Assembly: GCF_034092395.1 (NCBI RefSeq)
Contig: NZ_CP139301.1
Span: forward strand, 744,001-808,000
Length of the DNA: 64,000 nucleotides
Origin: Prochlorococcus sp. MIT 1307
GTDB lineage: Bacteria > Cyanobacteriota > Cyanobacteriia > PCC-6307 > Cyanobiaceae
Direction of reading: 5' to 3'
Positions 1 through 64,000 of this stretch are shown piece after piece (the stretch's first letter is position 1; each line of letters starts with the position of its first letter). The position numbers and the translations under genes are program-made. The notes beneath the pieces are model-generated. The model saw nothing but the letters and a program-made list of their open reading frames with translations. It was not told where the DNA came from and ran no database searches.

Positions 1-1
1 T

Positions 2-91
2 GACCCCCGGTCTCCAGAACTGATTAGGAAAATGGCAGCAGCAATGGTCCCTTTCCTTAACGGAAAAAGCTCAAAGACAATACAGGACTAA
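2..91 (+). CDS. C-terminal tail of an unidentified protein (partial)
   Basis: An open frame runs from the window edge to a TAA at 89-91 and encodes 29 residues ending in LNGKSSKTIQD. It reads like the end of a normal protein (charged, balanced composition), and the gene-poor stretch before chlI begins right after it. There is too little to name a family. The coding call is an inference from frame and composition only. Confidence 0.45.
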   Translation, partial: DPRSPELIRKMAAAMVPFLNGKSSKTIQD

Positions 92-462
92 CTTCTTCCC
101 TTCATTGAATCCCTTGGCCACTGTGATCAAAGTTCTCCCACCAGGGAGTAGTTACTTCATTCCATTAAGAGAATGGGGATATATCAGTTTATGAAAAGCT
201 TTAACCAATTACCACAAAAATAAAATTTCAGAGGGAATGGTCTCTTGCAATCAGAGTAATAATGATCCTTTAAAAAACCAAAAGTGACTCCAGCAACAGA
301 GATATTAGGAGCCACTGGCGAACTTATGTCTTACCATAAAACCAGAAAAAAATTTTTCATTGAGACACTAATCCCATTAACTTTGCCAAGCAAATTCCAT
401 TTTTTGATAGCTCTAAAAACTCTTCTTATGAAACAATCCAAAACAACATCTAAATTCAACTC
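92..462. other. Intergenic region upstream of chlI
   Basis: No convincing gene is seen. A 60-codon GTG-started frame (284-466) ends on a TGA that overlaps the chlI GTG start, but its composition looks random. The stretch probably holds the chlI promoter. It is AT-rich with no clear hairpin. Confidence 0.4.
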
Positions 463-1551
463 GTGAGTTCACCCACGAAGCGCAGGGACTTTCCCTTCAC
501 TGCAGTGATTGGGCAAGAAGAGATGAAGCTGGCCCTTCTGCTCAATGTCATAGATCCCCGGATTGGGGGGGTAATGATCATGGGAGATCGTGGTACCGGA
601 AAATCAACAACAATCCGTGCACTAGCAGACTTACTCCCAGACCTTGATGTAGTAGCTGGAGACCCATATAACAGCTCCCCAATTGATCCAGACCTTCAAA
701 GCAGTGAAGTTCGCGAGCTTATAGAAAATGGTGAAAGTCCTACCACTGAAGAGAAGCAAGTCCCAATGGTTGATTTACCACTTGGTGCGACTGAGGATCG
801 TCTTTGTGGAACTATTGACATCGAAAAAGCCTTGAGCGATGGAGTAAGAGCCTTTGAACCAGGACTACTAGCCAAAGCAAATAGAGGATTGCTTTACGTT
901 GATGAAGTCAACCTTCTTGATGATCATCTTGTAGATGTTCTACTAGATTCTGCTGCTTCTGGATGGAATACTGTTGAGCGAGAGGGTATTTCAGTAAGGC
1001 ATCCAGCAAGGTTTGTACTTATTGGCTCTGGGAACCCTGAGGAAGGAGAGCTTCGCCCTCAACTACTAGACCGTTTTGGGATGAGCGTCGAAGTTCGAAC
1101 CGTTAGGAATCCTGAACTAAGAGTTCAAGTTGTAGACCAGCGCACAGCCTTTGATAGTGATCCAGACTCCTTTGCTATAGCAACTAAAGAGAAGCAAGAT
1201 GCACTACAAAAGAAGGTGGTTGCAGCACAAGAAATCCTCCAAGAAGTCAATATTGACGATGATCTACGCCTACGAATATCTGCAGTATGTGGAGAGTTAG
1301 ATGTAGATGGACTACGTGGAGATATTGTCACAAATAGAGCTGCTAGAGCATTAGCAGCATTTGAGAATAGGAAAGAAGTCTCTGAAGAAGATGTCGCGCG
1401 AGTAATTTCATGCTCTTTAAGACATAGACTTCGAAAAGACCCTTTAGAGCAAGTTGATTCAGGGGATCGAGTAATTAAAGCGTTTTGTAAGATCTTCGAA
1501 AGAAACGAAGACACTAATCCGAATGAGTTCGAACTTGCTCTAGCGGAGTAA
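463..1551 (+). CDS. chlI: Magnesium chelatase ATPase subunit I (ChlI)
   Basis: ChlI is the AAA+ motor of magnesium chelatase. With ChlD and ChlH it inserts Mg2+ into protoporphyrin IX, the first step specific to chlorophyll synthesis. The 362-residue protein starts [19 protein letters not shown], has Walker [10 protein letters not shown] at about residue 42, Walker [14 protein letters not shown] at about 144, and a [19 protein letters not shown] stretch typical of the family. Length is normal. The start is a GTG; the in-frame context begins only six codons before the conserved block. ruvC follows after 3 nt, so the two are probably co-transcribed. In a pcb-rich phototroph this is the expected housekeeping copy. 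Confidence 0.97.
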
Positions 1552-1554
1552 GCA

Positions 1555-2031
1555 TTGCGTATCCTCGGTATAGATCCAGGACTTGCAAGAGTTGGCTATG
1601 GAATAGTCGAAGCAAGTGTGAATAAAAAACAAATGTTGGATTGCGGAATTATATCTACTAATCCTCAACAAACAGAAGGAGAAAGGATGGTTGAAATAGC
1701 GCATGACCTTAGAAAACTAATACGTAAATGGGAACCATCATTAGCTGTTGTAGAAAAATTCTTCTTCTATCGTTCAAGTACAACTATTAGTGTTGTGCAA
1801 GCAAGAGGTGTGGTAATTATGACTCTCACACGATTTCAAATTCCCATTTTGGAATTTCCTCCAATGCAAATTAAACTTGCTGTTGCAGGATCAGGCAAAG
1901 CCAATAAAGATGATGTATTAATTGCAGTCATGCGTGAACTCAATTTAATTAAGCCACCTCGTCCCGATGATGCAGCGGATGCTTTAGCAATAGCTCTTAC
2001 TGGTTGGTACCAAGCAGGAAATGGCTCATGA
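1555..2031 (+). CDS. ruvC: Holliday junction resolvase RuvC
   Basis: RuvC is the endonuclease that resolves Holliday junctions with RuvAB. The 158-residue protein opens [15 protein letters not shown] (first catalytic Asp), has [13 protein letters not shown] (catalytic Glu), and ends with [13 protein letters not shown], which carries the last two acidic residues. Length is typical for the family. It starts with TTG, 3 nt after chlI. All four catalytic acidic positions appear intact. Confidence 0.96.
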
Positions 2032-2076
2032 AGATAAAAACCTACTCCAGTAATTTTTCTCTTTTATTAGAACAAC

Positions 2077-2661
2077 ATGGTTGATAACAGCTTAAAAAAA
2101 ATATATCGAGCTAATTTCATGAAAATACGACAAAAAGCTCTGCCTCTAGTAGAAGAAGCGATCATACAAGGAGTCAATAAAGAGATAGAGAAGCTCCTAA
2201 GCATTAAAAAACTTCAAGGCTATTTAGGGCTTTACTGGCCTTTAAAAAATGAAATTGATCTAAGAGATTTAAAAGTAAATTACAAGATCCCAATAGCACT
2301 GCCAGCTAGCAATAAAGAAGGTCATCTGACCTACCACCCCTGGGAGAACAGCCCTCTAAAGAAAGATTTTCATGGAATACCTGCTCCACTAGACCAACCA
2401 ATACTTAAGGCGAAGGACCTAGGTCTATTAATTGTTCCTGCTCTTGCTATTGATCAAGACGGCTATCGTCTTGGCTATGGAGGTGGCTTCTTTGACCGTC
2501 TTAGAGCAAAAGCAGATTGGCATTCAATCCCAGCAGTAGTAGTTTTACCAAAAGCTTGTGTTTCCCAAGACTCTTTACCAAAAGATTCTTGGGATATTCC
2601 TTTTGATGGCTGGATAAATGAAGATGGCTATTTCGGCCCCATACTTAATAGACACCCTTAG
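2077..2661 (+). CDS. 5-formyltetrahydrofolate cyclo-ligase
   Basis: The enzyme converts 5-formyl-THF to 5,10-methenyl-THF with ATP, salvaging one-carbon folate. The 194-residue protein carries the family signature PALAIDQDGYRLGYGGGFFDR near residues 125-150 and an N-terminal segment with conserved basic residues (RQKALPLVEEA). Length is normal. It lies 45 nt after ruvC on the same strand, probably in the same transcript. The gene is called fau/ygfA in other bacteria. Confidence 0.92.
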   Translation: MVDNSLKKIYRANFMKIRQKALPLVEEAIIQGVNKEIEKLLSIKKLQGYLGLYWPLKNEIDLRDLKVNYKIPIALPASNKEGHLTYHPWENSPLKKDFHGIPAPLDQPILKAKDLGLLIVPALAIDQDGYRLGYGGGFFDRLRAKADWHSIPAVVVLPKACVSQDSLPKDSWDIPFDGWINEDGYFGPILNRHP

Positions 2662-2749
2662 AGCCTAATGATTTGAAAAACTCCAAAATTTCTTGAATAA
2701 TTGGATTACTAGTTAGGCTGCTCTCAAATGAATAGCAAAACAGATATTC

Positions 2750-3202
2750 ATGACTAAGGCCTCCACTCCCTCCTGCATCGAAAACTATGGCAGTGAATCT
2801 TTAAATGAAATGATTAAAAAGCTAAAAGCCACTTCTGACTCACGAAGACGATATGAATACGTACTGTGGTTAGCCAAAAAGCTACCTACCCTTGCAGAAG
2901 AATTAAGAATAGATGCACTTAAAGTCAAAGGATGCATTTCACAAGTGTTTGTACTTGGGCAGTTAGTAGAAGGAAAGCTTGAATGGCAGGGCTATTCAGA
3001 TGCTCTAATCACTAGAGGATTACTAGCTTTTCTTATTCAAGGGCTAAGCGACCTCACTCCGGGAGAGGTTTTAGCCGTAGATACTAGTTTTATTGCTGCA
3101 ACTGGACTTCAGAGCAGCCTTACGCCATCGAGAGCCAATGGATTCCTAAACATTTTCCTGGCAATGCGAGCTCAAGCAAAAGCACATTCAATGAATATCT
3201 AA
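2750..3202 (+). CDS. sufE: SufE-type cysteine desulfurase activator
   Basis: SufE accepts sulfur from the cysteine desulfurase SufS for Fe-S cluster assembly. Seen here: RRYEYVLWLAKKLPTL in the N-terminal third, KVKGCISQVFVLG with the sulfur-accepting Cys, and the C-terminal LTPSRANGFLNIFLAMRAQA helix. At 150 residues the length is typical. The gene stands between a folate enzyme and homoserine dehydrogenase, with 60-90 nt gaps on each side. Confidence 0.93.
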   Translation: MTKASTPSCIENYGSESLNEMIKKLKATSDSRRRYEYVLWLAKKLPTLAEELRIDALKVKGCISQVFVLGQLVEGKLEWQGYSDALITRGLLAFLIQGLSDLTPGEVLAVDTSFIAATGLQSSLTPSRANGFLNIFLAMRAQAKAHSMNI

Positions 3203-3261
3203 AAAGTTCTCCACCGCTGAATAGAGTCACTTACGAATACAACCCGATTGGTTAATTTAAA

Positions 3262-4578
3262 ATGGGGAAAAAGATTGGGATAGGTCTACTAGGACTTGGA
3301 ACGGTAGGTGCAGGTGTCGCAAATATCATTCAGAATCCAAATGGGCGTAATCCTCTAGTAGCAGAAATTGAATTAGTTCGTGTGGCCGTTAGGGATATAA
3401 ATCGACCTCGTGCTGCTTCGATCTCATCATCTTTACTAACTCAAAATCCTTTAGAAGTTGTAGATGACCCATCTGTAGATGTTGTAGTTGAAGTAATGGG
3501 TGGAATAGAGCCTGCACGAACATTAATTAAACGAGCCATTGCGGCTGGAAAATCAGTAGTAACAGCCAACAAAGCTGTTATTGCTCGTCATGGGGAAGAA
3601 ATTTCTGCTGCTGCAAATGCAGCAGGTGTTTATGTATTAATTGAAGCCGCAGTTGGAGGAGGGATCCCAATCATTGAACCCCTCAAGCAATCTCTTGGAG
3701 GCAACAAGATCAACAAAGTAAGTGGAATTATTAATGGAACCACAAACTTCATTCTCAGCCGAATCACAAAAGAAGGAGCTTCTTACAGCGATGTACTAAA
3801 AGAAGCCCAAAAACTTGGATACGCTGAATCAGACCCCGCAGCAGATGTTGAAGGTTTTGATGCTGCTGACAAGATTGCAATATTAAGTGGATTGGCCTTT
3901 GGGGGACCAATAAACCGTGAAAGTATCCCTGTACAAGGAATATCTGGTTTAAATAATTTAGATGTTGATTATGCTAAAAAATTGGGCTATGGAGTAAAAC
4001 TTCTTGCAGTAGCAGAGCGACTAGAAAAACAAAATATTGACCTTAAATCAATTCCTTTAGCTGTTTGGGTGCAACCTACGCTTGTACCAGAAGATCATCC
4101 TTTGGCGGGTGTTAATGGAGTAAATAATGCGATTTTGGTGGAAGGTGATCCAATAGGAAAAGTCATGTTTTATGGTCCTGGAGCAGGTGCTGGGCCTACT
4201 GCATCAGCGGTTGTAGCAGATATACTAAATATTGCTGGTATACGAACAATTGAAACCACTACCAATCATCTTGATCCTCTACTAGCAGCAAATCGCTGGA
4301 GAAATTGTCATGTCGTAGAACCGAGCGACATCATTCAAAAGCATTACCTACGTCTAAGGACAGAGGACAGTCCCGGGGTAATTGGGCGCATCGGTAGTGT
4401 ATTTGGCAGCAATGGAGTCTCAATTCAATCAATTGTCCAATTCGATTCAAATGAAGCAGGTGCTGAGATTGTTGTTATTACTCATGAAGTAAAGAAAGGG
4501 CAAATAACATCTTCTCTTAATTCAATAAAAACTCTCGCAGGTGTCAAAGGGCTATCAGCCGAAATGGTTTGCATATAA
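3262..4578 (+). CDS. hom: Homoserine dehydrogenase
   Basis: It reduces aspartate semialdehyde to homoserine on the way to threonine and methionine. The 438-residue protein has the NAD(P) motif GLLGLGTVGAGV at residue 8, VVEVMGGIEPARTLI, the catalytic region GIINGTTNFIL with the later SDPAADVEGFDAADK, and a C-terminal ACT domain (RLRTEDSPGVIGRIGSVFG) for feedback control. Domain order and length fit the monofunctional bacterial enzyme. It is not fused to aspartokinase. Confidence 0.96.
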   Translation: MGKKIGIGLLGLGTVGAGVANIIQNPNGRNPLVAEIELVRVAVRDINRPRAASISSSLLTQNPLEVVDDPSVDVVVEVMGGIEPARTLIKRAIAAGKSVVTANKAVIARHGEEISAAANAAGVYVLIEAAVGGGIPIIEPLKQSLGGNKINKVSGIINGTTNFILSRITKEGASYSDVLKEAQKLGYAESDPAADVEGFDAADKIAILSGLAFGGPINRESIPVQGISGLNNLDVDYAKKLGYGVKLLAVAERLEKQNIDLKSIPLAVWVQPTLVPEDHPLAGVNGVNNAILVEGDPIGKVMFYGPGAGAGPTASAVVADILNIAGIRTIETTTNHLDPLLAANRWRNCHVVEPSDIIQKHYLRLRTEDSPGVIGRIGSVFGSNGVSIQSIVQFDSNEAGAEIVVITHEVKKGQITSSLNSIKTLAGVKGLSAEMVCI

Positions 4579-4725
4579 AACACAAATCACAAAAAAGATA
4601 GAGCCAACCCAAAGTCTTTGGAACTCTAAAAGGTCTATAGACGCTGACTTGTACTTCTCTTAATTGACACTTAACGCTTACATAGCTCTAGAAGGAGATT
4701 TTTCTCCACAAGATGACCGAAAGTT

Positions 4726-4905
4726 ATGATTTTTCATCAAGGTGATTGTGTTCAATTGACAAGTGTTGAAGGAAGTTTTCAAGTAATAGGAATAGATGAT
4801 AAGCACAACAAATGCTGGTTAAGACGTTGGCCTATGCTCCCGAAAGGCTCGCCAGTTTTTGAAATATCAATACAACAAATCTGTCAATCCTGCAAAAAAT
4901 CCTGA
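4726..4905 (+). CDS. Small basic protein upstream of ABC binding protein
   Basis: A 59-codon ATG frame encodes MIFHQGDCVQLTSVEG followed by VIGIDDKHNKCWLRRWPML and a tail with CQSCKK. It looks like a small beta-barrel (SH3/DUF-type) protein with a C-terminal Cys pair. It lies between hom and the ABC binding protein on the same strand and overlaps the longest possible start of the latter by 47 nt, which suggests that the binding protein really starts further downstream. No family was recognised. The coding call rests on composition and context. Confidence 0.6.
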   Translation: MIFHQGDCVQLTSVEGSFQVIGIDDKHNKCWLRRWPMLPKGSPVFEISIQQICQSCKKS

Positions 4906-6544
4906 GAAGATCTTTTGCAACTCCACAAAATCTCTTCGAGATCCTTTCAATTTGCCTAAGCCAGGCCTAAAAAATCTAAATGTCCTAGCTGGTTTGTTTG
5001 CATTCATATGCATTCTTTTTAGTCAAACTGCCTGCAAGCCAAATCGCCTTAGAGAAAGAATAATTGTTGCAAGCGCAGGTAAAATCACCTCTCTAGATCC
5101 CGCACAAGCAAATACTTTCCATGCTCTCCAGCTTATAAGTGCTTTGGGCGATACGCTCTACAAAGTTGATATTAATGGGAACCTCATTCCAAGCCTAGCT
5201 AGCAGAATGCCTGAAATAAGTGAAGAAGGACTAACCATTTCTATCCATCTCAGAAAAGATGTTCTTTTTCACGATGGGACCCAGTTCAATTCAGAGGCAA
5301 TGGCCTTCAGTATTAAACGCTTCATGAGAATAGGCACTCTAAGTTATGTGATGGGTGGACGAATATCGTCTATAGAAACTCCAGATCCATACTTAATTCG
5401 ACTAAGGCTTACAAGGCCCTCAAGCTCACTTCGAGGATTGTTATCTTCTATCAACCTAACACCCCTATCTCCAAAAGCATATGCAAATCATAAAGATAAG
5501 TTCCTCAATGACAACTTCGTAGGAACAGGACCCTACCAACTAAAAAGTTTCAGACAACAACAACAACGTCTGGAACCATTCGAAGGCTATTGGAACAAGC
5601 TTCCTGAAAACTCAGGAATAGATTTCATCAGTTTAAAGAGTTCAACATCGCTTTATGGAGCTCTTCGAAGTGGCGAGATAGATGTTCTATTATCCAACTC
5701 TATAGATGAAGATCAGCGCATATCATTAAACAAAATGTCGGAAGAAGGTTATTTAAATAAAGGGGAAGGTGCTCCTATTGAAATTGGATTTGTTACCTTT
5801 AAAAGTAATGCTTCCCCACTTAATAGTCAAAACCTAAGGAAAGCCCTTTTACATAGTTTAGATAGAGAGGCAATCAGTGAAAGAGTTAGCTATGGACTTA
5901 GAGAACCCTTGAGAGGGTTAGTCCCACCAAACTTGAAACCAAAAAAGAACTCGCCTTGGCCAAGTTATAACCCAAAGTTTGCGAAAGACCTTTTCAAAAA
6001 AGAGGGTTACTGTGGAAAGAAAAAGCTTGAACTCCCATTAACTTTCAGGTCAAATGTTCCAGCCGACAAGTTGATGGCACTTACTTGGCAGGCCCAAGTG
6101 AATCAGGACCTCTCTGATTGCCTAAAGATCCATTTAAATAGTGTTGAATCAACAACGATTTACCGTCAACTGGGAGAAGGAGCTTTCCAAGCGGTAATTC
6201 TTGATTGGCGAGGCACTTATCCTGATCCAGAGGCATACCTCTCTCCCTTGCTTAGCTGCAACAAAAGCAAGGGAACCATTTGTGAAGAAGGAGAAGCTGT
6301 AATGAGTGGAAGTTTCTGGACGACACCTTCACTAGAAAATGCATTAAAGAGAAGTGATGTACTTACAGGCGCAAATCGAGTCCAAAAACTCACCGAAATT
6401 GAAGAAATTGCAGCAAATGGTGCAGCTTATTTACCCTTTTGGATTGTAAAACCTAGAGCTTGGACTCAAGTCCATTTAGCAAAGCCTGAATTCGATGGAA
6501 ATGGGCAAGTCTTAATTGAGCGTCTTAGATCAATTAAACAATGA
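4859..6544 (+). CDS. ABC transporter substrate-binding lipoprotein (dipeptide/nickel type)
   Basis: This is an extracytoplasmic solute-binding protein of the SBP_bac_5 family (oligopeptide, dipeptide or nickel). A hydrophobic segment followed by a lipobox-like LFSQTAC (about residues 53-59) predicts a lipoprotein. Mature-part motifs are TSLDPAQANTFHALQL, LRKDVLFHDGTQFNSEA and FVGTGPYQLK. The TTG at 4859 would place 40 residues before the signal. A TTG at 4952 gives a more ordinary signal peptide and avoids the overlap with the 59-codon gene upstream. Its stop overlaps the permease start by 4 nt. The ligand cannot be told from sequence. Confidence 0.88.
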   Translation: MKYQYNKSVNPAKNPEKIFCNSTKSLRDPFNLPKPGLKNLNVLAGLFAFICILFSQTACKPNRLRERIIVASAGKITSLDPAQANTFHALQLISALGDTLYKVDINGNLIPSLASRMPEISEEGLTISIHLRKDVLFHDGTQFNSEAMAFSIKRFMRIGTLSYVMGGRISSIETPDPYLIRLRLTRPSSSLRGLLSSINLTPLSPKAYANHKDKFLNDNFVGTGPYQLKSFRQQQQRLEPFEGYWNKLPENSGIDFISLKSSTSLYGALRSGEIDVLLSNSIDEDQRISLNKMSEEGYLNKGEGAPIEIGFVTFKSNASPLNSQNLRKALLHSLDREAISERVSYGLREPLRGLVPPNLKPKKNSPWPSYNPKFAKDLFKKEGYCGKKKLELPLTFRSNVPADKLMALTWQAQVNQDLSDCLKIHLNSVESTTIYRQLGEGAFQAVILDWRGTYPDPEAYLSPLLSCNKSKGTICEEGEAVMSGSFWTTPSLENALKRSDVLTGANRVQKLTEIEEIAANGAAYLPFWIVKPRAWTQVHLAKPEFDGNGQVLIERLRSIKQ

Positions 6545-7560
6545 ACAGAGGGAGAGCACTACTTCAGTACTGCGCAACCAGATTGGCATTAGCTCCACTC
6601 ATGTTGTGGCTAATAGCTAGCATGGTTTTTATATTGTTGAGAATCGCTCCAGGCGACCCAGTAGATGCAGTTCTTGGGAGCCGTGCTAGCGAAGTAGCTC
6701 AAGCAGCTCTAAGAGCAAAACTTGGGTTAGATCAACCACTATTTAATCAATATCTAGATTTTATTAATAACTTAAGCCATGGGGATTTAGGTAATGCGCT
6801 AGTCAATCAAGAACCTGTAAGAGAAATAATCCAGCAGGCTTTACCTGCGAGCCTTGAGCTTGGAATTAGTGCTCTAATTTTAGCTGCCACAATAGGCATC
6901 GGTATTGGGTTTAGTGGAATCTCCAGAAAAGGCAGCAAGGTCGACTTGGCTGGACGCTTATACGGGATAAGCACCTACGCATTACCTCCATTCTGGGCCG
7001 CAATGCTTGTGCAATTATTTTTTGCAGTAATCCTAGGATGGCTTCCTGTTGGAGGACGTTTCCCTCCAAGCATGCTCCAACCAGAGGGAACTGGATTTTT
7101 AATTTTTGATAGTCTTGCAAAACAAAACTGGTCAGCACTCAAAGGCGCCATCAGACATTTAATACTTCCTGCTACAACACTTGGAATACTTCTAAGCGGG
7201 ATTTTCAGCCGTGCCTTAAGAATCAACTTGGCCCGAATATTAGAATCAGATCATATAGAAGCTGCAAGAAGTAGAGGAATTAATGAAACTCAAGTGCTGT
7301 TAAAACACGCACTGCCAAATGCTCTACTACCAGTTCTAACAATTGCAGGAATCACAGTAGCTTCTCTGATTGGAGGAGCACTACTAATTGAAATAACCTT
7401 CTCATGGCCTGGAATAGCAATGAGGCTAAAAGAAGCAATAGATCAAAGAGATTACCCAGTAGTTCAAGGTATTGTTGTTGTTGTCGCTGGATTAGTAGTT
7501 CTTGTAAGCATAATTGTAGATATCTTAGTTGCAGCTATTGATCCTAGAATCCGCTATTAA
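6541..7560 (+). CDS. ABC transporter permease, DppB/OppB family
   Basis: The 339-residue membrane protein belongs to the peptide/nickel importer family. The N-terminal TM segment is followed by FILLRIAPGDPVDAVLGSRAS, the DppB hallmark. The cytoplasmic EAARSRGINETQVLLKHALPNALLPV loop is the EAA motif that docks the ATPase. Its ATG overlaps the stop of the binding-protein gene (ATGA), so translation is coupled. No DppC-type permease or ATPase gene lies nearby, so the rest of the transporter must be elsewhere or shared. It converges on the hydrolase gene with a 4-nt overlap. Confidence 0.92.
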   Translation: MNRGRALLQYCATRLALAPLMLWLIASMVFILLRIAPGDPVDAVLGSRASEVAQAALRAKLGLDQPLFNQYLDFINNLSHGDLGNALVNQEPVREIIQQALPASLELGISALILAATIGIGIGFSGISRKGSKVDLAGRLYGISTYALPPFWAAMLVQLFFAVILGWLPVGGRFPPSMLQPEGTGFLIFDSLAKQNWSALKGAIRHLILPATTLGILLSGIFSRALRINLARILESDHIEAARSRGINETQVLLKHALPNALLPVLTIAGITVASLIGGALLIEITFSWPGIAMRLKEAIDQRDYPVVQGIVVVVAGLVVLVSIIVDILVAAIDPRIRY

Positions 7561-9236
7561 TTCTTCAAAAGACTATCAACAATAGATCTATCTAAAAGAT
7601 GAAAAGTCAAGCCATCCTTCTTTTGGTTTATTCCTACATCTAAAGCCTTACCAAGTTCAAAATTCTCTAAAAATCTAATTATTTGGGTTCCCAATAATCC
7701 TTGTACCATAAGAGGGCGAACTCCCACAAAAGCTTCACCAAGTTGGAGTAAATCATCTCCACTAGCATTCTTTGCCTGACCTTCTACTCTTATTGGTGAG
7801 AAATGACTTGCACCTTCTATAAGTAAAATTCGACTTAATAGATTTGGTGATGTTGATAATAGTAAACCAAGTTGTTCAGTTAAAGCTGGTGTAATTAAAT
7901 CATAAGTCCCACCCATCAAAAAAACAGGGGATATGTTATTTACACTCTCTATAGTTGGCCAGAGCAAGCTACCAAAACTATTAATTGCAACTATGGCCTC
8001 GAGCTGGGGAAGTCTTTGAACAGGCTGCAATTGCACATCAACCATCTGACACTGCAAAAGCTGTGAAATGTTTGTCAATGAAAGTGCATCGAGAGCTTGT
8101 CTACACCTTTTCTCTAAGTCTGGTTCAGGAGTAGCTCCAGAAGCTAAAAAAGCTGTTAAAGCGCCAAGCGAGTGTCCCATTAGTACAAGCTTTTCAGCAG
8201 ACACTTCTAAGTCCCCTTGCTTTTTCGCCTCAATGACAGAAAAAAGATCTGCCAAACGATCAGGAAGTACTTCGGCACCGGGTGCTAGTCGTCGACCCTC
8301 TAAAAGTTCTTGAACAGCCTTTGCATCACTGCCTGGGTGCTCAAGGAGAACAACAGGCCACCCCTTCCTACTAAGGCGGCGAGCAAGCCAGCGAAAATGA
8401 TCAGGCGTACCTCCCCAACCCGGCATAAAAACAATCCAACTCGATCTTTGGGGTGAAGCAATATCAGGCCTCCAAATTTCAAGTTTTAAAGGGTCCTCAC
8501 GGTGATCTACCTCTAAAGCCTTCTGAATTGAAAAGGGTTCTTTATATACCTCAACGACCTTCTGAAGAGATTTAGGTTTCAGGGGTTTCGATGGTAAGCG
8601 GCCTATATCAAAAACGAGCTTTTGCTGACTTTTTAGCTCGTTACGCCATCGATTAGCAGCCTGTAAAAAGGCATCTAAATCAAGATAAATATTTTTGCCT
8701 GGAAGAGCCTCAAGAAGATCAATTGTCGTCACCTGAGGCTGACTTTCAAGTAGGGACTCAAGTGTATTAAAAACTCGTTTACCACTCCTATCATCATCCA
8801 AACGAACAAGGTCACTAAGCTCATCAAGAAGTTGACGACCAACCCAACTTCGCAAAATCTGACGAGCCATGCTCTTGTTTTTAATAAGAGGAGCTTTAAG
8901 AATTTTTGCCAAGCCAGCCTGGCTTTCAAGATCAAGAAGATTTAACCATGACGAAAGATCTGTATCTTGACCTCCATTTTGAGCCCATTCTGATAATTCC
9001 CTAATGGAATTAGGGATTGATATTCCATCCACCCAATCACTTAATTCATTCACAGGGATAGGAATAGACATATCTTCGAAATGAACTTCAAGCCTTTCAG
9101 CAGCCTTAAAGGAATTGTTTCCAAAGCTGCAAAACATCAGACTGGTTAACAACCCAATCAAAATTGGTTTTCCTATTGAGCGTCCTGAATACAACCCCAA
9201 ATTTCTATTTCTGGTGGAACCAGTTTCCCTCGCCAC
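7557..9236 (-). CDS. Predicted alpha/beta hydrolase with N-terminal DUF1400-like domain
   Basis: The 559-residue protein has an N-terminal hydrophobic signal (about residues 25-40), then LEVHFEDMSIPIPVNELSDW, the DUF1400-type segment found on cyanobacterial secreted hydrolases. The hydrolase core follows with VFMPGWGGTPDHFRWLARRL (oxyanion region), LVLMGHSLGALTAF (nucleophile Ser in GHSLG), and a C-terminal GASHFSP holding the likely catalytic His. The first start overlaps the divergent MFS gene by 73 nt, so the true start is probably nearer 9137 (ATG just before FCSFGNN). Substrate unknown; lipase or esterase is a family-level guess. Confidence 0.85.
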   Translation of the reverse strand: MARETGSTRNRNLGLYSGRSIGKPILIGLLTSLMFCSFGNNSFKAAERLEVHFEDMSIPIPVNELSDWVDGISIPNSIRELSEWAQNGGQDTDLSSWLNLLDLESQAGLAKILKAPLIKNKSMARQILRSWVGRQLLDELSDLVRLDDDRSGKRVFNTLESLLESQPQVTTIDLLEALPGKNIYLDLDAFLQAANRWRNELKSQQKLVFDIGRLPSKPLKPKSLQKVVEVYKEPFSIQKALEVDHREDPLKLEIWRPDIASPQRSSWIVFMPGWGGTPDHFRWLARRLSRKGWPVVLLEHPGSDAKAVQELLEGRRLAPGAEVLPDRLADLFSVIEAKKQGDLEVSAEKLVLMGHSLGALTAFLASGATPEPDLEKRCRQALDALSLTNISQLLQCQMVDVQLQPVQRLPQLEAIVAINSFGSLLWPTIESVNNISPVFLMGGTYDLITPALTEQLGLLLSTSPNLLSRILLIEGASHFSPIRVEGQAKNASGDDLLQLGEAFVGVRPLMVQGLLGTQIIRFLENFELGKALDVGINQKKDGLTFHLLDRSIVDSLLKN

Positions 9237-10444
9237 TGCGCATTATTGCGAAAATTCGCTTGTTGGCATCAATAGGAGCTGGTGGAGTTATCTATTTAAC
9301 TCCTCTAGTGTTCAACCAAATAGCACTTTCAGCTACACAAATTGGAAGCGGGCTTGCAATTGCTGCTTTTGTAGGAACTCTTTCACGTCTAATAACAGGA
9401 GGTTTACTCGATCGCGGCGTCTATAGTTCATTAACCATCAAGTGGGCAGCCATAGTTGCCATTGCTTCTGATTTCTTTCTCTTTAATGCACAAAATTTCA
9501 ATGCGTTTGTAGTAGGTCAAATTGTTCTAGGCATAGCCGCAGGAATTTATTGGCCTGGTGTAGAGCTTGCTGTTCCTGCCAGCTGTGGGAAATTCCCCTC
9601 CAGTAAAGGGTTTGCTCTTGTACGCAGTGCTGACGCATTAGGGACAAGTATTGGAGCACTTCTTGGCTCTTTAGCTGCACTAATAAGCGCTATTCGTATG
9701 GTCTATTTATTAGATACATGCTGCATGATCCTACTTCTACTCTTATTAACAAAAAACTCTCAAAAAGACAAAAGAGCAGAAGCAATTAAAGAGCTTGAAC
9801 AGAGTCAATTAATCAATAAAGAAAATTTCGCAGACAAAGAGGGCAAATGGTTGCATCAACTTTTTCCAATACTCGTGTTAAGCCTTCTTGCGACAGCCAT
9901 CTTCACACTTCTACAAAGTGCACTCCCTCTTGATCTAGTCAAAGGAGGCATATCTAGACCTCCCGTTAGTGAGGCTCAGAGCGGTGCAATTCTTGCTCTC
10001 CAGCTTTGCTTGCTAGTCCTATTTCAATGGCCTATCGGGCGATGGCTGTCAGAAAAAAGTAAGAAGTTTTCTCTTAGAATAAGTTTTTCATGCTTTGCTT
10101 TTGGCTGCCTATTACTAGGTCTTTCAGCGATTTTTACTAAGGGCATAATCTTAGTGTTAATTTCTCAACTTCCCTTAGCATTTGCATTAGCAGCCTTTCT
10201 ACCAACGGCAACTGAAGCAGTAATACAAACACCACCCATTGATCATAGAGGAATAGCAATGGCTTTGTTCTCACAATGCTTTGCTATTAGCGCGCTAATA
10301 GCTCCAATCCTATCTGGTTTAATTATCGATATGCAAGGGAATGGGATACTGGTCTGGCTAACAATGAGTATTGCCTGCTTAATAATGTTGCCATTAACAA
10401 AAAAAGTAAAAACAAAGTCAATTAACAATTATTTTGAAGCATAG
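9164..10444 (+). CDS. Major facilitator superfamily transporter
   Basis: The protein has about 400 residues and 11-12 hydrophobic segments. The conserved loop between TM2 and TM3 reads LSRLITGGLLDRG, close to the MFS signature GxLaDrxGrr. Substrate is not evident. The GTG at 9164 overlaps the divergent hydrolase. Because recognisable sequence begins at IRLLASIGAGGVIYLTP, a later start, for instance TTG near 9260, is likely. A short tail after LPLTKKVKTK ends the protein. Confidence 0.85.
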   Translation: MVFLLSVLNTTPNFYFWWNQFPSPLRIIAKIRLLASIGAGGVIYLTPLVFNQIALSATQIGSGLAIAAFVGTLSRLITGGLLDRGVYSSLTIKWAAIVAIASDFFLFNAQNFNAFVVGQIVLGIAAGIYWPGVELAVPASCGKFPSSKGFALVRSADALGTSIGALLGSLAALISAIRMVYLLDTCCMILLLLLLTKNSQKDKRAEAIKELEQSQLINKENFADKEGKWLHQLFPILVLSLLATAIFTLLQSALPLDLVKGGISRPPVSEAQSGAILALQLCLLVLFQWPIGRWLSEKSKKFSLRISFSCFAFGCLLLGLSAIFTKGIILVLISQLPLAFALAAFLPTATEAVIQTPPIDHRGIAMALFSQCFAISALIAPILSGLIIDMQGNGILVWLTMSIACLIMLPLTKKVKTKSINNYFEA

Positions 10445-10500
10445 ATAAAAATATAAATCATATGCCACAAGGCTTAAAAGAAAAAATTTAGATCAGAAAA

Positions 10501-10884
10501 TTATTGATCTATTATTCTAATGTCAACTAAAATTCCTTCTTTTTCTAATTCCATTAAACGACGTTCTCTCAAGAAAAGAAACAATGGAGCAGCAAATGCA
10601 AACGCAATGGTAAAGGTGCTTAGTAAAACAATCCACAGATTCTTCATCTTCAACCTACGAGCCTCAGTTACAATCCAAATGATTATTGCGCTAGCACCAA
10701 CCATCAAGTCCCTAGACAAAGATTCAGCTGCAGGATTTATATTAGCAAGTAAAATAAATTTATTTATGTCAAACCCTGGGCCATAAGTTTGAGCAAACTC
10801 AATATTTGAAAGAGTAGGCAGAATAGCTCCCAAAATAGCCAAGGAAAAATAGACGAAGCTAATCAATCTTCTTGAAGAAGGCAT
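10501..10884 (-). CDS. DUF2834-type small membrane protein
   Basis: The 127-residue protein has four hydrophobic segments, including LISFVYFSLAILGAILP and LWIVLLSTFTIAFAFAAPLFLF. A loop with FAQTYGPGFDINKFI and a tail LRERRLMELEKEG match the DUF2834 pattern as I know it. Function is unknown. It is convergent with the MFS gene and divergent from the PfkB kinase. It starts at ATG. Confidence 0.75.
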   Translation of the reverse strand: MPSSRRLISFVYFSLAILGAILPTLSNIEFAQTYGPGFDINKFILLANINPAAESLSRDLMVGASAIIIWIVTEARRLKMKNLWIVLLSTFTIAFAFAAPLFLFLRERRLMELEKEGILVDIRIIDQ

Positions 10885-10967
10885 CTTTAAAAAATTTTTT
10901 TTGGGCCCCCTTAAGGAGCTGTCTAACTACAAGTTACAATAAAAAGTATAATTTCACCAGTTAATTT

Positions 10968-11813
10968 TTGGAGTTACTTCAGAGCAAAAGTCTGCCGCCA
11001 ATCCCAAAACTTAAGCTAGCAGTTGTTGGTCACGTAGAATGGGTAAGTTTCCTGTCTGTCGACAAATGTCCGAGGGAGGGGACGATATCTCACGGCAAAA
11101 TATATCTAGAAGAGCCAGCTGGAGGAGGTGCAGTATCAGCAGTAAAGCTAGCAAAGTTAATAGGAGAACCTGTAGATTTTTTTACTGCTCTTGGTAATGA
11201 TCTAACAGGTAAAAAGTGCTTCAAAAAACTCAGTCAGCTTGGTCTAAATCTCAATGTTGCATGGAAAGATGAACCCACAAGAAAAGCTATAAGTATGATT
11301 AACCGAAAAGGAGAAAGAGCCATTACTGTTATAGGAGATCGACTTCAACCTTCCAAAAAAGATAAGCTTCCTTGGCAGAAAATGAATAAATATGATGGAG
11401 TTTTTTTAACTGCTGTAGGTTCAGATGCATTAAGTGATTGCAGAGAAGCAAATGTTTTAGTAGCTACACCTCGCCTTGGCCTGGGTGCATTGGAAGAAAA
11501 GAATATTAAGCTCGACGCAATAATTGGAAGTTCATTAGACCCAGACGAAAATATGGAAGGACTATCAATAAAACCTGCTCCACGCATACTTATCACAACT
11601 AAAGGTTCATTAGGAGGAGAATCATGGCCAGGGGGGCCATTCAAAGCTTTTAAACTCAATTCGCCACTTGTTGACACCTATGGATGCGGAGACAACTTTG
11701 CGGCAGGAGTAACCGCTGGGCTTGCAGCAGGCTGGAGCATTCAGCAGGCAATTAGCCTTGGATCGCAATGTGGGGCAGAGTGTGCAACTCACCTAGGTCC
11801 TTACGATCATTGA
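10968..11813 (+). CDS. PfkB-family carbohydrate kinase
   Basis: A ribokinase-type sugar or nucleoside kinase. Seen here: VVGHVEWVSF at the N-terminus, EEPAGGGAVSAVKLAKLIGE (substrate GG motif) and near the end LVDTYGCGDNFAAGVTAGLAAG, the PfkB signature 2 with the catalytic Asp in GCGDNF. The canonical family motif is DTxGAGD, so the Cys replacing Ala is a mild variation. At 281 residues it is somewhat short but complete. It starts at TTG. Substrate not determined. Confidence 0.9.
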   Translation: MELLQSKSLPPIPKLKLAVVGHVEWVSFLSVDKCPREGTISHGKIYLEEPAGGGAVSAVKLAKLIGEPVDFFTALGNDLTGKKCFKKLSQLGLNLNVAWKDEPTRKAISMINRKGERAITVIGDRLQPSKKDKLPWQKMNKYDGVFLTAVGSDALSDCREANVLVATPRLGLGALEEKNIKLDAIIGSSLDPDENMEGLSIKPAPRILITTKGSLGGESWPGGPFKAFKLNSPLVDTYGCGDNFAAGVTAGLAAGWSIQQAISLGSQCGAECATHLGPYDH

Positions 11814-11898
11814 TTTTATGCTAAAAATATCTATAAAAAGAATGGGCAATACCTTTCATAAGGCTGACTCTCACATTGCCAAATAGAATTAGAGCACA

Positions 11899-12090
11899 AT
11901 GAAAAAGAAACTAGAAACAACAAAAAAAAGCCTTACTTACCAAGTAATATTTTTTGGCTTCACTCTGACAATACTTCTTTTCGACTCCATTTTTATACTT
12001 CTTTCTGCCCTCCAAAAAGGGATTTTAAAAAAGGAAGTCCTATCAAAAAAATCGAATCTTGGTTTTGACTTTAAAATAATTATCAAGTAA
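11899..12090 (+). CDS. Possible small single-TM protein
   Basis: A 63-codon ATG frame with one strong hydrophobic stretch (VIFFGFTLTILLFDSIFILL) between Lys-rich ends. This is the usual layout of small picocyanobacterial membrane proteins, but AT-rich DNA produces such frames by chance. An opposite-strand frame also covers it. Kept as a low-confidence gene. Confidence 0.35.
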   Translation: MKKKLETTKKSLTYQVIFFGFTLTILLFDSIFILLSALQKGILKKEVLSKKSNLGFDFKIIIK

Positions 12091-12257
12091 TCACAAACCA
12101 AGACTGAAATGCACTGCAAAAAAGTAATTAGCAAGTATTAATACTAGTCAATCCTAGTTTTAGGTTCAGAATAAGTATCAAAAGATAAAACATATAAAAA
12201 ATCCATAGAGAAATAGAACTTGATAAGTCTAAGGGATCTTGCTTTACTAGGCATATC

Positions 12258-12641
12258 ATGACCCATACGAAAATGAGTTTATTACTTATCATATTAATCA
12301 GTACAATTTTGATATTTCTTATTTTATTTCTCAACATTAAGGAAAGGGAACGTCATCGCCAATCAAGCCTTGTTACAAGGTTCAGAAAAAAGTTTAAAAG
12401 TGAAGCTCATTTAAGAGAAAAGCCAAAAGAAGAGTTTCTAGAATCCCTTATGGCCGATCCAGAAAGAAATATTCAAATCGGCCTTTGGGACAAAGAGAAT
12501 GAACTAAGAGAAAAGGCCGATATCCATAAAGCAAGGTTGATTAAATATGGTTATTCAACCATGAATGGAGAAACATTTTACATGGAATCAAAGGGGGTTG
12601 TTTATAGGTACAACACTGAAGGAAAGAAGATATATATATAA
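12258..12641 (+). CDS. Hypothetical protein with N-terminal membrane anchor
   Basis: The 127-residue protein has a strong N-terminal TM (LLLIILISTILIFLILFL), then a basic linker and an acidic/basic cytoplasmic part containing ADPERNIQIGLWDKENE. It ends with YSTMNGETFYMESKGVVYRYN, which looks like a small beta hairpin domain. No family was recognised. Composition and regular amphipathic pattern support coding. Confidence 0.7.
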   Translation: MTHTKMSLLLIILISTILIFLILFLNIKERERHRQSSLVTRFRKKFKSEAHLREKPKEEFLESLMADPERNIQIGLWDKENELREKADIHKARLIKYGYSTMNGETFYMESKGVVYRYNTEGKKIYI

Positions 12642-12955
12642 AAGATCTAGGATTAAGAATAATCTAATCTCTTATTCCTCGAAGCCTTTTACGCCAGGAG
12701 ATCGGTCAACTAGAAATCCTTATAGAATCTATTTAGAATTTCTAGCTCTGATTTTATTATTTGCTTGCATACTAAACTTCAAAGCAAAAGATCAAAGATT
12801 TTAGCTAATAAGTCTTTTTATACTAAAGGCAAAGTATTAGAAAAGCCTTTGAGAAAACAAAGAGGAAAAAGGAAAGGAATTAAGACATAGTGGAAGCCTT
12901 AAACCTAGAAGGGTAAAATTTTTTCACAAAAAATCAATAATGAACACTAAGTTAA
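12642..12955. other. Intergenic region
   Basis: A frame at 12565-12804 continues past the end of the previous gene with a hydrophobic C-terminus, but it overlaps that gene by 77 nt and its first part looks like an out-of-frame translation. Nothing else is seen. Confidence 0.3.
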
Positions 12956-13120
12956 TCAATCAAAAAATCCATTCGAAGCCAAAAATAATCCTAGAAGGAT
13001 GATAGGACCGATCCCAAAGACAAATAAAACTAACTTAGCATTTCCTGGTTTTATTTCAGGCTCAAGTGACTTTGATTTCGACTTGATCTTTGTTCTTTGT
13101 TGTGATTTTCTTTTTGCCAT
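12956..13120 (-). CDS. Small single-TM protein (54 aa)
   Basis: Read on the minus strand from ATG at 13120, the frame gives a Lys/Arg/Ser-rich start (MAKRKSQQRTKIKSKSKS), then KLVLFVFGIGPIILLGLFLA and a short end NGFFD. A basic N-terminus, one TM and a short polar tail are typical of conserved micro-proteins in this group. Too short for standard gene finding. Function unknown. Confidence 0.65.
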   Translation of the reverse strand: MAKRKSQQRTKIKSKSKSLEPEIKPGNAKLVLFVFGIGPIILLGLFLASNGFFD

Positions 13121-13280
13121 GCTCAAATAAAAATCCAGACTAATAATGAAACTTCTCTATCAAGGTTCAATATTTTATTATGGAGATTTGATAAAACTCC
13201 ATAATAAAAGCCTTCAAACCTCAAATTCAATGTCTATCTTTTCTATGACATATTACTGAATCTTCTACAGAGTCATTTTA

Positions 13281-13619
13281 ATGCCACTAATTAATGTAAG
13301 TGTCTCCTCACCTGAAGTCCCAAATCAAGAAGACTTTCTAAAGGCACTATCCTTAAAGTTATCCAAATTAACTGGAAAGCCTGAACGATATGTCATGACA
13401 GTTCTTCAAACTAATGTTCCTATGACATTTGGAGGGAGTGAAGGTCCATGCTGCTATGTAGAGGTTAAGTCAATCGGTGGCCTAGAACCAAAGCAAATGA
13501 GTAATGAATTTTGTCAGCTAATTCAAATGATGACTGGAATCTCAGGAGATAGAATCTATATAAGCTTTGAAGATATTGCACCCAATCTTTGGGGGTTTAA
13601 TGGACAAACTTTTGGCTAG
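13281..13619 (+). CDS. MIF-like tautomerase
   Basis: A 112-residue homologue of macrophage migration inhibitory factor / phenylpyruvate tautomerase. It starts MPLINVSVSS, leaving the catalytic N-terminal proline after Met removal. It has a Lys in the active-site position region (KLSKLTGKPERYVMTVL) and the C-terminal ISGDRIYISFEDIAPNLWGFNGQTFG, which matches the MIF family closely in length and ending. MIF homologues have been described in Prochlorococcus before. The physiological role in cyanobacteria is not settled. Confidence 0.93.
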   Translation: MPLINVSVSSPEVPNQEDFLKALSLKLSKLTGKPERYVMTVLQTNVPMTFGGSEGPCCYVEVKSIGGLEPKQMSNEFCQLIQMMTGISGDRIYISFEDIAPNLWGFNGQTFG

Positions 13620-13630
13620 TGTAATAGACT

Positions 13631-13663
13631 AATCAAGTCTTTAGATGTTCTAAAGACTTGATT
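13631..13663 (+). terminator. Terminator-like hairpin after the MIF gene
   Basis: A perfect 15-bp inverted repeat (13631-13645 with 13649-13663, 3-nt loop TGT) lies 12 nt after the stop codon and is followed by TTCT. The stem is AT-rich with few trailing Ts, so termination is inferred from position and shape. Confidence 0.65.
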
Positions 13664-13808
13664 TTCTAGAAATATTTAAAAACTTTAGTACAAAATAAAT
13701 TTTCAAGCCAAAAGTGACGGAAGGTGAGTTTTTTCTTCATTATTTTTATATTCAAAACTGGTTTGGATTAGAATTGGTATTATCCCAAGCCTATTAGCAT
13801 CAAGAAAA

Positions 13809-14021
13809 ATGAGTACTAAAGAAACATCGAAAATTCAAATCTATCCTTTATTTGCAGCAATTAGTAGCGCAAGTCTATTACTTATTTCCATTTCTCTTCT
13901 CCCCATAGCTCAATGGGCAAAGACACAAAATGATTGTATTGACAAGACTTTTCGTACAGATGGCACAAATAATGCTGGCGTACCTTCCAAAGTATGGAGC
14001 TGCAATGGAGGAGGTGATTAA
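13809..14021 (+). CDS. Small secreted or membrane-anchored protein with C-terminal Cys
   Basis: The 70-residue protein has one hydrophobic segment (FAAISSASLLLISISLLPIAQW) followed by a short polar domain with two Cys (NDCIDKTF and KVWSCNGGGD) that could form a disulfide outside the cytoplasm. It starts at ATG. No named family was recognised; a conserved picocyanobacterial small protein is the best description. Confidence 0.65.
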   Translation: MSTKETSKIQIYPLFAAISSASLLLISISLLPIAQWAKTQNDCIDKTFRTDGTNNAGVPSKVWSCNGGGD

Positions 14022-14621
14022 GATGCTAGAAATAAGCAATCAAGAATATTATTTCTTCTTCGAAAGAAACTACATATCTCCCCTTAACTTCTCATTTACA
14101 ATGATTAGTGGTTAGCATTACTTGTAGTAAGTTCTCCCTTTGACGAGTAGTGAAGTCATAAAACATTCTTTAACCTCCAACTAAGTCATATTGCGTTGAA
14201 GTTGATTCAGCAGAATCCATGTTCAATTGTCTTATGACAAACAGGAAGGCCAAACAACCCAAATAAAACCTGCAAGCCAATATTTCTTCCGACTACGTTG
14301 CTAGAAATATCCCACCCTCAAATCTGAAATAGGTTCAAAACGGCTGCATCTCACATCAAGGAAGCAAAGATCTTATTTCGAGGAATCTCTTTCAATATCG
14401 TTTTTTTTTGCCTTGCTCTTAGAGCTCTGCAATGATCACAGCACGTTAACCAATAGACTTAAAAGCCGCTTATATACAAAAGAGCAAAGCAAATAAGAAG
14501 GCCAATTTTAAGGTTACAATTCAATCATGGTTCTTAGCATCGAAGAAAACACTTGATATAACAGGGGAATGAAGGTCTGGGGAAAAAATAACTTTGCTAT
14601 TCAGAGCCAATTAGCGTTGCA
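14022..14621. other. 600-nt intergenic region without recognisable genes
   Basis: Only very short frames are present on either strand. A poly-T run near 14400 and AT-rich sequence are seen, but no clear hairpin terminator or tRNA-like fold. It may hold a decayed gene or a small RNA; I see no direct sign of either. Confidence 0.35.
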
Positions 14622-15017
14622 TTGCGCAAAAAAAAATCAACACCTTTTTTGCGATTAGGTGAAAAGAGCAGCAAAATAGCGTTGTACTTCCCAACCAAGT
14701 CCTTGAACGCCAGCAACAACATCGAAATTATCGACGATGGGCCTGAAGGTCTCGATGCTGTCCCTGAGTCAATAGAGAGCGCCATACAAGATGGCATCGA
14801 TTTAAACGGATCTCCTTTACCAAAGGAGATGGTTGGCTTCTACAAAGAGGTAATGCAGAAAGAAGCTGAGAGAATCTGCCGTGTTCGAGTAGCCATGCGA
14901 AAAAAAATTATCGCTACTGGATCAAAACATTTTGATCAGGAGACTATGAATCAACGACTCTTGGATGCAGGCTGGGAAGGTTTAAAAGCTGCAGAAATCG
15001 CGTACTTTTTTAGCTAG
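14622..15017 (+). CDS. Hypothetical protein (helical C-terminal domain)
   Basis: A 131-residue frame. The part from NIEIIDDGPEGLDAVPESIE through FYKEVMQKEAERICRVRVAMRKKI to LLDAGWEGLKAAEIAYFF looks like a real, mostly helical protein with balanced charge. The first 25 residues come from a poly-A-rich stretch (RKKKSTPF), and the TTG start is uncertain; a TTG near 14703 is an alternative. No family recognised. Confidence 0.6.
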   Translation: MRKKKSTPFLRLGEKSSKIALYFPTKSLNASNNIEIIDDGPEGLDAVPESIESAIQDGIDLNGSPLPKEMVGFYKEVMQKEAERICRVRVAMRKKIIATGSKHFDQETMNQRLLDAGWEGLKAAEIAYFFS

Positions 15018-15145
15018 GGTAATGATAATCTCAATCCTCATCATAAGCTCTTGTGCCTATTAAGGAATCCAATGTCTTTGTGTTTCTCAAAAGAAGGACG
15101 AAAGAAATACTTTCTCATCAATTTTGAATCTATTTAAATTAGACT

Positions 15146-15598
15146 ATGGTCGATGGAAGTAATCCTCAAGGAACAACCCATGAAATAATTTTACAGCATT
15201 TTCTATTGGGAATAATTCTTTTTTTTGAAGCTTTAATTCTAATATTAAATATAATAATACCTAGTCCAAAAAGGTTTAAAACTTCTTTGGACAACCAAAA
15301 CAACAAAAAACAATTATTTCTATCAGAGAAGAGTGATGCTGAGCTAAGAGCTGTTTTAAAGAATGTTGATGCGATTTCGACCCTAAACAAAGCCCAATTA
15401 ACAAATTTGATCCTTTCCAATCAAAAAGCCTTAGAGAATTTAAAATTAGAAGAGAGAAAAAAATATCTAACGGGAATGACAAATCAAGAAATACGTTCTC
15501 TATTGAAAGGAGTAACTGGGGTCTCACGACTTAGAAAGTCCGAGCTTGTTGAAATGGTTATGAATCAAGATAGAATCAAAAAGTCTAATGTTCAATAA
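15146..15598 (+). CDS. Membrane-anchored protein with two Rho-N/SAP-like helical repeats
   Basis: The 150-residue protein has an N-terminal TM (LGIILFFEALILILNIII), then two similar helix-turn-helix units: SDAELRAVLKNVDAISTLNKAQLTNLIL and NQEIRSLLKGVTGVSRLRKSELVEMVM. The repeat pattern [ELR..LK.V..IS.L.K..L...I] resembles Rho N-terminal or SAP-type motifs. The two units look like an internal duplication. Nucleic-acid or protein binding near the membrane is a possibility, not shown. Confidence 0.7.
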   Translation: MVDGSNPQGTTHEIILQHFLLGIILFFEALILILNIIIPSPKRFKTSLDNQNNKKQLFLSEKSDAELRAVLKNVDAISTLNKAQLTNLILSNQKALENLKLEERKKYLTGMTNQEIRSLLKGVTGVSRLRKSELVEMVMNQDRIKKSNVQ

Positions 15599-15813
15599 TC
15601 TTATCCTAATCAAAAGCCAATCAAGTATCTAGACGGTCACCCTAAATATAGGAATTATTTTTGTATATCTTTTTTAAGGCCTTCTTGCCAACCAATATGA
15701 ATGAATTAAATCTAACCTCTTTCCAAGTACTTATCTAATGTCTCCTTAATCTATTCGTTTTAACCACCCGCCCTTAACAGTGAAAACATCCACCTCAGGA
15801 AGACTTTCAAGCA

Positions 15814-16044
15814 TTAATTAAATACTTTTCCCAAACATTTATAAAGATATGGATCCTTAGGCTGATAATCAAAAAGATAACTTTGATGTTCCCATAGATT
15901 CCAAAAGACTGCCCTATAAGAAGGCAAGTTTAGCGGATTTTTTTCAAGCACTGCCTTCAATAACTGCTGTATCCGAATGAACGACACAAGCCATTGATCT
16001 CGGTGCATAATTAATTCCGTAGTAACCGCTACAGAATCGTTCAC
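15814..16044 (-). CDS. Possible small protein, low confidence
   Basis: A 76-codon frame rich in aromatic residues (AVFWNLWEHQSYLFDYQPKDPYLY). Composition could be coding, and no competing frame is stronger, but no family or ribosome-binding site supports it. The surrounding 15599-16113 holds nothing else that I can name. Confidence 0.3.
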   Translation of the reverse strand: MNDSVAVTTELIMHRDQWLVSFIRIQQLLKAVLEKNPLNLPSYRAVFWNLWEHQSYLFDYQPKDPYLYKCLGKVFN

Positions 16045-16113
16045 CTCGCTTCATACTGAGGCGCAGTTTGACCCAAGTCAAGGAACGGGGGCTTGGGCCT
16101 TTTCGGAGGCTGC

Positions 16114-16284
16114 ATGATGACTACCCTTCTCTATCGTGGAAATGGCTATGTCCAGCACAAAAAAACCATTACAGATAAGCCAATCAGGCTGACCTATCGT
16201 AGAAACACATACACAAAGAGAGTGGACAGACTGGCCTCTAAGCACCCTGTTTTGATCTATCGCGGGCAAATGTACCAAAAATGA
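16114..16284 (+). CDS. DUF4278-type small protein
   Basis: About 56 residues starting MMTTLLYRGNGYVQHKK and containing RLTYRRNTYTK and HPVLIYRGQMYQK. The repeated Tyr-Arg-Gly/Arg motif with a following Tyr is typical of DUF4278 proteins common in marine cyanobacteria. The ATG pair at 16114/16117 was chosen over a TTG at 16093. Function unknown. Confidence 0.75.
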   Translation: MMTTLLYRGNGYVQHKKTITDKPIRLTYRRNTYTKRVDRLASKHPVLIYRGQMYQK

Positions 16285-16327
16285 CTTAGAGCGGCCTTAA
16301 AAGGCTTTTCGGGGCTCCAAGGTGCCT

Positions 16328-16355
16328 AATAGCTCCCTATGTCGGGGCTATTTTT
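16328..16355 (+). terminator. Hairpin terminator
   Basis: A 9-bp stem with one G.U pair (AATAGCTCC with GGGGCTATT) and a 7-nt loop is followed by a short T run. It lies 43 nt after the DUF4278 gene and is placed to end its transcript. Confidence 0.75.
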
Positions 16356-16722
16356 ATGAATGATATTTTTACTCTCGTTGACCATAAGGACTTTTTCACA
16401 CAGAAAAACCAATCAAAATAAATTTATGATTTTCTAAGGGTCTTTAGCTGAGGTCTGAAAGAAATAAATCCATGATTTTAGATAATGGAATCCCAGTTGA
16501 AAAAAATCGATATTCTCTGACCTCAAGCAACCTCTTCTAAGCAACAAATGCGCCTTTGCTTTATAAACATGGAGGTCGAGAGAAAACAACTGACTCTTTC
16601 ACAAAAAAAGCCATAGAAGGCAAACTAGTTGCTTCTATGGCTTAGGAGAAATCTCTATTGAGGTAGTGAAACCCAAGAGAGTGGGGTGAAGACCCTGCTA
16701 AAACTTTTTTAGTTCAAGCAAA
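16356..16722. other. Intergenic region before the antenna cluster
   Basis: No gene seen. The right part (about 16600-16700) lies downstream of the minus-strand MIDLTH gene and contains a possible hairpin, AAAGCCATAG...CTATGGCTT (16607-16644), that could terminate it. Confidence 0.4.
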
Positions 16723-16914
16723 TTAGCGAGTAAAGCGCTCTGATGGGTCATTACCTTTGCGGGCATACCAGTGGAACTGAGATACCTGCACAATTGCAAT
16801 GACTCCAAAAATCGCTGGGAGCAACTGGAAGCCACCTGAGGGCTTAACCAAACCAAGATCAGATGGGTGTGGTAGTTGAGTAGCGAAATCAATGATGTGG
16901 GTTAAATCAATCAT
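16723..16914 (-). CDS. MIDLTH-family small membrane protein, copy 1
   Basis: The 63-residue protein has an N-terminal amphipathic stretch (MIDLTHIIDFATQLPHPSD), GLVKPSGGF, one hydrophobic segment (LLPAIFGVIAIVQVSQF) and a basic end (HWYARKGNDPSERFTR). Two further copies lie at 17282-17602 and 26339-26542 with nearly the same first 29 residues. ATG at 16914 was chosen because the paralogs start at exactly this residue, although the frame stays open upstream. The family name is unknown to me. Position beside pcb genes suggests a photosystem or antenna accessory role (inference). Confidence 0.85.
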   Translation of the reverse strand: MIDLTHIIDFATQLPHPSDLGLVKPSGGFQLLPAIFGVIAIVQVSQFHWYARKGNDPSERFTR

Positions 16915-16960
16915 TAATAAAAAGGGGGCCTCGTAATAGCCCTGTTTGTGAATCCCGGTA

Positions 16961-17013
16961 TTTATAAACCAGAAGTGCATCAGCAAGGAAGCGTCTGTTG
17001 CATCTTGAAAACT
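16961..17013 (-). promoter_or_regulatory. Promoter region shared with MIDLTH copy 3
   Basis: On the minus strand AGTTTTCAAGATGCAACAGA (16994-17013) is identical to 26240-26259, and TATAAA (16961-16966) matches TATAAG at 26287-26292. Both elements sit at identical distances from their respective ATGs (80 and 47 nt). TATAAA is the likely -10 box. Confidence 0.7.
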
Positions 17014-17281
17014 GCCTACATAAAAAAAACCTCAAAAAGTCCTTAAAGCTCGATCCTTTTCTGAGTCAAAACAGCTATAAATAGAAGTTTATTGTCGATG
17101 TCCAAAAAAAATTCATTCGTTACGCCAAAGGACTAGTCAAAAAGCAATAAGAAATGATTATCTAAAACTACATCGATCGATCTACAAATGAAAAAGACAA
17201 TAAAACCCTAGGCTTTTGAAAAGCTAGAGCCTTATTGCCTTTCCTTATTGACTTTTTTAAAATATTTCTTATTTGATTTAC

Positions 17282-17602
17282 TTACTTAAGACCTAAAGGG
17301 AAAAATATTGTTTCAGGTCCGATCAAAATCACTGATATCCCAACAATGATAGCTAGTACTTGAACTCCAAAAAATTGACGCCAACGATAGGTGAATAAAG
17401 TGGAATCTGAGCTAAGTCCCCAACCTTCGGTTGGCTCGTTTGCCTCTCGAGCAAACCAATGAAAGTTTGACACCTGGAAAATTGCGATCAAACCAAATAC
17501 AAGTGGAACTATGGCAAAGCCACCTGAAGGCTTAACCAGACCAATATCAGAAGGGTGTGGAAGTTGTGTGGCGAAATCTATGACGTGAGTTAAATCAATC
17601 AT
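17282..17602 (-). CDS. MIDLTH-family small membrane protein, copy 2 (long form)
   Basis: The 106-residue protein starts like copy 1 (MIDLTHVIDFATQLPHPSD, then IGLVKPSGGF), with a first TM (VPLVFGLIAIFQVSNF) followed by HWFAREANEPTEGW. Unlike the other copies it has a second TM at the C-terminus (VQVLAIIVGISVILIG). It could be the ancestral form, with copies 1 and 3 shortened, or a gain. It does not share the upstream promoter element of the other copies. Function unknown. Confidence 0.85.
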   Translation of the reverse strand: MIDLTHVIDFATQLPHPSDIGLVKPSGGFAIVPLVFGLIAIFQVSNFHWFAREANEPTEGWGLSSDSTLFTYRWRQFFGVQVLAIIVGISVILIGPETIFFPLGLK

Positions 17603-18793
17603 CTAAAAATGAAAAATCGGGGTATTAATAGGCGAGCATCCTATCCCGCATAACAACTTCTGAGAAGATCGTTACAAACTTGATTCTTTTTAGCTGAGAA
17701 GAGTGCAAATTCAGATCGAATTTTTGCTGTGAATTCAGCTAAGAAAGACTGCTGTTCAATTGAAATTCAATTTCTTTAGAGAAAAAGCCCTTTAGAAAAA
17801 ACTATTAGCCGCTTTCCAGCTAAAGCAATTGATTAAATTAACTCGAGTTAATTTCCAGCAAAAAAATAAATAGCAATAATTAAATTAGGCATGGGAATAA
17901 GCTTAAACCCCTTAAAAGGGTGAGGAGGATTTCCCTCTTCCTTTCATACAAAGGAAGACTATTATTAAAACTTCAACCTAACCTTAAAACACCTAAGCAC
18001 CAGTTTAGGCATAATAAAAAAACTTTTCAAGACTTTTCTTCACTAGAAAGCCAGAGTTTCTAAGTACTGCTAAGACTAGATAGAGTCAATAGTTCTTAAC
18101 TATTGGAATATCTACTTACCTTTAGCAAGAAAGAAAATCTACAAGCTTCTAGTTCATATAAAACAAATATACAATTTAGCTAGCCAGCTAAAAATCTAAA
18201 GCAAGCTATAAAAGCCATAGAATTTTGCAAAGAACGTTCATAGTAAAAAATATCTAAGGATAAGGTGAACTCCATAGCTCTCCAAGCTCGCAATCTAGCC
18301 GTTAAGCATCTTGAAACTTTGTGGACAGCTTGAGATTGCGTTGCTATTCCTTTAATAGCTATAAGAGGCTCCACAATGGAAAGCAATGTAATTGTTGTAC
18401 TGCTTTCGTCTATCTTGCTAACCAGTACGGTAAAAGACTCGAATGAATTCATTAAGTACGGGGGATTTGTTGTCGCAATAGCCTGTTTATGTATAACCTT
18501 TATGTCGGGAAGCTGATCAAGAGAAATACTTGCACTACTTAATTTGAGCTCAACAATTCGAATGGAGGCCTTAAGTTCACCTCCCTATTTGCTAATAGCC
18601 AAGGTAAGAATTTATTTTTTAACCCTAATAACAGGTAAAACTATATTTCCTACAACAAACTACTGAATACTCAGATCAATACCTTTTGTTGACTAGAAAT
18701 AATATTTTGTTCTAAATGGAAATAAACTAGCAAAAGTATTACCAGCTCTAAGCAGTTTAATCATTTATATTATTGAATTTATTTTATTTTCTA
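17603..18793. other. 1.2-kb gene-poor region between MIDLTH copy 2 and the pcb array
   Basis: AT-rich and without a convincing long gene. A 90-codon minus frame (18180-18452) and an opposed 46-codon plus frame (18376-18516) overlap; neither is certain. A CCCTTAAAAGGG palindrome lies near 17911. It may be relic antenna DNA or regulatory; I see no pcb remnant in it. Confidence 0.4.
18376..18516 (+). CDS. Possible two-TM micro-protein (46 aa)
   Basis: ATG at 18376 is preceded by AGAGG, a reasonable ribosome-binding site. The product has two hydrophobic segments (VIVVLLSSILLTS and FVVAIACLCITFM) joined by a short polar loop. Small size and the competing antisense frame keep confidence low. Confidence 0.3.
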   Translation: MESNVIVVLLSSILLTSTVKDSNEFIKYGGFVVAIACLCITFMSGS

Positions 18794-18856
18794 AGATAGC
18801 TTTAATAAAAAAAAGCCCCATCGATAAAGATGAGGCTTTTTTTATTAAAGCTATCT
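18794..18856 (-). terminator. Long palindromic terminator after the first pcb gene
   Basis: A near-perfect inverted repeat of almost 30 bp per arm (AGATAGCTTTAATAAAA... with its complement to 18856) has GCCCCATC/GATGAGGC at the tip around a 6-nt loop. A and T runs flank the GC core, so it can terminate in both directions. It lies 31 nt after the stop codon of the minus-strand pcb gene. Confidence 0.85.
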
Positions 18857-18887
18857 ATTTGAGAGTATTCAAAGTGAAGTAATTAAT

Positions 18888-19967
18888 TCAGCTTTGAGCT
18901 CCGCTAAGTCCAGTTAAGGCCTGGGGAATACGCCTGAAATTAAAGCCCATAGCACGTAATGCATGCCAAAGATGACCTTGAATGTTGAAGAATCCAATCA
19001 TGTAATGGAAATTGACCAAGTATGCACGTGAAGAGTGACCAAACCACGCACTACTTTGAGGGTCAACAGTATCTACCCAGTATGGAGCTATTCCAAACTG
19101 AAGACTTACTGGCTCTCCATAGAACTCTGTTGGATAAACAGTTGTGTTTCCGGCACACCAGAAAGCAACCATAATCCCCATCCAGCCAATTCCTGCCAAA
19201 GACCAAGAAAGAACCGCTTCAGCAGATAACAAGCCAGCACCTTTAGAGGTTGTGTATTCACCTACTTGCTTCGTGAAAATATGGAAAACCGATCCTGCAC
19301 TCATAAAGAATGCTAAGAAAGCGTGACCCATCATTATTTCTTCGAGGCTATCAATAGTTAGGAAGTCAAACTGATGACTCCAAATTACCCCGAAGTCTCC
19401 ATAACCAGGGAATACAGTTCTTACAGCACCAATAGCTGGATCATAGATTCCATGATATCTAGCCCACTCAACAAACATTACGTTGCCAAGAGCTAGGAAA
19501 AGAAGATGATGTCCAAGAATAAAAGTCAGATTATCTGGGTTATCCCATTCCAGTTTGAACCTTTTAGCTTGACGGTGCTCAGGTCTACCTTCAGCAAACA
19601 AGCCTGAACTGTCTTGAGTGTCCTCACTAAATGCTAGGGCGTGCAATAAAGCTGCACTTCCATATACGAGGGAAAAGATGCAATGGAAAATAGCGATTGT
19701 TGCTACACCTACACCTGTCCATACTCCAGCCTCATCAAAACCAAGGCCCATGGAAGCTAAATGCTGGATAAATACCAGCCCCTGGCTTCCCATTGGTACT
19801 GAAGGGTCGTAGCGACCCAACTCCCAAAGGGTAGTTGCCCCAGCACTGAAGGCAATAACTCCTGTATGGCCAACATGCGATGAAATGAATCGGTTAGTCT
19901 TGTTAGTAACCCCAGCATTGCCAACCCACCACCCATAGGTGACGTTTGGGTTTCCATAGGTCTGCAT
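18888..19967 (-). CDS. pcb: Pcb divinyl-chlorophyll a/b antenna protein, copy 1 (divergent)
   Basis: Pcb proteins are six-TM relatives of CP43/IsiA that bind divinyl chlorophylls and feed PSII or PSI. This 359-residue copy starts MQTYGNPNVTYGWWVGN, fixed by the paralogs; a longer frame upstream is not used. It has the family's FKLEWDNPDN and FILGHH, AEAVLSWSLAGIGWMG and GHLWHALRAMGF. It carries an extra loop, EDTQDSSGLFAEGRPEHRQAKR, otherwise seen only in copy 6. It is the most divergent copy: ARYHGIYDP and VFPGYGDFG replace the usual ARIHGIYDP and VNYNLDL. A distinct photosystem partner is possible (inference). Confidence 0.95.
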   Translation of the reverse strand: MQTYGNPNVTYGWWVGNAGVTNKTNRFISSHVGHTGVIAFSAGATTLWELGRYDPSVPMGSQGLVFIQHLASMGLGFDEAGVWTGVGVATIAIFHCIFSLVYGSAALLHALAFSEDTQDSSGLFAEGRPEHRQAKRFKLEWDNPDNLTFILGHHLLFLALGNVMFVEWARYHGIYDPAIGAVRTVFPGYGDFGVIWSHQFDFLTIDSLEEIMMGHAFLAFFMSAGSVFHIFTKQVGEYTTSKGAGLLSAEAVLSWSLAGIGWMGIMVAFWCAGNTTVYPTEFYGEPVSLQFGIAPYWVDTVDPQSSAWFGHSSRAYLVNFHYMIGFFNIQGHLWHALRAMGFNFRRIPQALTGLSGAQS

Positions 19968-19998
19968 GATTTTTAAAAAGGCAAGGCGCAGTCGACCG

Positions 19999-20006
19999 AC
20001 ACTACA
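19999..20006 (-). promoter_or_regulatory. Conserved ACACTACA element upstream of pcb copy 1
   Basis: ACACTACA (minus strand TGTAGTGT) lies 32 nt upstream of the ATG. The same octamer occurs at 32-37 nt before four other pcb genes. The hexamer TAGTGT fits a TAnnnT -10 box; a very short 5'-UTR would follow. Confidence 0.6.
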
Positions 20007-20117
20007 ATGAAATGGAGCGCTGCGGCCAAAGCTTTTTAGTATCCGTAAAGGTATGCGGCATAAGGCTATATATACCTTCAAATAAGAGTTTTCCTTCTTG
20101 TTGCAATTGAACCAGTC

Positions 20118-20213
20118 ATGGCTTCAATTATTCCTTTGAGTGACTGGGATCAGAAGGAATGGTTAGCCTATTTGCGCAGACATGAAGTGTTTTTTTTAAG
20201 TATGAATAAATAG
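20118..20213 (+). CDS. Possible 31-aa micro-ORF
   Basis: ATG at 20118 encodes MASIIPLSDWDQKEWLAYLRR followed by a short hydrophobic end through a run of eight or more Ts. The start looks protein-like. The frame may be a remnant cut short at the T run. Low confidence. Confidence 0.25.
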   Translation: MASIIPLSDWDQKEWLAYLRRHEVFFLSMNK

Positions 20214-20246
20214 ATGCTTTAGAAGTTTCTGAAAGTTAAAAAAAAA

Positions 20247-20267
20247 GCCCCGTCTGAAAGACGAGGC
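20247..20267 (-). terminator. Terminator after pcb copy 2
   Basis: The hairpin is GCCCCGTC / GACGAGGC with loop TGAAA. On the minus strand it is followed by a T run (the A run at 20238-20246). It lies 58 nt past the stop codon. Confidence 0.85.
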
Positions 20268-20324
20268 TTTGATGACTTTAGAAAGTGAGACTCTTTTTAC
20301 TAGCCAATGGAGAATCTCAAATCT

Positions 20325-21413
20325 TCAGCTATCAATGGTAATGAGGTCTGATTTCTTCTGATTCCCAATAGCCCCAGGAACCTTCTTAAAGTCAAAGCCC
20401 AAGGCACGGAGTGCATGGAAGAAATGACCTTGTAGATAAAAGAAGCCTAGGTAATAATGAGAGTTGGACAAAGCAGCACGTGTACTGTGACCAAAGAAAG
20501 CTGTGCTTTCAGATAGATCTCCAGTATCTAGCCAATAAGGTCCAACATTAAATTGGAATTGCAATGGTTCCCCATACCATTCGATTGGATAAACAGTCGT
20601 GTTTGTTGCAGCCCAGAAAGCAGCAACAATTGCCATCCAGCCAATACCAGCTAGTGACCATGAGAGAACTGCCTCAGCCGAAAGAAGTTCAGCACCTTTA
20701 AATTTGCTGAACACACCAAGACGTTTGTTTTCCCAAGGAGTTGAACCAGCAATAATGTGGAAGGCACCACCAGTAATTTCAGCGAAACCTAAGAATGCAT
20801 GGCCTCCCATGACATCCTCAAGGCTATCAATTTGAATAAAATCAAACTGACGTTGCCATATCATTGACAAATCAAGGTTGTAATTAACCTGACGTACTGC
20901 TGAAACAGCTGGGTCATAAATTCCGTGGATTCTGGCCCATTCAACAAACCAGACACAGGCGACACCAAAGAAGAGTAAATGGTGGCCAAGAATGAAAGTC
21001 TGATTATCAGGATTTTTCCATTCCAGCTTGAACTTTCTGGCTTGTATTACTGGACTGTCCTGAATATCCTCTTCAAAAAGAACAGCATGCAATAGAGCCC
21101 CACCTCCATAAACCATGGAGAAAACGAGATGAAGTATGGCGATTGATGCAACACCAACCCCTGTCCATACTCCAGCCTCATCAAACCCAATACCAATAGA
21201 GGCTAAATGAGCAAGAAATAGCGAGCTCTGATGCCCCATAGGCACTGAGGGGTCATAGCGAGCAAACTCCCAAAGGGTGCTCCCACCAGCCGCTAGGCAA
21301 ATCAATCCAGTGTGTCCTACATGAGAGGAGATGAATCGGCCTGAGCGGTTGGTGACCACAGAATTACCAGCCCACCACCCATAGGTGACATCTGGATTTC
21401 CATAGGTCTGCAT
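20325..21413 (-). CDS. pcb: Pcb antenna protein, copy 2
   Basis: A 362-residue Pcb starting MQTYGNPDVTYGWWAGN, with the short lumenal loop (EEDIQDSPVIQARKFKLEW) and the standard VNYNLDLSMIWQRQFDF. A unique insert, AGSTPWENKRLGVFSKFKG, replaces the usual TKQIGEYTKFKG in the loop before TM5. The C-terminal extension GAIGNQKKSDLITIDS is also its own. Chlorophyll-binding His residues in HVGHTGL, GHHLLFF, GHAFLGF and GHFFHALRALGF are kept. It has its own leader and terminator. Confidence 0.95.
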   Translation of the reverse strand: MQTYGNPDVTYGWWAGNSVVTNRSGRFISSHVGHTGLICLAAGGSTLWEFARYDPSVPMGHQSSLFLAHLASIGIGFDEAGVWTGVGVASIAILHLVFSMVYGGGALLHAVLFEEDIQDSPVIQARKFKLEWKNPDNQTFILGHHLLFFGVACVWFVEWARIHGIYDPAVSAVRQVNYNLDLSMIWQRQFDFIQIDSLEDVMGGHAFLGFAEITGGAFHIIAGSTPWENKRLGVFSKFKGAELLSAEAVLSWSLAGIGWMAIVAAFWAATNTTVYPIEWYGEPLQFQFNVGPYWLDTGDLSESTAFFGHSTRAALSNSHYYLGFFYLQGHFFHALRALGFDFKKVPGAIGNQKKSDLITIDS

Positions 21414-21446
21414 AATTAAGAGTCAAAATTAATCAATACGCTACGA

Positions 21447-21532
21447 ACACTACAATCTGCTCAATTCATATGCGCGGAATAGTTAAAGGTCTTGATTTAT
21501 TGAATTGGTTATTTTCTTCAAAATCAGAAAAA
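21447..21532 (-). promoter_or_regulatory. pcb leader block upstream of copy 2
   Basis: It contains ACACTACA at 21447-21454 (34 nt before the ATG), then AATTCATATGCGCGGAATAG and AGGTCTTGATTTATTGAATT, shared nearly base for base with the leaders of copies 3, 4 and 5. Promoter function is inferred from conservation and fixed spacing. Confidence 0.7.
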
Positions 21533-21798
21533 TCGAGGTCTTTTGGAAGAGCTGCTTTCTGCCTAGAGGTGTGAAGCAAAAGGCTTCACACCATGGAAAA
21601 AGACTGCGGCGTAATGGATTTAGTCTCATTCGCCATTGCTTCTATATGAATTGAGGTTTGTAAAGCAATCGCAAAATCTTTATTGCAGCTTCTTCTTGAG
21701 AAACTTCGACAATTCTGTTTTTTTTAATTGATCGAGCATGAAAGTCCTCTCAAAGCATCCATTCAACATGCTTGATTGATTGATCGAGTAAAAGCATT

Positions 21799-21838
21799 GC
21801 AATTAAAAACCCCGCCATTAAGACGGGGTTTTTAATTG
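21799..21838 (-). terminator. Terminator after pcb copy 3
   Basis: A 16-bp palindrome GCAATTAAAAACCCCG with its complement, around a short AT-rich tip, ends 41 nt past the stop codon of copy 3 on the minus strand. A/T runs on both sides allow bidirectional use. Confidence 0.85.
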
Positions 21839-21878
21839 CATCAAGTAGCTCTATGAATGAGTTCCTAAAAGAGGATTC

Positions 21879-22931
21879 TCAATTCTTTAGTGCTGCTGGT
21901 CTTCCATGAGGACCAAATTGAACATCTGAGAGACGCTTGAAGTCAAAGCCCATAGCACGAAGTGCATGGAAAAGGTGACCTTGGATATAGAAGAATCCAA
22001 TGATGTAGTGGAAGTTAGCCAAGTAGCAACGAACAGTGCGAACACCCTCTGGCAAGTCAACAGTGTCGTACCAACCTGGAGCAAGACCAAAATCTAATCT
22101 CAAAGGTTCTCCATACCATTCGACTGGATAGACGGTGGTGTTTGTTGCAGACCAGAAGGCCGCAATAATTGCCATCCAACCAATTCCTGCAAGTGACCAG
22201 GAAAGAATTGCTTCTGCAGAAAGCAAACCAGCACCTTTGAACTTGGTGTATTCACCAATTTGCTTGGTTGCAATGTGGAAAGCACCACCACCTATCTCAA
22301 AGAAAGCCAAAAATGCATGACCTCCCATGACATCTTCAAGGCTGTCAATTTCAATGAAATCAAATTGATGATTCCAGATTTGGGTTAAATCAAGGTTGTA
22401 ATTAACTTGACGAACCGCTCCAATTGCTGGGTCATAGATTCCATGAATCCTGGCCCATTCAACAAACCAGATACAAGCAACACCAAAGAAGATCAAATGG
22501 TGGCCAAGGATGAAAGTCTGATTGTCGGGGTTGTCCCATTCCAATTTGAACTTTTTAGCTTGAATAACGTTGCTTTGTTGGATGTCCGCATCAAACACAA
22601 CAGCGTGGATAAGGCCACCAGCTCCATAGACCATGGAGAGGATCAGATGGAGAATTCCTATTGTGACAACACCAGCTCCTGTCCAGGCTCCAGCTTCGTC
22701 GAATCCAATACCGATAGACGCCAAATGCGAAAGACTTATCGCGGTCTGATGCCCCATTGGCACTGAGGAGTCATAGCGAGCAAGCTCCCAAAGGGTGTTT
22801 GCACCAGCCGCAAAAGCGATCAATCCTGTATGCGCAGCATGCGAGGCAATGAATCGGCCTGAGCGGTTAGTGACCATTGAATTACCAGCCCACCAGCCAT
22901 AGGTGACATCTGGATTTCCATAGGTCTGCAT
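21879..22931 (-). CDS. pcb: Pcb antenna protein, copy 3
   Basis: A 350-residue Pcb with MQTYGNPDVTYGWWAGN, GAWTGAGVVTIGILHLILSMVYGAG, DADIQQSNVIQAKKFKLEW, TKQIGEYTKFKGAGLL and GHLFHALRAMGFDFKRL. Its N-terminal two-thirds is almost identical to copy 4 at the DNA level (for example 22404-22690 against 23875-24160), which points to recent duplication or gene conversion. The C-terminal third diverges (APGWYDTVDLPEGVRTVRCYL). The usual GHSSR or GHTTR before TM6 is replaced by VRTVR here. Confidence 0.95.
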   Translation of the reverse strand: MQTYGNPDVTYGWWAGNSMVTNRSGRFIASHAAHTGLIAFAAGANTLWELARYDSSVPMGHQTAISLSHLASIGIGFDEAGAWTGAGVVTIGILHLILSMVYGAGGLIHAVVFDADIQQSNVIQAKKFKLEWDNPDNQTFILGHHLIFFGVACIWFVEWARIHGIYDPAIGAVRQVNYNLDLTQIWNHQFDFIEIDSLEDVMGGHAFLAFFEIGGGAFHIATKQIGEYTKFKGAGLLSAEAILSWSLAGIGWMAIIAAFWSATNTTVYPVEWYGEPLRLDFGLAPGWYDTVDLPEGVRTVRCYLANFHYIIGFFYIQGHLFHALRAMGFDFKRLSDVQFGPHGRPAALKN

Positions 22932-23041
22932 GATTTAAGAGTGCAGGCGTTAATACCTGCGCACACTACAATCTGGTCAATTCATATGCGCGGAATAGTT
23001 AAAGGTCTTGATTTATTGAATTGGTTATTTTCTTCAAATCA
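22932..23041 (-). promoter_or_regulatory. pcb leader block upstream of copy 3
   Basis: About 110 bp almost identical to 25931-26041. It includes a small hairpin GCAGG-CGTTAATA-CCTGC just before the start codon, ACACTACA at 22963-22970, and the AATTCATATGCGCGGAATAG and AGGTCTTGATTTATTGAATT blocks. Confidence 0.75.
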
Positions 23042-23317
23042 CAAAAAAACTTTTTTTTTGGGGCCAAATCCAAAATCCTCTATCCAAAAGGGAAATACCT
23101 GTAGTGCTTCAAAATGACTGCAGTGCAATCAATTTCAGGCCTTCATCACATTTTTTTCTTATAAGCCAAAAAAAATGATATAAAAATCTTAATTTCAAGC
23201 ACTTCTAGCCTCAATTTCAATAATTGGTTTTAATTCAAAGCCCAGCCAAGAATTGCGTGAGCAAATTCAAGTGGAATTTTGAACAAATCGTTTAAAAAGC
23301 CTAGTTGCAAAAAAAAA

Positions 23318-23338
23318 GCCCCGTCATATTGACGAGGC
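23318..23338 (-). terminator. Terminator after pcb copy 4
   Basis: Hairpin GCCCCGTC / GACGAGGC with loop ATATT and A/T runs on both sides. The stem is the same as the one after copy 2, indicating that the unit was copied together with its terminator. Confidence 0.85.
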
Positions 23339-23364
23339 TTTTTTGAACTAAGCAAGAATTAAAC

Positions 23365-24402
23365 TCAAGAAGCTACAGCAAATCTATTGCTAATTTCCTT
23401 GAAATTAAAGCCCATAGAGCGCAATGCATGCCATAGATGTCCTTGGATTGCCCAGAAACCAACTATGTAGTGGAAGTTGACCAAATAACAACGTGAAGAA
23501 TGTCCAAAAGGTGCGATACCAGTTAGGTCAACAGAGTCAACCCAACCTGGAGCAATAACAAACTTTTGAATTAATGGTTCCCCATACCACTCAATTGGAT
23601 AAACAGTGGTGTTTTGTGCTGCCCAGAAAGCAACCACAATTGCCATCCAACCAATTCCTGCAAGTGACCAGGAAAGAATTGCTTCTGCAGAAAGCAAACC
23701 AGCACCTTTGAACTTTGTGTATTCACCAATTTGTTTAGTGCAAATGTGGAAAACACCGCCTCCCATCTCAAAGAATGCCAAGAAGGCATGACCCCCCATA
23801 ACATCCTCAAGGCTGTCAATGGAAAGGAAATCAAACTGATGCCCCCATATCGCAGTTAAATCGAGGTTGTAATTAACTTGACGAACCGCTCCAATTGCTG
23901 GGTCATAGATTCCATGAATCCTGGCCCATTCAACAAACCAGATACAAGCAACACCAAAGAAGAGCAAATGGTGACCAAGGATGAAAGTCTGATTATCTGG
24001 ATTGTCCCATTCCAATTTGAACTTTTTAGCTTGAATAACGTTGCTTTGTTGGATGTCCCCATCAAACACAACAGCGTGCATAAGGCCACCAGCTCCATAG
24101 ACCATGGAGAGGATCAGATGGAGAATTCCTATTGTGACAACACCAGCTCCTGTCCAGGCTCCAGCTTCGTCGAATCCAATACCGATAGACGCCAAATGCG
24201 GGAGATGAATCATTGCTTGATGCCCCATATTCACTGAGGGGTCATAGCGAGCAAACTCCCAAAGGGTGTTTGCACCAGCCGCAAAAGCGATCAATCCTGT
24301 ATGCGCAGCATGCGAGGCAATGAATCGGCCTGAACGGTTGGTGACCATTGAGTTACCAGCCCACCACCCATAGGTGACAGATGGATTTCCATAGGTCTGC
24401 AT
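23365..24402 (-). CDS. pcb: Pcb antenna protein, copy 4
   Basis: A 345-residue Pcb, the shortest copy. It shares with copy 3 the stretch from SMVTNRSGRFIASHAAHTGL to the middle of the protein. Distinct parts are VNMGHQAMIHLPHLASIGIG after TM1, AIWGHQFDFLSIDSLEDVMGG, and a C-terminal third (VIAPGWVDSVDLTGIAPFGHSSRCYLV) that is closer to copies 1 and 6. It ends GFNFKEISNRFAVAS. The mosaic pattern of similarity suggests recombination between copies. Confidence 0.95.
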   Translation of the reverse strand: MQTYGNPSVTYGWWAGNSMVTNRSGRFIASHAAHTGLIAFAAGANTLWEFARYDPSVNMGHQAMIHLPHLASIGIGFDEAGAWTGAGVVTIGILHLILSMVYGAGGLMHAVVFDGDIQQSNVIQAKKFKLEWDNPDNQTFILGHHLLFFGVACIWFVEWARIHGIYDPAIGAVRQVNYNLDLTAIWGHQFDFLSIDSLEDVMGGHAFLAFFEMGGGVFHICTKQIGEYTKFKGAGLLSAEAILSWSLAGIGWMAIVVAFWAAQNTTVYPIEWYGEPLIQKFVIAPGWVDSVDLTGIAPFGHSSRCYLVNFHYIVGFWAIQGHLWHALRSMGFNFKEISNRFAVAS

Positions 24403-24433
24403 AATTAAGAGTAAAAAGCTATCAATCGGGTGG

Positions 24434-24500
24434 AACCTTACAAGAGGCTCAATTCATATGCTTGGAATAGTTAAAGGTCTTGATTTATTGAATTACTTAT
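24434..24500 (-). promoter_or_regulatory. pcb leader block upstream of copy 4 (variant)
   Basis: It keeps AATTCATATG and GGAATAGTTAAAGGTCTTG, but the ACACTACA octamer is changed to ACCTTACA at 24435-24442, at the usual distance. The base change in the putative -10 region might alter promoter strength (inference). Confidence 0.6.
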
Positions 24501-24760
24501 CTCCTTGTACCTTTTCTAAAAAATGAGTTGATTCTGATCAAAACCGGACAACCTCCTGTTCCTGTAGCACTTAAAAAACAAGATCAGCATAAACAAAAAT
24601 TATTTGGCAACTTTTTCCAAAATCATTGGTCAAAATCTTATTTTCTAATAGCTGACCTGGTTCGGAAGGATTGCTGGTCCCAAATAAATAAACATATTCT
24701 TCCAAATCAGAATTCATTTAGAGAAAGATCAATTGAAGCCTCAAATAGAAAAAATAAAAA

Positions 24761-24785
24761 AAGCCTCGCCTAAATGGCGAGGCTT
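24761..24785 (-). terminator. Terminator after pcb copy 5
   Basis: A perfect 10-bp stem AAGCCTCGCC / GGCGAGGCTT with loop TAAAT. The A run at 24750-24762 gives a T run on the minus strand. Confidence 0.9.
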
Positions 24786-24859
24786 GGAATAAAGGTTGGA
24801 AGGGTCGAACTACAAAGTGGAGAAATTAAACCTCTTCACAAACCATTCAAATAAAAAGA

Positions 24860-25930
24860 TCAAGCTGCAGCTTCACCTTTCCTTTTCACTTCAGCCACAT
24901 TTGCCAATCCTTCAGGAATTCTCTTGAAGTCAAAGCCCATTGCGCGAAGTGCATGCCATAGATGTCCTTGTAGGTTAAAGAATCCAATTCCATAGTGAAC
25001 ATTCACTAAAGCATCGCGTGTTGTATGGCCAAAGAAAGCTGTGCAATCAGAAGTATCAGCAGTATCTATCCAATAAGGAGCAACACTAAACTGAATTTGA
25101 AGTGGTTCACCGAACCATTCAATTGGATAAACAGTCGTGTTTGTTGCAGCCCAGAAAGCAGCAACAATTGCCATCCAGCCAATACCGGCTAATGACCAAG
25201 AAAGAATTGCTTCAGCGGAAAGAACCTTAGATCCCTTGAATTCGGTGTATTCACCAATTTGCTTGGTTGCAATGTGAAAAGCACCACCACCTATCTCAAA
25301 GAAAGCCAAAAATGCATGACCTCCCATGACATCTTCAAGATTGTCGATAGCAATGAAATCAAATTGATGATTCCAGATTTGGGTTAAATCAAGGTTGTAA
25401 TTAACTTGACGAACCGCTCCAATTGCTGGGTCATAGATTCCATGAATCCTGGCCCATTCAACAAACCAGATACAAGCAACACCAAAGAAGATCAAATGGT
25501 GACCAAGGATGAAAGTCTGATTGTCGGGGTTGTCCCATTCCAATTTGAACTTTCTGGCCTGAATAACTTCACTTTGCTGCATGTCCTCATCGAAAAGGAC
25601 CGCATGCAATAGACCACCAGCTGCATAGACCATGGAAAGGATCAAGTGCAGGATTGCGATCGTGACAACGCCAGCACCTGTCCAGGCTCCAGCTTCGTCA
25701 AACCCAATACCGATAGTTGCCAGATGGGAGAGGAAAAGCGAACTTTGATGCCCCATAGAAATTGAGGGATCAAACTTTGCAAGCTCAACAAGAGTCGTTG
25801 CACCAGCCGCAAAAGCGATCATTCCTGTATGAGCAGCATGCGCGGCAATGAATCGGCCTGAGCGGTTAGTGACCATTGAGTTACCAGCCCAGAACCCGTA
25901 GGTCACATCTGGATTTCCATAGGTCTGCAT
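24860..25930 (-). CDS. pcb: Pcb antenna protein, copy 5
   Basis: A 356-residue Pcb starting MQTYGNPDVTYGFWAGN (Phe for the usual Trp). It has GATTLVELAKFDPSISMGHQ in the first loop, EDMQQSEVIQARKFKLEW, TKQIGEYTEFKGSKVLSAEA, and APYWIDTADTSDCTAFFGHTTRDAL close to copy 2. The tail NVAEVKRKGEAAA is its own. The promoter region is nearly identical to that of copy 3 although the C-terminal third resembles copy 2, another sign of reshuffling. Confidence 0.95.
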   Translation of the reverse strand: MQTYGNPDVTYGFWAGNSMVTNRSGRFIAAHAAHTGMIAFAAGATTLVELAKFDPSISMGHQSSLFLSHLATIGIGFDEAGAWTGAGVVTIAILHLILSMVYAAGGLLHAVLFDEDMQQSEVIQARKFKLEWDNPDNQTFILGHHLIFFGVACIWFVEWARIHGIYDPAIGAVRQVNYNLDLTQIWNHQFDFIAIDNLEDVMGGHAFLAFFEIGGGAFHIATKQIGEYTEFKGSKVLSAEAILSWSLAGIGWMAIVAAFWAATNTTVYPIEWFGEPLQIQFSVAPYWIDTADTSDCTAFFGHTTRDALVNVHYGIGFFNLQGHLWHALRAMGFDFKRIPEGLANVAEVKRKGEAAA

Positions 25931-26041
25931 GATTTAAGAGTGCAGGCGTTAATACCTGCGCACACTACAATCTGGTGAATTCATATGTGCGGAATAGTTA
26001 GAGGTCTTGATTTATTGAATTGGTTATTTTCTTCAAATCAC
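25931..26041 (-). promoter_or_regulatory. pcb leader block upstream of copy 5
   Basis: Nearly identical to 22932-23041; only a handful of substitutions are visible (for example GTGCGG for GCGCGG, GTTAGAGG for GTTAAAGG). ACACTACA lies at 25962-25969, 32 nt before the ATG. Confidence 0.75.
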
Positions 26042-26239
26042 AAAAAACGAGGTCTACTTCCCAATTCCTGCAGTCAATTTGAGCAGTGCGCATAAAAACA
26101 ATTCTGAATCAGAAAATCGAATGCTGAAATTCTTCTGCAAGCCGTTTTGATGCTCAAGATTGTATGACTTCACTTGGATCTCAGCAGAGGAAGGCCTTAG
26201 CAAGGCTGAGTTAAATCTACAGAAGATTCTGTTTTAATC

Positions 26240-26292
26240 AGTTTTCAAGATGCAACAGAGAACCCCGTCCTGTTGCGCTTTTCGTTTATAAG
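26240..26292 (+). promoter_or_regulatory. Promoter region of MIDLTH copy 3
   Basis: AGTTTTCAAGATGCAACAGA at 26240-26259 and TATAAG at 26287-26292 match the copy-1 upstream region with exactly the same spacing to the ATG. The GCAACAG here can pair with CTGTTGC at 26273-26279. Confidence 0.7.
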
Positions 26293-26338
26293 TACCTCAC
26301 TATCACAAAAATGGGCTATCAAACGCCCCCCTTTATTG

Positions 26339-26542
26339 ATGATTGATTTAACCCACATCATTGATTTCGCTAGTCAACTACCACACCCATCTGATATTGG
26401 ATTAATCAAGCCCTCGGGGGGCTTGAATATCGCAGCAGCCTTATGCGGCTTAGGTGCTGTTTTTGGTGCTAGCCAATTCCTCTATTACTCAGATGATTCA
26501 AAAAGATGGGATCCCTGGGCTAAACCTGAAAATTTCGAATAG
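26339..26542 (+). CDS. MIDLTH-family small membrane protein, copy 3
   Basis: The 67-residue protein has MIDLTHIIDFASQLPHPSD, IGLIKPSGGL, one TM (IAAALCGLGAVFGASQFLYY) and a tail ending RWDPWAKPENFE. It is transcribed against the pcb genes and sits between pcb copies 5 and 6. The ATG matches the start shared with the two paralogs 9 kb away. The TM and tail differ strongly from copies 1 and 2, so only the N-terminal part is under common constraint. Confidence 0.85.
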   Translation: MIDLTHIIDFASQLPHPSDIGLIKPSGGLNIAAALCGLGAVFGASQFLYYSDDSKRWDPWAKPENFE

Positions 26543-26571
26543 AGCTCAATCAATAGTTCTAACTTTTACCT

Positions 26572-26610
26572 AAAAAAGAGGACAAGCTTATAGCTTGTCC
26601 TCTTTTTTTT
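26572..26610 (+). terminator. Strong terminator after MIDLTH copy 3
   Basis: AGAGGACAAGC / GCTTGTCCTCT hairpin with loop TTATA and eight Ts after it. Textbook intrinsic terminator 30 nt past the stop. Confidence 0.93.
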
Positions 26611-26993
26611 CAGTTCCTCTAACTTCTAAAATTCTACTCACAAATTTTTCAAGCAAAATTTAAATTAAGGCCTCGCATTTCATCAGATCACATGAAATCT
26701 AAAAATAGAAATAGAGAAGCCCTCTCTCTTATATTGAACTTTAGAAATTAAATTATTCGTCATCAAATAGCCAAGTTGCAATTTTCTCAATGAATAAACC
26801 AATCATTAATTTCTTTATGGGAGTTGAATCAAAGGTTCACCTTCTTTACCTAAAATCGACACAAGAAGAACAACGAGTTTAGATTAAAAAAAAATGATTA
26901 GTCATATTAAAATCCAAGTAGTTTATTTTAAATAAATATTACCCCCCCTCTCCCCAAGAGTTTTCTCAATTATTTAGATGCTTAATTATAGGC
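26611..26993. other. Intergenic region between convergent MIDLTH copy 3 and pcb copy 6
   Basis: AT-rich, no gene seen. It contains a C-rich patch CCCCCCTCTCCCC near 26941 that stands out from its surroundings. Confidence 0.35.
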
Positions 26994-27028
26994 AAAAAAA
27001 AACCTTGCCATTACAGCAAGGTTTTTTT
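26994..27028 (-). terminator. Terminator after pcb copy 6
   Basis: AACCTTGC / GCAAGGTT stem with loop CATTACA between a long A run and seven Ts; usable in both directions. Confidence 0.88.
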
Positions 27029-27076
27029 AATTTAACTCACTAAGACTATCTTTGAATCTTGGTGAAGCAAAAATAA

Positions 27077-28165
27077 TCAGTCAGCCAATTGATTCACTCT
27101 AATTGAATCAAGGTTTGAGACAGCATTGGTAATACGCTTAAAGTCAAAACCGGCTGCTCTCAAAGCATGGAATAAGTGACCTTGGATATTAAAGAATCCA
27201 ATGATGTAATGGAAGTTGCAGAGCCATGCCCTAGATGAATGACCAAGAGGAGCGCCATCAATAGGTGCTGCGTCATACCAACCTGGAGCTAAAACAAACT
27301 TCAATTCAACTGGATCACCAAAGAATTCAACTGGGTAAACAGTAGTATTAGTTGCGCACCAGAAGGCAGCAATAATTGCCATCCAACCGATACCAGCTAA
27401 TGACCAGGAAAGAATTGCTTCGGCAGAAAGGAATTTAGATCCTTTGAACTCGGTGTAATCACCAATTTGCTTGGTGAAAATGTGGAAAATACCACCACCT
27501 ATCTCAAAGAAAGCCAAGAAAGCATGGCCACCCATGACATCTTCAAGACTATCTATTGCAATAAAATCAAACTGGTGGTTCCAAATCTGAGTCAAATCAA
27601 GGTTGTAATTAACTTGACGTATGGCGCCAATTGCTGGGTCGTAGATTCCATGGATCCTGGCCCATTCAACAAACCAAACACATGCAACTCCCATGAAAAC
27701 CAAATGGTGTCCAAGAATGAAGGTTTGATTGTCGGGGTTATCCCATTCAAGCTTGAATCGTTTCGCTTGACGATGTTCAGGGCGATCATCCGCAAACAAA
27801 CCTGAACTGTTCTGGGTATCTTCACTGAAAACCAAGGAGTGCAAGAGAGCAGCCCCTCCATAAACCATAGAACAGATCAAGTGGAAAATACCTATAAAGG
27901 CAATACCTGCACCTGTCCAGACTCCAGCCTCGTCAAATCCAAGACCAATAGTTGCCAAATGGTTAATACTCATCATGCCCTGATGCCCCATTGGCACTGA
28001 AGGGTCATACCGAGCAAGTTCCCAAAGGGTGTTTGCACCAGCAGTGAAGGCAATCAATCCTGTGTGACCAATATGAGAGCCAATAAATCGGCTTGACTTG
28101 TTGGTTACTACAGCATTACCAACCCACCACCCGTAGGTGACGTCTGGGTTTCCGTAGGTCTGCAT
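27077..28165 (-). CDS. pcb: Pcb antenna protein, copy 6
   Basis: A 362-residue Pcb starting MQTYGNPDVTYGWWVGN. It shares with copy 1 the long lumenal loop EDTQNSSGLFADDRPEHRQAKR and VGNAVVTNKSSRFIGSH, but has the common VNYNLDLTQIWNHQFDF in the middle. The TKQIGDYTEFKGSKFL loop is like copy 5. It ends NAVSNLDSIRVNQLAD. A 12-residue in-frame extension upstream is not used, because all paralogs start at MQTYG. The gene lacks the AATTCATATG leader of copies 2-5 and may be regulated separately. Confidence 0.95.
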   Translation of the reverse strand: MQTYGNPDVTYGWWVGNAVVTNKSSRFIGSHIGHTGLIAFTAGANTLWELARYDPSVPMGHQGMMSINHLATIGLGFDEAGVWTGAGIAFIGIFHLICSMVYGGAALLHSLVFSEDTQNSSGLFADDRPEHRQAKRFKLEWDNPDNQTFILGHHLVFMGVACVWFVEWARIHGIYDPAIGAIRQVNYNLDLTQIWNHQFDFIAIDSLEDVMGGHAFLAFFEIGGGIFHIFTKQIGDYTEFKGSKFLSAEAILSWSLAGIGWMAIIAAFWCATNTTVYPVEFFGDPVELKFVLAPGWYDAAPIDGAPLGHSSRAWLCNFHYIIGFFNIQGHLFHALRAAGFDFKRITNAVSNLDSIRVNQLAD

Positions 28166-28653
28166 AATTTTTAGGAGTGCAAAACGGTAATTTCGCTGCA
28201 TACACTACATTCAATTGGGCCATGTAAGACAAAGCAGTTCAGCATCTGTAAGGGTCTGCCGCAAAGGCATTTGTCTTGGCATTGATTAATGCATGTTGAA
28301 TTGAACTAAATTACTAAAGTGGAGCCGCTACCAAATCAATACCACCAAGGGCTTTGGAGGATTCAGCTCAAGTTCTTACAGTCATAATGCTTGTAAAGCT
28401 CTTCCGCAGGCAAAAGAAGAGATAGTTATAAATTCAAAGGCCTTAACCACCTCAAGCCCCATGGCTTGAGGTTCGTCAAAATCAAGATGAATTTGATCGT
28501 CTGTCTATTTAGATATCTAAGTTGGTGCTCAAAAAAATCGTTTAAATAGATTTTCGCCGTCTTGCTATCCACTGAGAAAATTTTCCAGGAGATCAAAAGC
28601 TCTTAACAAGACCCTTTCAAAGACAAAGGGAAACTAAAGATTGATTTTTTAGT
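28166..28653. other. Upstream region of pcb copy 6
   Basis: It contains ACACTACA at 28202-28209, 37 nt before the ATG, followed by sequence unlike the other pcb leaders. CCTCAAGCCCCATGGCTTGAGG at 28449-28470 is a strong short hairpin without a clear T run. No gene seen. Confidence 0.5.
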
Positions 28654-28875
28654 TCAGGGGTCTCTCCTAGAAGGATGAAATCGTAGTTCCTCCCGAAATT
28701 TACTATCACCCCAATAATGATCTTCGTAGAAAGTAAATGCAGAAAGCAGCACTCCCGCAAGAAAAAGAGCTCCTACAAACAAAACACAGTTAATAAAGGC
28801 CTGAGACGGTATCCAAGGTTCCGTTGAAATGGATACAAGAGTTAGGTAGAAAATTGAAAAAAGCGAATATCCCAT
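28654..28875 (-). CDS. Small two-TM protein
   Basis: The 73-residue protein has a first TM (LFSIFYLTLVSIS), a loop with PWIPSQAF, a second TM (VLFVGALFLAGVLLSAFTFY) and a charged tail EDHYWGDSKFREELRFHPSRRDP. Composition and topology look real. No family recognised. ATG start. Confidence 0.6.
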   Translation of the reverse strand: MGYSLFSIFYLTLVSISTEPWIPSQAFINCVLFVGALFLAGVLLSAFTFYEDHYWGDSKFREELRFHPSRRDP

Positions 28876-29036
28876 AACTAAAGAATGGCCAAATTCATCC
28901 AGATAATCAGCTGCGGTAAATACTCAAAACAAATTTCAATTAAATTTCAAGGGCCTTGGAGATATGAACCATTTAAAATGCTCTAGCAATCAATATAAAA
29001 ATATTCGGACTAAGAAGAGCTAATTTGGGACATTAC

Positions 29037-29076
29037 ATCAATAGCTCTCATTAGTCTTTCATTGAGAGCTATTGAT
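29037..29076. repeat. 14-bp inverted repeat at the end of the fusion gene
   Basis: ATCAATAGCTCTCA (29037-29050) is complementary to 29063-29076 and overlaps the last codons of the fusion gene. No T run follows, so terminator function is uncertain. Confidence 0.5.
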
Positions 29077-31885
29077 AGGTCCTAAATTCCTTTCGCAAGT
29101 TCTCGTCAATTGACAATGCTGCCCTTCTTCCATCTTTCACAGCTTGCATAAAGTTGCCAGGACCGCGAATCATTTGACCTCCAGCAAAAATATTTTTCAT
29201 CCCTTTTATTAGCATTGTTTTCATATCAATCCAGAATTCTGGCTTAAGGTCGTTAGCTATACCCAAATGCTCTTGAAGTTGTGAATCCAAAATCTTCGGC
29301 TCTGTGTCAGCAAAAACAACCTCTTTAGAGGCATTTAATATACTATTAAGTTCCACTTGATTGGATTTCAAAAGTTCTAGACCAAATTGCTTCATACTTA
29401 AAAGATATTTCAAGTTGTTTTGACTTCCTTTTTCATCATAAACTACAAATATCTTCCCAGCACCTCTAAAAATCAGTGACTCTGCAATATCAATAGCAAG
29501 GAATGTTGTTCCTATAATTGTATAGGTAGAGCCTATTACTTGGCTTGGTTCACTAACAAAATTCTTAAGAAATTGGCAACCATGTACTGAATTCTTATAC
29601 TTCGATATGCCCTTATCTGGTTTGGCTGTAATATCTAACCCACAAGCGATAAAAATAGAATCATATTTAACTTGCAAGTCCTCTAGAGTCAAATTTTGCC
29701 CCAACTTATGTTCATAATGAATTCGAATAGAAGGAAGAATTAAGTTTGATATTTCCCGATTTAAAACTTCTTTAGGCAGCCGGGTAGAATAATTAACAGC
29801 CCTCAAAATCCCGCCAACTTCTCTGCTCTTCTCAAAGATATCTACTTTATAACCTAAACGTGCCAAATAATGAGCACATGTTAAACCAGATGGTCCAGCG
29901 CCAACAATACCTACCTTTTGATTATTAGAAGGAGCCACCTCTGGAGAATAATATGGTACTTTCTCGCAAATAAATCTATTTAATGAGTGAATTTTTGTAG
30001 GAGCTTCTGGACAAAGAGTCCTAGAACAATGTTCACTACAAAAGTCTTCTGAAATAGAAAGGTATCCTTGAGTCTCTGAAAATGGATTTAATTCTCGAAG
30101 AGCCTGAGATGCACCTATCCAATTTGAAGCTTCTACTAACCGAGCAATACGACCATTTTCTGAATTGTCTGGATAAGTATTAATGCAACGAAGATTAAAG
30201 CAGCTGTTAGGGTAGTCTGGATGTAGTTTAATTTCCTTACTTGATGGGAAATTATATTCATTATCTTGGTTATAAATAGAAGGCTTTGATTTATAATGAA
30301 CAAAACTTTCTGGGTATTTCTTTAATGGAACATATTCCTTTTTCCCTAAGTCCTGTAAAATTGCATTAACTGCACTAATAGCTGAAACCGTCACTGAAAC
30401 TACGCCAATACCTTGACTAGTAGAGTCTCCAACACAATAAAGTCCCTTCCAATCACTTCTTGCTGCAAGTCTACTCATATAACTTTGCTTCATATTAACT
30501 TGCGGCCCACCAATAGCTCCAGCATTCTTTAAGGTGTAACGTTGAATTGTTTGAGGCGTAGCAATCTCTTGAACTAAGATATTCTTTTTAAGTTTTGGGA
30601 AGTAATTTTTGTCTAAATAATCAATAATTTCTGCTGCTTTATCGTTCTTACTATCTCTATAATTTCTATCATGATATCTGTCCTTGCCATCAGTAGGCAA
30701 TGTCTTTTCAGGGGTTTCTTCTGGTAGAAATATACATAAGGAATGAGTTCCAGGAGGAGAAGATAGCGGGTCCAATAAGGATGTAATATATACTGTTAAA
30801 TAACTAGGTTTTCCTTTATATCTATAAGCTAATATTTGTGTAGGCTTACAGTCTAAAGGAATTGCTTCAGACTTTACACCTAAATAAACCCCGAAAATAC
30901 TGTAACTAGGTCTAAATCTTTGTGCCCAATTTCTTTTTCTCACTGGAATATGTTGCTTGTCAATTAACTTTCCATATAAATTCCAAACTGTTGCATTTGA
31001 AACTACGGTTCTTGCATTAATTATAACTCCATTGTCTAATTGACATCCAGTAGCATGATCATTCTCTATTAAAATTTTATTTATTCGATGTCTATAAAGG
31101 ATCTTACCACCATACTTATGTATTGCCTTTTCAAGTTTATTAGCCAGAACCTGAGGAGAGCCATCAGCGTAATAGCACCCACCTGTATATGATTCTACGT
31201 GAATCATAGGTCCCGCAATCGCAGGTGTCTGATCAAGACCACATGTGGTCATATTCTGATTTAAAAGTGTAAATAACTTGAGTATCTGTGGATCTTTTGT
31301 AAAGCGACGAAATAATTGTTCTTGACTAGAAAGAAGATAGCGAAGCAGCCTTACCAAATAGAAAGGACGGGATAACAGTAGTTTCTTACCATGGTCTGGT
31401 GGCGTTTCAGCGGGAGCAAAAAATTGACCTCCATAACTTTCAATTGATTGATGATAAAAAGACTCAAATTCAGTTAATAATGCCTTGATATTTTCTGACT
31501 GATCTGGAAAGCATTCACACAATTCATTCCAAAACTTCTCTCGGTCTGTATACATCGAAACTTTCTTTGTCTTGTCTAGATGTATCGTGAAAGTTTCTTC
31601 CATAGGCACCAGATAAATATCTTCTTGGAGCTCATTCATCACAAACTGATGAGGGTTATATCCTGCCTCACCAAACCCAAAGAATAGTGATGCCCCTACA
31701 TCAAAAGTAAACCCCTTCCGCCTAAAAATACTCGCGCATCCACCTGGTAGATAGTGTTGCTCTACAACTAAAACTTTGAAGCCTCTTTTTGCTAGAAGCG
31801 CTGCAGCAGTTAAGCCACCAATACCTGCACCTACTACCAAAACATCATAGGAGGGCAACAGGAAATCTCTTTCTAGTGCAGGCAT
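29069..31885 (-). CDS. Fusion: carotenoid-isomerase-like flavoprotein + GltD-like oxidoreductase
   Basis: 938 residues in two parts. Residues 1-500 follow the CrtISO/CrtI (phytoene desaturase-like) plan: FAD motif YDVLVVGAGIGGLTAAALLAKRG near 14, GGCASIFRRKGFTFDVGASLFFGFGE, and the C-terminal FAD loop GLYCVGDSTSQGIGVVSVTVSAI. Residues 560-930 resemble glutamate synthase small subunit: a Cys-containing helical segment NPFSETQG with DFCSEHCSRTLCPEA, a second FAD motif KVGIVGAGPSGLTCAHYLARLGY near 655, and AGGQMIRGPGNFMQAVKDGRRAA near 902. The second Rossmann site near 789 reads TIIGTTFLAIDIAES, lacking the usual GxGxxA glycines. An internal electron supply to the first domain is an attractive inference. 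Substrate unknown. Confidence 0.85.
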   Translation of the reverse strand: MPALERDFLLPSYDVLVVGAGIGGLTAAALLAKRGFKVLVVEQHYLPGGCASIFRRKGFTFDVGASLFFGFGEAGYNPHQFVMNELQEDIYLVPMEETFTIHLDKTKKVSMYTDREKFWNELCECFPDQSENIKALLTEFESFYHQSIESYGGQFFAPAETPPDHGKKLLLSRPFYLVRLLRYLLSSQEQLFRRFTKDPQILKLFTLLNQNMTTCGLDQTPAIAGPMIHVESYTGGCYYADGSPQVLANKLEKAIHKYGGKILYRHRINKILIENDHATGCQLDNGVIINARTVVSNATVWNLYGKLIDKQHIPVRKRNWAQRFRPSYSIFGVYLGVKSEAIPLDCKPTQILAYRYKGKPSYLTVYITSLLDPLSSPPGTHSLCIFLPEETPEKTLPTDGKDRYHDRNYRDSKNDKAAEIIDYLDKNYFPKLKKNILVQEIATPQTIQRYTLKNAGAIGGPQVNMKQSYMSRLAARSDWKGLYCVGDSTSQGIGVVSVTVSAISAVNAILQDLGKKEYVPLKKYPESFVHYKSKPSIYNQDNEYNFPSSKEIKLHPDYPNSCFNLRCINTYPDNSENGRIARLVEASNWIGASQALRELNPFSETQGYLSISEDFCSEHCSRTLCPEAPTKIHSLNRFICEKVPYYSPEVAPSNNQKVGIVGAGPSGLTCAHYLARLGYKVDIFEKSREVGGILRAVNYSTRLPKEVLNREISNLILPSIRIHYEHKLGQNLTLEDLQVKYDSIFIACGLDITAKPDKGISKYKNSVHGCQFLKNFVSEPSQVIGSTYTIIGTTFLAIDIAESLIFRGAGKIFVVYDEKGSQNNLKYLLSMKQFGLELLKSNQVELNSILNASKEVVFADTEPKILDSQLQEHLGIANDLKPEFWIDMKTMLIKGMKNIFAGGQMIRGPGNFMQAVKDGRRAALSIDENLRKEFRTYQ

Positions 31886-32537
31886 TAGCTCACAAGCCGA
31901 AGGTCAGAAGCTCATTAACCATGTTCTCCACGCGCCTAACCCAACAAATCGGTACATACATACCAAGAGGGATTAGGTTTGGGGCCGGCTGGTCGCTCAT
32001 GAGCAACCATTCTCTCCTCAAATTTTTTTTTACTTATTGCCTTGTCGTTAATTTTTAATATATCTTTCTATCATCACCTCAAGCCATTGTGAGAAGAGAA
32101 CAATCAAAAGCATGCGCTAGATAGTTATTCACCAATACTCACATGTAATCTTTTCTAATTTCGTGTACAATTTATCATCGAGCCAGATAATAAATAATAA
32201 TTGAGTTCAATTCAATCTCTATTACTTTTATTCTTTAGGAATCATCAAGATGGAAACAAAGTTATCAATATAAACTACTCATTATACATCCCTGGCTGTA
32301 CTAGAATGAAACTTACCAAGGAAAGGAAGACCAATAGAAAGAAATGTACTGTGTTTCTTGTTATACTAATCAGCTAAAGGGGAATGGTTGAGAAAAAAAA
32401 TTAAATCTCTATTGATATGTGAATGGATGGTTTATGAATAAGATGATTGATCACTATTTATTAACCCAACTCTCAATAGATGGTTAAGTGATCAATTTTT
32501 ATAGAATGAGAGCGCACTCCTAATAAAGAAAGCTAGT
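31886..32537. other. Gene-free region upstream of the flavoprotein fusion
   Basis: No convincing gene. A hairpin-like pair TTGATCACT...AGTGATCAA with inner TTAACC/GGTTAA and a T run spans about 32446-32500 and could end a plus-strand transcript. AT-rich otherwise. Confidence 0.4.
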
Positions 32538-32876
32538 TTAGCATTTTGATTTCAAAGTCTTATACAACTTATTGACTCTATTTCTATTTACTCCGAGGTC
32601 ACCAAGCCCAAGCCTAGAGGCTGATCTAACTTGGATGACACCTTTTCTTGGTAATCTCAAAATTTCCAAATCATCAGGGAAACGAAATAAAAAGCTTCTG
32701 CAAAGACCATGCCAATAGTTTTCTGATCTTTCCAATAAAGTAGTTCTAGGAAGATCAGAGGCAATTTCTATTAATTTTTCGTATGCTTGGTTGATGTTTT
32801 CAATCTTCCATTCAACTAAGACACAATTTGTTTGAATAAGGCACGCAGTAAGTTCTCCTTGTTTATTTAAGGGCAT
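32538..32876 (-). CDS. DUF1499 family protein
   Basis: The 112-residue protein contains RSENYWHGLCRSFLFRFPDD and IQVRSASRLGLGDLGVNRNRV, the two conserved blocks of DUF1499, plus the N-terminal VEWKIENINQAYEKLIEIA. Length is normal for compact members. Function unknown. ATG start at 32876. Confidence 0.85.
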   Translation of the reverse strand: MPLNKQGELTACLIQTNCVLVEWKIENINQAYEKLIEIASDLPRTTLLERSENYWHGLCRSFLFRFPDDLEILRLPRKGVIQVRSASRLGLGDLGVNRNRVNKLYKTLKSKC

Positions 32877-33031
32877 TTCTAATTGAATATCTAAAGATAA
32901 TATTAGCTCTATAGGTAATCATGGGCTACAACCTCTAGATAGCCGATTATTCAGAGGAATTACAACAAAAAAGCATCAAGAGCAATTTTGCCGACATAGC
33001 GATTTATATGAATTTTGAAATAGTCGTGGCA

Positions 33032-33214
33032 TTAAGAAAGCCAAATCCCTCCGTCTCTTAAAGCATCTAAGTATCTTTCATTAGACCTGAGTTTTCCCTC
33101 AAAGCCTTTTCCATCACTATCTAATGAGACTTTCCCTTTATCGTTGGATCGAGTTGCTGAGGGCCAGAGTCTTGAAAAAATTGACCTCCTTATAGTCAAG
33201 GCATAAGAATCCAT
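33032..33214 (-). CDS. Possible small basic protein
   Basis: 60 codons: MDSYALTIRRSIFSRLWPS, then a polar Lys/Asp-rich middle and RYLDALRDGGIWLS. Charged and soluble in composition, unlike chance AT-rich frames. No family known to me. Confidence 0.45.
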   Translation of the reverse strand: MDSYALTIRRSIFSRLWPSATRSNDKGKVSLDSDGKGFEGKLRSNERYLDALRDGGIWLS

Positions 33215-33415
33215 CTGACAAGGACCGTATTAGCCACTTATTAGCCAGTCATTGGTGATGACTCCTATTTTCGTAACTATAACTTTAGGATCGGTGATCA
33301 AGATACTAAAAAAATAAATTTTATAGGCATAAACTGTTCATTAGTATTGTGAGCTATCTGAAATCAAATCTTCAAGAAGGGGATTCTTGCAAAACCCATT
33401 TTAACCTTTGTCCAA

Positions 33416-33847
33416 TCACAGCTTTAAAAGCTCATCAAGCTTTACAAGAATTCTTTCTCCTTCCTTTGTTAAATAAGTCTTCTCGAGAATCTCTCCTTTC
33501 ATAACAACTATTTTTACAACCCTAGCCCCCTCAGGAACTTGAGCCGACCAAGTAAATTTCTCGTCAACAGTTCGCTCTTCTACTTCTGCTTCAGAAAATA
33601 TTGAGATTTTTTCATGCGCTTGAAAAATCAAGCCATCTTCCAAAATGGAATCTAATGAAGGCTGTTCGGACTCTTCTTCTTTGATCGGGCTTAAAAGGCT
33701 TTCAGGAATGTGTCTCTTTTGACTCTGAAGCCTAGATACAGCCTTATCTTGAAGGCGATGAAACCTGGATGCAACCTTTTCCTGCAGATAAATGCATTTA
33801 GATAAAGCTCTTTTCTTTTTATCCTTGAGGTATGTTCTTAGACCCAT
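33416..33847 (-). CDS. Hypothetical protein divergent from the PFOR-like gene
   Basis: The 143-residue protein has a basic helical N-terminus (YLKDKKKRALSKCIYLQEKVASRFHRLQDKA), then an acidic linker and a C-terminal small beta domain (FTWSAQVPEGARVVKIVVMKG and LTKEGERILVKLDELLKL). It shares a 160-nt divergent intergenic region with the PFOR-like gene. Function unknown. Confidence 0.65.
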   Translation of the reverse strand: MGLRTYLKDKKKRALSKCIYLQEKVASRFHRLQDKAVSRLQSQKRHIPESLLSPIKEEESEQPSLDSILEDGLIFQAHEKISIFSEAEVEERTVDEKFTWSAQVPEGARVVKIVVMKGEILEKTYLTKEGERILVKLDELLKL

Positions 33848-34008
33848 AGTGTTTAAGAGTTCATAGTCAAAACTACCGAACCAGATTTTTTTATCAATAA
33901 TTAAACAAGGGCCTGATCTTTTAAATTGGACAATAGAGCAAAATTTTGTTTCTCATCACTTTTGTGCCGTTGAAACCCTCAGCGACCGTTATCTAAATAA
34001 TCACGAAT

Positions 34009-37000
34009 ATGAAACAGCTATCCGTTAACAAAAATGAGACTCCAAAGGGGTTAGTGCCAAACACTCCCAAATACCCTGGTATTCCAGTCACTTGCAATGG
34101 GAACAAACTAGTTACCCAGTGGGTAGAAGTTCGAATTACCGAAGGAGGAGTCTATTACCCAATTACTCCTTCAACAGAAGGTGGCGAAATTTACCAACAG
34201 GCCTTTTCTGAAGGGGTCTTGGATGTCTGGGGTAACCAAAAATTATCTGTAGAGGCTGAAGGTGAGCACGCAGCTCAAGGAGGAGCCATTGCTGTTTCGA
34301 TGACAGGCAAACGTACTGTCAATTTTACATCAGGGCAAGGCATTGTTTATGCGATGGAGCAGTACTACCACGCTCCAGCAAAGTTTTCGACAATGGTCTT
34401 AGAAGTAGGCGCTAGAGCGCTAACAAAGCATGCCCTAAATGTCCATTGTGGGCATGATGACTTCAACGCAGCACTAGATACTGGGTGGACGATGTTGATG
34501 GCTCGAGATGCCCAACAAGCAGCTGACCAAGCGATTATTCTCCGTAAATGCAATGAAATAACCTTAAATCCTGGTATGAATATTCAAGATGGGATGCTAA
34601 CTACCCATTCTGAACGTACATATCGTGCGCCTGAAGCTGATCTATTAAGAGAATACCTAGGCGCCCCTGATGAACAAATAGATACTCCAACCAAAGCGCA
34701 AAAAGAACTATTTGGCCCTCGTCGCAGACGTGTTCCGAAGATGCTGGATTTAAAAAATCCTGTTCTTTTAGGACCTGTTCAAAATCAGGAACACTATATG
34801 AATGGTGTTATTGCTCGTAGAGATAATTTTAATGAGCCTATTCTTAAAGTCCTTAAAGAGTGTTATGAGGAATTTGCACAGTTAACTGGTCGCAAATATG
34901 GGCTTATTCACGAATATAAAACTGAAGATGCAGATACAGTATTTATATCTCTTGGCTCCGCCACAGATAATATCGAAGCAGCATGTGACTATATGCGAAA
35001 AGAACGCAACGCAAAAGTTGGATCTATACACATTAATGTAATTCGCCCATTCCCAGAGGCGGAAGTTATTAATGCTTTAAGAGGTAAAAAAAGAGTTCTG
35101 ATATTAGAGCGCACAGATGAAGGAATGGCTGGAGACAACCCATTAGGTCGCGACATTCGAACAGCTCTTAGCAAAGCTCAAGAATCTGATAGTTATGGGA
35201 GCTATTTACCCGCACTTAAGTACGAAGAGGTTCCACGTATATTTCGTGCAAGTTATGGCTTAGGATCTCGTGATTTTCGCCCTGAACATATCATTGGAGC
35301 TTACGAATATGCTATTGGTGATAATTCTAGAAAAGATGGGAGGAGTGCAAAAGATGGTGAAAACTATTTCACACTTGGTATAAATCATCCTTATAGTGTA
35401 ATTTCTTCAGATACACCCTCTTTACTTCCTAAGGGTGCAATTGCAGTTCGTTTTCACTCAATTGGTGGGTGGGGAATGATAACCACAGGGAAAAATCTTG
35501 GGGAAATTATTGGCAAGTTTGGCCAAATCATATCTAATAGAAAACCAACTTATAACAAGCTTGGACAATTAGAAGAGAAGCTCTTCATTATGGCCAACCC
35601 TAAGTATGGCTCAGAAAAGAAAGGTGCTCCAACTAATTATTTTCTTACTGTTGCATCTAAAAAGATCCAAGTTAACTGCGAGCTTAATCATGTAGATGTT
35701 GTTCTTTGCTGTGATCCAAAAGCCTTTACACATACAAATCCTCTTGAAGGTTTAAAGAAAGGTGGAAGTTTAGTATGGGAATCTAGCGAAAATCCAGATA
35801 GTGCTTGGGAACGAATTCCTTCTAAGCATCGAGATTTTATAAAAAAGAATAAGATTCGTGTGTTTATTCTTCCAGGCTTCTCAATTGCAAGGGAAGCCAC
35901 TAAGCGTGCAGACTTACAACTAAGAATGCAAGGTAATACATTTCTTGGTGCCTTTTTTAAAGTGTCAACTTTCCTCCAAGATCATAATATTAATGAAGAT
36001 GAATATAGAAAGATTGTCCACAACCAATATGAGAAGAAATTTGGTCGGTTTGGATCAGCAGTAGTGGATTCTAATATGAAGGTTATGGATGGAGGTTTCA
36101 ACCGTGTACAGGAAATTAAATATGGTGACATCGAAGATGAAGATACCTCAAGTATGCGTAATCCATTATTAGCCCCTAAATCTGCAGGTTTAATTCAAAT
36201 ACCAGCAACAGCAGGATGTGAAGAGAGTGGTTGTAAAATGTGCTCAACGCCAGAGGGACAGACAAGGTCACCTTTTCAAACAATTAAAAAGTTTGATTCT
36301 GAATTTCGTAATGGATTTGGATACCACCAACCTTCAGGAGCATATGCCAGCCTTTCAGTAATGGCTGCCGCTAGTGGAGCAACACAAAGTAAATATGTGG
36401 CCAGGAGAGAAACACCTGTTTTTATTGCAGAAAACTGTACTCAATGTATGGAATGTATTACTGCTTGTCCTGACACAGCAATGCCAAACTCAGCACAAGA
36501 TATCAGAACAATTCTTTCTACTGCTATCCGCAATTATATTAGCAAAAAGAGCATGGCTGATGCATTACATAAGGAATTACCTCTTTTAGATGAAAATTGT
36601 AGAAAACAAATGAATGAGAATATAGTTAAGAAAATAAAAATGCCATTTAGCAAGATACTTGAGTTGGAACTAAATAAGCTAGATCATATAGATCAGGATG
36701 CACGAAGTGAGCTTCTAATGATCATAAGTAAGTTGCCATTAGCCTATAACAATGTGAATGCAATATATCGAACCTTGGAGAAAAAGAGCCCTGGTCAAGG
36801 AGGTCTTTTCTCTATATTTATTAGCGACCTATGCAAAGGTTGTGGTGAATGTGTGCAGGTATGTGGAGACCACAATGCGTTAAAAATGGAGCAAGAAACA
36901 CCAGGCTTAAATTCAAAATTAAGTACTGCACAATTATTTAGTCGATTGCTACCAGAAACCAATCAAAAATTTCTTGGCTTATATCAAACAGAAAATCCTG

Positions 37001-38730
37001 AAGAAGCTCGCGAATCAATTTTGCGGAATCATTTAATGGTAAGGCGCAACTATGAAGCACTTGTTTCAGGAGATGGTGCTTGTGCGGGTTGTGGAGAAAA
37101 AACTGTTTTAAGAGCAGTTGCTTCTATCACCGAAGCATATATGCGTCCTATTTTTCATAGGAAGGCAAAAAGGTTAAATCAAAAGGCCCAATATTTGAAA
37201 GAAATTGGATTAGACAAGCTTGAGGCCTTTGAATCTAAACATAACGATGAATACAACTGGTTTAAACGTAGTCTTGCCCATATAGTTCTAGGCCTTGGAG
37301 GTGAGAATGAGAACGATACTAATCATCGTTTAAAGAATCATGGCCTAATTAGCAATCAAGCAATGATTGATGCATTAGTTACTGTTATCAAACAAGATGC
37401 TTTTAACCATAGTGATTTACAAGCAATAGATGGGTCCACTGCAAATGGCATGAGCACCATGTATATGGGTGCTCATACGGGCTGCAATACCGTGTATGGC
37501 TCAACTCCACCATCCAACCCACATCCATATCCTTGGATGAATTCATTATTTCAAGACGGGTCAACTATCAGTTGGCTCATCGGAGAGGCAGCTATTTTAA
37601 ATCACTCTCGTCGCTCTGTAACCCCAGAAAGATTAGCCACTGCTCTATTAGAGAGGGAAACTGGTTTAAGTAGTGAGCAGGAATACTTCGAATTAACCCA
37701 TCTCGACGATTCTTTAATGACGGATCTGGAAATTAGTGAATTACCAAAGGTATGGGCTATAGGAGGAGATGGAGCAATGGGTGATATTGGCTTCCAAAAT
37801 GTCTCAAAGGTTGTCTTACAAAATCGCCCAAATGTGAATTTACTAATGCTAGATACTCAAGTTTATTCAAATACTGGTGGGCAGAATTCTGACAGTTCAA
37901 ACATGCTTGGTGGATATGATATGAATCAATTTGGGGTCGCTACACAAGGGAAGTTAAATGAAAAGAAAAGTGTGGCAGAAGCATTTACTTCTGGACACGG
38001 ATCGCCTTTTGTGGCTCAAGTTTCTATGGCAAACTCGGCTAAAATGTATAAAGCAATGATTGATGGACTTGAGTATCGTGGTACTTCATTTTTTCAATGC
38101 TTTACATCTTGCCAACCTGAACATGGTGTAGGTGATAATATGAGTGCCAACCAAGCTCGGATGGTTCGTGATAGTCGAGGCATGCCAGAGTTCATTTATA
38201 ATCCACGGAATGGAGAAATACTACAAGAAAGTTTCAATTTAAAGGCTAATCCATCACTAAAAAAAGATTGGTTTGAGACCAAATTTCCTGTAAGTAGAGA
38301 AAGCTATAACATGACAGTCGCACATTGGGCTATAACTGAAGCACGCTTCAGGCGGCACATAAACGAGATATCAGATATTGAAGCAAATGAATTAATCCAT
38401 ATCGAAAATATACTTACATTAGTTACGCAGCAGGACGTTATATATAGAAGAGTATTTGATCAAAAGCATCATGCCTATATACCTGACTGGGGTGTTTATT
38501 TCAAAGCAGAGGTCAAAGGCATTCTGAAATACTTTTCTGTTAGTCGTCAAATGGTTCTCTTTCATATAGAACGACGTAAATCTTGGCGAATGTTGCAGAG
38601 CCGAGCTGGAATCACGAATGAGGACTATGCAGCACAAAAGCTATTACTAGAAAAGTTAAAAGATGGAGAGATCTCTCGTGATGATTGTATAAAAGAAGGC
38701 AAAGAAATACTGAAAAGTCTAATTAAATGA
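34009..38730 (+). CDS. nifJ: Pyruvate:ferredoxin (2-oxoacid) oxidoreductase-like, giant form
   Basis: 1573 residues against about 1200 for usual NifJ. The N-terminal part has GGVYYPITPSTEGGE and AEGEHAAQGGAIAVSMTGKRTVNF (2-oxoacid and TPP pyrimidine domain). An 8Fe ferredoxin-type domain is split: CTQCMECITAC at Cys810-820 and CKGCGECVQVC at Cys942-952, separated by about 120 residues. The proximal cluster is CAGCGEKT at Cys1025-1028 with later Cys in HTGCNTVYG and FQCFTSC. The TPP-Mg site is GGDGAMGDIG at about 1252 with DTQVYSNTGGQ. An extra Cys group CEESGCKMC lies at 737-745. Expected reaction: pyruvate + CoA to acetyl-CoA + CO2 with reduced ferredoxin. The true 2-oxoacid is not proven. 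Confidence 0.88.
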   Translation: MKQLSVNKNETPKGLVPNTPKYPGIPVTCNGNKLVTQWVEVRITEGGVYYPITPSTEGGEIYQQAFSEGVLDVWGNQKLSVEAEGEHAAQGGAIAVSMTGKRTVNFTSGQGIVYAMEQYYHAPAKFSTMVLEVGARALTKHALNVHCGHDDFNAALDTGWTMLMARDAQQAADQAIILRKCNEITLNPGMNIQDGMLTTHSERTYRAPEADLLREYLGAPDEQIDTPTKAQKELFGPRRRRVPKMLDLKNPVLLGPVQNQEHYMNGVIARRDNFNEPILKVLKECYEEFAQLTGRKYGLIHEYKTEDADTVFISLGSATDNIEAACDYMRKERNAKVGSIHINVIRPFPEAEVINALRGKKRVLILERTDEGMAGDNPLGRDIRTALSKAQESDSYGSYLPALKYEEVPRIFRASYGLGSRDFRPEHIIGAYEYAIGDNSRKDGRSAKDGENYFTLGINHPYSVISSDTPSLLPKGAIAVRFHSIGGWGMITTGKNLGEIIGKFGQIISNRKPTYNKLGQLEEKLFIMANPKYGSEKKGAPTNYFLTVASKKIQVNCELNHVDVVLCCDPKAFTHTNPLEGLKKGGSLVWESSENPDSAWERIPSKHRDFIKKNKIRVFILPGFSIAREATKRADLQLRMQGNTFLGAFFKVSTFLQDHNINEDEYRKIVHNQYEKKFGRFGSAVVDSNMKVMDGGFNRVQEIKYGDIEDEDTSSMRNPLLAPKSAGLIQIPATAGCEESGCKMCSTPEGQTRSPFQTIKKFDSEFRNGFGYHQPSGAYASLSVMAAASGATQSKYVARRETPVFIAENCTQCMECITACPDTAMPNSAQDIRTILSTAIRNYISKKSMADALHKELPLLDENCRKQMNENIVKKIKMPFSKILELELNKLDHIDQDARSELLMIISKLPLAYNNVNAIYRTLEKKSPGQGGLFSIFISDLCKGCGECVQVCGDHNALKMEQETPGLNSKLSTAQLFSRLLPETNQKFLGLYQTENPEEARESILRNHLMVRRNYEALVSGDGACAGCGEKTVLRAVASITEAYMRPIFHRKAKRLNQKAQYLKEIGLDKLEAFESKHNDEYNWFKRSLAHIVLGLGGENENDTNHRLKNHGLISNQAMIDALVTVIKQDAFNHSDLQAIDGSTANGMSTMYMGAHTGCNTVYGSTPPSNPHPYPWMNSLFQDGSTISWLIGEAAILNHSRRSVTPERLATALLERETGLSSEQEYFELTHLDDSLMTDLEISELPKVWAIGGDGAMGDIGFQNVSKVVLQNRPNVNLLMLDTQVYSNTGGQNSDSSNMLGGYDMNQFGVATQGKLNEKKSVAEAFTSGHGSPFVAQVSMANSAKMYKAMIDGLEYRGTSFFQCFTSCQPEHGVGDNMSANQARMVRDSRGMPEFIYNPRNGEILQESFNLKANPSLKKDWFETKFPVSRESYNMTVAHWAITEARFRRHINEISDIEANELIHIENILTLVTQQDVIYRRVFDQKHHAYIPDWGVYFKAEVKGILKYFSVSRQMVLFHIERRKSWRMLQSRAGITNEDYAAQKLLLEKLKDGEISRDDCIKEGKEILKSLIK

Positions 38731-38820
38731 AGAAAAAGAAGAATAAAAAAAAGTCATGTTCTTTCATCCTTCATGGCTCAATGACAAATTAATACATTAA
38801 TTTTTAACGCTTACCAAAGC

Positions 38821-38869
38821 AATTAATTTAATAAGTAACTATCAAAGATAGTTACTTATTAAATTAATT
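38821..38869. terminator. Perfect 23-bp inverted repeat between convergent genes
   Basis: AATTAATTTAATAAGTAACTATC, loop AAA, and its exact complement end at 38869, overlapping the stop codon of the minus-strand Nif11 gene. It probably ends both the PFOR-like and the Nif11 transcripts, though the stem is very AT-rich. Confidence 0.65.
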
Positions 38870-39079
38870 ATATTCCCCTGGTACATCATTCTTTTTTACT
38901 GTAACCCTGCCTACTTTTTTCCCTGAGAACCTCAGCAACTCATCTCCGGAAAATTCAAATCCAAGCTTTAAGGCAATCTGCGCAACATCATCGGCTGTAG
39001 AGGATGCAAGCACCTCATTCTTAAGAGCAGTGTCAACCTGCATCTTTTGAAGGAAAGCCTTTAATTGATCTATTGCCAT
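38864..39079 (-). CDS. Nif11-type small protein
   Basis: The 71-residue protein has MAIDQLKAFLQKMQVDTALK, EVLASSTADDVAQIALKLGFEFSGDELLRF: the Nif11-like leader domain common in picocyanobacteria. The C-terminus GKKVGRVTVKKNDVPGEYN has no Gly-Gly cleavage motif and no Cys, so it is not a prochlorosin-type lanthipeptide precursor. It lies convergent with the PFOR-like (nifJ) gene. Confidence 0.85.
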   Translation of the reverse strand: MAIDQLKAFLQKMQVDTALKNEVLASSTADDVAQIALKLGFEFSGDELLRFSGKKVGRVTVKKNDVPGEYN

Positions 39080-39169
39080 AGATTTATTTTAGAAGATGGA
39101 CAAGAAAAGAATTAGCCGCAAGTCATATCAATGTTTTTTTGTCCATACCCCCCTGCAAAGCCCATCCTC

Positions 39170-39340
39170 CTAAGGTTCATCATAAAGAGAGCTTATTGCA
39201 TCTACTTCTTTCAATGGGCTGGATATTTTTTTAGCAATTAAATCAGAAGCATATTTATCCAGCCAAAGAGAGTCTTCTTTATACAGGTGACAAATAGGTT
39301 TTTTTTCTGCAAGACCTTTATCCAATTCTCTTGAAGTCAT
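39170..39340 (-). CDS. Small hypothetical protein
   Basis: About 56 residues from ATG 39340: MTSRELDKGLAEKKPICHLYK followed by SLWLDKYASDLIAKKISSPLK. A longer frame begins at 39376, but the part before this Met looks random. Soluble, charged. No family recognised. Confidence 0.5.
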   Translation of the reverse strand: MTSRELDKGLAEKKPICHLYKEDSLWLDKYASDLIAKKISSPLKEVDAISSLYDEP

Positions 39341-39614
39341 TGAATACAAAACAGTTAAGTTAACTATGCTGCACATTGAGAATCAAACAAGTCGGTCAAA
39401 ACACCTAAAGCATTAAATAGTTGAATTGATTGACGTACTATGTCTGACAAGTAATACTAATTAAGGGTCAAGATCCCTTGCAAAATAAGATTTACCCCAA
39501 GTTTAGTGGGAACCCATAGCGTCAATTGGGGTTAGAAAGAAATATTGAAGTTAAAGTTAAGTTAGATCCGTTCGAAAATAGTTAGATCATGGCTAGTATG
39601 AATTCAGTTGCAAA

Positions 39615-39779
39615 TCAATCTTCTCTAGTAATTCCCATACAACCTTTTTGCTTGTTTGCTTTCATTTCTTCCTTGATTTTATTGAAAAAAGATACCTCTT
39701 CTGGATCTTCTGAGCCCAGCCCATAGCGCAGTGTCGCTGCTAAATAAATTTTGTGTTTCCTATGCGCATTAAGAGCCAT
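39615..39779 (-). CDS. 54-aa micro-protein, third gene of a coupled trio
   Basis: From ATG 39779: MALNAHRKHKIYLAATLRYG, then EDPEEVSFFNKIKEEMKANKQ and a Cys-containing end. The start codon overlaps the stop of the preceding gene (TAATG). Regular charge pattern. No family recognised. Confidence 0.55.
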   Translation of the reverse strand: MALNAHRKHKIYLAATLRYGLGSEDPEEVSFFNKIKEEMKANKQKGCMGITRED

Positions 39780-39919
39780 TAGTAATGTGGTGGCTTTGAT
39801 TCTTCAGGAGGAAAGTAAGCACGATCTTCTTCGTCATGGTCTATATGATTGAGGCTTTCTTCCACCTCTTCATAGCAGTCGACATCAAAATTTCTTTCGT
39901 TTTTTTTGCCTAAGGTCAT
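39779..39919 (-). CDS. 46-aa acidic micro-protein, second gene of the trio
   Basis: MTLGKKNERNFDVDCYEEVE followed by ESLNHIDHDEEDRAYFPPEE and a short end. Very acidic. Its start overlaps the stop of the 107-aa gene (ATGA) and its stop overlaps the next start. Confidence 0.55.
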   Translation of the reverse strand: MTLGKKNERNFDVDCYEEVEESLNHIDHDEEDRAYFPPEESKPPHY

Positions 39920-40239
39920 GCTTCCTCCTTTGATATCACTTCAGCATCGACTACATCTTTCATCTCAACAAAGTCAATGTTTTTCTTATCTATCCAGCTA
40001 TTAATTCCCACTACAATTGGCTGAGATGCTTTGAAGATAAAAACTGCAGTGGGAAGCACACTAATAATTCCCACTATGGGATTTCTAAAAAGCAATCTTC
40101 CAGCTCTCGCATTAAAAAGAATAATCAATGCCAATGGAATTAAAACACTCAGGATTGTCTTAAGCGGTTCCGCCCAACCATCACGAAAAACCCACCAAAT
40201 AAAAGCGATACCAGCGACATATAAAGCTAAGTATGTCAT
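39916..40239 (-). CDS. Small membrane protein, first gene of the trio
   Basis: The 107-residue protein has three hydrophobic segments (LALYVAGIAFIWWVF, ILSVLIPLALIILF and VGIISVLPTAVFIF) and an acidic cytoplasmic tail (DVVDAEVISKEEA). It heads a three-gene overlapping set of micro-genes on the minus strand. Function unknown. Confidence 0.7.
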   Translation of the reverse strand: MTYLALYVAGIAFIWWVFRDGWAEPLKTILSVLIPLALIILFNARAGRLLFRNPIVGIISVLPTAVFIFKASQPIVVGINSWIDKKNIDFVEMKDVVDAEVISKEEA

Positions 40240-40519
40240 AAGAAAATTATAGGGAGAAACACCACGAAAGCTATAGAAGATTTGTTTCTAGCCGTTTAAC
40301 GATCGAAATCGATTTTCACTGCTCCTATCATAATTGAGGAAGTCCTAAAAGAAAGAAAATTCAACTAAATCTCGAAATAGTGAGTTTAGAGCAGAAGAAA
40401 TTTTTTCAGACATTTTAGTCTTTAGCAAATTACAAATAAATAGGTTTAACTTTGTAGAATCCTTATTGTAATTACAATCTTCAAGAGAATTTATTAATTT
40501 TTTTGTGATTACTATTTCG

Positions 40520-40702
40520 TTAGAAAAGGAAAATCCCTTTTGATTGAAAGAAAATATGAACTGCTGGATTATGAAGGTATTGATAGTGGAACTCAATTCC
40601 AATCAATACAAAAAGCAATGAACTACTTAAAAATAATCCAGTTGATAAGAATTGGCGATCTTTAAAGAGATCTTGATTAGATATTAGAGATGATGTTGTC
40701 AT
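40520..40702 (-). CDS. Possible small TM protein
   Basis: 60 residues from ATG 40702: MTTSSLISNQDLFKDRQF then a hydrophobic stretch LFLSSSLLFVLIG and an aromatic end (HYQYLHNPAVHIFFQ). A second, 85-codon minus-strand frame at 40345-40602 overlaps its end and looks less real. Confidence 0.4.
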   Translation of the reverse strand: MTTSSLISNQDLFKDRQFLSTGLFLSSSLLFVLIGIEFHYQYLHNPAVHIFFQSKGIFLF

Positions 40703-40743
40703 GCTGATTAGATACAAATCATTAAAATGTGATATTTATAAGA

Positions 40744-40918
40744 TTCAAGGTCTGCTTCCAAGTTGAAGCTGACCTGAATCTATTAATTGGCCCAGTTTCA
40801 AAGCTGTAGCTAGTTCACATCTAGAGAAATCTAATTGATTTCTCGTGACCCAACCCAATTCTTCCTGGGTAATAATCCCAGTAGATATGGATGTTAGAAA
40901 TAATGCGCCAATTCCCAT
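40744..40918 (-). pseudogene. Frameshifted small conserved protein
   Basis: Reading from ATG 40918 gives MGIGALFLTSISTGIITQE. One base later in register the frame continues ELGWVTRNQLDFSRCELATA, LKLGQLIDSGQLQLGSR and a stop at 40744. Together they match the pattern of a small marine-cyanobacterial family I recall (GxITxxELxWVxxHQ...RLGRLxDxGxIxLGCR). The two halves are joined by one extra base in the GGAAGGAATTGG tract (about 40858-40868). Either a real lesion or a sequencing error. Confidence 0.6.
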
Positions 40919-41011
40919 TTTTAAGCTCCTTAAAAAGAAGATTAGTTAGATCGTTTATAGATCCCTTGAACAAATTGCTTCAAAGGTTTGAAAGGGTTCA
41001 TTTCCATAGCT

Positions 41012-41119
41012 TTAAAAAATACCAGGAATAATTTGGCCAGTAAATGTGTAGGTTCCAATAGCAGCAAGGATGCCAACCATTGCCCACCTTCCGTTTTGCA
41101 TTTCAGCGCTTTCTTTCAT
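41012..41119 (-). CDS. hli: High-light-inducible protein (short HLIP)
   Basis: 35 residues from ATG 41119: MKESAEMQNGRWAMVGILAA then IGTYTFTGQIIPGIF. The ExxNGRxAMxG helix is the chlorophyll-binding signature of HLIPs/LHC helices, and TGQIIPG is the usual Prochlorococcus HLIP ending. The open frame continues upstream (SDKQTLSPKT) but without a normal start codon. Protects photosystems and assembly intermediates under stress. Confidence 0.85.
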   Translation of the reverse strand: MKESAEMQNGRWAMVGILAAIGTYTFTGQIIPGIF

Positions 41120-41188
41120 TGTTTTTGGAGATAGTGTTTGTTTGTCTGAAAAAATAACGTAATAGTTATTTTTTAATTTGTGTCTTCT

Positions 41189-41335
41189 TTAGAAAACACC
41201 AGGAATAATTTGACCAGTGAATAGATAACTAACAATCATCAGATCAAAAGCAATCATTGCAAATCTTCCATAAAGGCGTTCTGGTATAGAGAAGTCAAGA
41301 GCTTCTGAAGAACTTGCTATAGATGAACTTGTCAT
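41189..41335 (-). CDS. hli: High-light-inducible protein (HLIP), divergent
   Basis: 48 residues from ATG 41335: MTSSSIASSSEALDFSIPER, then LYGRFAMIAFDLMIVSYLFT and GQIIPGVF. ERxxGRxAMxxF is the HLIP motif with Tyr in place of the usual Asn/Leu before Gly-Arg. It lies 69 nt upstream of the other hli gene on the same strand; probably a tandem pair. Confidence 0.87.
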   Translation of the reverse strand: MTSSSIASSSEALDFSIPERLYGRFAMIAFDLMIVSYLFTGQIIPGVF

Positions 41336-41692
41336 AAGAGAAACTGAGAAAAAGAGAAAGCCAGCATGCGCTGATCTGTAAAGAACTATAACAAGTATAT
41401 TACGAACTATGAAGGTTCGGTTAGCCGAAGCAGGCTTGTTTATAGTTAATTATTGCCAAAATAAGAGCTTTTATAGCCTTTTATGGCTTTTTAAAAGACT
41501 AGACCAGGCTGATGTTTAATAGTATAAATATTATTTATCTTGACCAATTAAACAGCTATATATATTTATGATTATCTATATTTTGGTTAGCTCTATCTCC
41601 TTTATGCCTCTATTTAAGTTTTCATGAAACATCTTTTCATGAGATATGCTCAATTTCGGCAATAATTATACGATATAACTATACTCTTTGCA
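41336..41692. other. Intergenic region upstream of the hli pair
   Basis: AT-rich, with TATAA-like stretches and no gene seen. It includes a partial palindrome AAGAGCTTTTATAGCC...GGCTTTTTAAAAG near 41461-41505. Confidence 0.35.
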
Positions 41693-41809
41693 TCACAAAT
41701 TGCGATCTTGGCTATCAGGCTTGAAACGGATATCGAACCCTACAACAATCCCGATTGAAATTAATAACAGTCCTATACAAGCTCCTAAAGGTGGGAATTG
41801 CCAAACCAT
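41693..41809 (-). CDS. 38-aa single-TM micro-protein
   Basis: From ATG 41809: MVWQFPPLGACIGLLLISIG then IVVGFDIRFKPDSQDRNL. A strong ribosome-binding site, AGGAG, sits 7 nt upstream, which is rare in this genome and supports translation. One TM followed by a basic tail. Function unknown. Confidence 0.65.
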   Translation of the reverse strand: MVWQFPPLGACIGLLLISIGIVVGFDIRFKPDSQDRNL

Positions 41810-42135
41810 AATTTCTCCTGTTAGTTGAAAAATTGGCGTTAGAAACGAGTGAATACTCCGATATTGCAAACACTTGAGTAACCACTGAAAGATGTGTTGT
41901 ATCCCTTCAGCACTTAACTAGTGGTTAGTAGCCCCTTACGCCTGATTGAATAGTAAGGCAAATAATGAAATGCCTGATGCTGATAATGATTTAGAAAACC
42001 GTAGTTTTGTAATCGGAAGACCGAACAAAATGCACCACGTTTAGGTGCTTTTGATTTTTATCTTTTGGAGGCAGGACAAAGTGAAAGGGATATAGCCTTT
42101 CCGTTCCACGCAAAATTGCATAATTTTATGGGCAA
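41810..42135. other. Intergenic region with a short hairpin
   Basis: A possible 24-32 codon plus-strand frame ending in RPNKMHHV (to about 42048) overlaps a weak hairpin GCACC...GGTGC at 42032-42048 followed by Ts. Nothing else is seen. Confidence 0.3.
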
Positions 42136-42309
42136 TCAATCCATTAATTCAACAATTTCATAGTAAGGACGATCTTCATAGTCAGCATCTGAGCAGCACA
42201 TATCGCCAAAGATCTCCTCTAACAACTTATAAGCATCGTCATAGTTTTCGAACTCTTGAGCCGTGATCTCGTCCTCTTCTCCGTCGTGCCTAGTGATGCG
42301 GTATTTCAT
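42136..42309 (-). CDS. Small acidic protein (intact copy of a duplicated gene)
   Basis: 57 residues from ATG 42309: MKYRITRHDGEEDEITAQEF, ENYDDAYKLLEEIFGDMCCS, DADYEDRPYYEIVELMD. Very acidic, with adjacent Cys-Cys. A second, frameshifted copy lies at 44546-44718 with about 90% DNA identity. In the second copy the gene lies directly downstream of ychF, which is likely its original position. Confidence 0.8.
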   Translation of the reverse strand: MKYRITRHDGEEDEITAQEFENYDDAYKLLEEIFGDMCCSDADYEDRPYYEIVELMD

Positions 42310-42674
42310 TACTCGCGGTTGACGTATTATGCCTTAATAGTTAAAGCAATTAATGGAGCAGATCCCCTGACAAAGAAGGCATCTCTACACATTAAATAAG
42401 AACTCCATTACGTCCATTCATATCAATTGATTTCAGGCAAAAGAGAGGGTTAGACATTAGTGGTACCAATCAATCTCAAGGATAAGGAATAGTTGGGCAT
42501 CTCAGAATTCAGTCATGCCAATCAATCTGCCACTGTCATATGCATAAGTCTATAACGGGACGTGCTGAAATTTTCAACCAATAAGATCCTTTCCCATCAT
42601 GATTTAATTTCTAAATTACCTACTTTTGCTATGAAGAGATCAGGTGAAGGTATTAGAGAAGACAAGGAGGTCCT
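42310..42674. other. Region upstream of the radical SAM gene
   Basis: Holds repeat R1 and then about 200 nt with no gene. The radical SAM start is preceded by a strong AAGGAGG ribosome-binding site at 42664-42670. Confidence 0.5.
42385..42460. repeat. ychF 3'-end remnant R1 and associated repeat
   Basis: Minus-strand codons at 42385-42408 spell MEFLFNV-stop, the exact end of YchF (44794-44817). The following 50 nt (ATTGATTTCAG, GAGGGTTAGACA) are shared with 44108-44155. The segment 42131-42408 as a whole is a duplicate of 44541-44817. Confidence 0.8.
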
Positions 42675-44087
42675 ATGAAAATAAAATTCATTTTGCCTGC
42701 ATTAACAGAAGCGGAGAGTTCTTTTTGGAGACCTATTAAATATTCGCTTTTCCCACCTCTGGGATTAGCAACTCTTGCAGCATTTCTTTCAGAAGAAGAT
42801 GAAGCGCAAATTGTTGATCAGCATGTCCAAAAACTCAACCTAGATGATGAGCCAGACATTGTCTCAATACAGGTCTATATAACTAATGCTTACAGGGCTT
42901 ACAAAATTGCCGACCACTATCGTGCTAAAGGCGTTTTTGTGATTTTAGGTGGACTGCATGTGACCTCGTTACCAGATGAGGCACGCGCGCATGCTGACGT
43001 AATTTTTCTAGGACCTGGTGAGGAGTCTTTCCCAAGATTCTTGGAGGATTTTCGAAAAGGTCGGCAACATGTTGATGCCACATATATATCAAGAGCAAGG
43101 TCTTTATTGGGCGTTCCCAAAATGCGAAGAGATCTTATTGATAGACATTTATATCTCGTACCTAACTCAATTGTTATCTCTAGAGGTTGTCCTCATCATT
43201 GCGACTTTTGCTATAAAGATGCTTTTTTTGAAGGTGGAAAATCCTTCTATACGCAACAGGTAGATGAATCATTAGATGAAATCAATCGCTTACCTGGTCG
43301 ACATCTCTATTTTCTGGATGACCATTTGTTTGGAAATAGGCAATTTGCTCGAGACTTATTTCGAGGAATGCGTGGAATGAGAAGAATTTTCCAAGGCGCG
43401 GCAACAGTCGATTCGATTCTTGAGGGAGATTTAATAGAAGAAGCAGCAGAAGCTGGTATGAGAAGTATCTTTATAGGTTTTGAGAGTTTGACCGAAGAGA
43501 ATCTTTCCCTAAGCAATAAGCGACAAAATCTGAATAGAGATTACGATGCGGTAGTTAATAGATTACATGATCTAGGAATAATGATTAATGGAAGTTTTGT
43601 ATTTGGTCTTGATGGTGATAACAAAAATGTTTTTCAAAAGACCGTCGACTGGGCTATCAATAGTGGAATCACCACCTCCACTTTTCACATAGCAACTCCA
43701 TATCCTGGCACAAGATTTTACTCAAGAATGAAAGGTGAAAAAAGGTTATTGACAAATAATTGGGACCTATTTGACACTAGACATGTAACATTTAAGCCTA
43801 AAGGAATGAGTGAAGAAGAACTTAAAGAAGGTTATGACTGGTCATATAAGACTTTTTATACTTGGCCTTCCATTGTTCGCAGCAGTCTTTTCCATGGCTC
43901 ATTAAAACATCAGGCCAAGCATTTCTTCTACACAAGTGGATGGAAAAAGTTTGAGGCAGTATGGAAAGTTTTGATCGAGATGAAACAGCTAGATCAGGCA
44001 ACTCCTCTTTTAGAAGCAATCCTTTCAAAAATAACCCGAAAGAATAAAAGCAAGAAAGATATTGCGTCTAATACTTTAGCAATCTAA
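42675..44087 (+). CDS. B12-binding-domain radical SAM enzyme
   Basis: 470 residues. The N-terminal part (PPLGLATLAAFLSEED, VSIQVYITNAYRAYKIADHYR, VILGGLHVTSLPDEA, DVIFLGPGEESFPRFL) follows the cobalamin-binding fold seen in this class. The radical SAM motif is RGCPHHCDFCY at Cys172-176-179, and FVFGLDGDNKNVFQKTVDW plus TPYPGTRFYSRMK are typical of the class. The substrate (often a lipid, tetrapyrrole or natural product carbon) is not evident. Strong ribosome-binding site. Flanked by ychF 3'-end repeats, so likely acquired cargo. Confidence 0.9.
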   Translation: MKIKFILPALTEAESSFWRPIKYSLFPPLGLATLAAFLSEEDEAQIVDQHVQKLNLDDEPDIVSIQVYITNAYRAYKIADHYRAKGVFVILGGLHVTSLPDEARAHADVIFLGPGEESFPRFLEDFRKGRQHVDATYISRARSLLGVPKMRRDLIDRHLYLVPNSIVISRGCPHHCDFCYKDAFFEGGKSFYTQQVDESLDEINRLPGRHLYFLDDHLFGNRQFARDLFRGMRGMRRIFQGAATVDSILEGDLIEEAAEAGMRSIFIGFESLTEENLSLSNKRQNLNRDYDAVVNRLHDLGIMINGSFVFGLDGDNKNVFQKTVDWAINSGITTSTFHIATPYPGTRFYSRMKGEKRLLTNNWDLFDTRHVTFKPKGMSEEELKEGYDWSYKTFYTWPSIVRSSLFHGSLKHQAKHFFYTSGWKKFEAVWKVLIEMKQLDQATPLLEAILSKITRKNKSKKDIASNTLAI

Positions 44088-44169
44088 ACGTTAAATAAGA
44101 ACTCCATCAGATCCAGTAATCGTAATTGATTTCAGCCAAAAAAGAGGGTTAGACAAGGGTTAGACTTTT
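44084..44169. repeat. ychF 3'-end remnant R2 with tandem GGGTTAGAC
   Basis: Minus-strand 44084-44107 again spells MEFLFNV-stop; it overlaps the stop codon of the radical SAM gene. Downstream, ATTGATTTCAG and AGAGGGTTAGACA match R1, and GGGTTAGAC is repeated in tandem (44146-44165). Confidence 0.78.
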
Positions 44170-44212
44170 TTGAAAAGAGTCCATTTCCAAAAAAACTCTT
44201 TAAAACCTATCC

Positions 44213-44500
44213 ATGCAAGGGTGTCTACTACGTATTTTTGTGTTTTTTGCCTTTTACTTTGGGATAAGTCTTCCTCTTGGCATGATCCTCATGGGACCAA
44301 TACCTCCTCCAGAACTTGAGCAACTAAATAAAAAATTCAAACTGTCAAAACTAACCAAAGAAGAGGAAATAAGACTAACAAAATTAAACCTTGAAAGTGG
44401 TGAAAAATTTAGAGTTATATCAGGCACCCTACCTTTGCTTACCTTTCCAGCTTCACTACTACTTACATTCTTAACTTTTAAGAAAAAAAAGACCTCTTAA
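44213..44500 (+). CDS. Small membrane protein, possible cargo
   Basis: The 95-residue protein has an N-terminal TM (LRIFVFFAFYFGISLPLGMIL), a polar charged middle (LNKKFKLSKLTKEEEIRLTKLNLE) and a C-terminal TM (LPLLTFPASLLLTFLTF) with a Lys tail. It lies between repeat R2 and the frameshifted small-gene copy. No family recognised. Confidence 0.65.
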   Translation: MQGCLLRIFVFFAFYFGISLPLGMILMGPIPPPELEQLNKKFKLSKLTKEEEIRLTKLNLESGEKFRVISGTLPLLTFPASLLLTFLTFKKKKTS

Positions 44501-44545
44501 AGCCTATAAAGCCTCCTCTAAAGTGTTGCCAATAGAAGTGATCAA

Positions 44546-44718
44546 TCAATCCTTTACTTCAACGATTTCATAGGAAGGACGATCCTCATAATCAGCATCC
44601 GAGCAGCACATACCCCCATAGATCTCCTCTAATAACTCATAAGCATCGTCATAGTTTTCGAACTCTTGAGCTGTGATCTCGTCCTCTTCTCCTCGTGCCT
44701 AGTGATACGGCATTTCAT
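44546..44718 (-). pseudogene. Frameshifted duplicate of the 42136-42309 gene
   Basis: Compared with the intact copy, one base is missing in the codons after MKCRITRHE (TCTCCTCGTG against TCTCCGTCGTG on the plus strand). The normal frame then continues as ITAQEFENYDDAYELLEEI and GGMCCSDADYEDRPSYEIVE. Total length is 173 nt against 174. The ATG frame now stops after 29 codons. Confidence 0.85.
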
Positions 44719-44793
44719 TACTCAAGGTTGACGTATTACGGCTTACAAGTTATAGCAATTAATGGAGTAGAACCCTTGTAGAAGAAGGCATCT

Positions 44794-45885
44794 CTACACA
44801 TTAAACAAGAACTCCATAACATCGCCTTCATTGACAAGGTATTCCTTGCCTTCACTACGAAGCCAGCCCTTATTTCTAGCTTCAACCAAAGATCCAGCCT
44901 CTAAAAGTCTTTTATATCCAATAGTTTGAGCCCGAATAAAACCCCTTTCAAAATCTGTATGTATTACTCCTGCGGCCTGTGGGGCTGTCATTCCGGCCTT
45001 AATTGTCCATGCCCGAGTTTCCTTTTCTCCTGTAGTAAAATAGGTTCTTAGGCCTAAGAGTCGATACGTAGCCCTTATTAAACTTTTTAATCCGCCTTCC
45101 TTTACTCCAAGGCTTTTAAGATAATCAAGCCTCTCGACCTCACCAAGTGCAATTAATTCAGATTCAACTTGAGCAGAAACACGTACTATCTCGGCACCTT
45201 CATCTAGCGCTAATTTAGCGACTTCATTGCAATATTTATTTCCATGAGCAAGGTCTTCTTCACTTACATTAGTCGCATAAATAATTGGCTTTGATGTCAG
45301 CAATCCAAGTGGCTTTATTAATCTTTTTGCTTCCTGACTTAATTCAATATTACTAGCAGCTCCTCCTCCCTCAAGAACAATTTGTATTTTTTTTAAGGCT
45401 TCATCCTCTATATTTGCCTCATTGCTTGTCCGTAACTGTTTCTTCAATCTTTCACGACGTTTTTCTATTTGACTCAAATCAGCTAATCCAAGTTCCAAAT
45501 TGATTACTTCTGCATCTCTAGCTGGACCTACTGATCCGGAAACATGAATCACATCTTCATCATCAAAACAACGTATAACATGCACAATTGCATCAACTTC
45601 ACGAATATTTGCTAAGAATTGATTGCCCAATCCCTCTCCTTGACTTGCACCCTGAACAAGTCCAGCAATATCTACAAATTCAATTTTTGCCGGTATTAGT
45701 TGCTTACTTGAGCTCAGATCAGACAAAAGCTTTAAGCGATCATCTGGCACTGCCACTGAACCCACATTGGGTTCGATTGTGCAAAAAGGAAAGTTCGCTG
45801 CAGCAGCTTGTTCATTTGCAACTAAGGCATTAAATAAAGTTGACTTTCCAACATTTGGAAGACCAACAATTCCGGCTTTTAACAT
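44794..45885 (-). CDS. ychF: YchF/Obg-family GTPase (ATPase)
   Basis: 363 residues. MLKAGIVGLPNVGKSTLFNAL (P loop at 8-15), FPFCTIEPNVGSVAVPDDRL, FVDIAGLVQGASQGEGLGNQFL (G3), YATNVSEED (NxxE in place of NKxD, as in ATP-preferring YchF), and a C-terminal TGS domain (YFTTGEKETRAWTIKAGMTAPQAAGVIHTDFERGFIRAQ) ending MEFLFNV. ATG at 45885 was chosen; the open frame upstream does not match the family. Its 3' end recurs at 42385 and 44084. Confidence 0.97.
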   Translation of the reverse strand: MLKAGIVGLPNVGKSTLFNALVANEQAAAANFPFCTIEPNVGSVAVPDDRLKLLSDLSSSKQLIPAKIEFVDIAGLVQGASQGEGLGNQFLANIREVDAIVHVIRCFDDEDVIHVSGSVGPARDAEVINLELGLADLSQIEKRRERLKKQLRTSNEANIEDEALKKIQIVLEGGGAASNIELSQEAKRLIKPLGLLTSKPIIYATNVSEEDLAHGNKYCNEVAKLALDEGAEIVRVSAQVESELIALGEVERLDYLKSLGVKEGGLKSLIRATYRLLGLRTYFTTGEKETRAWTIKAGMTAPQAAGVIHTDFERGFIRAQTIGYKRLLEAGSLVEARNKGWLRSEGKEYLVNEGDVMEFLFNV

Positions 45886-45988
45886 GTCTGGAAATTCAAT
45901 TTGAAACAGAAAAAGCAAAAATTGCTCGCAAAGCAAGCCACAATTTGTCCCTCGAGCAGCGAGACTAGTAAGTAAAGTGCAAGGCCCT

Positions 45989-47125
45989 ATGGCCAGAACA
46001 GACCAATCAACTGAAAACACCAATCCAACTAAGGGGTCTACTCTTCTCCGCAAAGTGAAGAGCTTGGATCCCAATAGAAAATCATGGGTTGGCTTGCTTT
46101 CATTTTTAATACTAATCAGCAGTGGGGGAGTCGCTTGGAAACTTGGCCCTGGGCAAAATAGAAGCCGTGATGTAAATGACTACACAGTAAAAGCAGAAAG
46201 TGGGAGCTTACCTCGCCTCATCACATCTAGCGGAGAGTTAAAAGCTGAGAGAAGTGTGAACGTAAGTCCAGAGAGACGTGGATTACTAGAAGATCTCTTT
46301 GTAAAAGAAGGCGAAAGAGTTAGCAAAGGTCAATTAATAGCAAGAATGAAAAGTGGTGATTATCTATATCGCCTAAATGAGCTGAAGGCAGAATATGAGA
46401 AGCAAAGAGCTTCCTATGAACGTAGAAAGAACCTTTTTGTCCAGGGTGCTATCAGTGAAGAAGACCACGATGAATATCGCAATAAATTTCTCACGAGCCA
46501 AGCTCGTCTCAAACAAAGAGAGGTGGAAGGTGATGAGTTGAGCATTCTTGCGCCTTTCGATGGAGTAATAACAACTCGTTATGCAGAGCCAGGCGCATTT
46601 GTAACTCCAACAACAAGGGCTTCCTCGAATGCAGGTTCAACAAGTACTTCAATTGTTGAGTTATCTCAAGGACTTGAAGTAATAGCAAAAGTTCCTGAAA
46701 GTGATATAGGTCGCATACGTGTAAACCAAGTTGCGAGTGTTCGGGTTGATGCATTCCCTGATCAACGGTTCAAAGCAAAGGTCAGTGAAATAGCACCTAG
46801 AGCTGTAAAAACAAATAATGTGACCTCTTTCGAAGTCACATTGTTATTGGTAAATCCATCTAAAAAGCTCAGAATAGGTATGACAGTTGATATTGAATTT
46901 CAAAGCAATGAAACCGCTATAAGCACCTTGGTCCCAACTGTCGCAATTGTGACCGAGAACGGAACTCCAGGAGTTCTGATAGTAGATCAAAAAAAACAAC
47001 CCCTATTTCAAAAGGTTGAACTCGGAATAAGTAGTGGCAGCAGAACAGCAATTATTAAAGGCATCAATCCTGGGGATCGGGTTTTTATAGATCTTCCTCC
47101 ATGGGCTAAAAGAAGACGAGACTAA
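45989..47125 (+). CDS. HlyD/MacA-type membrane-fusion (adaptor) protein
   Basis: The protein has about 378 residues. One N-terminal TM (WVGLLSFLILISSGGVAWKL), a lipoyl-type segment (VSPERRGLLEDLFVKEGERVSKGQLIARM), a short coiled-coil hairpin (LNELKAEYEKQRASYERRKNL), the second lipoyl half (ILAPFDGVITTRYAEPGAFVTP) and a beta-barrel. It would link an inner-membrane ABC or RND exporter to the outer membrane (DevB-like in cyanobacteria). No exporter gene is adjacent. ATG at 45989 is chosen over GTG 45977 because AAGG precedes it. Confidence 0.88.
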   Translation: MARTDQSTENTNPTKGSTLLRKVKSLDPNRKSWVGLLSFLILISSGGVAWKLGPGQNRSRDVNDYTVKAESGSLPRLITSSGELKAERSVNVSPERRGLLEDLFVKEGERVSKGQLIARMKSGDYLYRLNELKAEYEKQRASYERRKNLFVQGAISEEDHDEYRNKFLTSQARLKQREVEGDELSILAPFDGVITTRYAEPGAFVTPTTRASSNAGSTSTSIVELSQGLEVIAKVPESDIGRIRVNQVASVRVDAFPDQRFKAKVSEIAPRAVKTNNVTSFEVTLLLVNPSKKLRIGMTVDIEFQSNETAISTLVPTVAIVTENGTPGVLIVDQKKQPLFQKVELGISSGSRTAIIKGINPGDRVFIDLPPWAKRRRD

Positions 47126-47160
47126 AGACTTTTTATTGATTACATCGCATTTTTACATCC

Positions 47161-50121
47161 ATGCCTGAGGTAGAAGACAAGCCAACACTGCTCCTTGTGG
47201 ATGGCCACTCACTTGCATTCAGAAGCTTTTATGCCTTTGCGAAGGGGGGGGAAGGAGGTTTATCAACAAAAGATGGACGGCCGACAAGTGTTACATATGG
47301 GTTTCTAAAAGCCTTGTTAGACAACTGCAAAATTCTTAGCCCTAAAGGTGTCACTATTGCATTTGACACTGCCGAGCCGACATTTAGACATAAAGCAGAT
47401 CCTAATTACAAGGCAAATAGAGATGTGGCTCCGGAAATATTTTTTGAAGATCTAGCACAGCTTCAACTCATACTGAAAAGTCAACTGAACCTTCCTCTCT
47501 GCATGGCTCCTGGCTATGAAGCAGATGATGTTCTCGGGACACTTGCCAACAAAGCCGCTAACAATGGTTGGCGCGTGCGTATTCTCTCAGGAGACCGTGA
47601 TCTATTCCAACTTGTAGATGATAAAAAAGACATAGCAATTTTGTATATGGGTGGTGGTCCATATTCCAAGAACAGTGGTCCATCTTTGATTAACGAGGCC
47701 GGGGTAAAAGCTAAGCTTGGCGTGGTCCCTACAAAAGTAGTAGATCTAAAAGCTCTAACAGGAGACAGCTCCGACAATATTCCAGGCGTCAAGGGTGTCG
47801 GACCAAAAACAGCGATAAAGCTTCTCAAAGAAAACGGTGATTTAGATGGAGTGTATGCCGCTCTTGAGGTGGTTGAAGCCGAAGGAGAGAACGCATTCAA
47901 AGGAGCCATTAAAGGTGCCATAAGGTCGAAACTTCGTAATGACAAAAAGAATGCTTATCTCTCGCGAGAATTAGCACAAATACTAGTCAAAGTCCCACTC
48001 GAATCAATACCACGATTACATCTAGGAGAAGTTAATAATGATGGTCTAAGCAAACAACTAGAAGATCTAGAACTAAACAGTCTGCTACGACAAGTACCCA
48101 CTTTCGTCGCTACCTTCTCTAAGGGTGGCTACTTTGCAAATAAAAGGACGCTTGATACCAATATCAAATCCATAGAAATCAAGACCAATCAACAATCATT
48201 AACTAATGAATTAGATCACAAAACACAAACCCCAGATCTAAGGCCTCAAATAATTACCAGTACTCTCAAATTGAGAGCACTGGTAGAACAACTAATGACT
48301 TACCGGTCACGTCTTCAGCCAGTTGCTTTAGATACAGAAACTACTAATCTCAATCCATTCAAAGCAGAACTAGTTGGTATAGGAGTTTGCTGGGGTGAAG
48401 GTTCAGACGAATTAGCCTACTTGCCCATAGGGCACCAACTCCAAGGGGACTGTACAAAGGGAATAACGCCAAGCCAACTACTTCTAGAAGACGTACTTTC
48501 TACCTTGGCTCCATGGCTCGCCAGCAAAGACCATCCAAAAGTCTTACAAAACGCCAAGTACGACAGGTTAATCCTCCTACGTCATGGCCTTCCTCTAGAA
48601 GGAGTAGTCATGGATACAATGTTAGCCGACTATCTCCGCGATGCAAATAGCAAGCACGGGTTAGAGGTAATGTCCAAAAGAGAGTTTAACTTTACTCCTC
48701 TATCGTTCAACGAGCTTGTAGGGAAGCAAGAGACTTTTGCGAATATTCAGATCGAGCCTGCAAGTTTGTACTGCGGAATGGATGTACATCTAACAAGAAG
48801 ACTTGCTTTTCGATTAAAAGAAAAATTAGAGGAGCAAAGCTCTGAATTAATTGAGCTTCTGGAGAAAGTAGAGCAACCACTAGAGCCAGTTCTCGCCCAG
48901 ATGGAAGCTACGGGAATACGTATCGACATCCCTTACCTTAAAGACCTATCACAGGAATTAAGCAAAGCACTTGAGCAGCTTGAGAAAAAGGCTCACGATG
49001 TTGCCGGTGTTGATTTCAATCTTGCCTCCCCAAAACAATTAGGAGAGCTTCTCTTCGAGACCCTTGGGTTAAACAAAAAAAAATCTAGGCGTACAAAGAC
49101 CGGCTGGAGCACGGATGCAAATGTATTAGAGAAGCTAGAAGCAGATCATCCTGTCGTAGGCCTAGTAATAGAACATCGCATTCTGAGTAAACTACTAACC
49201 ACTTATGTCGATGCCCTTCCTCAATTAGTAGAGAAAGAAACTGGTCGAGTACATACAGATTTCAACCAAGCAGTAACAACCACCGGTCGGCTAAGTAGTA
49301 GTAATCCAAACCTACAAAATATTCCTATCAGAACAGAATTTAGTCGGCGAATCCGAAAAGCTTTTCTACCACAAGAAGATTGGAAGTTGCTTAGTGCTGA
49401 TTATTCCCAAATAGAATTACGAATTCTCGCACATCTATCTGGAGAAGAAGTTCTTCAAGAAGCATACCGCAAGCAAGAAGACGTGCATACTCTTACGGCT
49501 AAGCTTTTACTTGAGAAGGGTTCAATTGATGCTGAGGAGCGTCGCATAGGAAAAACAATAAATTTTGGAGTAATCTATGGAATGGGTGCACAACGATTAG
49601 CTCGATCAACTGGGCTCAGCCAAGCTGAAGCAAAAGAATTTCTTATTCGCTATAGACAACGATACCCAAAAGTATTCGCTTTTCTTGAGCGACAGGAAAA
49701 GCTGGCCCTTAGCAAAGGTTACGTAAAAACTTTGCTAGGTCGCCGTCGATCTTTTCACTTCAATCCTCATGGATTAGGTCGCCTGAGAGGCAAGGCTATT
49801 GATGAAATAGATCTAGAGTTTGCAAGACGTGGAGGGATGGAGGCACAGCAACTTAGAGCCGCTGCGAATGCACCGATTCAAGGTTCCAGTGCTGACATTA
49901 TCAAAATCGCAATGGTCCAGCTTCAAAGAAAACTGAATACAGCCTCATTGCCTGCACGTCTGCTTCTACAAGTTCATGATGAACTAGTCCTGGAAGTAGA
50001 TCCAAGATCAATGCAAGACGTAAAAAAAATAGTAAAAAACACCATGGAGGAAGCTGTAAGTCTTAGCGTTCCCCTACTGGTGGAGACAGGTACAGGAAGC
50101 AATTGGATGGAAGCGAAATGA
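47161..50121 (+). CDS. polA: DNA polymerase I
   Basis: 986 residues with all three domains. The 5'-3' exonuclease: LLVDGHSLAFRSFYAF, GYEADDVLGTLA and TGDSSDNIPGVKGVGPKTA. The 3'-5' exonuclease: VALDTETTNLNPF, QNAKYDRLILLRHG and YCGMDVHLTRRL, with its acidic residues present, so proofreading is probably active. The family-A polymerase: DYSQIELRILAHLSGEEVL, RRIGKTINFGVIYGMG and QVHDELVLEV. Its length slightly exceeds that of E. coli Pol I because of a linker after the first domain (residues 330-380). Confidence 0.98.
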   Translation: MPEVEDKPTLLLVDGHSLAFRSFYAFAKGGEGGLSTKDGRPTSVTYGFLKALLDNCKILSPKGVTIAFDTAEPTFRHKADPNYKANRDVAPEIFFEDLAQLQLILKSQLNLPLCMAPGYEADDVLGTLANKAANNGWRVRILSGDRDLFQLVDDKKDIAILYMGGGPYSKNSGPSLINEAGVKAKLGVVPTKVVDLKALTGDSSDNIPGVKGVGPKTAIKLLKENGDLDGVYAALEVVEAEGENAFKGAIKGAIRSKLRNDKKNAYLSRELAQILVKVPLESIPRLHLGEVNNDGLSKQLEDLELNSLLRQVPTFVATFSKGGYFANKRTLDTNIKSIEIKTNQQSLTNELDHKTQTPDLRPQIITSTLKLRALVEQLMTYRSRLQPVALDTETTNLNPFKAELVGIGVCWGEGSDELAYLPIGHQLQGDCTKGITPSQLLLEDVLSTLAPWLASKDHPKVLQNAKYDRLILLRHGLPLEGVVMDTMLADYLRDANSKHGLEVMSKREFNFTPLSFNELVGKQETFANIQIEPASLYCGMDVHLTRRLAFRLKEKLEEQSSELIELLEKVEQPLEPVLAQMEATGIRIDIPYLKDLSQELSKALEQLEKKAHDVAGVDFNLASPKQLGELLFETLGLNKKKSRRTKTGWSTDANVLEKLEADHPVVGLVIEHRILSKLLTTYVDALPQLVEKETGRVHTDFNQAVTTTGRLSSSNPNLQNIPIRTEFSRRIRKAFLPQEDWKLLSADYSQIELRILAHLSGEEVLQEAYRKQEDVHTLTAKLLLEKGSIDAEERRIGKTINFGVIYGMGAQRLARSTGLSQAEAKEFLIRYRQRYPKVFAFLERQEKLALSKGYVKTLLGRRRSFHFNPHGLGRLRGKAIDEIDLEFARRGGMEAQQLRAAANAPIQGSSADIIKIAMVQLQRKLNTASLPARLLLQVHDELVLEVDPRSMQDVKKIVKNTMEEAVSLSVPLLVETGTGSNWMEAK

Positions 50122-50169
50122 CCAGACAATTAATTTTTGATTTAACTACTCGAGTTTGCTGGTAATCGT

Positions 50170-51669
50170 ATGCCTCTAAAGCTAACCAACACTCTTAGTA
50201 GAGAAAAGGAGCCTTTTCAGCCAATTACTTCTGGCGAGGTAAGCATCTACTGTTGTGGCGTCACTGTTTATGATCTCTGCCATCTAGGCCATGCTCGTAG
50301 TTATATCGTTTGGGATGTTTTACGTCGCTATTTAATCTGGAACGACTACAAGGTTACTTTTGTACAAAATTTTACTGATATCGACGATAAAATACTCAAT
50401 CGTGCAGCACAAGAAGGGTGCTCAATGAACACAATCAGCGAAAGAAATATTTCAGCTTTCTTCGAAGATATGGATGCGCTTGGAATTCTTAGAGCAGATC
50501 GAATGCCTCGTGCTACAAAATGTCTAGATGGAATTCGAACTCTTATACAGGAATTAGAAGAGAAGGGGGCCGCATATTCAGTTGATGGAGATGTCTACTT
50601 TTCAGTAATGAAACATTCTGGGTACGGCAATCTCAGCAATCGCGATTTGAATGAACAACAACTCAATGTGGAGGGTCGTGTTAGAGATTCAGAAGGGGCC
50701 CGCAAAAAACATGCATTTGACTTCGCTCTCTGGAAAGGGGCTAAAGAAGGAGAGCCGAGTTTCCCTTCTCCATGGGGTGATGGCCGTCCTGGATGGCATA
50801 TTGAATGCTCAGCAATGGTACGCGAAGAACTGGGCAGCACGATCGACATACATCTAGGTGGAGCGGATCTTATATTCCCTCACCATGAAAACGAAATAGC
50901 CCAGTCTGAGTCAGCAACAGGTCAAAAACTTGCAAGGTATTGGCTTCACAATGGAATGGTAAATGTAGGAGGCCAAAAGATGAGCAAGTCATTAGGGAAT
51001 TTCACCACAATTCGAGCCTTGCTGGACGCAGGGGTATCTCCAATGACCTTAAGGCTATTTGTATTGCAAGCCCACTACCGAAAGCCATTGGATTTCACAA
51101 ATGAAGCGCTTAACGCGGCCTCTGCAGGTTGGAAAGGTTTGAATCAAGCTCTTTCTCTTGGAACCAAATATGCAAATGTCCTTGGATGGGATAAGCCAGA
51201 GATATTAATTGAAGAAATAGTAATTGACGCTAAAGGCTCGACTGATAAGTCATTACATAAGTCAAAGCAACGATTTATTGACGTAATGGATGATGATCTC
51301 AATACTTCAGGAGCTTTGGCAGTACTCTTTGAACTAGCACGTCCTCTTCGTGCGCTGGCAAACCGATTAGATCGTGAAGACATAACAACTACCCCCAAAA
51401 AAGAATTAAAAGACTTATATCCTCAATGGCAACTTCTAGTAAGGCTAGCGAGAGTACTTGGCCTAAAGACTGAAGCAAATGAAAACCCTCTGTTGGGAAA
51501 TGATCGTTTTCCAGATGAGAGCCAGATAAAGGAAGCGATAGAAAAACGAAAACACGCAAAATTAAATCGTGAATTTGCCACGGCAGATCAAATCCGCAAT
51601 GAGCTCAAAGAAAAAGGAATCGAATTAATAGATAAACCTGGAGGAACTACCGATTGGACTCGTTTATAA
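50170..51669 (+). CDS. cysS: Cysteinyl-tRNA synthetase
   Basis: 499 residues. [29 protein letters not shown] contains the HIGH-like HLGH and the first zinc Cys. WHIECSAM and [20 protein letters not shown] supply further zinc and active-site residues. KMSKSLGNF is the KMSKS loop. Length is a little over the 460-470 residue norm because of a C-terminal stretch. It follows polA by 48 nt and is likely co-transcribed. Confidence 0.97.
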
Positions 51670-51702
51670 ACATCATTTATTAATTGAATCAATTTCTAGC
51701 AT

Positions 51703-53037
51703 CTAACTCGCTACCCACTGTTGATAAAGATCGACCACGCTGACGATCAATCCAAAAGCAACAACAGGTGGAGAGACCCACCGAAGCATAAATTTCAGAA
51801 AACGTCTTACTCCTTGAGGAGTCTCACAGCCTGCCAGATCCTCATCAAAGCGTCTAGGAACAACCCATCCAACTAACAGAGATACAAGTAATCCACCAAA
51901 GATTAATAAGATCCCACCAAAAACAGCGTCCATACGCCCTAAAACCTCTAAATCCAGTGCAGATGGAAGGCCCAACAAGAAAATCAAAGCACTAGATACC
52001 CAAACCGCCTGCTTACGACGCCATCCCAGTCGATCAATTAATGAGGCAACTGGGACTTCAAGAAGAGATATAGAAGATGTAATCGCAGCGATATAGGCCA
52101 ATGCAAAAAACAAAACAGCGACTACCCTTCCAGTACCGCCCAATGCGGCAAGACCAGTAGGAAGAGAAATAAATAATGTCCCAACTGTGGAACTACTAAC
52201 AACATCTTGCAACCCAAAACTCATAACAACTGGGAATGTCACCATGCCTGCAAGCAGACCTACCGAAGTATCCATCCCTACTACAGCAACTGCCTCTCGA
52301 GGTAAGTGATTTCGACGATCTAAATATGCAGAATAAGCAAGGATGCAGCCTATCCCTGTACCTATAGAAAAGAATGCCTGCGTAAAGGCGTTGCGAACGG
52401 TAGAGGGGTTAAATAATTGATTGATATCCCACTTCAATAAGAAAGTACGGTAGCCATCCCAAGCTCCTGGAAGAGTGGCAGCCCAACAGGCTAAAACCAA
52501 TAGCAACAAAAAAAGAGCTGGCATACACCAACGAGTCAATCGTTCAATACCGCCTCGAATCCCAGCAGAAACAACAATACCCGTCAGAGCAAGGCTTAGA
52601 AGTTGTCCAAATAAAACGCTATGGCCAGTGCTTACAGACCCAAAGAAAGCCTTAGCCTCCGCCAAATTATTTGGGAGACCAAATAAAAGTGAATGAACAA
52701 ACGTATGGGCTGTCCAACCCATCAAAACCGCATAAAAAGCAAGTATTCCGCAGGATGCAACGACAAATAGCCAACCCATTGGCTGCCAACGATTACCAGC
52801 AGCATGAACAGGTGCATTGATTGGACTTTTACCTGTACTTCTTCCAAGAATCATTTCTGCTACTAATACAGGCAAGCAGACCACTAAAACAATCAAGAAA
52901 TAGAGGAGTAGAAAAGCAGCTCCTCCTCCTTGCGAGGCTCGATAAGCAAAGCCCCACAAATTGCCTAGTCCAACTGCACTCCCAGCTGCAGCAAGCACAA
53001 AGCCAGTGCCTGATCGCCAATGCTCTCGCGCCGCCAT
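51703..53037 (-). CDS. Sodium-dependent transporter, NSS (SNF) family
   Basis: A 444-residue, about 11-12 TM Na+ symporter. It starts REHWRSGTGFVLAAAGSAVGLGNLWGFAYRASQGGGAAFLLLYF, the TM1-TM2 signature with the Na+-binding GSAVGLGN and NxW. Later PINAPVHAAGNRWQPMGW and SIGTGIGCILAYSAYLDRR. NSS carriers import amino acids or amines; the substrate here is unknown. Convergent with cysS. Confidence 0.92.
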   Translation of the reverse strand: MAAREHWRSGTGFVLAAAGSAVGLGNLWGFAYRASQGGGAAFLLLYFLIVLVVCLPVLVAEMILGRSTGKSPINAPVHAAGNRWQPMGWLFVVASCGILAFYAVLMGWTAHTFVHSLLFGLPNNLAEAKAFFGSVSTGHSVLFGQLLSLALTGIVVSAGIRGGIERLTRWCMPALFLLLLVLACWAATLPGAWDGYRTFLLKWDINQLFNPSTVRNAFTQAFFSIGTGIGCILAYSAYLDRRNHLPREAVAVVGMDTSVGLLAGMVTFPVVMSFGLQDVVSSSTVGTLFISLPTGLAALGGTGRVVAVLFFALAYIAAITSSISLLEVPVASLIDRLGWRRKQAVWVSSALIFLLGLPSALDLEVLGRMDAVFGGILLIFGGLLVSLLVGWVVPRRFDEDLAGCETPQGVRRFLKFMLRWVSPPVVAFGLIVSVVDLYQQWVAS

Positions 53038-53133
53038 TACAAAGTCCTCTTTCTTTAGTCCTAAATTAATGGGATAAGAACATGTTGAGAATAAACCGTG
53101 TAATGGGACACTGGTATTAGTTGCTTGAGCATT

Positions 53134-54375
53134 GTGAAAGCCATCAGCGTGCTGGGCTCCACGGGTTCAATAGGCACACAGACTCTTGAAATTATCGAAG
53201 AGTTCCCACAAGAATTCAAAGTCGTTGCTCTAACAGCAGGTCGCAATTTGCCACTGCTTGTCAAACAAATTCAACAGCACAGCCCAGAAGTTGTAGCACT
53301 AGCAGACGAGTCACTACTGCCTGAGCTGGAAAATCAATTAAACGCCCTGCCCTTAGAAGAACGTCCAGAACAACCTCCACAATTGACTGGAGGGGCTGAT
53401 GGCCTAAATACAGCAGCATCATGGGATCATGCAGACCTTGTAGTCACAGGAATAGTTGGATGCGCAGGTCTTCTTCCTACTTTGGCTGCCATCCGATCAG
53501 GTAAAGATCTCGCACTAGCAAACAAAGAAACACTAATCGCGGCAGGACCTGTTGTACTTCCAGAACTAAAAAAAAGTGGGAGTCGTTTGCTACCAGCAGA
53601 TTCTGAGCACTCTGCAATCTTTCAATGCTTGCAAGGAACCCCCTGGGCTGAAACTGCACGCTTATCAACAGGTGTTCCTACTCCTGGACTTCGTAGTATC
53701 CATCTAACCGCCTCAGGTGGAGCCTTCCGCGACTGGAGTACCGAAGAACTTAAGACGGCAACAGTTAGCGATGCAATTAGTCATCCAAACTGGAGCATGG
53801 GCCGAAAAATAACTGTTGATTCAGCAACTTTGATGAATAAAGGACTGGAAGTAATAGAGGCTCATTACTTATTTGGTCTTGACTACGACCACATAGAAAT
53901 TGTTATTCACCCCCAAAGCATCATTCACTCAATGATCGAGCTAACTGATTCTTCAGTTCTTGCGCAACTGGGGTGGCCAGATATGAAACTACCAATCTTG
54001 TATTGCATGAGCTGGCCTAATCGCTTGCAAACTCCATGGCGGCGACTCAATCTCACAGAAATAGGCAAGCTTTCATTCCGCTCTCCTGATACAGAAAAGT
54101 ACCCTTGCATGGAACTTGCTTATGCCGCCGGTCGCTCAGGAGGCACTATGCCTGCCGTACTAAATGCAGCAAATGAAGAAGCTGTTGCTCAATTCCTTGA
54201 AGAAAAAATTCACTTTATAGACATACCAAAAACAATCGAAATTGCTTGTGAAAAGCATAAGAACGAACTAAAAATTGATCCAAGTCTGGACGACATCCTT
54301 ACAATAGACAGCTGGGCTCGCAACTTTGTTAAAGAACAAGTAAAGAAGAATGCTTCTTATATAAATAAATCATAA
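53134..54375 (+). CDS. dxr: 1-deoxy-D-xylulose 5-phosphate reductoisomerase
   Basis: DXR makes 2-C-methyl-D-erythritol 4-phosphate in the non-mevalonate isoprenoid path that feeds carotenoid and phytol synthesis. [18 protein letters not shown] (NADPH site), [31 protein letters not shown] (metal site), [12 protein letters not shown] and [23 protein letters not shown] are all present. Length is normal (413 residues). GTG at 53134 is chosen over TTG 53125 because the family begins right there. Confidence 0.97.
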
Positions 54376-54529
54376 GCTCACTTATCAAGTGGAATTGAAT
54401 ACCCTTACATAAGCCATAACAAAACATTTTTTGCGGCAAAATAAGGTTAGAGCAGAAAAGATTTAAAGTAGAAGTTGTCAGTCAATTCTAGCCAAGAGTC
54501 GACAAGAAGTTGACTGCAAAGAGACCTGT

Positions 54530-55654
54530 TCAACTATTAAAATAATATTTAGATAGTTTTAATAGCCATCTTTTAACTAAAAGATCGCCCCAGCAACCTT
54601 TAATACCATGAAAGCCATTATGACCACCATTTTTAGTCAAAACGACTTGAAATCTAGTTAAATTCTTCACAACAATACTTTCTGCAATCTTCTTTGCGCC
54701 CTCTGCAGGGACCCAAGGGTCATCTAAAGCCTGCAAAAAAAGCAAAGGTGGAAGCGCCCTACATTCCTCACAAATTTTCAGCAAAGGAGAAGCTTTTTTG
54801 TAGTAATCATCTACGTCTTTATAACCCCATCGTGGAGCAGTAATTGCAGCGTCAAAAGAACGAATGGTTTTAAGAGCACTATTTTTAGAACTTGTCAAAA
54901 GAAATTCTTTTTCGCAATCATGAACTCCAAATGGATCTGCAAGCGTTTGACGAATAAGCCGCTTCAATAGCCAACGTTGATAAACCCTATTTCGAGGCCG
55001 CTCAATAGATGAACTACAAGCCTGTAAATCTAATGGACTACTAGTGCACACCAAGCCATCCAAAAGAGGTTTATCCTTTTGTTTTACTTGCAGGCAAGCA
55101 TTTAGCAACATTGTTCCTCCCAGAGAGATCCCAGCCCCAAACAAAGGCAGAGAAGGTCTAGGAGAATGAAATTGCTTACTTAAAACATTGCACAGCTCCC
55201 TTGCATAAATAATTACTGGTCCCAAGTCACTATTGCATTCCGCTGCATAGGTTCCGCCTGCAAGATGCCTCCCAGGGTCCGCCCCACGCAGATTCACTCT
55301 CAATACAGCAAAACCTGCATTAAGTAGAGCAAAAGCCATACGCCGCAAACCAAGTCGCCGACTAGAGCCACCTAAGCCATGAAGCAACAAAACAACGCCA
55401 CAAGGCTGGGAAGAGCTAGTAGGTAAATCTAAAAGAATTAATAAGTGTCCTTTGCTAGCACGGCCATTAGGCAGAGATGGCACTTCTATTTGAATTGCCT
55501 TTCCATTCTCATTAGGCAACCCTTCTGAAATAAATGTGTCCCTAAGCGTTTGTAAATCCCCACCTATCCATGGGAATCTTTGCTCAAAAGGTGAGATACC
55601 TAGCTCCTCCTGCAGAAGGAAGAAGGATTCATCCTTTCCTACTTCCAACACCAA
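54530..55654 (-). CDS. YheT-type alpha/beta hydrolase
   Basis: 374 residues. FPWIGGDLQTLRDTF, GVVLLLHGLGGSSRRLGLRRMAFALLNAGFAVLRVNLRGADPG (oxyanion region), SLPLFGAGISLGGTMLLNACL (Ser nucleophile in GISLGG), LFLQALDDPWVPAEGAK (Asp) and KNGGHNGFHG (His). The EMB8/YheT family has predicted esterase activity; the substrate is unknown. Its start overlaps the end of pntB by 26 nt, so the gene is probably at the tail of the pnt operon. Confidence 0.9.
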   Translation of the reverse strand: MVLEVGKDESFFLLQEELGISPFEQRFPWIGGDLQTLRDTFISEGLPNENGKAIQIEVPSLPNGRASKGHLLILLDLPTSSSQPCGVVLLLHGLGGSSRRLGLRRMAFALLNAGFAVLRVNLRGADPGRHLAGGTYAAECNSDLGPVIIYARELCNVLSKQFHSPRPSLPLFGAGISLGGTMLLNACLQVKQKDKPLLDGLVCTSSPLDLQACSSSIERPRNRVYQRWLLKRLIRQTLADPFGVHDCEKEFLLTSSKNSALKTIRSFDAAITAPRWGYKDVDDYYKKASPLLKICEECRALPPLLFLQALDDPWVPAEGAKKIAESIVVKNLTRFQVVLTKNGGHNGFHGIKGCWGDLLVKRWLLKLSKYYFNS

Positions 55655-57062
55655 GCTCCTTTAATTCAACTAACAGATCACCCAGAACTTTCTTGGCATC
55701 TCCAAATACCATTGAAGTATTAGAAAGGTCAAAAAGATCATTCTTTATACCTGAATAGCCAGTGTTCATTCCCCTCTTAACTACAAAAACCGTACGAGCT
55801 TCATAAACATCCAAGACTGGCATTCCATACAAGGGAGAATTTCGATCGTTTTTAGCTTGTGGATTAACAACATCGTTTGCACCAAGTACAAGGACTACAT
55901 CAGTGGCAGGGAACTCAGGATTTACAACATCCAACTCCTTTAGTTGTTCGTATGGAACATCAGCTTCAGCGAGAAGAACATTCATATGTCCAGGCATCCT
56001 CCCAGCAACAGGATGAATGGCGTAGCTGACATCTATTCCACCTGCTTCAAGAACACGAGTAACTTCTCTAAGTGTATGTTGAGCTTGTGCCACAGCAAGC
56101 CCATATCCAGGCACAATGACTACTCTTTCAGCAGCCTCAATGGTGAGCGCACATTCCTCAACACTGCAACTAGTGATATTTATATATTCACTGCCTTTAT
56201 TTGTACTTGCTATTGCACTAGCTCCTAGTGCTCCACCAAACAAAACTGATAGCAACGATCTATTCATTCCATTACACATAACTTGAGTGAGAATCAAGCC
56301 AGCAGCTCCAACCATCGCTCCTGCCACAATTAACAATTGACTTTGAACAACGAAGCCAGCCGCTGCTGCTGCAACACCTGAATAGCTATTAAGCAATGAA
56401 ATAACTACTGGCATATCAGCTCCTCCAATGGGGAGTGTTACTCCAATTCCGAGCAATGCAGAACCTATTACAAGCAACCAAAGACCACTGCTTCCACCGA
56501 AAGAAAGCTCAATAGCCCCAACCAAAGACAAAGCCGCAAAAGAAATATTAACAACGTGTCGCAACTTGCTTTGAGTCCATACAGGAGTAGAAAGCCATCC
56601 CTGCAATTTCGCCATAGCAACTATCGAGCCGCTAAACGTAATAGCACCCACAAAAACAGAAGTAACTATAGATAGATTCCCTACTAGCCCCAAATTTCCA
56701 CCACCAAGAAAAAGAATTACACCTATTGCTACAAGCAATGAAGACATACCTCCACACCCATTAAATAAAGCCACTGTCTCTGGCATCGCTGTCATGGGGA
56801 CTTTCTGGGCAATCACCATCCCCAAAGAGCCTCCAATCACAACTCCAAGAGTTATCCATATCCACGAATTTAAAGAGATACCGCTACTACTCCCACCAAG
56901 AAAATCAACCAGAACTCCTACTACAGCAAGACTCATTGCTATAGCAGCAAGTCGATTTGCCTCACGAGCAGAACGGACCTTTGCCAGGCCCTTAATACCT
57001 AGCGCTAACAGTAAAACTGCAAGTAGATCAATCGAGTACTTGAGGATTGCAGAATTAATCAT
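55629..57062 (-). CDS. pntB: NAD(P) transhydrogenase subunit beta
   Basis: 477 residues. Many TM helices in the N-terminal half (proton channel part), then the NADP-binding domain with VIVPGYGLAVAQAQHTLREV, HPVAGRMPGHMNVLLAEADVPYE and VLVLGANDVVNPQAKND. It couples proton influx to hydride transfer from NADH to NADP+. Its ATG overlaps the stop of pntA2 by 1 nt, so the three pnt genes are translated as one operon. Confidence 0.96.
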   Translation of the reverse strand: MINSAILKYSIDLLAVLLLALGIKGLAKVRSAREANRLAAIAMSLAVVGVLVDFLGGSSSGISLNSWIWITLGVVIGGSLGMVIAQKVPMTAMPETVALFNGCGGMSSLLVAIGVILFLGGGNLGLVGNLSIVTSVFVGAITFSGSIVAMAKLQGWLSTPVWTQSKLRHVVNISFAALSLVGAIELSFGGSSGLWLLVIGSALLGIGVTLPIGGADMPVVISLLNSYSGVAAAAAGFVVQSQLLIVAGAMVGAAGLILTQVMCNGMNRSLLSVLFGGALGASAIASTNKGSEYINITSCSVEECALTIEAAERVVIVPGYGLAVAQAQHTLREVTRVLEAGGIDVSYAIHPVAGRMPGHMNVLLAEADVPYEQLKELDVVNPEFPATDVVLVLGANDVVNPQAKNDRNSPLYGMPVLDVYEARTVFVVKRGMNTGYSGIKNDLFDLSNTSMVFGDAKKVLGDLLVELKELGVGSRKG

Positions 57063-57370
57063 CAGCGATTGTCCTTTCTATGAATGGGCTTTCGACTAAA
57101 CATTGCAAGCATTCTGTCTGTCACTAAGAAGCCACCTATGACATTGAATAAGGCAAAGCCAAGAGATATCGAGCCCAAAATCAAAAGTGGTGTTTTATCC
57201 CCCGCCTGAATAATCACACTGAGTGCAGCAAGCATGGTGATTCCTGAAATAGCATTTGCACCACTCATTAAGGGAGTATGCAAAGTCGGGGGGACTTTGC
57301 CGATGAGCTCCAGGCCAAGCAAACTTCCCAACAAAAGAACCCACAAGGCCTCAGAATGCGAAAACTCCAT
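57062..57370 (-). CDS. pntA2: NAD(P) transhydrogenase subunit alpha part 2
   Basis: The 102-residue protein with three TM helices (ALWVLLLGSLLGLELIG, ISGITMLAALSVII and LILGSISLGFALFNVIGGFLVTDRML) is the membrane part of the alpha subunit, encoded separately as usual in cyanobacteria. It includes PPTLHTPLMSGANAISGI, conserved in the family. Overlapping stops and starts link it to both neighbours. Confidence 0.96.
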   Translation of the reverse strand: MEFSHSEALWVLLLGSLLGLELIGKVPPTLHTPLMSGANAISGITMLAALSVIIQAGDKTPLLILGSISLGFALFNVIGGFLVTDRMLAMFSRKPIHRKDNR

Positions 57371-58512
57371 TAGTTAGACCCTCCTTCTTTAAATACATCT
57401 GGACAGCGAATTTCACCTTCATGGCTAATCAAACATCCTGCTATTAGCTCATCCTCAAGATTAAGATTCAGTTCGCCATTTTTGAGAAAAGGCGCTAGAA
57501 GAGCAAGCAAGTTACGAGAATATAAAGAACTTGCATGGTTGGAAACACTACAAGGCAAAGCTGAAGCACCTATAAGCTTGACGCCCTTTCTCACAACAGT
57601 TTCATCCTTTTTGGTTTCAGCACAATTTCCACCTTGCTCTATAGCTAGGTCAACAACTACAGATCCTTGTCGCATTCGATCAAGCATCTCTTCACTAATT
57701 AATCTTGGTGCTTTTTTTCCAGGAACTTGGGCTGTACATATCGCCACATCTGCCTCAGACAAATGATCTGAAAGTTGCTTACGTTGTGCAGCAAGGAAGG
57801 ACTCTGAGGATTGTTTTGCATATCCGCCTAATTCATCAGGCTTTTCATCCATTTCAGGCGGATCAATAAACCTTGCTCCTAGAGATTCCACTTGCTCTTT
57901 TACTGCTGGTCGAATATCACTGACAAAAACAACAGCACCAAGTCGTTTTGCCGTTGCCACTGCCTGTAGACCCGCCACGCCAGCTCCAAGTACTACCACT
58001 TTTGCTGGCTGTACCGTACCTGCAGCTGTCATCAGCATAGGAAAATAACGGTCCAAAGCACCTGCAGCTAATAGGACAGACTTATATCCAGCAACATTTG
58101 CTTGAGAAGAGAGTACATCAGCAGACTGCGCGCGACTAATTCTAGGTAAAAGCTCCATTGCCAAAGCAGAAAGCCTTCCTGCAACAAGTGAATTAGCAAG
58201 TGATTCATTCCTATAAGGCGCCAACAATCCAACAATCAGAGCTCTATCCTTCAATCTTTTCAAAGAGTCTTTCAAGGGAGCTTGTACACAAAGAACCACA
58301 TCAGCCTTACTCCAAATATCTAAATCTCCAGGAGATATAACTTCAGTTCCAATGTTTTTATATGCATCATCTAAAAACCCCGCTAATTTTCCAGCACCTT
58401 GTTCTAGGAATACTTCGCAACCTAAAGAAATAAACTTCTTTACTGTTTCAGGTGAAGCAGCAACCCTTGTTTCTCCAGGTGCAGATTCAATTGGGATTAG
58501 AAATCTTGGCAA
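57370..58512 (-). CDS. pntA1: NAD(P) transhydrogenase subunit alpha part 1
   Basis: 380 residues. RFLIPIESAPGETRVAASPETVKKF, the NAD domain VVVLGAGVAGLQAVATAKRLGAVVFVSDIR, and GSVVVDLAIEQGGNCAET are the alanine-dehydrogenase/PntA motifs. Stop overlaps the pntA2 start (TAATG). First gene of the operon. Confidence 0.97.
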   Translation of the reverse strand: MPRFLIPIESAPGETRVAASPETVKKFISLGCEVFLEQGAGKLAGFLDDAYKNIGTEVISPGDLDIWSKADVVLCVQAPLKDSLKRLKDRALIVGLLAPYRNESLANSLVAGRLSALAMELLPRISRAQSADVLSSQANVAGYKSVLLAAGALDRYFPMLMTAAGTVQPAKVVVLGAGVAGLQAVATAKRLGAVVFVSDIRPAVKEQVESLGARFIDPPEMDEKPDELGGYAKQSSESFLAAQRKQLSDHLSEADVAICTAQVPGKKAPRLISEEMLDRMRQGSVVVDLAIEQGGNCAETKKDETVVRKGVKLIGASALPCSVSNHASSLYSRNLLALLAPFLKNGELNLNLEDELIAGCLISHEGEIRCPDVFKEGGSN

Positions 58513-58682
58513 GATTTGTCAAAGCTCTATAAATCCGAGGTTACGGGGTCAAGGAGCCATCTTCAGCATCTTCCAGGAGAAAGTCTTTCTATGCTGATGT
58601 GCTGATCTTTCACTAATCATCTGCTGATGATTTAGATAATCAGAGCTATTAATGAGGTAAGAATTCAAAATGACGACACTAA

Positions 58683-59261
58683 ATGAGTCTTTCTGCAATC
58701 GAATGCCCTGATGGTGTTTGCCATAGCCATCATGGTGGCCATGCTGTTCCAAGGACAGCTATGCAGAAAAACCTACAAGGCCACGGTCGGGAATGGTGTG
58801 AGCGATTAGCCGAAAGAATTTACGAAATGTCAGTTGATACCTATGCTCAGACAGTAATGCCAAGCCTTCATTCTTCAGGGTGGCAGCGTCGTCATCTGGA
58901 CTGGGAATTCAAACTTGCAAAGCAGGAGTCAGAACCAGACGAAGCACTAGTTGAAGGAATAATCAATGCAACTGAAAGCTTCTTACGCAGTAGCGAAGTT
59001 CACAAACTATTTATTCAAGAATTAGTTCAAGGAACATTTGCGGAAGCTTCCGAAGACACACTTCGAGCAAGCGCTGTTCGGAAAATAATTAACAATGAAG
59101 TAATGGCCATGATCCAAGAGCGTAAAGAGGATCTCCTAAACCGTCTTGCAAAGGAGCTGCTAACTGATGCAAAGGGAGACTTTGAAGTGGCTCGAACTGC
59201 AGCAGGGGAAGGGCTTGAGGAAGTTGAGCGACTGCTTGTCAATCATAAAGAGGCCGTTTGA
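58683..59261 (+). CDS. Conserved hypothetical protein, His-rich N-terminus
   Basis: The 192-residue protein has an N-terminal CPDGVCHSHHGGHAVPRTAM, rich in Cys and His as in small metal-binding segments. The rest is helical and charged (WCERLAERIYEMSVDTYAQTVMP, then TESFLRSSEVHKLFIQELVQG). It is the first gene of a plus-strand group, divergent from pntA1. No family name is known to me. The His/Cys segment may bind metal (inference). Confidence 0.8.
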   Translation: MSLSAIECPDGVCHSHHGGHAVPRTAMQKNLQGHGREWCERLAERIYEMSVDTYAQTVMPSLHSSGWQRRHLDWEFKLAKQESEPDEALVEGIINATESFLRSSEVHKLFIQELVQGTFAEASEDTLRASAVRKIINNEVMAMIQERKEDLLNRLAKELLTDAKGDFEVARTAAGEGLEEVERLLVNHKEAV

Positions 59262-59641
59262 CTTCAAGAAGTCAGTTCAACTAAATATCTAATATGCACA
59301 TCAATGCACTATTAGTTACCCCTAAATAACAAATTAATTCAATTATAATTTCTTGAAATTTTAGCTAAAATTGATTTCTAGAGGAATATATATATATGGC
59401 ATACTTCTCTAATTCAAAGGTTGTTAATCCTAAATGGAATCAAAAGTAAGAAGATAAATATGCCAAAAGCAAAAAGAGTTGTTAGAAAGGCATAAATTCC
59501 TTCTTATCGACCATCTCGATACTCTCTTATGATCTTCAAAGAGATCTAAAAAAAACAAACGTTCGCCCACGTATTTGGCAAACTCAACTAATACAGCTGT
59601 TACGTCGACGAATTAAGCACAACACTGTTAACAGCAGGGAT
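59262..59641. other. Region before the helicase, including an unstarted coding stretch
   Basis: From 59486 the helicase frame is open and protein-like (RPRIWQTQLIQLLRRRIKH) but has no ATG, GTG or TTG before 59642. Two micro-frames, one of 17 codons (MAYFSNSKVVNPKWNQK) and one of 11 codons (MPKAKRVVRKA), lie just upstream in other registers. Confidence 0.55.
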
Positions 59642-60955
59642 GTGCTAGTTCATGCTGGACCAGGAGCAGGGAAAACCCTAGGAGCTCTGCTTAGCTTTAA
59701 AGCATTACAAAAAGAAGGTTTACTAAAAAACTTCGTTGTCTTCTGCCACCGGAACTCAATTGCCTTCCAGTGGCAGAAATCCTCTGAAATGCTAGGGCTC
59801 AAAGTACAAGATCTAGGAATCCACCCAACACAAGAAGAGATCCAGAAGCACTGTGATGGATGGATATATACATATCAAGGAGCCACGAAGAGATTGCAAA
59901 AAACAAAGGAGCCTTTGGAAATTTTTCTCAAGAAGAATCTTTTAGCCATTGCTGATGAAGCCCATCATTTAGGAGTCAATCCTGACGAACCAGAAGAAGC
60001 TGTATGGGGGAGAACCTTTTTAGAACTAACTAAAAACAGCAATCTTCGTCTAGGTCTTACTGGAACGCCTTTCAGAGCAGATAATCTTGCCTTTTGTTCT
60101 GCTCGAAAGGTTCTTGTTCATTCAAAGGGGGAACTTATAGAGCAAATCAACCCTGATTTATGCGTGGAGTCTCGTGAACTCATCTCTGCAGGAGATGTCC
60201 GACCACTTGAGTTTCATTTTCAAGACGGCTGGGTAGAACATAGCCACGAAGGGCAGCCAGATCGAGAAGTATCTCCCTTATCAACCGAACAAAGAGAGAC
60301 CTGGCGAGCACGCAACCTTAGACGAGCAATAAGCTTGTCAGATAAAAGCAGCATTGGCGTTCAAGTACTTCTTAAAGCCCAAGAGAAATTAATAAAGATT
60401 CGTTCTGAACATGAAAATGCAGCAGGACTTGTAATTGCAAAAGATATCGAACATGCAAAGAGCATTAGTAATCTTCTTAAAGAAAATGGTCATAGCGTAG
60501 AACTAGTGCATTCTCAAGACAAAGAGGCTAGTTGTCGGCTATCAGCATTTAAAGAAGGCAAAGCTAAATGGCTAGTAAGTGTGGACATGTGCTCAGAAGG
60601 CTTTGATGCTCCAAGGCTGCGTGTAGTTGCTTATCTGACAACTGTCGTGACAAAAAGCAGATTCTTACAAGGAATTACACGTGCCGTACGCATGTCCTCA
60701 GCGAGAGCCTCGTTAGAGGCGATACCTCGAAACCCATCTCATGTTTTTGCCCCAGCCGACCCGCTACTGATGTCATACGCACGCAGTTGGTCCGAAGCAA
60801 AACCATACCTAATTAAAGGGAATCAATCTGTCAGCCAAATTGGAGGCTCTTCATCGTCACCTAAAGGCCCTATTTTGCCAATGGAAGCAGTAGGAGATGG
60901 TGCAGGGGAAATAATCAAAATGCAGACTGCGGAATTACCACAATTCTTGAAGTGA
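59642..60955 (+). CDS. Superfamily-II DEAD/DEAH-type helicase
   Basis: 437 residues from the GTG. Motif I HAGPGAGKTLGALL, motif Ia-like VFCHRNSIAFQWQ, motif II ADEAHH, motif III LGLTGTPFRADN, motif V VSVDMCSEGFDAPRLRVVAYL and motif VI QGITRAVRM are all present. This is the family's DNA- or RNA-helicase/translocase layout, with an AEEA-rich middle. The part before motif I is cut off by this start (see the open frame from 59486). Activity of a protein without it is uncertain. Confidence 0.85.
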   Translation: MLVHAGPGAGKTLGALLSFKALQKEGLLKNFVVFCHRNSIAFQWQKSSEMLGLKVQDLGIHPTQEEIQKHCDGWIYTYQGATKRLQKTKEPLEIFLKKNLLAIADEAHHLGVNPDEPEEAVWGRTFLELTKNSNLRLGLTGTPFRADNLAFCSARKVLVHSKGELIEQINPDLCVESRELISAGDVRPLEFHFQDGWVEHSHEGQPDREVSPLSTEQRETWRARNLRRAISLSDKSSIGVQVLLKAQEKLIKIRSEHENAAGLVIAKDIEHAKSISNLLKENGHSVELVHSQDKEASCRLSAFKEGKAKWLVSVDMCSEGFDAPRLRVVAYLTTVVTKSRFLQGITRAVRMSSARASLEAIPRNPSHVFAPADPLLMSYARSWSEAKPYLIKGNQSVSQIGGSSSSPKGPILPMEAVGDGAGEIIKMQTAELPQFLK

Positions 60956-61047
60956 TAAGTCTTTTTGTATAGAAGATTTTGTTTTTCAACATGAAAGACA
61001 AGTGTTAGCTCCATCAACATGTAATTTGGCCCGATCGGGGACAAATC

Positions 61048-61293
61048 ATGCATGCATCGCTACAACGACGTATCAGTGTTGCCAACTGTTGGGCTTCTAC
61101 CAGGGTTGCAGTTCTAGACAGCCTTGAGCGCTATGAAGACAGTTACGCCATTACCCAAGAATTTAGGGAATGGATTACTTGCATTGCCGAGCATCCAGAA
61201 CATTTAGAGGACTCAGTTCTCAAGGTTCCACAAACTCTGAGTACATACCTTAAAGAAGAAAAAGCCGACCAAGACGAAATGCTCGAAATCTAA
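61048..61293 (+). CDS. Conserved small hypothetical protein
   Basis: 81 residues starting at ATG 61048. Helical and acidic towards the end (DSYAITQEFREWITCIAEHPEHLED and LSTYLKEEKADQDEMLEI). It lies 92 nt after the helicase gene, same strand, so may be co-transcribed. No family recognised. Confidence 0.6.
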   Translation: MHASLQRRISVANCWASTRVAVLDSLERYEDSYAITQEFREWITCIAEHPEHLEDSVLKVPQTLSTYLKEEKADQDEMLEI

Positions 61294-61623
61294 AGAAAAT
61301 ATAAAATTTTTACCTTGTTGATTGATTCTTTTGTTGAGATTGTTTTGTGATTTTGCTTTGATGATTATTCTTTAAGTTACAAAGTCCCCCTATTAGGCTC
61401 AAGTGCAAATTATTGATTAAAAAAATCAGCCATAAAGCTGTAATTCAAAAACTTGCCTTTCGAAGCCCTATATGTCATTAAAACCGATCCAAATGAAAGG
61501 AATCAATTGGCAAGCCAAACATCTACCTCAAAAAGTATGAAGCCTAAGAAAATTTCTAGCATCTAAATATCTACCATCTGGCAAAAAAACTTTCAAAACT
61601 GAAGAGCTTGGCAGATAATTGCC
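61294..61623. other. Intergenic region
   Basis: No gene seen. T-rich just after the upstream gene. No strong hairpin recognised. Confidence 0.4.
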
Positions 61624-61893
61624 TTACCTCCGCCTAGGACCACCAGGACGATTCCCACCAGGCCTACCTCCAGGGGATCCAGCATTTCTTTCCCTGTAAG
61701 TAATTCTCCCTCTAGTTAGATCATAAGGACTAATTTCAACAAGTACCTTGTCTCCTGCAAGTAGTTTGATCCTAAATTTGGTGAGCTTGCCAGCAGCCCT
61801 ACATAGGCACTGATGGCCAGCTGGCTGCTCAAGAGTGACCAAATAAAAACCGTTGCCTTGCTCCTTCTCTATTACGCCCGATGTTTCAATCAT
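61624..61893 (-). CDS. infA: IF-1-like protein with glycine/arginine-rich tail
   Basis: 89 residues from ATG 61893. The S1-type OB domain is IF-1-like: SGVIEKEQGNGFYLVTLEQPAGHQ, KFRIKLLAGDKVLVEISPYDLTRGRITYR. The ending ERNAGSPGGRPGGNRPGGPRRR replaces the normal short IF-1 end with an RGG/PGG-rich tail. The AGH and CLCRAAGKL segment differs from the usual LAHISGKMR. A separate canonical infA in the ribosomal protein operon is expected, which would make this a paralog (inference). Start fixed by homology, since the open frame upstream is not needed. Confidence 0.85.
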   Translation of the reverse strand: MIETSGVIEKEQGNGFYLVTLEQPAGHQCLCRAAGKLTKFRIKLLAGDKVLVEISPYDLTRGRITYRERNAGSPGGRPGGNRPGGPRRR

Positions 61894-62137
61894 TCTCTTT
61901 AGCCATAAGTATTTAGCTAAAATAGATTGTAATTGGCAAAGGGGTTCTAAGGAAAAAGGATTTGCATTCAAAACCCATAAAAACAGGAATGGGAGTTTTT
62001 TTAGATTACTTAGAAGAAACTACTAAAAAAATCATGGTGGGCTGAGAATACAAAATGCCTAGTAAGTCAATGGGTTGATGCTTTAGAGATAATTCTTTCA
62101 TCTAGGTTTTGGCTCAAAAGTCCAATCCATTACTTCC

Positions 62138-62353
62138 TCAATTCAGTGACTCTTGAAGCTCTCGTACTACCTGCCACTGACCGTAGTAATAATTAGCCCT
62201 TCCTCGTCGTTCTGCATCATGCAATCCATCGAAAGCATCGAATCCAATGCTTCGCCATAGCTCATTTCCGCAAGCTTTGTCCAGCTCATTCATGGCCTCT
62301 TTCGCCAAGTTTTCCAGCCTTCTATTGAGATTTTTAATTTGAGCAATCGACAT
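62138..62353 (-). CDS. Conserved small helical protein
   Basis: 71 residues: MSIAQIKNLNRRLENLAKEA, NELDKACGNELWRSIGFDAF, DGLHDAERRGRANYYYGQWQ and a short end. Helical and charged, plausible as a real gene with an ATG start. No family recognised. Confidence 0.65.
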   Translation of the reverse strand: MSIAQIKNLNRRLENLAKEAMNELDKACGNELWRSIGFDAFDGLHDAERRGRANYYYGQWQVVRELQESLN

Positions 62354-62415
62354 TGGCAGGGAAAGTCTCGCTCGCTAATAGTACAGACAAACTACAGGAA
62401 GGCCAGCCTTTGGGC

Positions 62416-63396
62416 TTAGAATGGCACTCTTTTTTTCTCTTCCTTATCTACATCTATATCTAGTTCACGCATTCGCTTCATAATGATTGAATAATACTCT
62501 CGCAAATAAGCATCAAGCGTTGAGGTCTTAGCTGGATCTAATCCAAAAGCTTCATAGCTTTTTTCCATAGGAGCATCAAGGATTGCACCACCACCAGTTA
62601 CTTCCGAAAAAGCAAGTCGATCCAGAACATTTAAAGAGTCCTGGAAAAAAGAAACTAAAGCTTTCCCAGTGGACAATAAGAAAGGCGAAACTTTCAAAAC
62701 CTTTGATGACTTTGCTTTGCCGCAAGCTTTCTCACACAACTCCACAACTTCCTCAGCTTTCCAAGCCCTTGGTCCAACCACGGGGAAACTTTTCCTAATA
62801 GTTTGTGGACGCTCTAATGCTGCCACCACAAAGCGAGCCATGTCCTGCGTATTCATATATGCAATCTCTGCAGGTGTTGCACTAATCCAAACATTTTGAC
62901 TCTCTAAAACTGGTATCGCATATTGACTAATAAGTCCTTGCATAAAAGCCACTCCTTGAAGGATTGTGTAATCCAAAGAGGAGTCTGATAAAAGACGTTC
63001 AGTGCAATATTTGATATCCATTAATGGAACATTTCTATGTTGCTCTGCTGCAAATAAAGACATAAAAATTACTCTCTTAACCCCTATTCGATCACAAGCT
63101 CTATAAAGATTTAGCTTACCTTCCCAATCAGTTTCATAAACACTTTTAGGGTCTTCTGGACGAGTTGTCGCCGAATCAATCAAAGAATCTACCCCCTGCA
63201 AAGCATATTCAAGGCTCTCAGGATCAAGCAAGTCACCTTGGACTATCTCGCAGCCCCACTCTTGTAAGAAGGCTGCTTTCCTCGGCGTACGGACCATACA
63301 GCGCACTTGATAACCAGCATCAACAGCAGTTTTGGCAATTTGCCGCCCAAGTGTGCCGGTTCCACCAATCACAAGAACCTGCATAGGGTTTGTCAT
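62416..63396 (-). CDS. ycf39: Ycf39 (NmrA-like), PSII assembly factor
   Basis: 326 residues. QVLVIGGTGTLGRQIAKTAVDAGYQVRCMVR (Rossmann NAD(P) motif), GVDSLIDSATTRPEDPKSVYETDWEGKLNLYRAC and KRVIFMSLFAAEQHRNVPLMDIKYCTERLL. Ycf39 acts with HLIPs in assembly of the PSII D1 module and chlorophyll delivery. It adjoins petM on the same strand (43 nt upstream). Functional tie with HLIP genes in this window is family knowledge, not seen directly. Confidence 0.95.
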   Translation of the reverse strand: MTNPMQVLVIGGTGTLGRQIAKTAVDAGYQVRCMVRTPRKAAFLQEWGCEIVQGDLLDPESLEYALQGVDSLIDSATTRPEDPKSVYETDWEGKLNLYRACDRIGVKRVIFMSLFAAEQHRNVPLMDIKYCTERLLSDSSLDYTILQGVAFMQGLISQYAIPVLESQNVWISATPAEIAYMNTQDMARFVVAALERPQTIRKSFPVVGPRAWKAEEVVELCEKACGKAKSSKVLKVSPFLLSTGKALVSFFQDSLNVLDRLAFSEVTGGGAILDAPMEKSYEAFGLDPAKTSTLDAYLREYYSIIMKRMRELDIDVDKEEKKRVPF

Positions 63397-63438
63397 TCAG
63401 ATAAGAAAGCCTAAGAAGAAGATCAAAGAAAACGCGAC

Positions 63439-63537
63439 TCAAGAATCTTGTAATTTTAATAAAAGCGCACCGCCTGCAAGTCCCACAGGAATCAAAATCC
63501 AAAAGACTGCGGCAATACCAAAAATCTCAGAAGCCAT
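63439..63537 (-). CDS. petM: Cytochrome b6f complex subunit PetM
   Basis: 32 residues from ATG 63537: [20 protein letters not shown] then [12 protein letters not shown]. The single TM helix with GIAAVFW and [14 protein letters not shown] is the PetM signature. Length is normal for this tiny subunit. Too short for routine gene finding. Confidence 0.95.
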
Positions 63538-63559
63538 TCTAATAGGACAAAGCACCATC

Positions 63560-64000
63560 CTATTTAAAGCCTTTAACAAGCTTTTTCTCGCAAATTCTTA
63601 ACAGCTCTCCAAGAGAAGCGTTAGTACGAAAGTGTCCAGGAACCACACCACTTCGAAAAGCGAGATAACCTTCTGCATTTAATAACTTGATCATCAAATC
63701 AAGTGAAGGTGGTGCCTCTAGAGGAACCCGACTTGCTATGTCATGAGTAGACCAGGAAAAAACAGGGATCCCTTCATCAGCTCTTAATCGATCAATTAGT
63801 TTTTCACTTCGACCAACAATTGGCACTGAAAACCGATTAGAGAGCTCTTGAATTTTAGATAAAGTTGGAGGTGACTGAAGAGGGCCGAGCCAAAGTGGCC
63901 CGCTTATCTCCCAACGAGCCAAGCCTATTCCACAAGAACAATCTTTCCAGCCCTTAAGGTTCAGTAAAGGCTGAGAAGATTGTTCTCCGCAAATCTCACA
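63560..64000 (-). CDS. trm1: tRNA (guanine26-N2)-dimethyltransferase-like, C-terminal part
   Basis: The minus-strand frame is open from the right edge (64000) to 63560. It reads [39 protein letters not shown], then a helical C-terminal domain ([12 protein letters not shown]). Paired Cys-x-x-Cys followed by the GPLWLGPL motif is characteristic of Trm1 C-terminal zinc domains. The methyltransferase domain lies outside the window. A TTG at 63922 is not a start. Confidence 0.85.

Follow-up and report, generated by a model that had tools for sequence, protein, structure and literature searches.

A single gene of Prochlorococcus MIT1307 joins a flavoprotein half of the carotenoid isomerase (CrtISO) superfamily to a GltD-type half with iron-sulfur and FAD motifs. 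The fusion is real, and it bears out the earlier note on this DNA, which had proposed CrtISO-like and GltD-like parts in one chain: one open frame of 938 codons matches both kinds of profile. Each half is of a known kind, and the novelty lies in the combination, which is undescribed as far as the family libraries and the literature were searched, in keeping with the statement in that note that no enzyme with this architecture was known to its author. Literature searches on the gene in MIT9313, on its clade distribution and on unusual Prochlorococcus carotenoids returned nothing bearing on the fusion.

Architecture of the fusion gene

The window is the whole stretch of 64,000 nucleotides that was analyzed, taken from a genome whose sequence is one contig of 2,032,419 bases; Prochlorococcus MIT1307xe belongs to the LLVII grade (PMC11559063). 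The fusion gene occupies 29069 to 31885 of the window on the minus strand, as do all its parts given below, and runs from an ATG start through 938 codons to its stop with no internal stop codon, encoding 938 aa. Residues 11 to 516 (30338 to 31855) form the FAD half of the CrtISO/CrtD superfamily, matching TIGR02730 (CrtISO) over residues 13 to 514 with 294.3 bits (E = 1.7 × 10−87) and TIGR02733 (CrtD) over residues 14 to 511 with 226.1 bits. A linker of low conservation in the ortholog alignment, residues 517 to 558 (30212 to 30337), leads to the C-half, in which residues 566 to 819 match PRK12771 (E = 8.6 × 10−56) and other GltD-type models match as well.

The C-half has the domain order of the GltD, NfnB and PRK12771 modules, with an Fe-S domain followed by an FAD Rossmann part, a second Rossmann part and a C-terminal FAD segment. 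The Fe-S domain, of Fer4_20 type, is residues 559 to 650 (29936 to 30211) and contains invariant cysteines at 562, 567, 616, 620, 625 and 640; the Fer4_20 score over residues 561 to 642 is 22.8 bits, slightly below the Pfam cutoff of 25.8. The FAD Rossmann part is residues 655 to 785 (29531 to 29923), with a Pyr_redox_2 match that begins at residue 657, and the former NAD(P)H-binding part is residues 786 to 860 (29306 to 29530). The C-terminal FAD segment, residues 894 to 938 (29072 to 29206), keeps an FAGGD motif in four copies, its Asp being Gln in MIT1307 (FAGGQ) and Gly in AG-363-C20.

Orthologs and distribution

Uninterrupted, full-length orthologs at 60 to 65% identity are found in MIT0701, AG-363-C20, AG-412-I05 and contig CAJWKH010000063.1. 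The sixth copy compared, in a genome that we take to be MIT9313, has a one-base deletion near residue 310, which is within the CrtISO half and away from the domain joint. Five genomes or contigs have the frame at full length, which rules out an assembly artifact or a split gene, and because the fusion is common to independent isolates, single cells and a metagenome-assembled genome (MAG) contig, neither chance nor assembly can account for it. The four other full-length copies likewise dispose of the concern, voiced in the earlier note, that the two parts might be separate genes in all relatives.

The fusion was found in 5 of 400 Cyanobiaceae genomes scanned, and among the samples searched it was seen only in LLIV and LLVII Prochlorococcus. 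In the genus of MIT0701 and MIT9313 it is present in three of five genomes, the two noncarriers being incomplete assemblies, and in the genus of MIT1307 itself in two of eight, several of which are incomplete. Outside Prochlorococcus, none was found among 390 genomes of the class, 349 genomes from the phylum to which a Pelagibacteraceae genome belongs (a scan without a positive control), 198 Bacteroidota or 101 Bacillota, at strict E-value cutoffs under which a negative does not prove absence. No relative turned up in viral contigs, and the six matches listed among phage records were each to the GltD half alone.

Two candidates for further fusions were rejected. The Bacteroidota protein L022 is a NuoF-GltD fusion, in which a GltD module is likewise joined to another redox enzyme, but the partner is NuoF rather than a CrtISO-type protein and the NAD(P)H motif of its GltD module is kept. 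The Bacillota protein L066 is a CrtISO-superfamily member of 702 aa whose N-terminal extension of about 220 residues is unrelated and hydrophobic-looking. Contig CAJWKH010000063.1 is filed under a Gammaproteobacteria MAG, but is probably a mis-binned Prochlorococcus contig; besides the fusion it carries a protein with DUF4135, a domain of LanM-type lanthipeptide synthetases.

The CrtISO-superfamily half

The N-half shares with CrtISO its fold, its FAD motifs and an alignment over the full length at about 30 to 34% identity, and with CrtD the superfamily and the FAD domain, but it falls short of the equivalog cutoffs of both models, 586.9 bits for TIGR02730 and 549.7 bits for TIGR02733. Elsewhere in the MIT1307 genome there are a true CrtISO scoring 876 bits (cutoff 587) and a separate CrtD scoring 757 bits (cutoff 550), which makes another role for the fusion probable. 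In a tree of 49 relatives that included five fusion N-domains, the latter group together with support, set apart by a stem of 2.36 changes per column, and fall outside both the cyanobacterial CrtISO clade (100/100) and the clade of Bacteroidota CrtISO-like proteins. The tree places them beside CrtD with weak support and subject to long-branch effects, which leaves their deeper position unsure. The Bacteroidota proteins stand alone, occur in about one-quarter of the sampled genomes of that phylum, and share about 33% identity with the N-half (L058 to L065); one of them, L058, scores 554 bits to TIGR02730, slightly under the cutoff of 587.

Among 55 columns conserved across CrtISO, the Bacteroidota proteins and CrtD, the fusions retain 41 and have changed 14, including D95M, D206T, A217L, H349T, W401K and P491Q. 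The FAD motifs are conserved at G19, G21, G23, G24, G48, G49, G486 and D487. An intact FAD site among other conserved positions that have been remodeled suggests a different substrate. With the changed columns, the separate clade and an added module of about 400 aa, the fusion differs from CrtISO, and by sequence we regard the N-half as a separate branch that is neither CrtISO nor CrtD. The description of this half as CrtISO-type thus holds at the level of the superfamily, but not for CrtISO itself.

The nearest solved structures by sequence are 4rep and 4dgk for the N-half, and NfnA, other Nfn-type subunits, DPD and GltD for the C-half. The AlphaFold model of the N-half matches the gamma-carotene desaturase 4rep and the CRTI 4dgk. 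The C-half was poorly confident in the full-length model and was folded separately; its model matches NfnA, GltD and DPD with Z scores of 23 to 28 (28.0 to NfnA, and 22.9 to 26.7 to GltD chains) and so has the GltD-type fold. The alignments behind both models included relatives of the CrtISO and GltD types, and the fold matches are hence not independent of the sequence matches.

The GltD-type half

The C-half shares its fold with the GltD/NfnB/PRK12771 modules (NfnA 9n5u, the GOGAT small chain 2vdc and DPD 1gt8), but is well under the cutoffs of the GltD models, scoring 127.6 bits against 471.75 for TIGR01316, 88.1 against 447.7 for TIGR01317 and 97.3 against 482.95 for TIGR01318. The first FAD motif, GAGxxG, is intact in all six aligned copies. 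The NAD(P)H motif GGGxxA (GxGxxA) is broken in all six, where the alignment has GTTFLA, GLNSFS, GATYLA and GSTLLS in its place. At the first positions after the next strand, where the relatives mostly have basic residues, the fusions have acidic or neutral ones, and the second Rossmann part is shortened relative to the GltD-type relatives.

The canonical relatives have cysteines at eight columns, corresponding to residues 559, 562, 567, 571, 606, 610, 616 and 620 of the window protein. All six fusions keep four of these (562, 567, 616 and 620), and AG-363-C20 additionally keeps 559, 571 and 606, for seven of the eight; Cys625 is invariant in the fusions and missing from the relatives. By the example of DPD, residues 559, 562, 567 and 620 would presumably ligate one [4Fe-4S] cluster, and 571, 610 and 616 with a Gln the other. 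By this analogy the fusions have plausibly kept the first cluster and lost the second, but with only three of the four canonical first-cluster ligands kept in five of the six copies, cluster formation is uncertain. Overall, the canonical Fe-S cysteines are down from eight to four, or to seven in AG-363-C20.

The two halves evolve at different rates, with about 40% identity between orthologs in the C-half versus about 80% in the N-half. Pairwise dN/dS, in the pairs where it was estimable and with many synonymous distances saturated, is about 0.05 to 0.11 for the N-half and about 0.13 to 0.38 for the C-half, so that purifying selection acts on both halves, and the C-half is under relaxed but real constraint. 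Invariant residues make up 38% of the Fe-S domain, 46% of the FAD beta-alpha-beta and 11% of the NAD(P)H segment; the sole segment below the last is residues 861 to 893, the 33 residues that follow it, at 3%. Eight of the nine cysteines of the GltD half are invariant in the six copies versus 25% of all residues (Fisher p = 8 × 10−5), a test that overstates the case since cysteines are generally conserved.

Genomic neighborhood

In MIT1307, the fusion gene is flanked on one side by a series of pcb antenna genes and on the other by the gene for a divergent PFOR-like protein of 1573 aa. The series consists of six consecutive genes for Pcb chlorophyll a/b-binding proteins at 18888 to 28201 on the minus strand, with starts at 18888, 20325, 21879, 23365, 24860 and 27077, of which four are confirmed by profile and two were judged from their translations. 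The neighbors of the LLIV orthologs differ from the LLVII flanks, the adjacency to the PFOR-like gene is found in MIT1307 only, and the AG-363-C20 contig ends at the fusion, so that adjacency to pcb lies outside what that contig shows. A conserved operon is not supported, and neighborhoods that differ between LLIV and LLVII indicate no pathway partner.

The PFOR-like protein (34009 to 38730, plus strand) scores 344 bits to TIGR02176, for which the cutoff is 911, and shares about 28% identity with ordinary cyanobacterial PFOR. It has close relatives at 75 to 85% in each of the five genomes from the MIT0701 genus, in AG-363-C20 and in one other genome (G008), and the gene was found in 8 of the 400 Cyanobiaceae, including all five fusion carriers of the scan. 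The co-occurrence is suggestive, this protein being a possible reducer of ferredoxin, but shared ancestry alone could explain it.

Two other genes of the window were noted. One encodes a small protein (33416 to 33847, minus strand). Its C-terminal part is similar to the product of a small gene that lies immediately downstream of the fusion in MIT0701 and CAJWKH and is interrupted by stop codons in MIT9313 and AG-412-I05. The other encodes a B12-binding radical SAM protein (42675 to 44087, plus strand) that is weakly like HpnJ, HpnR and BchE, under all cutoffs.

Proposed function and alternatives

The reading that we favor, tentatively and at somewhat under an even chance, is that of a CrtISO-superfamily polyene enzyme working with reduced FAD, to which the C-half would feed single electrons by way of one Fe-S cluster and an FAD. 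We infer cofactor binding, cluster formation, electron donor, direction of electron flow, substrate and reaction as follows. The protein would be a two-flavin, iron-sulfur enzyme of low-light Prochlorococcus. Its N-half would act on a carotenoid or a similar polyene, one other than prolycopene given that the true CrtISO is encoded separately, and would carry out an isomerization, a saturation or a hydration. The C-half, a modified GltD/NfnB module, would no longer take hydride from NAD(P)H. Single electrons, with reduced ferredoxin as the simplest donor, would instead enter at the one remaining [4Fe-4S]-type site (Cys562, 567 and 620, with 616 or 625), pass to the C-half FAD and keep the N-terminal FAD reduced. 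A one-electron donor such as ferredoxin is favored because the C-half no longer has the NAD(P)H motif yet retains its FAD motif and part of the Fe-S ligands.

Characterized relatives suggest why an electron inlet might be fused at this place. CRTISO uses reduced FAD as the working cofactor of a non-redox reaction, and CRTI with reduced FAD acts as an isomerase under anaerobic conditions (PMC3382138), so a built-in inlet would have a use. The diatom CRTISO5 is a fucoxanthin synthase, a CrtISO paralog with a hydration reaction (PMC10396379), and gives a precedent for a CrtISO paralog with a new reaction in an oxygenic phototroph; the likeness is by description, and no GltD-type module is mentioned for CRTISO5 (PMC10396379). 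A further parallel is found among the structural matches of the C-half, which include the TrxR-like FAD module of HdrA-type proteins (5odc and 6tjr) at 13 to 16% sequence identity. HdrA has its FAD connected to Fe-S clusters and not to NAD(P)H, and this wiring is a precedent for the proposed mechanism, although the partner subunits differ from those of the fusion. Counting against the favored reading are the facts that CrtISO itself works without a fused partner, that the first cluster has an incomplete ligand set in five copies, and that the C-half evolves fast and has the Asp of FAGGD replaced in two copies.

Alternatively, the C-half would be a decaying remnant, retained for folding, oligomerization, or docking to a membrane or partner, with the N-half acting alone as a CrtISO-like enzyme and its FAD reduced from the general pool of the cell. 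The low identity of the C-half between orthologs, the absence of its NAD(P)H motif and of half its Fe-S cysteines, and the scarcity of invariant residues in segment 861 to 893 make this a possibility to be taken seriously, if a doubtful one. A pure remnant should have dropped the FAD motif or the cysteines or been trimmed, but the FAD motif, Cys562, 567, 616, 620 and 625 and the length are kept in six of six copies, with dN/dS well below 1. Electrons might also flow outward, from an N-half that is a desaturase like CrtD or CRTI through the C-half FAD and Fe-S site to an acceptor, sparing oxygen. The superfamily includes desaturases that need an acceptor, either oxygen or a quinone (PMC3382138), and the weak, long-branched placement beside CrtD would fit, but CrtISO outscores CrtD as the best-matching profile (294 versus 226 bits) and the context suggests no acceptor; we consider this unlikely. 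The proposal of the earlier note, a self-sufficient polyene reductase driven by NAD(P)H, has in its favor the GltD-type fold with an FAD site and the fit of a self-contained reductase to a fusion. Against it stand the loss of GxGxxA in every copy, the place of that fast-evolving segment among the least conserved, and the replaced basic residues, and going by these features of the alignment it seems quite improbable.

Whatever its reaction, the gene may be dispensable, given the frameshift in MIT9313 and the two of five genomes of its genus, both incomplete, that are without it. We also considered the fusion as a source of the unidentified C40H56O carotenoid of Prochlorococcus, which is unlikely since that carotenoid is present in all four strains tested, one of them a high-light strain (PMC11559063).

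A change of electron source seems to be under way in the GltD half, the orthologs standing at different stages with seven or four of the eight canonical Fe-S cysteines. We see some prospect, though a rather doubtful one, that the fusion represents a new enzyme class, with a CrtISO-type half and a ferredoxin-driven, NAD(P)H-independent Fe-S/FAD half, carrying out a pigment or lipid modification specific to deep-living, low-light Prochlorococcus. With MIT1307xe described as an isolate and MIT0701 sequenced, pigment tests should be feasible. If ferredoxin is the donor, low-potential electrons would be supplied directly to an enzyme of the carotenoid family, and the fusion would hint at an uncharted step in pigment or lipid metabolism of the low-light clades, which live at the bottom of the sunlit layer of the ocean.
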